From a virus, in the IMG/VR virus record IMGVR_UViG_3300035633_000976, positions 1-24,671 of that record: a DNA stretch of 24,671 bases, one strand, 5' to 3'. This document shows, one piece after another, positions 1-24,671 of this stretch. The position numbers and the translations under genes are program-made. Numbering within the stretch: the first letter of the stretch is position 1; each line of letters begins with the position of its first letter. The notes under the pieces are model-generated. The model worked only from the letters and a program-made list of their open reading frames with translations. It ran no database searches and was not told where the DNA came from.

Positions 1-165
1 ATTGACAAACTTGATAAACGAGTTGAGAAAGTTGAGGGTATCAACTATGAATTATTGGAGCAACAACTCAATGATATCAAGGCTGCTAATGAGAAAATCA
101 TGGATAAAATAGAAAAGACTGATGAAAGGATGGACGACATTTATAAGATTCTTATTGATAAGTAG
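1..165 (+). CDS. Coiled-coil protein, C-terminal fragment (5' end outside window)
   Basis: An open frame enters from the left edge and ends at TAG 163-165, giving 54 residues with no start in view. The sequence is highly charged and alternates hydrophobic heptad positions with Lys/Glu (for example DKLDKRVEKVEGINYELLEQ), which is typical of a long parallel coiled coil. It has no recognisable catalytic motif. It overlaps the start of the next gene by 44 nt in another frame. That is a long overlap, so the downstream start may really lie nearer this stop. The function cannot be named from this fragment. A structural or tail-associated coiled coil is plausible given the neighbours. Confidence 0.7.
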   Translation: MDKLDKRVEKVEGINYELLEQQLNDIKAANEKIMDKIEKTDERMDDIYKILIDK

Positions 166-814
166 TATAGTAACCCTCTGCTGCTTATATGTGCTTATGC
201 CGACATGGAGTAAGCAAGCTAAAATCAATGAACTCGATGATAAAGTGGAGCAAGCAGAAGTACCACTAACAAAAAAGGACTCCCTAATCCAATTAGCTGA
301 AAAATTAGATATTGAAATAGAGGATGATAGCGATGTTTCAATTCATGAAATCCTCGATCTAATTATAGAGGAAAAAGAAAGTATACTTGTTCGCCTAAAT
401 GAACTAGACGCTAGTGCCGATGACACTGAAAAACTAGCTTACGAATATAAAAAAAAAAGAGACGAACAAATCAGGTTAAAACTACTAGAAAGGCTCAAAT
501 TAATTTCTGATGAGCTTGAATTAATCAAAATTGAAAGTAAATACGTAAGGGCTGACAGCCTTTCAAGACCAGAGCAAATAATCCCTGAATCAACAGAAAC
601 TATTGAAGGATTGAAGAGGGGTAAATATGTTGCAAGGTTAGATTCGACTACTGTGGTATCGTTCCTAGTTCCAAAGGATGGTGCTGATCCCGTATTTGGT
701 GAACCAAGGTTAGATTCAACAACAATAATTAATTCTAGAGGTAAACTACATCCTAGACTAAAAAAAGAATTGGATGTGATTAAAAAAAGGCTTGAACAAG
801 AAAAGAACCAATGA
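122..814 (+). CDS. Membrane-anchored coiled-coil protein, unknown function
   Basis: The 230-residue product has one hydrophobic segment at about residues 6-26 (FIRFLLISSIVTLCCLYVLM), preceded by a Lys and an Arg. This looks like an N-terminal signal anchor leaving the rest outside the inner membrane. Residues 30-145 are strongly charged and heptad-like, so probably a coiled coil. Near the C-terminus the short motif RLDSTT(V/I) occurs twice, at about residues 172 and 199, separated by a Pro/Gly-rich piece. The start at ATG 122 overlaps the upstream gene by 44 nt; a TTG at 155 is an alternative but would cut into the membrane segment. The gene ends in an ATGA overlap with the secreted protein that follows, suggesting translational coupling. 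Anchor plus coiled coil followed by a secreted partner is reminiscent of a spanin pair, but no family is recognised and this is only a possibility. Confidence 0.7.
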   Translation: MKGWTTFIRFLLISSIVTLCCLYVLMPTWSKQAKINELDDKVEQAEVPLTKKDSLIQLAEKLDIEIEDDSDVSIHEILDLIIEEKESILVRLNELDASADDTEKLAYEYKKKRDEQIRLKLLERLKLISDELELIKIESKYVRADSLSRPEQIIPESTETIEGLKRGKYVARLDSTTVVSFLVPKDGADPVFGEPRLDSTTIINSRGKLHPRLKKELDVIKKRLEQEKNQ

Positions 815-1926
815 AAAAATTATTTTCCATACTTACGTTAATCTTCACATTAGTAGCATCGGGGCAACTACAACAAGAAGAAGAAAAAAGAGCATATCTA
901 TCACCTGACGGTGACCTTTACTGGAATAAGTCGCTTCCAGTTTATATTGAATTAAACATCAGTTATGGCTCTGATAGTACCATACCACTAAAAAAACCCT
1001 TTTATCTTGATACTGAAGGGGATAACTATTTAAGAACCAAATGGGAGTACGATTCAACAGGGAACTATACAACTCCAAAACGTGAACAAATATGGAAAAT
1101 CATCGCTGATAGCAAACCACCAAAAACATCAGTAGAATTTATATCAAGTGAATCATATGATTTCAAAGGCCAAACTTATTATTCAGATGATTTAAAGGTT
1201 AGATTGACGGCAAAAGATAGACTTTCTGGTGTTCAGAAAATATACTATTCAATCAATGGAAGTGATTTTATGGTTTACGATAGTTTGGTTTCATTTGAAC
1301 CTAAACTAGACATTGATTTTAAGTTTTATTCAGTGGATAATGTTGGTAATGTTGAGAAGGTATCAGACTTAGAGTATGAATACGATAACAATAAAGTCAG
1401 TTTTTCAATAGACAACACACCACCCACCAGTCAGTTAACAACAACGGATTCTGTTTTCTCACCAAGAGATAAAATTGGGATTATCAGTGAAGATGATCAT
1501 GTAGGTGTGAGTGATATTTTTTTTAAAATAGATTCAAATCATTTTGTAAAGTACACAACACCCATTATCTTAGATAGTATAAAGCAAGGACATCACAAAA
1601 TAACTTATCTATCACAAGATTGGCTGGGCAATAGAGAAGAGGAAAAAACGTTTGACTTTTTTCTAGATGCAACACCACCAGAGGTTAGGGTAGATGAGGA
1701 AATGCTTGAAGATGGTTTGACTCACTTAAGGAAAATTTCTATCTTCGTTCATGATAATTATTGCGGTGTTCGTGGTATTTTTGTAAAATTGGCTGATAGT
1801 GAAGAGTTTAAGGAGTATAGAAAACCATTTTTTATTGATGTTTCTCATTCAGAAATAATGGTTAAAGTTGTTGATAACGTGGGAAACGAAGCTATCCGCA
1901 TAATTACATATGCGATAGATGAATGA
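811..1926 (+). CDS. Secreted Ig-like / OmpL47-type repeat protein
   Basis: The 371-residue product starts with a signal peptide (MKKLFSILTLIFTLVASGQ; positive n-region, hydrophobic core, plausible signal peptidase I site). There is no lipobox cysteine. The mature part has three similar units. Each opens with a D-x-x-P-P motif (about residues 106, 203, 288) and ends with a DxxGN motif (SVDNVGN, SQDWLGN, VVDNVGN at about 172, 268, 353). This D-x-T-P-P ... D-x-x-G-N layout is typical of the Ig-like OmpL47-type repeats of Bacteroidetes and spirochaete surface proteins. The product should be exported to the periplasm or outer surface. It shares an ATGA junction with the membrane-anchored coiled-coil gene upstream and overlaps the next gene by 8 nt, so it belongs to that transcription unit. 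Its role in the phage is unknown; altering the host surface or helping lysis are possibilities. Confidence 0.8.
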   Translation: MKKLFSILTLIFTLVASGQLQQEEEKRAYLSPDGDLYWNKSLPVYIELNISYGSDSTIPLKKPFYLDTEGDNYLRTKWEYDSTGNYTTPKREQIWKIIADSKPPKTSVEFISSESYDFKGQTYYSDDLKVRLTAKDRLSGVQKIYYSINGSDFMVYDSLVSFEPKLDIDFKFYSVDNVGNVEKVSDLEYEYDNNKVSFSIDNTPPTSQLTTTDSVFSPRDKIGIISEDDHVGVSDIFFKIDSNHFVKYTTPIILDSIKQGHHKITYLSQDWLGNREEEKTFDFFLDATPPEVRVDEEMLEDGLTHLRKISIFVHDNYCGVRGIFVKLADSEEFKEYRKPFFIDVSHSEIMVKVVDNVGNEAIRIITYAIDE

Positions 1927-2554
1927 TAAGAGGTATAATGACTATGTAAAAGGAAAACGTATAGAAAACGTTTGCCTTAGTTTGTTAGAAAGTAGGGGCT
2001 TTAAATGCAGAATGTCAACAAGAACTCAAGATAGATTAGAAGGGTGGGACATTCTTGTTGAGTCGGCACCGCTCGACTTACCTCTGATTATAAAGGATTT
2101 GGTTGGGCAATATATCGATGTAAAGGGTATAAAATCCGAAGACAATAAATACAATTGGATTGAGCTTGTTGCATACACAAGCACCAATCAGAAACTAGGG
2201 TGGTTGTTTAGAGGAAAGTCTAATATAATTGCTTTTCAGGGGGTAAAAGGTTTTTTATTTGTTGAGAAGAGACGAATAATTGATTTTGTATTTAAAAGAA
2301 TGCCTGAATTAAAGAATATGTATTTAACCTCAAAAACGGATAATACATCTGTTGAGGGGTTTGAATTTGATTTTTTGAGAAAAATAAATGAAAACTGGGA
2401 TAATTTTAATATTATTACTGACATAAGAGAGAAGGACAACGCAATATATGAAGACCTTTACTCAAGACCGCAGTATGATCACGACCCTGATCTTCTCTTT
2501 AAAATAAAGACGACAGATTTGCTAGAAATGAATGGTGTAATAATTAAATGGTAG
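1919..2554 (+). CDS. Putative PD-(D/E)XK-fold nuclease
   Basis: The 211-residue product carries the spaced residues of a restriction-endonuclease-like fold. Glu16 lies in the first helix, followed by a strand with GWDILVE (Asp44), then QYIDVKG (Asp67-Val-Lys69), matching the D...(D/E)xK signature. A following aromatic-rich strand, WIEL, and the segment GWLFRGKSNIIAF resemble what I have seen in phage and archaeal resolvase/VRR-like proteins. The C-terminal half (from about 125) is not recognised. The start overlaps the secreted-protein gene by 8 nt, and the HAD gene begins 1 nt after its stop. Nuclease assignment rests on motif reading only; a structure prediction would decide it. If active, it could act on host DNA or phage DNA ends. 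Confidence 0.5.
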   Translation: MNDKRYNDYVKGKRIENVCLSLLESRGFKCRMSTRTQDRLEGWDILVESAPLDLPLIIKDLVGQYIDVKGIKSEDNKYNWIELVAYTSTNQKLGWLFRGKSNIIAFQGVKGFLFVEKRRIIDFVFKRMPELKNMYLTSKTDNTSVEGFEFDFLRKINENWDNFNIITDIREKDNAIYEDLYSRPQYDHDPDLLFKIKTTDLLEMNGVIIKW

Positions 2555-2555
2555 G

Positions 2556-3116
2556 ATGATAACAAGACTGGCTATATATGATTTTGATGGAACGTTAATG
2601 GATACACCACATCCAGATCAAGCAGCTATTTGGGAGGAAAGAACTGGCAACAAAATCACCAATAAAGATTGGTGGGGTTCACCAGAGAGTCTTGATCTAG
2701 ATGTATTTAATATCCAACCGTTTGGAAATGTATTAAGAAGCTTTTATAATGACATGGCCAGAAGTGATACCTATACCGTCATTATAGGTGCAAGAGTCGA
2801 AGAACTAAGACCTGAAATTACTAAGATTTGTGATTTTCATGCGATAAAGCCACATGAAATTTTATTAAAAACCAATCATAGAACAGGTAAGGATGAAAGA
2901 ACTAGAAACCTGATTGATCGATTAGTTTTTGATATTGAGGAGGTTGTTATTTATGAAGATAGGGAGAAAGAATTTAAAGCATATAGCAATTTCAAACAAA
3001 ACAATCCTGATTTAAGAGTTACTATCTACAAAGCTGATCAAGGGAATTTATCGTTATTGGAGTCATTTAATTCAATCGTTTCAGTTATTCAGGAAGAGAT
3101 TGATAGAATTAAGTAG
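2556..3116 (+). CDS. HAD-superfamily phosphatase-like protein (Swiss-Army-Knife RNA repair type)
   Basis: The 186-residue product opens with HAD motif I, YDFDGTL (Asp9 nucleophile, Asp11 general acid). It has a late acidic motif IV, YEDREKEF (Glu134-Asp135). The early segment with TP, W and SPESL after motif I resembles the HAD domain of the Swiss Army Knife RNA-repair family (PF10307), which I recall as common in phage annotations. The usual Thr/Ser of motif II is not obvious: the strand reads TVIIGAR where many relatives have a hydrophobic stretch ending TGR, so activity is uncertain. The likely chemistry is removal of a phosphate from a nucleic-acid end or nucleotide. The gene lies between a putative nuclease and an ArdC-like gene, fitting a nucleic-acid role. 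Its stop codon directly abuts a TATTTATA element. Confidence 0.7.
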   Translation: MITRLAIYDFDGTLMDTPHPDQAAIWEERTGNKITNKDWWGSPESLDLDVFNIQPFGNVLRSFYNDMARSDTYTVIIGARVEELRPEITKICDFHAIKPHEILLKTNHRTGKDERTRNLIDRLVFDIEEVVIYEDREKEFKAYSNFKQNNPDLRVTIYKADQGNLSLLESFNSIVSVIQEEIDRIK

Positions 3117-3124
3117 TATTTATA
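3116..3124 (+). promoter_or_regulatory. Candidate late promoter element GTATTTATA
   Basis: This copy of the GTATTTATA element begins on the last base of the HAD gene's stop codon and ends 5 nt before ATG 3130. The spacing is shorter than for the strongest copies (13-15 nt). It would give a nearly leaderless transcript, or act on a site further downstream. Confidence 0.35.
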
Positions 3125-3129
3125 AAAAA

Positions 3130-3285
3130 ATGAAAAAAGCGAAAAAAATATCAGCGATGGATGTGGCCGATGCTATCGGCATGAAAGAAGAGTATTTGAA
3201 TGCCGTTGGGGATCAGTTAATCAAAGAGGTCAAATCTGTCGAAAATAATCTTAGCGATGATTTGACACATAATGAACAATCTTGA
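3130..3285 (+). CDS. Small protein (51 aa) with DVA-x-A-x-G motif
   Basis: I chose ATG 3130 rather than the in-frame TTG at 3100. The TTG lies inside the HAD gene and upstream of a GTATTTATA element, while the ATG follows the element directly. The product is a short Lys-rich peptide with one helical motif, DVADAIGMKEEY (about residues 11-22). A closely similar motif, DVARALGVTQDY, occurs at the C-terminus of the ArdC-like protein encoded next door. This suggests a shared small docking or DNA-binding module. The gene overlaps the ArdC-like gene by 14 nt, so translation is probably coupled. No enzymatic function can be proposed. An anti-restriction accessory or packaging tag is a guess. Confidence 0.6.
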   Translation: MKKAKKISAMDVADAIGMKEEYLNAVGDQLIKEVKSVENNLSDDLTHNEQS

Positions 3286-4789
3286 GGAAGCTTTTCAGGT
3301 AAAAGGCGGTGAAATGGGCGGTAAAAAAATCGCCTATGTTGATTCAGATTCTGGTGATACCTTTAAATTCAAAGACATTTTTAAAAAACACGGGGCCAGA
3401 TGGAATAATAAATTTAAAGTTTGGTTTTGGTTTTTAGGTGATACCGAAGATAAGTGGAGGAACACCTATGACCGTATGATAAAACCTGCTCTAGAAGCAG
3501 CGCATCAAGCAGAGGGTGCTTCTGAAGAATCAAGTAAGGAAGCAATCATTGCAGGTATTGATCAAATTATTGGTAGTATCGACAAAGCACCAACTTCTCA
3601 AGAGGCTGAAGCTGGAATGAGTGGTGAACAAAAAAACGAACTAAAGGGTCGTTTAGATAAATTTAAGCAGGTACTTGTGAACATTGATAGTGATGAGGAG
3701 TTCAAATCTACAATGAGAACCATCATTGCAATGAAAAATGCGAGAGGACATCAATACTCTCTTTATAACACTCTGTTGATCTATCTACAGAATCCAAAAG
3801 CTACTAGAGTCGCATCTAAATATCGTTGGCAGAAAAATTTTAATCGTACCGTAAATAAAGACGCAAAGCCAATTTTTGTTTACTCTCCAGCAAAAAGTGC
3901 AATGGGTAAATACAGTAAACAAGAAAAAGATTCAATAACGAAAAAATTTTTAAGTGCAACGGGAAAAAAATCAGTGGGTGAACTTTCTGCTGGTGAAAAA
4001 GATAGACTTGATGTTACACTCAGAGGAAAATTTTATGGTGGTGCGTTTGATTTTACACCAGCCTTCGATGTGAGCGACACGACCCCAATAGAAGGTATGC
4101 CTGATCCAGTTGGCGATGCACAAGCAGCACAAAAAGATGTAAAATGGTTTGAGGAAAACGTTCTTTCTGACGAAGTAAAACCCGTATACAATGCCCTTAT
4201 GGAATTTGCTAAATCAAAAGGCATTTCTGTTAATCTTGTAGATGATTTAGGTGGTGCTAGAGGCGTAAGTAAATCTGGTAGTATTGACCTGTTGAGAAGC
4301 GAAGGTAATGATGTGGGTATTACTAAAACACTAGCCCATGAGATTACACATGAACTACTTCATCAGAAATATTTAAAAGGGAAAGATGATGATACTAAGA
4401 AATTTTTTATCGGCACTGAGCAAGGTCGTGACGCAGTGGAGCAGCAAGCGGAATTAACCGCATGGATGGTGATGGGTTCTTACGGATTTGATCTACAAAC
4501 AACATCACTAAATTATGTTGCTCTATGGGGTGGTGATAAAGATAAGATGGTTAAAGTTTTCGATCAGGTGGTTAGTGTTGCCAATTATCTTATTGATGAA
4601 ATTAACAAAAGACTACCAGCTAATGAATCAATAAATGAAGATGCACCAATAAGAAAAGCATCTCACATTGATCCTTATGATGTCGCTAGAGCTTTAGGAG
4701 TGACTCAGGACTATAGAGATCAACTTAAAATTGATTCTCAGAAGAACGAGATGGTTGAAAACTTTTTTAGAGTAGTAAATCTTAGATAG
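3272..4789 (+). CDS. ArdC-like antirestriction protein: ssDNA-binding domain plus zinc metallopeptidase
   Basis: The 505-residue product is multidomain. Residues 15-75 contain FKDIFKKHGARWNNKFKVWF, resembling the small domain (DUF5710-like, GARW...K.W) often attached to plasmid and phage polyvalent proteins. Residues 120-215 match an ArdC N-terminal ssDNA-binding domain (YSLYNTLLIYLQNP, then ATRVASKYRWQKNF, then a turn before IFVYSP). The C-terminal part is an IrrE/M78-type metallopeptidase: HEITH at 356-360 gives the HExxH zinc site, and AELTAW with Glu394 is the likely third ligand. ArdC proteins protect incoming DNA from host restriction, so this is a probable counter-defence gene. The last ~40 residues hold a DVARALG motif shared with the preceding 51-aa gene. 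It lies 7 nt upstream of the ParB/Srx-like gene. Confidence 0.82.
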   Translation: MNNLEEAFQVKGGEMGGKKIAYVDSDSGDTFKFKDIFKKHGARWNNKFKVWFWFLGDTEDKWRNTYDRMIKPALEAAHQAEGASEESSKEAIIAGIDQIIGSIDKAPTSQEAEAGMSGEQKNELKGRLDKFKQVLVNIDSDEEFKSTMRTIIAMKNARGHQYSLYNTLLIYLQNPKATRVASKYRWQKNFNRTVNKDAKPIFVYSPAKSAMGKYSKQEKDSITKKFLSATGKKSVGELSAGEKDRLDVTLRGKFYGGAFDFTPAFDVSDTTPIEGMPDPVGDAQAAQKDVKWFEENVLSDEVKPVYNALMEFAKSKGISVNLVDDLGGARGVSKSGSIDLLRSEGNDVGITKTLAHEITHELLHQKYLKGKDDDTKKFFIGTEQGRDAVEQQAELTAWMVMGSYGFDLQTTSLNYVALWGGDKDKMVKVFDQVVSVANYLIDEINKRLPANESINEDAPIRKASHIDPYDVARALGVTQDYRDQLKIDSQKNEMVENFFRVVNLR

Positions 4790-4790
4790 A

Positions 4791-4799
4791 GTATTTATG
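4791..4799 (+). promoter_or_regulatory. Degenerate TATTTATG element at a start codon
   Basis: GTATTTATG lies just after the ArdC-like stop codon and overlaps the first candidate ATG (4797) of the next gene. If it is a working promoter element, the real start is more likely ATG 4803, 4806 or 4812. It may be a decayed copy. Confidence 0.25.
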
Positions 4800-5639
4800 G
4801 GTATGATGGACATGAGATTTAAACCAAGTTGGCTACCACAAGTTTCGGCCCCATATACTTATGTGGTTGATAAAATGCAATCACAGGATATACCTTGTAA
4901 ATTAATCAAGGTTGATCCTAAAAAGCTGAAACCTTCTCAAGGTCTTGTATTATCAGATAAAATTTCTTCTATAAATCCCGATGATATCAAACCCATCTTC
5001 ATCTCAAAGGATGACTTTGTTATAGATGGACACCATAGGTATGGAAGTGCCTTGTCATTTAATGAACCACATATTAAGGCTGTTAGGATTATGCTTCCTC
5101 AAAGGGATGCTGCACGAATGCTTAATAAGATTAGTGATATTTTTGAATATGAACAACAACAGTCAATTGAAGAGGTTGTTGCACAAGACGCTATCAATTT
5201 AAGAAATGATCCAGATACCGATCCAGCAAATTTTCTTGAAATGCTTGAAGCTGATCTTGAAGATGGAAAAGAAATGCTTCTAGACACCAAGAAAAACAAG
5301 AAAAAAATAAAAGGATACAGAACCGAGCCATTAAAAGAAAATTCTAGAGTTGGTAATTTTTTCATCCTTAAACCTTTACCTGTTGATGGGTACAAAGAGT
5401 ACGAGATGGAGTTCGATAATCTACTGGACACCGATGATCTTAATATGATATATCGTACTGACCAAACACCAGTAGGTGGACTTGCCAAAACTTGGTTTCC
5501 AAATATCGATTTTTCTCAATTAGCAGGTAAGTATAAAGTGAAGCCTGAGTCATTGATAAATCGAGCAATATGTGACAAAGCGAAAAGAATGGGGTATGAT
5601 GGCATAAAGTATGGCGACATCATGATTCAAGGTTTTTAA
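4797..5639 (+). CDS. ParB/sulfiredoxin-fold protein with unassigned C-terminal domain
   Basis: The product is up to 280 residues. Residues 36-100 carry DDFVIDGHHRYGSAL, with Ile-Asp-Gly-His-His-Arg at 76-81. This is the hallmark of the ParB N-terminal/sulfiredoxin fold, used by partition proteins (CTPase), DNA nucleases and some kinases. A middle acidic region (about 115-180) is probably linker. The C-terminal 100 residues end in AKRMGYDGIKYGD, a pattern I have seen near the ends of phage ADP-ribosyltransferase-like and polyvalent-protein domains; this is a weak resemblance. Five start codons are possible (4797, 4803, 4806 and 4812 in the first 16 nt); the ATG at 4812 (MRFKPSW) would be free of the TATTTATG element. 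It follows the ArdC-like gene by 7 nt and probably shares its role in handling incoming or replicating DNA. Confidence 0.6.
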   Translation: MGMMDMRFKPSWLPQVSAPYTYVVDKMQSQDIPCKLIKVDPKKLKPSQGLVLSDKISSINPDDIKPIFISKDDFVIDGHHRYGSALSFNEPHIKAVRIMLPQRDAARMLNKISDIFEYEQQQSIEEVVAQDAINLRNDPDTDPANFLEMLEADLEDGKEMLLDTKKNKKKIKGYRTEPLKENSRVGNFFILKPLPVDGYKEYEMEFDNLLDTDDLNMIYRTDQTPVGGLAKTWFPNIDFSQLAGKYKVKPESLINRAICDKAKRMGYDGIKYGDIMIQGF

Positions 5640-5650
5640 ATAAAAAAAAT

Positions 5651-6064
5651 ATGGCATACTATAAGATAAAAAATATCACATCTACACTACCTAAAAGACA
5701 TCATGATAAAGATCGACCAGTTAAGGTTGAGTATTTGGACGGTCTTATCACCAAGAATTACATGCTAAAAGCTGGTGAAGAGATTTACATTATCTGTGAT
5801 AACCTACCAATCAATCTCAGAAAGATGAGAATCGATAAATTGGTTAGTATTCAACAAATTTCTGAAAATGTATATTACAAACTAAAAAGGGGGAATGTGG
5901 ATATCGCTAAAACTGTTTCGGCACCCTCACCTGAAAAAAAGAAAGTTGTGGATACTAAGACTAAGAATCAAACCACCACAGCAAAAAAGACCACCACTTC
6001 TAAAAAGAAGACTAATAGCTCTAGCACTAAGAAGGTAGAAGGTGAGTATGATGGAATTTCTTAA
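5651..6064 (+). CDS. Small protein with basic Lys/Thr/Ser-rich tail, unknown function
   Basis: The 137-residue product has a compact N-terminal part (about 1-90) with alternating hydrophobic residues, likely beta-rich. A low-complexity tail (about 95-130) follows, dominated by Lys, Thr and Ser (for example TTTAKKTTTSKKKTNSSST). Such tails are usually disordered and can bind nucleic acid or act as linkers. No family is recognised. The start ATG 5651 follows an A-rich leader with no Shine-Dalgarno sequence. A candidate terminator lies just downstream, and the next gene encodes a glycosyltransferase. The Thr/Ser-rich tail beside a glycosyltransferase parallels the poly-Thr proteins later in the window. 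Confidence 0.65.
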   Translation: MAYYKIKNITSTLPKRHHDKDRPVKVEYLDGLITKNYMLKAGEEIYIICDNLPINLRKMRIDKLVSIQQISENVYYKLKRGNVDIAKTVSAPSPEKKKVVDTKTKNQTTTAKKTTTSKKKTNSSSTKKVEGEYDGIS

Positions 6065-6066
6065 AT

Positions 6067-6107
6067 AAGTTTTTTTTATAATTTTTTATAAAAAAACTGA
6101 CTTTTTT
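6067..6107 (+). terminator. Weak A/T hairpin, possible terminator
   Basis: After the stop of the Lys/Thr-tail gene, AGTTTTTTTTATA pairs with TATAAAAAAACT (one unpaired T), followed by a run of six T. The stem is almost entirely A-T, so it would be weak. The position before a new promoter element and a new transcription unit supports it modestly. Confidence 0.35.
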
Positions 6108-6150
6108 GGATTCGCTCTGTATTTATAGAAAACTATAATTTTTTATAAAA
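6077..6150 (+). repeat. Two exact 17-bp direct repeats, TATAATTTTTTATAAAA
   Basis: The 17-mer occurs at 6077-6093 and again at 6134-6150, 57 bp apart, either side of a GTATTTATA element and just upstream of the glycosyltransferase start. Each copy is rich in TATAAAA and near-palindromic (TATAA...TTATA). It may be a regulator site or promoter part, but could also be chance similarity in a very A/T-rich spacer. Confidence 0.45.
6119..6127 (+). promoter_or_regulatory. Candidate late promoter element GTATTTATA
   Basis: The full 9-mer sits in the 94-nt gap before the GT-B glycosyltransferase, 31 nt from its ATG. It is intergenic and follows a possible terminator, which is the context expected for a promoter. 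The TATAAAATT extension seen in the best copies is missing here. Confidence 0.45.
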
Positions 6151-6158
6151 CTAAACAC

Positions 6159-7565
6159 ATGAGCGATCAGATTAAAATTCTATTCCACAACCGTGATGCT
6201 GCGGGTGTAAACTATTTCAGAACTCAAACACCTGCTCAACAATTAGAAAGAGACCATTCAGATAAATTCAGAGTTGAAATTAATCCTGACTTGGATTTGA
6301 CTAAACCTGAGACAATTGAATATCTTAAATCATTTCACGTAATACATTATCACAGACAACTCGCTGGCTCAATACCAGATGCTATGAAACTAGGAAATGC
6401 TTTGAGAGAAGCAGGAGTGACTCTTATAGCTGACATTGATGATTATTGGTATCTAGATAAATCACACCCGTACTATCAACTTGCAAAACAAAGAAATCTA
6501 GCACAAGATGTCATGGATAACATTAAAATTGCTGATTATGTTACCACAACTACTGACATTTTTGCAGATGAAATTAGAGCATTACGCTCAAATTCAACGG
6601 TAGAGCTTTCGGAAGATCAAATTCGAAATGTGGGTGTTTTTCCTAATGCTGTTGATCCAGAATGGATGCGTCAGTTTGCTGATAACCGCAAACCCGACCC
6701 TAATGGTAGAGTTAGAATTACCTATATGGCTGGGTCTTCTCACATGAAAGATGTACAGCAATTAAGAGGTGTAATTAATAGGCTAAACACCGACCCAGCA
6801 ACTAAAGACAAATTTAAAATAATGGTAGCTGGATGGGATACGGCAGGAACCACCACAGATACCCAATTCAATAAAAAATTTGGACAAGAAATTCAAAAGC
6901 GTGGTCTTTGGAATTCAAAGATGGTTAAGGCAATTAATCGCTCTGGTGGTGATATTGATTTAATTCCTGATATCCCATCTGATCTTCGTGAAAAATATAG
7001 AGGACAAGTCTTCTTCACTAACCAAAGACCGATCAACTCAGAAGAGTCAGTATATCTTGAATATGAGAAAATTCTTACTGATGACTATAGATTAATTAAT
7101 GATCCTGAATACATCAAATGGCTTAGTAAGTATGAGCGTGATAATTATTCTAACGAAACCGTCTACGGCAGAAGATGGACACAGAAAGCCAATATTTATG
7201 CTAAGGTTTTAGATGAAACCGATATATCGATAGCACCACTTGCCGACCATAAATTCAATAGAATGAAGTCGAATCTAAAGCAAGTTGAATGTTGGTCTCG
7301 TAAAATACCGATTGTTTGTTCAGACATACCACCATATAATGTTGATGGCATACATGAGAGAAATTCCATGTTGGTACCAACTAAGAAAAACTCTGAAAAG
7401 TATTGGTTCAAATATCTGAAAAGAATGATTGTTGATGAGGAGTTTAGAAATGAACTGGGTCAAAATCTATATGATGATTTTTCTGAAAAGTATCATCTTA
7501 GAAATGTAACAAATAAAAGAGCGGAGTTCTATGAATCTCTAGTTCTTCAAGCGTATCAGGTTTAA
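6159..7565 (+). CDS. GT-B fold glycosyltransferase (GT4-like)
   Basis: The 468-residue product has the size and layout of a two-domain GT-B glycosyltransferase. The N-terminal part opens with strand IKILFHNRDAAGVNYFR, followed by VIHYHRQ and ADIDDYWYL (about 91-99), a pattern seen in phage GT4-like enzymes. The C-terminal Rossmann half contains VRITYMAGSSHMKDVQQL (about 190) and IVCSDIPPYNVDGIHERNSMLV (about 388-410), where the glycosyl-donor diphosphate normally binds. The enzyme should move a sugar from a nucleotide-sugar to an unknown acceptor in the cytoplasm. It lies 94 nt downstream of a gene for a Thr/Ser/Lys-tailed protein and 2 nt upstream of an uncharacterised gene. Acceptors could be virion proteins, host cell-surface glycans or modified DNA; the sequence does not decide. 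Confidence 0.8.
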   Translation: MSDQIKILFHNRDAAGVNYFRTQTPAQQLERDHSDKFRVEINPDLDLTKPETIEYLKSFHVIHYHRQLAGSIPDAMKLGNALREAGVTLIADIDDYWYLDKSHPYYQLAKQRNLAQDVMDNIKIADYVTTTTDIFADEIRALRSNSTVELSEDQIRNVGVFPNAVDPEWMRQFADNRKPDPNGRVRITYMAGSSHMKDVQQLRGVINRLNTDPATKDKFKIMVAGWDTAGTTTDTQFNKKFGQEIQKRGLWNSKMVKAINRSGGDIDLIPDIPSDLREKYRGQVFFTNQRPINSEESVYLEYEKILTDDYRLINDPEYIKWLSKYERDNYSNETVYGRRWTQKANIYAKVLDETDISIAPLADHKFNRMKSNLKQVECWSRKIPIVCSDIPPYNVDGIHERNSMLVPTKKNSEKYWFKYLKRMIVDEEFRNELGQNLYDDFSEKYHLRNVTNKRAEFYESLVLQAYQV

Positions 7566-7567
7566 TT

Positions 7568-7933
7568 ATGGCAAAATCAACACAGAAAAAAACAGAAACT
7601 AATCAAGAGGTTTTGTCGGAGTTAAAAGTTAATTACAACGACAAATTAAAATATATGATTGGGTTGCTTGATGAGAAGTATCAAGACCCAACATTCTATA
7701 TCCAAAAACATGAACTTAACATGGTATTATCCTTAATAGCTAAGGACATAACATATGTAAGCCAATCACCCATTTTTGTTTATAATGAAAATCGGTATAA
7801 TGTTGAAAATTTGGGTAGTCGTAAAAATTACAACAATTTGATTGAAATGAATTTTATCTACATTTTTCATGATTTCCAAAGAAATCCAACTAACGGTGAA
7901 TTCGTTTTTCAGGGTAAGATAATCGGAATATAA
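7568..7933 (+). CDS. Uncharacterised 121-aa protein
   Basis: It begins 2 nt after the glycosyltransferase stop, so it is in the same operon. The first 15 residues are Lys/Thr/Gln-rich and probably disordered. Residues 20-70 look helical, and the last 40 (FIYIFHDFQRNPTNGEFVF) look beta-rich with many aromatics. I see no catalytic motif, signal peptide or membrane segment. The compact, acidic-basic mixed composition would suit a small virion or assembly protein. Confidence 0.6.
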   Translation: MAKSTQKKTETNQEVLSELKVNYNDKLKYMIGLLDEKYQDPTFYIQKHELNMVLSLIAKDITYVSQSPIFVYNENRYNVENLGSRKNYNNLIEMNFIYIFHDFQRNPTNGEFVFQGKIIGI

Positions 7934-7934
7934 C

Positions 7935-7942
7935 TATTTATG
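7935..7942 (+). promoter_or_regulatory. Degenerate TATTTATG element
   Basis: This variant, preceded by C instead of G and ending ATG instead of ATA, lies in a 31-nt gap, 22 nt before ATG 7965. It may be a weak late promoter copy. Confidence 0.25.
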
Positions 7943-7964
7943 GAAAATAATAAATTTCTATAAA

Positions 7965-8849
7965 ATGTATAAGATAAAATTTCTTCTTTTCAGAATTTAC
8001 ATATGGGTACATACACTATTCCTAAGAATAGGTATTGCTGTTGCTAAAGCTGAAGAGGTTGTTGGGATTAATGAACATGCGATTGGTGAGAATAAAAAGT
8101 TCAATATTCGAGTAAGGCATCGTAATCCCGTCATAAATAAATTGTTAGAAGGGCAGAGGGATGAAAAGTTTGTACAAGACTATTATGAGATTCTTCGGAA
8201 AGCAGATAAGTTTATGAAAACCGCTACTCCTGAGCAAATGGCTATTGCGGCAGATAAGCATGGTTTGAATTATGGATTGAAGGATCGCTGGGGTAGGCGA
8301 TATGAGCACTACGGTTTTTTTGATCCTAAGCATAAAAACTACGGCATGACCCTAGGAGAAGCTATGGCCAAAGAAGCTGAAGAAAGAACAACCAAAGACG
8401 ACAATTATAAGGTAGAATTCATGTACGACAATAGACCAATCGCAGAAGGATTGGCTGGTAGTAAGGATTTTATTGAGAAGGATGATGAGGTATTTGAAGC
8501 ACTTAGTGAAGTTGAAAAAGCCAAACTAAGAAGGTTTCCAATAAAAATTATACGTGATGAGAATAGGTTAAATAAAATTGAACAATTAGCAGAATTTTTA
8601 CACGTAAAAAAAATTACGGATGAGCATAAAATACTTGAATTCTTTATACCGAAGAAATTCAAACTCACAGATCATCTCAATAGTTCGGTATACAATGAAT
8701 TAATATCGATCAAACAGGTATGGGTAAAAGATGATTATGGTATCCCTTTCGGATATTCTGTAAGCGAACACTATAAATTTCTTGACTATGATCAATTATA
8801 CGATGTAATAAAATTTAAAGGAACACTAATAAAACAATTAACGATATGA
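7965..8849 (+). CDS. Uncharacterised 294-aa protein with N-terminal hydrophobic segment
   Basis: Residues 4-27 (IKFLLFRIYIWVHTLFLRIG) are hydrophobic with interspersed Lys/Arg/His and could be a membrane anchor or amphipathic helix. The rest is charged and soluble, with a region rich in Tyr, Lys and Gly (about 95-125, HGLNYGLKDRWGRRYEHYGF) and helical acidic stretches. I do not recognise a family. It is joined to the next gene by an ATGA overlap (8846-8849), so the two are probably made in linked amounts. The position just before the baseplate block suggests a virion or assembly role, but nothing in the sequence proves this. Confidence 0.6.
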   Translation: MYKIKFLLFRIYIWVHTLFLRIGIAVAKAEEVVGINEHAIGENKKFNIRVRHRNPVINKLLEGQRDEKFVQDYYEILRKADKFMKTATPEQMAIAADKHGLNYGLKDRWGRRYEHYGFFDPKHKNYGMTLGEAMAKEAEERTTKDDNYKVEFMYDNRPIAEGLAGSKDFIEKDDEVFEALSEVEKAKLRRFPIKIIRDENRLNKIEQLAEFLHVKKITDEHKILEFFIPKKFKLTDHLNSSVYNELISIKQVWVKDDYGIPFGYSVSEHYKFLDYDQLYDVIKFKGTLIKQLTI

Positions 8850-9259
8850 GCGAATTTTTAAAAAAAATGCAAGAACAGCTTGAAGCTGGCGAAAAAAGCG
8901 ATTTTGCTGACAAAATGAAAGAAATTGTTAACAAATCAGAATCTATGACTAGTAAAGAAGCGGAAGAAAAACTAGAAGAGAGATTAAATGAGGCAGGTAG
9001 GGTTGAAAATGACAAAAGTGGTGATGAAATGTTTCAAATTAATGAAGAGTATAGAAAGAAGATGCTTGAAATGAAAGAAGAGTCACGAGTTCTCTATGAG
9101 GTGGCTAGGATTTCAAACCTGAGAGCAGAAATTGATGCAACTAAAGCTGAACATGAAACAGTGATTAGAATAATGGAAGAAGAGCTTGCTGCTCTAACAG
9201 AAAAATTTGAAAATGAGAATGGAGAACTCAAAAATTACGTATCAGATTCAAATTCCTAA
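8846..9259 (+). CDS. Coiled-coil protein (137 aa), possible scaffold or chaperone
   Basis: The whole product is charged and rich in Glu, Lys, Met and Leu, with heptad-like spacing over most of residues 1-130 (for example EELAALTEKFENENGEL). It should be a long helical coiled coil with no globular domain. It starts in an ATGA overlap with the previous gene. A control region with a dyad and a strong terminator follows its stop, so it closes this operon. Phage coiled coils of this size placed before baseplate genes can be assembly chaperones or scaffolds. That is inference from context only. Confidence 0.65.
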   Translation: MSEFLKKMQEQLEAGEKSDFADKMKEIVNKSESMTSKEAEEKLEERLNEAGRVENDKSGDEMFQINEEYRKKMLEMKEESRVLYEVARISNLRAEIDATKAEHETVIRIMEEELAALTEKFENENGELKNYVSDSNS

Positions 9260-9269
9260 TCATTTAATT

Positions 9270-9286
9270 TTTGTACACAGTACAAA
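9270..9286 (+). promoter_or_regulatory. 17-bp perfect dyad, possible operator
   Basis: TTTGTAC-ACA-GTACAAA reads the same on both strands over two 7-bp arms with a 3-nt centre. It lies 11 nt after the coiled-coil gene stop and 60 nt before the terminator. It is too A/T-poor in the core to be chance noise from the local composition, and has no T-run, so an operator or RNA stem is possible. No regulator in the window is obviously its partner. Confidence 0.35.
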
Positions 9287-9345
9287 TACGGGTGGTTTTG
9301 AATCTCTCTGTTACAATTAGATTTTAGTTTAGGTGATTTAGTTTT

Positions 9346-9371
9346 AGCCCACCGAGAGGTGGGTTTTTTTT
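9346..9371 (+). terminator. Rho-independent terminator
   Basis: CCCACC and GGTGGG form a perfect 6-bp G/C-rich stem with a GAGA tetraloop, immediately followed by eight T. It closes the operon that ends with the coiled-coil gene at 9259. This is the strongest terminator in the window. Confidence 0.88.
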
Positions 9372-9417
9372 ATTTCAGGTTTTTATTATTAAAATAATAC
9401 AAATAAATATTGAAATA

Positions 9418-9597
9418 ATGCGAGTAGCTAGGTATATAAAAGAATCACTTGAGTATAATGATGGTAATAACACGGGAGCTAAATTCCTATGTAATTATTA
9501 TCAAGAATTGTTGGGTATTGCCGATACTCATCATAAGGTTGTCCAAACCAATAAAGACAGACCTTTACATGAGGCATTTGCGAAATATCATAGTTAG
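9418..9597 (+). CDS. Small protein (59 aa) in the control region, unknown
   Basis: The frame starts at ATG 9418 and ends at TAG 9595-9597. It begins MRVARYIKESLEYNDG and continues with FLCNYYQELLGIADTHHK. The composition looks protein-like: Lys, Glu, Tyr and Leu are balanced, with no low-complexity run. It stands alone between a strong terminator (9371) and a second terminator (9621), so it would be a separate transcript. Its own promoter must lie in the 46 nt before it, where an AATAAATATT tract is present. No family is recognised. A short early or regulatory protein is possible. Confidence 0.6.
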   Translation: MRVARYIKESLEYNDGNNTGAKFLCNYYQELLGIADTHHKVVQTNKDRPLHEAFAKYHS

Positions 9598-9620
9598 GTA
9601 ATAATGTTGTTTTTGTTTTT

Positions 9621-9646
9621 AAATGCATCGATATCGATGCATTTTT
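9621..9646 (+). terminator. Palindromic terminator
   Basis: AAATGCATCGATATCGATGCATTT is a perfect 24-bp palindrome ending in a T-run (six T in all). As RNA it would fold into a stem of up to about 10 bp with a small loop. It closes the 59-aa gene and insulates the gp25/gp6 operon. Confidence 0.75.
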
Positions 9647-9655
9647 TATTTAACG

Positions 9656-9671
9656 GTATTTATATAAAATT
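9656..9671 (+). promoter_or_regulatory. Strong late promoter candidate GTATTTATATAAAATT (gp25 operon)
   Basis: The full 16-nt element follows a terminator and lies 6 nt before ATG 9678 (the TATTTATA core ends 13 nt before it). The same 16-mer recurs before the genes at 14504, 20540 and 23914 at nearly the same spacing. Repetition, intergenic position and constant spacing support a promoter. The identity of the polymerase or sigma factor is not visible here. Confidence 0.7.
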
Positions 9672-9677
9672 CTTGAA

Positions 9678-10073
9678 ATGGCGATAAATATCAAATTTCC
9701 TATAGAAGATGATGTCGAAAAAAATCGAGCGTTACGTTTAAACAATACAACCAAAAGCGCACTAACCTCTGATTTATTACTGCTCTTATTAACAGAAAAG
9801 GGACAGCGATATTACAATCCACAATACGGCACCAATCTTCTTCAGTATGTATTTGAACCAAAAGATGCGCCAACTATTCAAGATATTGAAGAAGAAATTC
9901 GGGATACTGTCAAAACGTTTATCCCTCAACTAACAATAAAACAAATAAGATTTTTTGAAGATGTTGATGATACTGGTGCTGCTGTTGGAGAGAATCAATT
10001 GAGCATTGTAGTAGATTTCAATTTTTCTGATGATGTTTTTTCTGAAGATTCATCAATAACAATTACCGTTTAA
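9678..10073 (+). CDS. 25: Baseplate wedge protein, gp25/GpW family
   Basis: The 131-residue length and sequence fit the T4 gp25 family, part of the baseplate wedge that docks on the central hub and helps start sheath assembly. Hallmarks are an LLLLLLTEKGQRYYNPQYGT stretch (about 35-54), the LFEP-like motif YVFEPKDAP (about 57-65), and the following IEEEIRDTVKTFIPQL helix. It starts 13 nt after the late promoter core. The gp6-like gene follows 8 nt later, the usual partner in contractile tails. No odd features are seen. Confidence 0.93.
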   Translation: MAINIKFPIEDDVEKNRALRLNNTTKSALTSDLLLLLLTEKGQRYYNPQYGTNLLQYVFEPKDAPTIQDIEEEIRDTVKTFIPQLTIKQIRFFEDVDDTGAAVGENQLSIVVDFNFSDDVFSEDSSITITV

Positions 10074-10081
10074 TACCACTT

Positions 10082-11935
10082 ATGTCTGATAGCCGAGTTA
10101 ATTATAATAAAAGAACCTTTTCTGAAATACGAGCAGAATTAATTGCATTGGTTCGTGAATACTATCCAGATATCCTATCTGACTTTAGTGATTCAAGTGT
10201 GGGTAGTTTATTGATTGACCTTAACGCAGGTGTTGCCAATAATCTTTCTGTTAACACCGATAGAGCGTTCCAAGAAACCCAAATAGAATATGCTCAACAG
10301 AGAGCATCGATTTTAAATATTGCCAAAAATTTAGGCTTTAACATCCCATCAAGAAGACCGTCTGTTACTGTGGTTGACTTTACTGTTGATGTACCTGTTA
10401 GAGGTGACCAACCCGATCCTGACTATCTACCAACACTACTACCGAATGCTCAAGTACTCGGTGGTGGACAAACTTTTGAAACAGATGAGGTGATTGACTT
10501 TAACTCACCAGTGAGTAATTTAGGTGATCCGAACAGATCACTAGTCCCACAATTAGATACTAATGGAATTATTCGAAGATACAGGGTAACTAAAAGAGAA
10601 GTTGTCGTTAATGGTGAGACTCAGATATTCAGTCGAGTTATTCGTGATTCTGAAGTTATTCCTTTCTATAAGTTGAGATTACCTGATCCAGACGTGACTG
10701 CTATACAGGACATTATTCTATTGGCAGGGACTACATTTAATTCTGATCCATCAGAGGACGATTTCCAAAATCCAGAAAACAAGTATTACGAAGTGGAGCA
10801 TCTTTCTCAACAAAGAGTTTTCGTTGAAGACCCTAATGGAGGTAGTAATGTTTCAACAACTGGTGACAGTGGAATAAAAGCGGGTAAATGGATTGATGTG
10901 ACCAAAAAGTTTATAAAGGAGTTCACTGCTGATGGATTTTGTGAACTGACCTTTGGTGGTGGTAACGGTGAACTTGATGCATTTAAAGAGGGTTTTTTGA
11001 AAGCGGGTGTTAGTAATAGAGCATTTTTAGATAATTATTTAGAGAACACGGCACTCGGTGAAAGATTAGTAAGAGACCATACTTTATTTGTGAGATATCG
11101 TGTTGGCGGTGGTACCGCATCTAATCTTGGTGTCAACACTCTCACCAACCTAGGTGCATTCACATTAAATGTTGACGGGCCACGTCAGGATTTTAATAAT
11201 GAAGTTAGAACTAGTTTCACAGTCAACAACCCAATTCCTGCAATTGGTGGTAACAATGGTTTATCTGTTAATGAGATAAGAAACTTAATCAAATACAATT
11301 TTTCATCACAAAGAAGAGCAGTAACCATCAATGACTATCTATTCAAGATATTTGAAATGGATGGACAGTTCGGATCACCATATAGAGCAAATGCGTTTAA
11401 GCAGGATAACAAAATCGTGATACCGATTCTTGGTATCGGTTCTGATGGTAAATTAAACAACACATCAAATACTGTATTGAAAGAAAACATTACTGAGTAC
11501 CTAAGTGAATTTAGAATGGTTAATGACTATGTTGAGGTTCGTGATGGGAGAATATTTAATCTTGCTCTTGACATTGAGGTTTTTGTGAGCAACGAAAACC
11601 AAAACATCATTGCGAATTCAATTATTCAAGAAGTTACTAATTTCTTTAGTATTGATGACCAACAAATGAATGAGGACATATTCATCACACCCTTAATAGA
11701 AACAATTAACAACGTGACGGGTGTGATCAACGTGCTTAGTCTAAAGATATTTAATCAGGTTGGTGGTCAGTATTCTTCTAATTTTGTTGAACAGGAATTT
11801 GTTAACGATGCCACCAGAGAAATTCAATTGATTAATCAAACCATTTACTCAACAGAGGACTCGATGTTTGAAATAAAATTTCCACAAAGAGACATAAGAG
11901 TAATTCCAAAAAAGAGGGTTCAACTTTCTAGATAA
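10082..11935 (+). CDS. 6: Baseplate wedge protein, gp6 / baseplate J-like
   Basis: The 617-residue product matches T4 gp6/phage P2 gpJ-type baseplate wedge proteins in size and layout. The N-terminal part contains YYPDILSDFSDSSVGSLLID, then a helical stretch QIEYAQQRASILNIAKNLGF. This is the J-family motif where a helix with a YA.QR.SI pattern precedes a beta-rich domain. The protein should link the wedge to the baseplate core and the gp25-like partner encoded 8 nt upstream. Its stop overlaps the start of the 69-aa gene by 1 nt. The middle and C-terminal parts (about 130-617) are beta-rich; no insertion or frameshift is visible. Confidence 0.9.
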   Translation: MSDSRVNYNKRTFSEIRAELIALVREYYPDILSDFSDSSVGSLLIDLNAGVANNLSVNTDRAFQETQIEYAQQRASILNIAKNLGFNIPSRRPSVTVVDFTVDVPVRGDQPDPDYLPTLLPNAQVLGGGQTFETDEVIDFNSPVSNLGDPNRSLVPQLDTNGIIRRYRVTKREVVVNGETQIFSRVIRDSEVIPFYKLRLPDPDVTAIQDIILLAGTTFNSDPSEDDFQNPENKYYEVEHLSQQRVFVEDPNGGSNVSTTGDSGIKAGKWIDVTKKFIKEFTADGFCELTFGGGNGELDAFKEGFLKAGVSNRAFLDNYLENTALGERLVRDHTLFVRYRVGGGTASNLGVNTLTNLGAFTLNVDGPRQDFNNEVRTSFTVNNPIPAIGGNNGLSVNEIRNLIKYNFSSQRRAVTINDYLFKIFEMDGQFGSPYRANAFKQDNKIVIPILGIGSDGKLNNTSNTVLKENITEYLSEFRMVNDYVEVRDGRIFNLALDIEVFVSNENQNIIANSIIQEVTNFFSIDDQQMNEDIFITPLIETINNVTGVINVLSLKIFNQVGGQYSSNFVEQEFVNDATREIQLINQTIYSTEDSMFEIKFPQRDIRVIPKKRVQLSR

Positions 11936-12144
11936 TGGAAAAAATAAAAAGAACGGCAAAGCAGAAGGTTAGATTAACCGATATTGGTAATAATCAGGCA
12001 ATTATTGAACCTGATCCAGATGCAACATACAGCTTTAAAATTCTTTTGACCGAAAGACTCACTGATTTAGGTTTTTTTGAAGCCATTGATCAGAATAATG
12101 TTTACAGTAATACCCTTTTCGGTATAGGGGAAGAACTACTTTAG
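11935..12144 (+). CDS. Small virion protein (69 aa) ending FGIGEELL
   Basis: The ATG at 11935 shares its A with the last base of the gp6-like stop codon (TAATG). The product includes VRLTDIGNN (about 12-20), a phrase echoed in the later 446-aa protein's IKLTDLGRQ. It ends FGIGEELL. The second propeller protein (stop 23879) ends FGIGEDLL, preceded similarly by VYTPSI versus VYSNTL. This strongly suggests a shared C-terminal peptide, perhaps an assembly or docking tag. No family is recognised. Confidence 0.75.
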   Translation: MEKIKRTAKQKVRLTDIGNNQAIIEPDPDATYSFKILLTERLTDLGFFEAIDQNNVYSNTLFGIGEELL

Positions 12145-12146
12145 TT

Positions 12147-13061
12147 ATGAAGTATATACATTCAATGTGGTCAGCACCATCTACGAAAAAAAAGTTTGAT
12201 GGTGACTTGGATGAAAAATATCTAATAAAAAATTTTTACACTTATTTTCTTAGTGCACTATTAGCTAAATATCATGGTCATTCGATTGATCTAATTTGTG
12301 ATGAAAATACATTATCAGTGTATGGTGACATACCTTACAACAACATAAGTGTTGTTGATTTTGAAAACGATGGAGTAAGTGATAAATTTTGGATATATGG
12401 TAAGATAAAGGCACATACCCTAATGAATGAGCCGTATATTCATGTTGATGGTGACGTGTTGCTAATAAATGACATTGATCAGAAATCTTTTAGTAATGCG
12501 GGTGTTGTGGTTCAACAAGTAGAAAATCATAAAATTCTACCAACTTTCAACAAGAACTATTTATCCTCATTGCCAATTTTTGAGAAAGTATTGCCTGAGA
12601 TCAATTGGAATAAATATGGCCTTGTAGCTTACAATTGTGGGGTGGTTGGTTTTACCAATATGAAACTCCAAAAAAAATATGCTGAGGGTGTTCAGGAAAT
12701 ATTACAAAAATTATCTTCTTATTCTGACTTTAAAAATGTGAGAGAAAAATATGCGGGGATGTTTTTAATTGCTGAACAATCATACCTGTATTTATTACTA
12801 CAAGATGAGAATATAGCACCTTTAGAGGTTTTAGAGCATCAAAAATTAATGGATGCTGATGATTCATGGGTTGCTATGAATAAAATTGCTCAAAAGAAAG
12901 GCTATATCCATTTATGGGCATCAAGTAAATATAGGAATGATGTCATTGAAAAAATAAGAAAAAGAATAAAAAGAATGTTTCCAGAATACTACCATATTTT
13001 GGAGAAATTCGAACTAGATTATAAAGATGCAATTCACGGTAACAGGTCAGTCTTCAAGTAG
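12147..13061 (+). CDS. GT-A glycosyltransferase, DUF6734-like
   Basis: The 304-residue product carries a metal-binding DxD in HVDGDVLL (Asp101-Gly-Asp103), typical of a GT-A fold. The N-terminal MKYIHSMWSAP, helix YFLSALLAKYHG and downstream FWIYGKIKAHTLMNEPYIH match the DUF6734 pattern I know from Bacteroidetes. The enzyme would transfer a sugar from a nucleotide-sugar to an unknown acceptor. It follows the 69-aa gene by 2 nt and its 3' end overlaps the next gene by 35 nt, so it is embedded in the baseplate operon. That placement is unusual for an enzyme and points to a role in building or decorating the virion. Confidence 0.82.
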   Translation: MKYIHSMWSAPSTKKKFDGDLDEKYLIKNFYTYFLSALLAKYHGHSIDLICDENTLSVYGDIPYNNISVVDFENDGVSDKFWIYGKIKAHTLMNEPYIHVDGDVLLINDIDQKSFSNAGVVVQQVENHKILPTFNKNYLSSLPIFEKVLPEINWNKYGLVAYNCGVVGFTNMKLQKKYAEGVQEILQKLSSYSDFKNVREKYAGMFLIAEQSYLYLLLQDENIAPLEVLEHQKLMDADDSWVAMNKIAQKKGYIHLWASSKYRNDVIEKIRKRIKRMFPEYYHILEKFELDYKDAIHGNRSVFK

Positions 13062-13491
13062 ATTAGTTGAGTTGAGGAAATATGTGGTTTCTGGCCCACT
13101 CACTGATCTTTATTTTCTTTCAGGTGCTCCTGAAGATGGGGATGGGTTAAATCCGAATGAAAGTGTTACGGGTGCCACAGCTTCCACACTGACATATTAC
13201 ATTGGTGGGATAACGTATGTTGATCAAATCGTTGAAGACACGACAACCACGTTTTTTTCATTCGAATCCTCTGGATGTAGTGACCCTAACAATTTTGTTG
13301 ACCTACCTATTCTTAAAGATGAAAGTAAACAAAATATTGTCGCCAAACCAGAAGTTGGAAGTGATGTATTTATAATCAGGGAATCCCTATCAGTTTTTGA
13401 AAATCACTACCGTCTAAGAAGTGTGGGTAGTTTAGCTGAGCTTGAGTTCTATGCTGGTGGGCGTAATTTCAATATTGTAAATAATACATAG
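13027..13491 (+). CDS. Uncharacterised virion protein (154 aa)
   Basis: Starts at ATG 13027, 35 nt inside the glycosyltransferase gene, in another frame. The product opens MQFTVTGQSSSRLVELRKY, with a beta-rich, Ser/Thr/Gly/Asp-rich composition typical of tail proteins. The first strand TVTG recalls the TITG and TVSG openings of the later 203-aa and 459-aa proteins, but similarity beyond that is weak. No membrane or catalytic motif is seen. It lies 1 nt upstream of the next gene and is probably a baseplate or tail component. Confidence 0.65.
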   Translation: MQFTVTGQSSSRLVELRKYVVSGPLTDLYFLSGAPEDGDGLNPNESVTGATASTLTYYIGGITYVDQIVEDTTTTFFSFESSGCSDPNNFVDLPILKDESKQNIVAKPEVGSDVFIIRESLSVFENHYRLRSVGSLAELEFYAGGRNFNIVNNT

Positions 13492-13492
13492 T

Positions 13493-14416
13493 ATGGCAAT
13501 CGGTAATTTTGGTAATATTCGTGCTGCTGATATCGATGTTAATAACATCGATGTGTTTTATAGTTATTCACCAGATCGTACACAAAACTCTAATGAATTT
13601 TTTAGGTTAACAGCCACAGATGTTTTAACGGATATCCCACTTCCTGATGGTGATGATCTTGTTGGTAATGATACTGATGATAATCTTTTGGAAGGGATGT
13701 ATAACTTGACACTCCCTTCAACAGTTTTTAATGAAACTGGAATATATACGGTATATCTGCAACCAAAAAAATATCGTACTGTAATACAGGATTGTGGTGT
13801 GTTGTCAGCACTACCAAGTATTAAAGGTATACTACTAGACAGTAATGATTTGCCTACGGAATTAACCGCTAACAATGCACTACAGGGATTTAGAGTTGAG
13901 TATATTAATGATGATGGTACTAAACTAAGAAATGTATCAAGATTTATAACAACTTCAAATAAAGTGATTCCCGTAACAGAAAACATTGGTAACACTTCTC
14001 AGGCTTCGGTTAGATACCGATTTGATGACGCTGGTACGCTTATCTTTTGTCAGGTGACCCCATCATCATCTAGTAACGTTAAACCGAACGTAACGCCATT
14101 TATTGGCCTACCTAACCAAAATATTATTATAAGCAGCACTGCTTTTAATCCATTGGCTGTTGAGGTTGAGTTTGTTGAAAATGATATTGATACTGTAGTT
14201 GATTATGTGGGTGGTGAACAAATTAAAGATGTGGATAACGGTATACTCACACACTACACTCGTGATGATAATGGTGATCGACAAATTCTAAAACAATTTG
14301 ATTTATATGAAATTAAGGATGATGTTGGTAATGTTTCCTTATTTGAGGTTAAGGAAGAAAGAGACACTATCGACAACACTCAAGACTTTTTAGATATTAC
14401 TGATAGTGTTCAGTAA
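13493..14416 (+). CDS. Uncharacterised virion protein (307 aa)
   Basis: A beta-rich, Asp/Asn/Thr-rich protein with no signal peptide, membrane helix or enzyme motif. A PLPDGDDLVGNDTDDN stretch (about 49-64) is acidic and may bind Ca2+, but this is a guess. It ends the operon that starts at the 9656 promoter and is followed by a good terminator. Position between the gp6-like and the large wedge gene implies a baseplate role, for example a gp53-, gp8- or gp10-type component; I cannot match it to any of these from sequence. Confidence 0.65.
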   Translation: MAIGNFGNIRAADIDVNNIDVFYSYSPDRTQNSNEFFRLTATDVLTDIPLPDGDDLVGNDTDDNLLEGMYNLTLPSTVFNETGIYTVYLQPKKYRTVIQDCGVLSALPSIKGILLDSNDLPTELTANNALQGFRVEYINDDGTKLRNVSRFITTSNKVIPVTENIGNTSQASVRYRFDDAGTLIFCQVTPSSSSNVKPNVTPFIGLPNQNIIISSTAFNPLAVEVEFVENDIDTVVDYVGGEQIKDVDNGILTHYTRDDNGDRQILKQFDLYEIKDDVGNVSLFEVKEERDTIDNTQDFLDITDSVQ

Positions 14417-14444
14417 TTTGTTTTCTCATATTCGTTTTTCCTAT

Positions 14445-14475
14445 AATCCCGATTTAATAATCGGGATTTTTCTTT
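14445..14475 (+). terminator. Rho-independent terminator
   Basis: AATCCCGATT and AATCGGGATT form a perfect 10-bp stem with a TAAT loop, followed by TTTCTTT. It ends the gp25-to-307-aa operon and directly precedes the next promoter element. Confidence 0.85.
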
Positions 14476-14479
14476 ACTA

Positions 14480-14495
14480 GTATTTATATGAAATT
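14480..14495 (+). promoter_or_regulatory. Late promoter candidate GTATTTATATGAAATT
   Basis: It differs from the 9656 and 20517 copies at one base (G for A). It follows a terminator and its core ends 15 nt before the GTG start of the 1204-aa gene. This is the context expected for a promoter. Confidence 0.7.
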
Positions 14496-14503
14496 CGAAT
14501 TTA

Positions 14504-17500
14504 GTGGCAAGACGAAGAGTAATAAACAATGGTCAGAACCAGAATCTAATTGGTGGTAATTTTTTTAACGTTGCATCCGAAACAGTTTTCAATTTAGGCA
14601 CTTTCAAAGTTGAGACCAATCTAGCGGGAAGAAGAACCAGAAGGTATGGTAATGAATTAAGCAGTTTCGCTAGACCGATCACACTAGAAACTATTCAGTT
14701 AAACGATGAGGATTCTGATAGGGTTGAACTGATGAACAACAAGGTTGTGTTGAACCTTGATAGATCGGATATTAAAAACTTTGCACGGTTCGGTTCTGCT
14801 TCTGAAATATTTCGTGTATCTGTTCGGAACATTATTTCAACATATCCTGCAAGTCTTTATGCTGACCCACAAACTGATTTAGGTGGTAGCACCACTGTAT
14901 TTGATTATAGTTATAATCCACTTGACGATACTGCTCTATTTAAAATTCCATCAAGAGTACTTAGTAATGACTTCGGACTCATATTTGATCTTGGTAATCA
15001 AACCATACCTGATGAAAATGAACTTAAAAATCTAAACATATCATTCTCAAGATATGTTGTGTATCGCCCAAGCGATCCAACAGACAATTCACATAATTTG
15101 ATTGGGTTTACTGGCGACAGTCCCTCAAGACAGTTTATTACGGTTAGATGTCTAGGGAACCCGTTTGATGAACTTACTGGTACCACTGCGCTTGCTCAAG
15201 TTCATTTAAAACCTAATGTGCTTGACTATAATAGATTTTATACTGATCTAAATGACCTTGAGCAATTTCTCATATCAAATAGATTGGATGATAATACTGG
15301 ATATGTTGTCAAACTTAAAGGCCCAAGGATAAATCAACAAGGAGATGTTCGTTTCTCAGATGTCAGCTTTAAGTGGCCTACAACCGATGGATATAATCTT
15401 GATATTACGGGTGCTGGTTTTGATAGTTATTTAAATGGAATTTTAGGTATTGGAACTAGTTACGATGATATTAAAACTGATTTGGTGGCACGACTTCTTA
15501 CTCCATCATCCATTAAAGTATACGATGAAACAAATGAAGGTAAGATCACCAAGCTTTTAAGGATATACGGTCGTGAATTCGATGAGATTAAAAGATTCAT
15601 TGACTCGCTTGTTTACATCAATAGAACAACCTACGATAAAAAAGAGAATGTTCCTGATATTCTAGTTAAAAATCTAGCTAGGAGTTTTGGCTGGGATACT
15701 TTCAATTTAGTTGAAGAGACTGATCTAGTACAAGCATTTTTTTCGGATACAGAAGAACAAAGTGAGGATGTACTTCTTCCACCCGATATAGATATTGAGC
15801 TATGGAGAAGGATCATTATCAACACCAATTATTTCTGGAAATCAAAAGGTACTAGAGCAGCAATAAAGTCAATATTTCTTCTGATTGGTATTCCAGAACC
15901 TTTTATTAATATCACTGAATATGTTTATACTGTCGATGGGAGGATAAATCCAGACACAGTAACACTCGATCTTGCTGATTTACCTTCAGCAACGCTACCA
16001 TACAATAGCCAAGGCTTTCCAATAGCACCAGCAGAAACCAATGATTTTTTCTTTCAAATATCGGGTGATACTGATAGCGGTCAGGAGTACATTAATTTAT
16101 ATAGAAGATTAGGCTTCCAAGTAAATAGAACAGTCGATAACAAAAAGTCATGGCCACAAGCAGGCATCGTTGAGAGAATTGACGACACTACCCCTAACTA
16201 CTTCCAACAGGATAGTCAATTAATAATCAACACGAAAGAAATTGATATTACACTTGATCTGGCACGTGGAATCGAATATGATGTTTATTGTTATAATAAA
16301 GATGTTGATGAGCCTTTAACGTCATCGGCTGTAACACGACCATACATTTATGTTAATGTTCCTTTTGAGTATGGAGTGTCTGCAAATACATTTACTATTC
16401 CCGAAACACCACTATCTGGCAGTGCAATTCAGGTAAACTTTAACGGGATTACACTTACATCAGGAGGTACTGGTCAAGGAGATTATACTAGAGTAAATGA
16501 TACGACAGTACAATTAAACGATCAGGTTGCCCTTGAGCATTCAAATGGTGATAGAGATGAAATTACTTTAACCTATCTCCACGATAGACTTGATTCGGCA
16601 GCATTTCAAACAGTAAAATATATTGTAACAGCACCAGTGGTAAATGCCAATGGTACTGTTGTTGATTTAGGTGAAGAACCATTAGGGGATATACAATTAG
16701 TGGTGAATGGTGTTTCATTAACGAAAGGTACAACCTTATTCACAGGAGATTTTATTATCGATCCAAATGATCGCACTAAAATTATTATTCAAAATACCGA
16801 GCTTCAGTTATATCTGCAATCAAATCCTGTGGTACGTATTTGGTATATTGTTGACGATGGGGAAACCACAGTAAGAAAACAATCTGAAGCCTTTAGAGTG
16901 GATAGTTTTAACTCAAGCAAATTGTTTTTTGATCCACCGAATTATGTTTATACCATGAACTATACTGGCTTTGATGGAGAATCAATTAAAGTTACACTAA
17001 ATGGTATTACACTACAAAATGGAAGAGACTTTACGTTAAATCCAAACAATAAGAAACAGATTAAGTTTAAGACGAGTGTTAATATAAATTTTGGTGATGT
17101 GATCGGTGTTTACTATATCATTGGTACTGGCACCACACCACCACTTCTTCCACAGGATGATACTTTTCCACCAGTATCCGATTTAAGTTTCTTGGAGTAT
17201 TTGGAGCTTATTCAGCGAAGACTAATTAACGTGAGGAACAGAAAAGTTATTAGTAATTTCAATGGTGGATATTATCCAACAGTTCTTCAGTTATATGAAG
17301 AATATGTGAGAAGAAGCTTCCTACCGTCTTCTGATCCACTTGTTAGTAATGGATATACTTTTGAAAACTTATATCCATTCATTAATCAATATAACGCCTT
17401 TTTTACAAGATTCATTAATCAATTAATGCCTGCAACGATAATATTAAGAAAAGCTGGTATTATGATTAGAAACACCTCATTTACTAGGCAAAAGTTTATG

Positions 17501-18118
17501 TATAGACGAGGCGTAAATTTTGATCCTAATTTACAATACCTAGGTGATGATAGTGCAATATATAAAAAAGTTATTCCATCAGGTAGTTGTGAATGGACTG
17601 ATGATTTTGTTTGTGAATTTGTACCACCACCAACTACGACCACAACCACATTACCACCACCAACTACGACCACAACCACTACGTTGGCACCACCACCGAC
17701 AACTACGACCACTACGTTGGCACCAACCACAACTACAACCACAACGCAGGCACCGACAATTGGTCTGTTGTTACAACTTACACAAGACGGTGGGCCTACA
17801 GCAGAGTTTAGAGGTAATTTTTCAGGAACAATACTCAATGTGACAGGCCAAATTGATACTGCACTTGGAAGTAGAACATTCACAAGCTCTAGTGTGTCGA
17901 CCACTCTTACTAAGAACGACAATGGTGGTTTCATGGAATCAACTCTTTCGGCTACAATCAGGTATTTCCGTAATGGAATTAGTCAAGGAACTAGATTCTT
18001 AAATCCTAACGAATTTGTGAACGAAAGTTTCACTTTTACTGGTGTTGGTGCGAGTGATGTATTAAGTATTGAGATTGAAACAGAATTTGAATTACCACAG
18101 ATACCTGAACTCCGATAA
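14504..18118 (+). CDS. Large baseplate wedge/tail protein (gpI/gp7-like) with Ig-like repeats and poly-Thr linker
   Basis: The 1204-residue product begins at GTG 14504, just after the promoter, with no better start. Residues about 336-470 look like the phage P2 gpI family: IRxYGREFDEIKRFID, then FWKSKGTRAAIKSIFLLIG (about 443), where relatives have a KGT...A...L..LG motif. The length and place after gp25/gp6 also suit a T4 gp7-like wedge protein. Three tandem beta units (about 619-700, 700-785, 799-876) each carry a (V/F)NG(I/V)(T/S)LT/Q motif, like fibre Ig-like domains. A FLxYLELIQRRLINVRNR helical region and a Cys-containing segment follow. A poly-Thr/Pro linker at 1044-1081 leads to a C-terminal beta domain (about 1085-1200). 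That domain resembles the C-terminal part of the 203-aa protein at 21886. The last part is probably surface-exposed. Confidence 0.8.
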   Translation: MARRRVINNGQNQNLIGGNFFNVASETVFNLGTFKVETNLAGRRTRRYGNELSSFARPITLETIQLNDEDSDRVELMNNKVVLNLDRSDIKNFARFGSASEIFRVSVRNIISTYPASLYADPQTDLGGSTTVFDYSYNPLDDTALFKIPSRVLSNDFGLIFDLGNQTIPDENELKNLNISFSRYVVYRPSDPTDNSHNLIGFTGDSPSRQFITVRCLGNPFDELTGTTALAQVHLKPNVLDYNRFYTDLNDLEQFLISNRLDDNTGYVVKLKGPRINQQGDVRFSDVSFKWPTTDGYNLDITGAGFDSYLNGILGIGTSYDDIKTDLVARLLTPSSIKVYDETNEGKITKLLRIYGREFDEIKRFIDSLVYINRTTYDKKENVPDILVKNLARSFGWDTFNLVEETDLVQAFFSDTEEQSEDVLLPPDIDIELWRRIIINTNYFWKSKGTRAAIKSIFLLIGIPEPFINITEYVYTVDGRINPDTVTLDLADLPSATLPYNSQGFPIAPAETNDFFFQISGDTDSGQEYINLYRRLGFQVNRTVDNKKSWPQAGIVERIDDTTPNYFQQDSQLIINTKEIDITLDLARGIEYDVYCYNKDVDEPLTSSAVTRPYIYVNVPFEYGVSANTFTIPETPLSGSAIQVNFNGITLTSGGTGQGDYTRVNDTTVQLNDQVALEHSNGDRDEITLTYLHDRLDSAAFQTVKYIVTAPVVNANGTVVDLGEEPLGDIQLVVNGVSLTKGTTLFTGDFIIDPNDRTKIIIQNTELQLYLQSNPVVRIWYIVDDGETTVRKQSEAFRVDSFNSSKLFFDPPNYVYTMNYTGFDGESIKVTLNGITLQNGRDFTLNPNNKKQIKFKTSVNINFGDVIGVYYIIGTGTTPPLLPQDDTFPPVSDLSFLEYLELIQRRLINVRNRKVISNFNGGYYPTVLQLYEEYVRRSFLPSSDPLVSNGYTFENLYPFINQYNAFFTRFINQLMPATIILRKAGIMIRNTSFTRQKFMYRRGVNFDPNLQYLGDDSAIYKKVIPSGSCEWTDDFVCEFVPPPTTTTTTLPPPTTTTTTTLAPPPTTTTTTLAPTTTTTTTQAPTIGLLLQLTQDGGPTAEFRGNFSGTILNVTGQIDTALGSRTFTSSSVSTTLTKNDNGGFMESTLSATIRYFRNGISQGTRFLNPNEFVNESFTFTGVGASDVLSIEIETEFELPQIPELR
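17633..17746 (+). repeat. Poly-threonine linker DNA tract 1
   Basis: Encodes residues 1044-1081 of the 1204-aa protein: Thr runs of 6-7 broken by LPPP, LAPPP and LAP. The codons vary (ACT/ACC/ACA/ACG), so selection acts on the peptide. The repeated ACTACGACC and TTGGCACCA blocks still leave DNA-level repetition. Confidence 0.9.
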
Positions 18119-18121
18119 AAT

Positions 18122-19045
18122 ATGAAGTACTTAATATCAACATCAGATACAAAATATTTTCAGTGGCAATTGATTGTTCAACACCACAATTTTTTAAAAA
18201 ATAATATCCATAAGGATATGATTTTAGTTTACTCTTTTGATCAAAAATCATCAAAAGAATTTGAACGGTTATGTCGGGCGTTAAGAATAAAAGCTTATGG
18301 ATATCTAGATGATAGAAAAGAGTGGGGATATACCCCATCAAAAAGATCATACATTTTATCAAAACTTTTCAATGATCTTCCAGAGCTTGAAAACGAAACA
18401 ATATTTTTCACCGATCCAGATGTTCTTTTTAATAAAAAACCAGATTTTTCAAAATTTGATGATGACGATATTTGGTATTTGAGTGATACTCGTTCGTATC
18501 TGGATTCAAAATATATTAAAAGTAAAAGTGAAGAGCTTTTTATTAAAATGTGTGAGATTGCTGATATCGATCCACAATTAGTAATCGATAATGATAATAA
18601 TGCTGGGGGTGCTCAATACATCATGAAAAACCTGAATGCAGAGTATTGGTTAGAAGTAGCACATGTTGCTGAAAAGCTTTACAAATTCATGAAAAGTACC
18701 GAGAGTAAGTATAATCCTGAACACCCGATACAATCATGGACAGCAGATATGTGGGCATTAATATGGGTTGCATGGAAAATGGGATATCAAACAAAAATTC
18801 CAAAAGAAATGAATTTTTCTTGGGCAACAGATTCAATAGATAAAGTAGAGAGTGAGGGTATTTATCATAACGCAGGGGTGTTCGATCAGAAAGATTTATT
18901 TCATAAGGGACATTATTCTGGTAAATATCCGTTTGGCGATGATTTATCATTTGTGAACGATAAAAAAGGTAGCATTTATTATGCAAGAGAGATTGCGGAC
19001 ACAAGTAAAAAATATAAAGAAATTTTAGAATATATAAATGGCTAA
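18122..19045 (+). CDS. GT-A-like glycosyltransferase between two poly-Thr tail genes
   Basis: The 307-residue product has a DxD-type site in IFFTDPDVLF (Asp98-Pro-Asp100), then NNAGGAQYIM (about 159-168), SWTADMWALIWVAWKMG (about 205-221), and IYHNAG (about 247-252). These resemble the acceptor/donor-site order of GT-A enzymes. The DPD site with a downstream GGAQYI and HNAG remind me of peptide-O-glycosyltransferases of the plant HPAT/SGT type. I treat that as a distant likeness only. It starts 3 nt after the poly-Thr wedge gene and its end overlaps the start of a poly-Thr propeller gene by 8 nt, so all three are co-translated. Glycosylation of the Thr linkers is a natural hypothesis; other acceptors are possible. 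Confidence 0.75.
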   Translation: MKYLISTSDTKYFQWQLIVQHHNFLKNNIHKDMILVYSFDQKSSKEFERLCRALRIKAYGYLDDRKEWGYTPSKRSYILSKLFNDLPELENETIFFTDPDVLFNKKPDFSKFDDDDIWYLSDTRSYLDSKYIKSKSEELFIKMCEIADIDPQLVIDNDNNAGGAQYIMKNLNAEYWLEVAHVAEKLYKFMKSTESKYNPEHPIQSWTADMWALIWVAWKMGYQTKIPKEMNFSWATDSIDKVESEGIYHNAGVFDQKDLFHKGHYSGKYPFGDDLSFVNDKKGSIYYAREIADTSKKYKEILEYING

Positions 19046-20510
19046 TAGTAGACGATATTTAATGAATTGCACATTTACTGTCCCTAGTGGGGTTACAACA
19101 GTAACAATTACCAATCAGTATGATTTAACTACAGCCTTTTCAGGGACTAGTTTATTCGGTGGTAATTCAGGTGAGACATTTACTTATAGTGCAATTACTT
19201 TAACGGGTCTTACATTTTTGTCAAATGCTGAATATGAAGATCGAGCTAGAGATTTTATATCATATGTTCATGGGTTAACCGCAAACACTCTTAATTATTC
19301 AATATCAGATTTAAACAACTTACTTAATCAGGCCGAGCAAGATGATCCAATTAATTGTCCTGATCCGACTACCACAACATTAGCACCAACCACAACATTA
19401 GCACCAACAGCAACTACTACCACAACCACCACTACCACAACCACTACAATACCACCAGATACTCTTATTGCTGTTGGCGGTGCAGTCCTTGCTGGGGATG
19501 ATAGTGCATTTATTTTAAGGTCTACTGATAGTGGTATTAGTTGGGGTTCAACAACAATAACAGGTGATCCTGATAATCTTCGTTCAGTTAGAATGAGAGA
19601 CAGTTCTTTTGGTATTGCTGCTGGTGGCGTTGGGTCTGCTTTCGCAACAACTAATGGTGGTATTAGTTGGGTTCAATATGGTTCAGATGGAACGACTGGT
19701 ACTGTTCCAACTGGTGGGGGAGTATTTCCAAACAGTGATCAAAATGTTGATTTTTCAAGAGTATCTAATTTTGAAGGGAATACTGTGGTTATTGTTAGTG
19801 ATGGAGGTACTGGTGGTGGTGCTAATACAGAGAGACAACCTAGATATTCAAATGATAACGGGAACCAATTTGCAATAACAATGGGTGGCGGCAATCAAGG
19901 TAGACACGCATATAGAGATGTTGTTGTACTTGATTCAAATACTGTTGTTGCTGTTGGAGTTGGGTCTGGACAAAATGCTGATTCCATTGAAAAATCAACT
20001 AATGGTGGGCAATCATTTACTGGAATTATAAATAATGGGCCAGACTTTAATGCCTTAGCATTTAGAACCAATAATGTTGGTTATGCTGCTGGTCTTAATG
20101 GATTGTATTATGTTACCAGTACTAGTGGTGACTCATGGACAGATCAATCTGGAGCACTTCCAACTATAGATAGCAATGATCCAGACATCTATCGAATTCA
20201 ATTTGTAGATAGTAATGTTGGTTTCATGCTTGCTCATGAAGATAGTGTCAGTGGTACAACAGCAGTAATTGCAACTAATAATGGAGGTATCACATGGACA
20301 CTAATTAATCCTGCTGGTATCACAGCAGTTAGACCACCTAATGGTATACTTCCTTCTGATATGGTGTGGAAAGATGATCAGGTTGGTTACATATCATTCT
20401 TGGACGGTGATGTAATTCAAACACAAGATGGTGGTGTTACATGGATATTAAGAGGAAATGTTGGATTATCTGGTACTGATGAGCTTAGAAGTATTGCGAT
20501 AGTTCCATAA
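19038..20510 (+). CDS. Tail adhesin: N-terminal domain, poly-Thr linker, seven-repeat YCF48/BNR-type beta-propeller
   Basis: The 490-residue product has a beta-rich N-terminal domain (1-105). A Thr-rich linker follows (111-137). The rest is a beta-propeller with seven BNR/YCF48-type motifs: RSTDSGISW, TTNGGISW, YSNDNGNQF, STNGGQSF, TSTSGDSW, TNNGGITW and TQDGGVTW. Seven copies fit a seven-bladed propeller. YCF48-type propellers and sialidase BNR repeats often bind sugars or proteins; in a phage tail gene this suggests a receptor-binding or adhesin head held on a flexible stalk. No sialidase catalytic Arg triad was checked. ATG 19038 lies inside the glycosyltransferase gene end. A promoter element follows its stop. 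Confidence 0.8.
   Translation: MANSRRYLMNCTFTVPSGVTTVTITNQYDLTTAFSGTSLFGGNSGETFTYSAITLTGLTFLSNAEYEDRARDFISYVHGLTANTLNYSISDLNNLLNQAEQDDPINCPDPTTTTLAPTTTLAPTATTTTTTTTTTTTIPPDTLIAVGGAVLAGDDSAFILRSTDSGISWGSTTITGDPDNLRSVRMRDSSFGIAAGGVGSAFATTNGGISWVQYGSDGTTGTVPTGGGVFPNSDQNVDFSRVSNFEGNTVVIVSDGGTGGGANTERQPRYSNDNGNQFAITMGGGNQGRHAYRDVVVLDSNTVVAVGVGSGQNADSIEKSTNGGQSFTGIINNGPDFNALAFRTNNVGYAAGLNGLYYVTSTSGDSWTDQSGALPTIDSNDPDIYRIQFVDSNVGFMLAHEDSVSGTTAVIATNNGGITWTLINPAGITAVRPPNGILPSDMVWKDDQVGYISFLDGDVIQTQDGGVTWILRGNVGLSGTDELRSIAIVP
19368..19448 (+). repeat. Poly-threonine linker DNA tract 2
   Basis: Encodes residues 111-137 of the first propeller protein: short Thr runs broken by LAP, then a 12-residue Thr run. 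ACN codons are mixed, with an ACTACCACAACC-like repeat. Confidence 0.9.
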
Positions 20511-20516
20511 CCTTCA

Positions 20517-20532
20517 GTATTTATATAAAATT
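20517..20532 (+). promoter_or_regulatory. Strong late promoter candidate GTATTTATATAAAATT
   Basis: Identical over 16 nt to the copy before gp25. It lies between the propeller stop and ATG 20540, with 14 nt from the core to the start. Confidence 0.7.
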
Positions 20533-20539
20533 TTACAAT

Positions 20540-21880
20540 ATGGGATTCATAATAGATCAAACAATAGTAAACATTAAACTAACTGACCTTGGTAGGCAAT
20601 TACTTTCTCAGGGTAATTTAAGTTTTGATCTATTCGCAGTTGGTGACAGTGAAATTGATTATGAACATTATTCAGAAATTAATTTTGATGCCTCTAATGC
20701 GAGAATTTTAAGACCGAAAGATGCTGCACCTGAAATACTTTCATTCATAACTAGAGAGGGTGTTAATTCGATTAATAGTGGCGAAACATTTAATCAGTTA
20801 GGTGCTGTGGTATCAAATACTTCAGATATAACTAATACTGCTCCTGTTCGTGGTTTCTTTACTTCTGGGACTACTAAATCCATTATTAGTGAAGCCAATA
20901 TCGCTAAACAGCCTGATGTGGCAATACAATTGTCGGGAGTGACGGGAGGAACCCTAGTTACACTCCAACAATCTATTACCTATGGCTCTAACCCAACCGA
21001 ACCAGTTGTTGGTGATTATTTTGTTGTACGTTGGGGTAATCCTGATTTAACTAACACTTTAGGTTTTGACGTTGATCAGCCAATACCTTACATATGGTAT
21101 AAAATTCAAGAAATTTTATCAGGCACACTTGCAGGAAATAACTTAGTGGTTAGAGTGGATAAACCAACTCCGAACTATAGTGGATATACTGGCAATGCTT
21201 TAGCTGGTGCTGTGGTCTACCCTAATAGCAATGGTAGACAAGTTTCTGGGGATTCTATACAAAATTATTACGGAGCACCATTTATAACTGACTTTGTTTC
21301 TGAAGCAATATTAGCATTTATACAAAATTGTGACACACCAACAATAGATGTACCAATATGGAACATGCATATTGTTTTTAGAAAAGATGTAGAAGGGATT
21401 GGTGTGTCTGGCAGAACCAAGGGACAATATTTCTCAACTGAATACAGTGGTTTTATACAATATATTCAAAATCAAGTACCAACTATCGAAAGATTAGGGT
21501 TGATACACTACACCAATAATTCACCAAGTAATAATTATGGTGAAGGGTTTGTTCCAGATACCGTTGTGGTTGAACTTCCAACTATAATGGATTATCGTAA
21601 CTCTAATAAACAAATTGGTATGACTTTAACAGCAGCTAGTCTACCGTTAACACTTACAGGTCTTTCAACTACATATCAAGACCTTGCCGATCAATTCGGT
21701 AACATTGTTGGTAAAGTTTTTCTTGATTTAAAAATGATTGTGATTGAAGATCAGGAATTACTATATGCATTAAGCTATAAATCGAATAGAAATTGGACGC
21801 TACCACCAGTTAGTGCAGGATTCAATATCACCAATTGTCCTGAAAGTGATGTGAATGTGATAGCGACTGTAGTACCATAA
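20540..21880 (+). CDS. Virion structural protein with N-terminal LTDLGRQLL motif (446 aa)
   Basis: The N-terminal part reads IVNIKLTDLGRQLLSQGNLS followed by FDLFAVGDSEIDYEHY, a sequence style I recall from structural proteins of large contractile-tailed phages. The rest is beta-rich with no enzyme motif or signal. The C-terminal 90 residues (from about 350) have a pattern similar to the C-terminal part of the 23914 gene, which I read as a related family. It is preceded by a strong promoter element and followed after 5 nt by the 203-aa gene. It is probably a tail or fibre attachment protein. Confidence 0.75.
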   Translation: MGFIIDQTIVNIKLTDLGRQLLSQGNLSFDLFAVGDSEIDYEHYSEINFDASNARILRPKDAAPEILSFITREGVNSINSGETFNQLGAVVSNTSDITNTAPVRGFFTSGTTKSIISEANIAKQPDVAIQLSGVTGGTLVTLQQSITYGSNPTEPVVGDYFVVRWGNPDLTNTLGFDVDQPIPYIWYKIQEILSGTLAGNNLVVRVDKPTPNYSGYTGNALAGAVVYPNSNGRQVSGDSIQNYYGAPFITDFVSEAILAFIQNCDTPTIDVPIWNMHIVFRKDVEGIGVSGRTKGQYFSTEYSGFIQYIQNQVPTIERLGLIHYTNNSPSNNYGEGFVPDTVVVELPTIMDYRNSNKQIGMTLTAASLPLTLTGLSTTYQDLADQFGNIVGKVFLDLKMIVIEDQELLYALSYKSNRNWTLPPVSAGFNITNCPESDVNVIATVVP

Positions 21881-21885
21881 CACCA

Positions 21886-22497
21886 ATGGCAATTGTTAAT
21901 TATACAATAACAGGAATGTATCCACCATTTACTATCTTTCTTAAAGAAGGAAGTGTTACTGGAAATACCGTTTCAAGTGCTTTTGTACAAGAATCTGATG
22001 TAGAAGAATCGTTTCCTGATGAGGTTTTTGATGGGACATACTTTATAGAAGTTTATGACTCTCAAGGAGGTGTTGATATTGAAGGGATTGTTGTCACGGG
22101 TAGCCCCGTGCCAAGTGCTACAGCGCAAATTAATTTAACTGTTAATACTATACCAAGTGATAATGAGTCATCAACTAATGTTACCGTTGCATTTCAAGAT
22201 GTGTTAACAGGGGATACGCAAGTTTCCAGAGGAGGTTCTAGTGATTTTTCATCGACCTTTATTATTAATAATACTGAAAATATAGAAGTTTTTTTGTCGG
22301 GAACCATTAATCAACCTTCTGACATAAATGTTGCTGCATATGAAATAAGATACATAAAAAATGGTATCCTACAACAAACCGAAACGGGTGGCGGTGGTGT
22401 GACAACAGGATTTAGTGCTGATGAGATTTTTACAGTGAATGATCTTGTGAGTGGTGATACGGCAAGAATCGAAATTGTAGTTGATTACGAAAGTTAA
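21886..22497 (+). CDS. Two-domain virion protein sharing both domains with other tail proteins (203 aa)
   Basis: The N-terminal 70 residues (VNYTITGMYPPFTIFLKEG ... YFIEVYDSQGG) align well with the N-terminal domain of the next protein (IQYTVSGSFAPFGVELREG ... YVVVVYDSVGG). The C-terminal ~110 residues (IRYIKNGILQQ ... ARIEIVVDYE) resemble the domain after the poly-Thr linker of the 1204-aa protein (IRYFRNGISQG ... LSIEIETEFE). It is therefore a linkerless fusion of two modules used elsewhere. It lies 2 nt before the next gene and is probably a tail decoration or fibre tip. Confidence 0.72.
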   Translation: MAIVNYTITGMYPPFTIFLKEGSVTGNTVSSAFVQESDVEESFPDEVFDGTYFIEVYDSQGGVDIEGIVVTGSPVPSATAQINLTVNTIPSDNESSTNVTVAFQDVLTGDTQVSRGGSSDFSSTFIINNTENIEVFLSGTINQPSDINVAAYEIRYIKNGILQQTETGGGGVTTGFSADEIFTVNDLVSGDTARIEIVVDYES

Positions 22498-22499
22498 TT

Positions 22500-23879
22500 A
22501 TGCCAGACATTCAATATACGGTATCGGGATCATTTGCGCCTTTTGGTGTTGAATTGCGTGAAGGTGGGTTTACTGGGCCACTTGTAAGAGAAGCTGCACA
22601 TCTTTCAGGTGGTACTTTTGTTTTTGAAGATGTCCCTGTTGGATCGTATGTTGTTGTAGTTTATGATTCTGTAGGGGGTCAATTAGTGTTTACTGGTTTA
22701 GCTGAAGTTACTACAACCACTACAACGACTACAACCACTACAACGACCACTACAACGACCACAACCACTACAACAGCAGCCCCTACCACAACTACGACCA
22801 CACTATCTCCGTTCCCTGTTCTAGTTGCGGTAGGAAATACTACTAATCTTTCTACTGGTAATGCTGCAATATATAGATCAGTTGATGGTGGGGAAACATG
22901 GTCAACTATTGTTGATCAATTGTATGGTACATTAAATAGTAATTTATTTACAGTAAACAAATTTAATGACGGATTAACCATGATTGCTGGTGGTGCGAAT
23001 GGGTTGGTGTTACGGTCGGATGATGCTGGTCTTACTTGGACTTTTATTGACCGTCTTAATACTGGAAGTATTCTTGCATTTGCCTTAAGTGAAGTTTCAA
23101 GAGGTGTGGACGGAACAATGCATGGTGTTGTAGGAGCCACTCTATATAGAACAACTGATAGCGGACAAAATTGGTCTCAATTGGCTAGTAGTGTGGGTGG
23201 AATATCTAATGCAATCTTCTATGACCCACCATCAACAGTTGTCGCAGGGTATCTAGGTGGGATTTCTCGTTCAACAAACAATGGCAGTAGTTTTAGTACT
23301 AGAATAGCTGAAGGGTTCATACGTTCTATTGATTTCGGCACCGAAAATAATGGGATTGGAGTTGGGGTTCAAGATATTAATACAGATGACGAGGCATTAT
23401 ATTACACATTTAATAATGGACAAAGCTGGACGGATGGAACAGCATTTTTACCGTTAACACCAACTGACGATATAATTCTTGAGCAAGTACAATTTGTTAC
23501 TCAAGAAATCGCATATGTTGTTGGTGCGAAATTCCTGAATGATGACATTAACGATATTGATGACCCTGTATTTTATAGTGGTAATACTACTTTTGGGAAT
23601 GGATGGATAAACTTATCAGCACCACTTACCGCAGTAGCCAATTCAGAAGGATTAACTGGCCAACAAAGATCAGTTAATAGTTTATTTTTTAGTGATAGGA
23701 ACGTTGGATGGGTTGCTTTTGAAGGCGGTGTTGTTGCTAGAACACTAGATGGTGGACAGAGTTACGATGTGGTTAGAACACTACAGAGTAACCCAACAAC
23801 GGATCGTCTTTTCGCAATTGTTGGTGTTGAGGGTGTTTACACCCCTTCAATATTTGGTATTGGAGAAGATTTACTATAA
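22500..23879 (+). CDS. Tail adhesin: shared N-domain, long poly-Thr linker, seven-repeat YCF48/BNR-type propeller, FGIGEDLL tail
   Basis: The 459-residue product has four parts. Residues 1-70 are the N-domain shared with the 203-aa protein. Residues 71-101 are a poly-Thr linker with one 22-residue Thr run. Residues about 108-440 contain seven BNR/YCF48-like motifs: RSVDGGETW, RSDDAGLTW, RTTDSGQNW, RSTNNGSSF, YTFNNGQSW, a weaker one with FGNGW, and RTLDGGQSY. The last residues are FGIGEDLL, nearly identical to the end of the 69-aa protein after gp6. The propeller is a likely receptor- or glycan-binding head. The pair of propeller proteins with different N-domains suggests two adhesins, or two attachment points for one kind of head. 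Confidence 0.8.
   Translation: MPDIQYTVSGSFAPFGVELREGGFTGPLVREAAHLSGGTFVFEDVPVGSYVVVVYDSVGGQLVFTGLAEVTTTTTTTTTTTTTTTTTTTTTTAAPTTTTTTLSPFPVLVAVGNTTNLSTGNAAIYRSVDGGETWSTIVDQLYGTLNSNLFTVNKFNDGLTMIAGGANGLVLRSDDAGLTWTFIDRLNTGSILAFALSEVSRGVDGTMHGVVGATLYRTTDSGQNWSQLASSVGGISNAIFYDPPSTVVAGYLGGISRSTNNGSSFSTRIAEGFIRSIDFGTENNGIGVGVQDINTDDEALYYTFNNGQSWTDGTAFLPLTPTDDIILEQVQFVTQEIAYVVGAKFLNDDINDIDDPVFYSGNTTFGNGWINLSAPLTAVANSEGLTGQQRSVNSLFFSDRNVGWVAFEGGVVARTLDGGQSYDVVRTLQSNPTTDRLFAIVGVEGVYTPSIFGIGEDLL
22710..22802 (+). repeat. Poly-threonine linker DNA tract 3
   Basis: Encodes residues 71-101 of the second propeller protein: 22 Thr, AAP, then 6 Thr. At DNA level it is an imperfect repeat of ACTACAACGACC-like units, the most regular of the three tracts, so it may vary in length by slippage or recombination. 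Confidence 0.92.
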
Positions 23880-23891
23880 AAAAAGATGACC

Positions 23892-23908
23892 GTATTTATA
23901 TAAAAATT
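23892..23908 (+). promoter_or_regulatory. Late promoter candidate GTATTTATATAAAAATT
   Basis: Same element as at 9656 and 20517 with one extra A. It lies in the 34-nt gap before ATG 23914, 13 nt from core to start. Confidence 0.68.
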
Positions 23909-23913
23909 ATTCT

Positions 23914-24642
23914 ATGGCATCAGGGTTTACTGTATTTCTTACTTATCAATTAGAAGGAGCAGCTTATTCAGCAAATACTAGTTATGGTCACAGCACACCG
24001 TTACATTGTGCATACATTCAAGAAATAACAACAGATACACTTTCAGGTAAGTTTATTAATTGCTTTTTTCCTTCACAGAACGCATTTCCCTTTTTAGTTG
24101 AACCATCTGGCGTGACAACGAAAACAGGATTTACCGCAACCAAAGTAAATGTTCTCACACAAATTGTAAGCGGAATTACCGATAGTACAGTAACCATTGA
24201 ACCTGATCCGAATGGTTGGTTTAAAAGAGATGTAACTGCACAAATTACTGGTCATACTGTGGGTCAACCCCTTTCACCATTCAAACTAGCAAACACCACA
24301 TTCCAAGTGAATCCTAATGATTTGGGTGATCCGTATGATTTAATGTATCTCAACTACCCAACTTCATTGTCGGTCGATGATGATAAATTATCTTTTGGTG
24401 AAGAAGTATTTTTCTATGGAAACATATCTGCTGATATTAGAGCAAGAGCGTTTACCACAGACATACCAGTCACACTATCATTAGGTGAATTTAATGGAAC
24501 TACTAACCCATCATGGGATGGTCAGTCTTCTGTCTTCATTACTGAAATTGGGATTTATGATGAAGATGAGAATTTATTAGCCATCAGGAAATTAGCAAAT
24601 CCCAATTTCAGTAATGAAGACAGAAAACTGACCATCCCATGA
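23914..24642 (+). CDS. Virion structural protein; C-terminus probably artefactual or truncated
   Basis: The readable part (residues 1-228) is beta-rich and includes LSFGEEVFFYGNISADIRAR (about 168-187) and VFITEIGIYDEDENLLAI (about 209-226). I recall these as a recurring C-terminal pattern of phage tail proteins, where relatives continue with GKLS.PI. After residue 228 the sequence (24597 on) is the reverse complement of 24482-24556, so the last 15 residues and the stop at 24640-24642 are antisense reading, not real gene sequence. The true protein probably continues beyond the window. It begins 13 nt after a late promoter element. It is probably related to the 446-aa protein. Confidence 0.7.
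   Translation: MASGFTVFLTYQLEGAAYSANTSYGHSTPLHCAYIQEITTDTLSGKFINCFFPSQNAFPFLVEPSGVTTKTGFTATKVNVLTQIVSGITDSTVTIEPDPNGWFKRDVTAQITGHTVGQPLSPFKLANTTFQVNPNDLGDPYDLMYLNYPTSLSVDDDKLSFGEEVFFYGNISADIRARAFTTDIPVTLSLGEFNGTTNPSWDGQSSVFITEIGIYDEDENLLAIRKLANPNFSNEDRKLTIP
24482..24556 (+). repeat. Long inverted repeat, left arm (75 bp)
   Basis: Matches the reverse complement of 24597-24671 at 74 of 75 positions. The only mismatch pairs 24527 (C) with 24626 (A). The arm lies inside coding sequence of the gene at 23914 and encodes normal-looking protein. Confidence 0.93.
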
Positions 24643-24671
24643 TGGGTTAGTAGTTCCATTAAATTCACCTA
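24597..24671 (-). repeat. Long inverted repeat, right arm, ends at window edge
   Basis: Reverse complement of 24482-24556 with one mismatch and a 40-bp spacer. It runs to the last base of the window, so its full length is unknown. The gene reading frame enters it and stops in antisense sequence. Confidence 0.93.

Follow-up and report, generated by a model that had tools for sequence, protein, structure and literature searches.

Do glycosyltransferase genes that lie among threonine-rich tail genes act on the phage's own virion proteins? We addressed this question in a 24,671-base virus contig, a fragment that was analysed at its full length and is here called the window, and whose relatives are myoviruses of 300–370 kb. 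Three plus-strand open reading frames are at issue, GT1 (positions 12147–13061, 304 aa), GT2 (18122–19045, 307 aa) and GT-B (6159–7565, 468 aa), and their positions, the AlphaFold2/Foldseek results and a match to phrog_7162 agree with the original prediction of two GT-A-type enzymes and one GT-B-type enzyme among tail genes. The best explanation, which we consider probable, is that GT2 glycosylates virion poly-Thr as part of a portable cassette, with GT1 and a C-terminal tag forming a separate module.

Threonine tracts and predicted enzyme folds in the window

GT2 is flanked by poly-Thr genes, as had been noted: its start at 18122 lies 3 nt past the stop of the gene at 14504–18118, and it shares an 8-nt overlap with the gene at 19038–20510. 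The upstream gene (plus strand, as are all genes described here) encodes a large baseplate/tail protein of 1204 aa that has homologues in the same slot of relatives, and the C-terminal region of this predicted acceptor holds a Thr/Pro linker, PPPTTTTTTLPPPTTTTTTTLAPPPTTTTTTLAPTTTTTTTQAP, with four blocks (T6/T7/T6/T7; 17633–17746). The downstream gene encodes a predicted adhesin, likewise a predicted acceptor, that consists of an N-terminal domain, a poly-Thr linker with T4 and T12 (19368–19448) and a BNR/Ycf48-like propeller (PF14870, E 2e-6). The predicted adhesin at 22500–23879 has an N-terminal domain, a linker with T22 and T6 (22710–22802), a BNR/sortilin-like propeller (PF14870, E 2e-10; PF15902, E 2e-9) and the C-terminal tag VYTPSIFGIGEDLL, and is a predicted acceptor of GT2 through its linker and perhaps of GT1 through its tag. 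Seven runs of six or more threonines were observed in the window, versus 0.0 expected from residue shuffles. All of these tracts, including the baseplate linker, are encoded by a mixture of the four ACN codons; they are therefore maintained at the protein level, and codon slippage is ruled out as their source.

The proposed poly-Thr glycosyltransferase, GT2, belongs to phrog_4417 over its full length (E 5e-66, residues 1–294 on profile positions 1–291 of 293), a family named 'prophage pi2 protein 34' and listed as of unknown function. Its AlphaFold2 model (pLDDT 97) matched UGGT, xylosyltransferase, glycogenin and LgtC in a Foldseek search of the PDB. By this model the fold is a GT8/GT24-like GT-A fold with an acidic metal motif, and enzyme activity is predicted: the putative metal site is DPD at residues 98–100, and an HNAG..K motif lies at 249–262. 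Across 59 diverse sequences of the family D98 is invariant and D100 reaches at least 90% conservation, with the HNAG/K motif also retained.

GT1 falls in DUF6734 (PF20508, E 7e-31; 108.1 bits versus a curated cut-off of 27), a family with no assigned function. Its model (pLDDT 87) matched LgtC, glycogenin, GlyE and UGGT, and with a DGD metal site at residues 101–103, conserved D101 and D103, and H255 and K261, GT1 is likewise predicted to be a GT-A glycosyltransferase by fold and acidic metal motif. For both enzymes the best fold matches are the retaining enzymes of GT8/GT24 (LgtC, glycogenin and the UGGT catalytic domain), of which glycogenin and UGGT act on glycoproteins; however, at about 10% identity and a TM of about 0.4–0.5, neither GT1 nor GT2 is a member of these families by sequence. 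Sequence searches of the PDB found no relatives of either, Pfam Glycos_transf_2 gave no match, and NCBIfam gave none for GT1 or GT2. The substrates of the two may differ from each other's and from those of known GT8/GT24 enzymes.

Co-occurrence of the GT2 family with poly-Thr

Whether the glycosyltransferases and poly-Thr genes are gained and lost together had been put forward as a check, and for GT2 we observed joint gain and loss across unrelated phages and virion proteins. Scanning viral contigs with the GT2 sequence alone returned nothing, and an alignment was needed to find relatives. Runs of five or more threonines occur in the gene immediately upstream of GT2 in 55 of the 73 non-redundant loci with an upstream gene called, versus 5 of 233 genes (2%) more than five genes away (Fisher 9e-39), an association from which neither the sugar nor the residue nor the causal direction can be read. 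In isolated phages and prophages the Thr tail is the C-terminus (VPTTTTTTTSK) of unrelated major head proteins (PHROGs 544, 840 and 10/617) and major tail proteins (PHROGs 88, 117 and 341), and baseplate or adhesin proteins of GT2-positive phages also bear the tract. The predicted target is thus broader than the adhesin stalks first proposed, as major capsid and major tail proteins bear the same tail.

Close relatives behave in the same way. In GT2-positive iLp84 the capsid protein ends VLVPTTTTTTTSK and the tail protein SGETTTTTTTSK; the capsid protein of CL2, which has no GT2, is 98.5% identical to that of iLp84 and ends VLIPKP, and none of ten GT2-negative relatives from the two families, among them CL2, has Thr tails. 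Within the same jumbo lineage, (ACN)7 was found in 9/12 whole records with GT2 versus 1/12 without, and the contig of that sole exception ends within its Thr tract. Among prophages of Lactobacillales genomes, the gene just upstream of GT2 carries the Thr tail in 12/13.

Sampling from the tract, 50 viral IMG/VR records selected solely for runs of eight or more threonines contained GT2 in 10, and GT2 was the next gene after the Thr-run gene in all eight records with both in the fetched DNA. The remaining 40 had no GT2, so poly-Thr also occurs alone; a scan of genes beside such poly-Thr genes gave one weak GT-B match in ten and no second general partner. Conversely, a few GT2 loci have no Thr tract nearby (L025/L026 and L082 in phages, L169 to L171 in cells), and in others the threonines form tracts that are merely interrupted or alternating (TTTEAPTTTE, TTAPATTAPA, STSTST). 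Isolated phages of lactic acid bacteria, enterococci and staphylococci encode members of the family, as do many prophages and hundreds of contigs from environmental phages, some of them jumbo phages; examples are gp51 of phiFL1A and Orf45 of bIL285, a prophage of L. lactis IL1403. The cellular homologues, in Bacteroidota, sit in class I lanthipeptide clusters, and the family therefore probably acts on polypeptides.

These data also bear on other roles for GT2. The enzyme could target host surface glycans or phage DNA, in superinfection exclusion or anti-restriction, and adjoin poly-Thr genes through shared variable late-operon slots. Well-known glycosyltransferases of phages do change host serotype or modify DNA (reviewed in PMC12619734), but we consider such a role very unlikely for GT2, since it trails unrelated genes (capsid, tail tube, baseplate) that each carry a Thr tract while genes at least six away do not, since near-identical phages without GT2 are also without Thr tails, and since the cellular homologues lie in peptide-modification clusters. 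To judge from gene order, the tight pairing with virion acceptors would also speak against a DNA-glucosylating class of enzyme. The 40 records in which poly-Thr stands without GT2 show that the tract can serve alone, which would fit an unmodified flexible spacer, or a tract that itself binds host glycans, with GT2 as a non-catalytic chaperone or lectin for the tail. Retention of D98, D100 and the HNAG/K motif across the diverse family argues for catalysis by GT2, and we consider this account highly improbable. We favour glycosylation: from the pattern of genes it is very likely that a portable poly-Thr tag is where GT2-family phages put sugar on their capsids, tails and adhesins.

A C-terminal tag beside DUF6734, and the GT-B gene

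GT1 had also been tied to poly-Thr, but it associates instead with a C-terminal tag, and relatives retain it without poly-Thr; L158 keeps GT1 and has 0 poly-Thr matches in its whole record. The tag (FGIGEELL in the window, PIGLENL-type elsewhere) is found on a small baseplate protein and one adhesin. The small protein in the window (11935–12144, 69 aa, in the baseplate operon) ends VYSNTLFGIGEELL and is the predicted acceptor of GT1, the proposed modifier of the tag. Tagged genes number 45/762 in loci with DUF6734 versus 0/842 in loci without, counted with a broader pattern, as a strict one missed the GIGExLL variant, and with a pattern derived from the same data as were tested. Across non-redundant loci, the small-protein homologue is tagged in 19/32 with DUF6734, the other 13 being untagged, versus 0/31 without. 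L002 and L016 are 94% identical, and their difference is a 965-base block holding the tag end and the DUF6734 enzyme.

Usually about 25 nt or less separate the tag from the start of DUF6734, whose ribosome-binding site it could overlap, so it might be a signal at the nucleotide level (that binding site itself, or a coupling element serving the gene downstream) rather than a protein tag. This reading is unlikely, as the tag also ends proteins that do not precede DUF6734 (22500–23879 in the window, and small proteins two genes upstream in L337 and L340) and is absent from all 31 small proteins without DUF6734 nearby. The three glycosyltransferase genes share a stretch of 13 kb in one late region of the window, as would suit one pathway assembling a single oligosaccharide on shared acceptors. 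However, L016 has GT2 without GT1, with GT-B present in its phage (L123), and L158 has GT1 and GT-B without GT2 or poly-Thr, and we regard a single pathway as quite improbable.

The GT-B gene itself matches phrog_7162 ('glycosyltransferase'), and we found no specific link to poly-Thr; relatives keep it both with and without GT1 and GT2. It had been described as directly following a gene with a Thr/Ser/Lys tail. The short protein at 5651–6064, upstream of GT-B in relatives, does have a K/S/T-rich tail (TTTAKKTTTSKKKTNSSSTKK), but the wording was loose given a 94-nt gap, and in relatives the tail is variable and mostly Lys-rich. Virion O-glycosylation at poly-Thr by all three enzymes is accordingly rejected: co-occurrence strongly supports it for GT2, while GT1 tracks the C-terminal tag and GT-B tracks neither.

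Proposed mechanism and known systems

In the mechanism we propose, GT2 would add sugar to poly-Thr hydroxyls of the phage's own virion proteins inside the infected cell. Its acceptors in the window would be the Thr/Pro linkers of the upstream baseplate protein and of both propeller adhesins. Elsewhere, phages whose major head protein, major tail protein or both end in this tract would gain a glycan coat. The acceptor tail with the enzyme as the next gene would constitute a portable cassette, and GT1 with the tag on the 69-aa baseplate protein and one adhesin would be a separate module in the same operon. We infer the glycosyl transfer, the acceptor residue, a sugar and a benefit, which may be shielding, protease resistance or adhesion.

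In serine-rich repeat adhesins, a surface protein rich in hydroxyl residues adjoins dedicated GtfA/GtfB enzymes of GT-B type. The arrangement here is similar in placing a hydroxyl-residue-rich protein beside its own glycosyltransferase, but differs in having a single GT-A enzyme (both GT1 and GT2 model as GT-A), a Thr homopolymer and virion proteins. Virion glycosylation in phages is already known from mycobacteriophages, where its chemistry is proven (Freeman et al. 2023, Cell Host Microbe, as cited in PMC12619734 and PMC11256854) and reports place the glycans on capsid and tail tube subunits at their C-termini (PMC12619734, PMC11256854). As in that system, the glycosyltransferases here are phage-encoded, and the C-termini of head and tail proteins are the sites of the poly-Thr tails in phages with phrog_4417; unlike in that system, the chemistry is inferred from genes. 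In tblastn searches of 50,697 phage records, 74 isolates had a GT2 relative, none a Mycobacterium phage, and GT1 matched no record, so the enzymes are not related to those of mycobacteriophages by this measure. The summaries of mycobacteriophage glycosylation in PMC12619734 and PMC11256854 do not mention a poly-Thr acceptor, and our literature search, whose coverage took in few subscription papers, found no description of poly-Thr phage glycosylation or of tag acceptor codes; the acceptor codes are thus without a prior report that we found.

A broader proposal, on which our judgement is evenly divided, is that portable sequence-coded tags steer dedicated glycosyltransferases, poly-Thr being read by phrog_4417 and, independently, the peptide tag by DUF6734, with the two combined in a single baseplate in the window, and that phrog_4417 is a general polypeptide glycosyltransferase common to phage coats and lanthipeptide pathways. 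Our proposal gives a testable function to phrog_4417, a phage family of unknown function. If correct, many phage capsids and tails would be mucin-like glycoproteins, with consequences for virion stability, adsorption and the searching of virion proteomic data, and the enzyme and its tag would form a compact pair for protein glycosylation.

Three glycosyltransferase candidates in the late region

The window, a 24.7-kb virus contig, encodes a baseplate-wedge protein with relatives in 300–370 kb environmental myoviruses and more distant ones in a Flavobacterium myovirus and others. Its late region holds three glycosyltransferase candidates: a GT-B enzyme (6159-7565) that matches phrog_7162, and GT1 (12147-13061) and GT2 (18122-19045), which match DUF6734 and phrog_4417, respectively, both families without an assigned function. 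AlphaFold2 models of GT1 and GT2, built from alignments of 17 and 52 relatives, were confident (pLDDT 87 and 97), and in Foldseek both grouped with the GT-A enzymes UGGT, LgtC and glycogenin at TM scores of about 0.4–0.5, the GT2 model also matching xyloside xylosyltransferase. The metal-site acidic pair is kept in the alignments of both families. A protein encoded upstream of the late region (3272-4789) matches anti-restriction (phrog_7245) and metallo-protease profiles. Two predicted membrane or secreted proteins (811-1926 and 122-814) have no PHROG match. In three comparison loci (L115, L118 and L121), homing- or restriction-type endonuclease-like genes directly follow the wedge gene, in the slot elsewhere occupied by a small baseplate protein.

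Poly-threonine tails and GT2

Poly-Thr tracts occur in the genes before and after GT2 and in the adhesin (22500-23879); all four Thr codons are mixed within them, and runs of six or more Thr are unexpected by chance. The comparison set comprised 80 viral loci fetched of 533 with GT2 relatives, together with wedge-gene loci, isolate phages and prophages. Across 74 non-redundant loci, runs of at least five Thr were found in 55/73 genes immediately upstream of GT2, 13/67 second genes upstream and 5/233 genes more than five genes away (Fisher 9e-39 for the upstream enrichment, the loci being de-duplicated but phylogenetically non-independent). Several exceptional loci carry interrupted tracts, such as TTTEAPTTTE or STSTST, and a few have none.

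The tails and GT2 are also gained and lost together. The capsid proteins of phages iLp84 and CL2 are 98.5% identical; iLp84 has GT2 and its capsid ends in VLVPTTTTTTTSK, while CL2 has no GT2, its capsid ends in VLIPKP and six consecutive Thr codons are absent genome-wide. In the two phage families tested, tails were present in 3/3 GT2-positive and 0/10 GT2-negative phages, one of the latter, Bassarid, having a six-codon match elsewhere in its genome. Within the window's lineage, seven consecutive Thr codons occur in 9/12 records with GT2 versus 1/12 without (L109, among the nine, and L094 were scanned with six codons), and the one GT2-negative record with such a run, L102, stops inside its Thr tract, hiding the next gene. 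Conversely, of 50 IMG/VR records picked solely for an in-frame run of at least eight Thr, 10 carried GT2, and it was the next gene downstream in 8/8 records with both genes in the fetched DNA. Among 395 Lactobacillales genomes, 13 carry phrog_4417, and in 12 of them the immediately preceding gene has a tail.

The tailed proteins themselves are mutually non-homologous; both major head proteins (PHROGs 544, 840 and 10/617) and major tail proteins (PHROGs 88, 117 and 341) are among them. In phiFL1A the tail protein ends in TTTTTSTTTTTTSSTTTTTTTQASSK and GT2 begins at its stop codon; seven to ten Thr end the major tail or major structural protein in bIL285, 1706, TPWB06, RQ1 and VFW, and 4995_1 and Enterococcus and Lacticaseibacillus prophages have the tail on the capsid protein, often with a second on the tail protein. 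The most divergent enzymes, those of LP65 and 521B (L377 and L378; 26–28% identity), are accompanied by divergent Thr-rich tails (TTTETQTQTQ; PTTVAPTTV / TTVAPTTVKP), suggesting that enzyme and acceptor co-vary. Niabella and Chitinophaga homologues, which lie next to lanthipeptide precursors and to genes for lantibiotic dehydratase or LanC-like proteins, independently point to modification of ribosomal peptides by the family.

The original prediction, that the window's three enzymes might glycosylate poly-Thr virion proteins, thus holds for GT2 and more broadly than proposed: GT2 is a general phage cassette marking capsids, tail tubes and adhesins, by what we infer to be sugar transfer. Phage-encoded enzymes are known to glycosylate virions in mycobacteriophages, where the glycans sit at the C-termini of capsid and tail-tube proteins (PMC12619734, PMC11256854). 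Our searches of the accessible literature returned no description of the acceptor codes and enzyme families of GT1 and GT2.

Some GT2 relatives have other surroundings. In L025 and L026 (about 7986-8942) the relative follows a non-structural, polymerase-like gene without a Thr tract, and L026 has several possible sugar-enzyme genes after it on the opposite strand. L107 (12048-14302) and L109 (18701-20551) carry tandem, mutually diverged copies. Two homologues (L170 and L171) lie within Bacteroidota class I lanthipeptide clusters, which possibly make glycosylated lanthipeptides.

A C-terminal tag beside GT1, and the context of GT-B

For GT1 the poly-Thr prediction does not hold as stated; this enzyme goes instead with a C-terminal tag. 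The 69-aa protein before it (11935-12144) ends in VYSNTLFGIGEELL and the adhesin in VYTPSIFGIGEDLL. A pattern of GIGExLL or IGLxNL types, derived from the same data as were then counted, ends 45/762 genes in loci with DUF6734 and 0/842 in loci without. Counting non-redundant loci, homologues of the small protein were tagged in 19/32 that have DUF6734 no more than 1.5 kb away versus 0/31 that do not (Fisher 8e-8). Loci L002 and L016 share 94% identity until midway through the small gene and 92% beyond, 965 bases of L002 (the tag-coding end and GT1) being replaced by 30 bases in L016. Since the tag also ends proteins with no GT1 after them, a ribosome-binding-site artefact is argued against. Ahead of the tag, Tyr is more frequent than in untagged homologues (12% versus 6%), so it might, speculatively, be the acceptor. 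The rule is not universal: when some other gene precedes DUF6734, the ending of the small protein is different, DNNxDNFIYE. In this layout (L151, L158, L164, L165, L315, L338, L339 and L345) the longer ending is approximately VETFYLVDSxxNPFVDNNxDNFIYE, and NRGWIxxxYV is a frequent ending of the gene preceding the enzyme.

Nor could GT-B be upheld as a poly-Thr enzyme. In its relatives it is preceded by a short protein whose tail varies and is mostly rich in Lys, regardless of GT2, GT1 or poly-Thr, and no specific link was found among the relatives compared. In one comparison locus (L001, 1-1773), an intein-like insert (CVVGDTLISTNRG to HNSNLKQVECW) interrupts the GT-B homologue.
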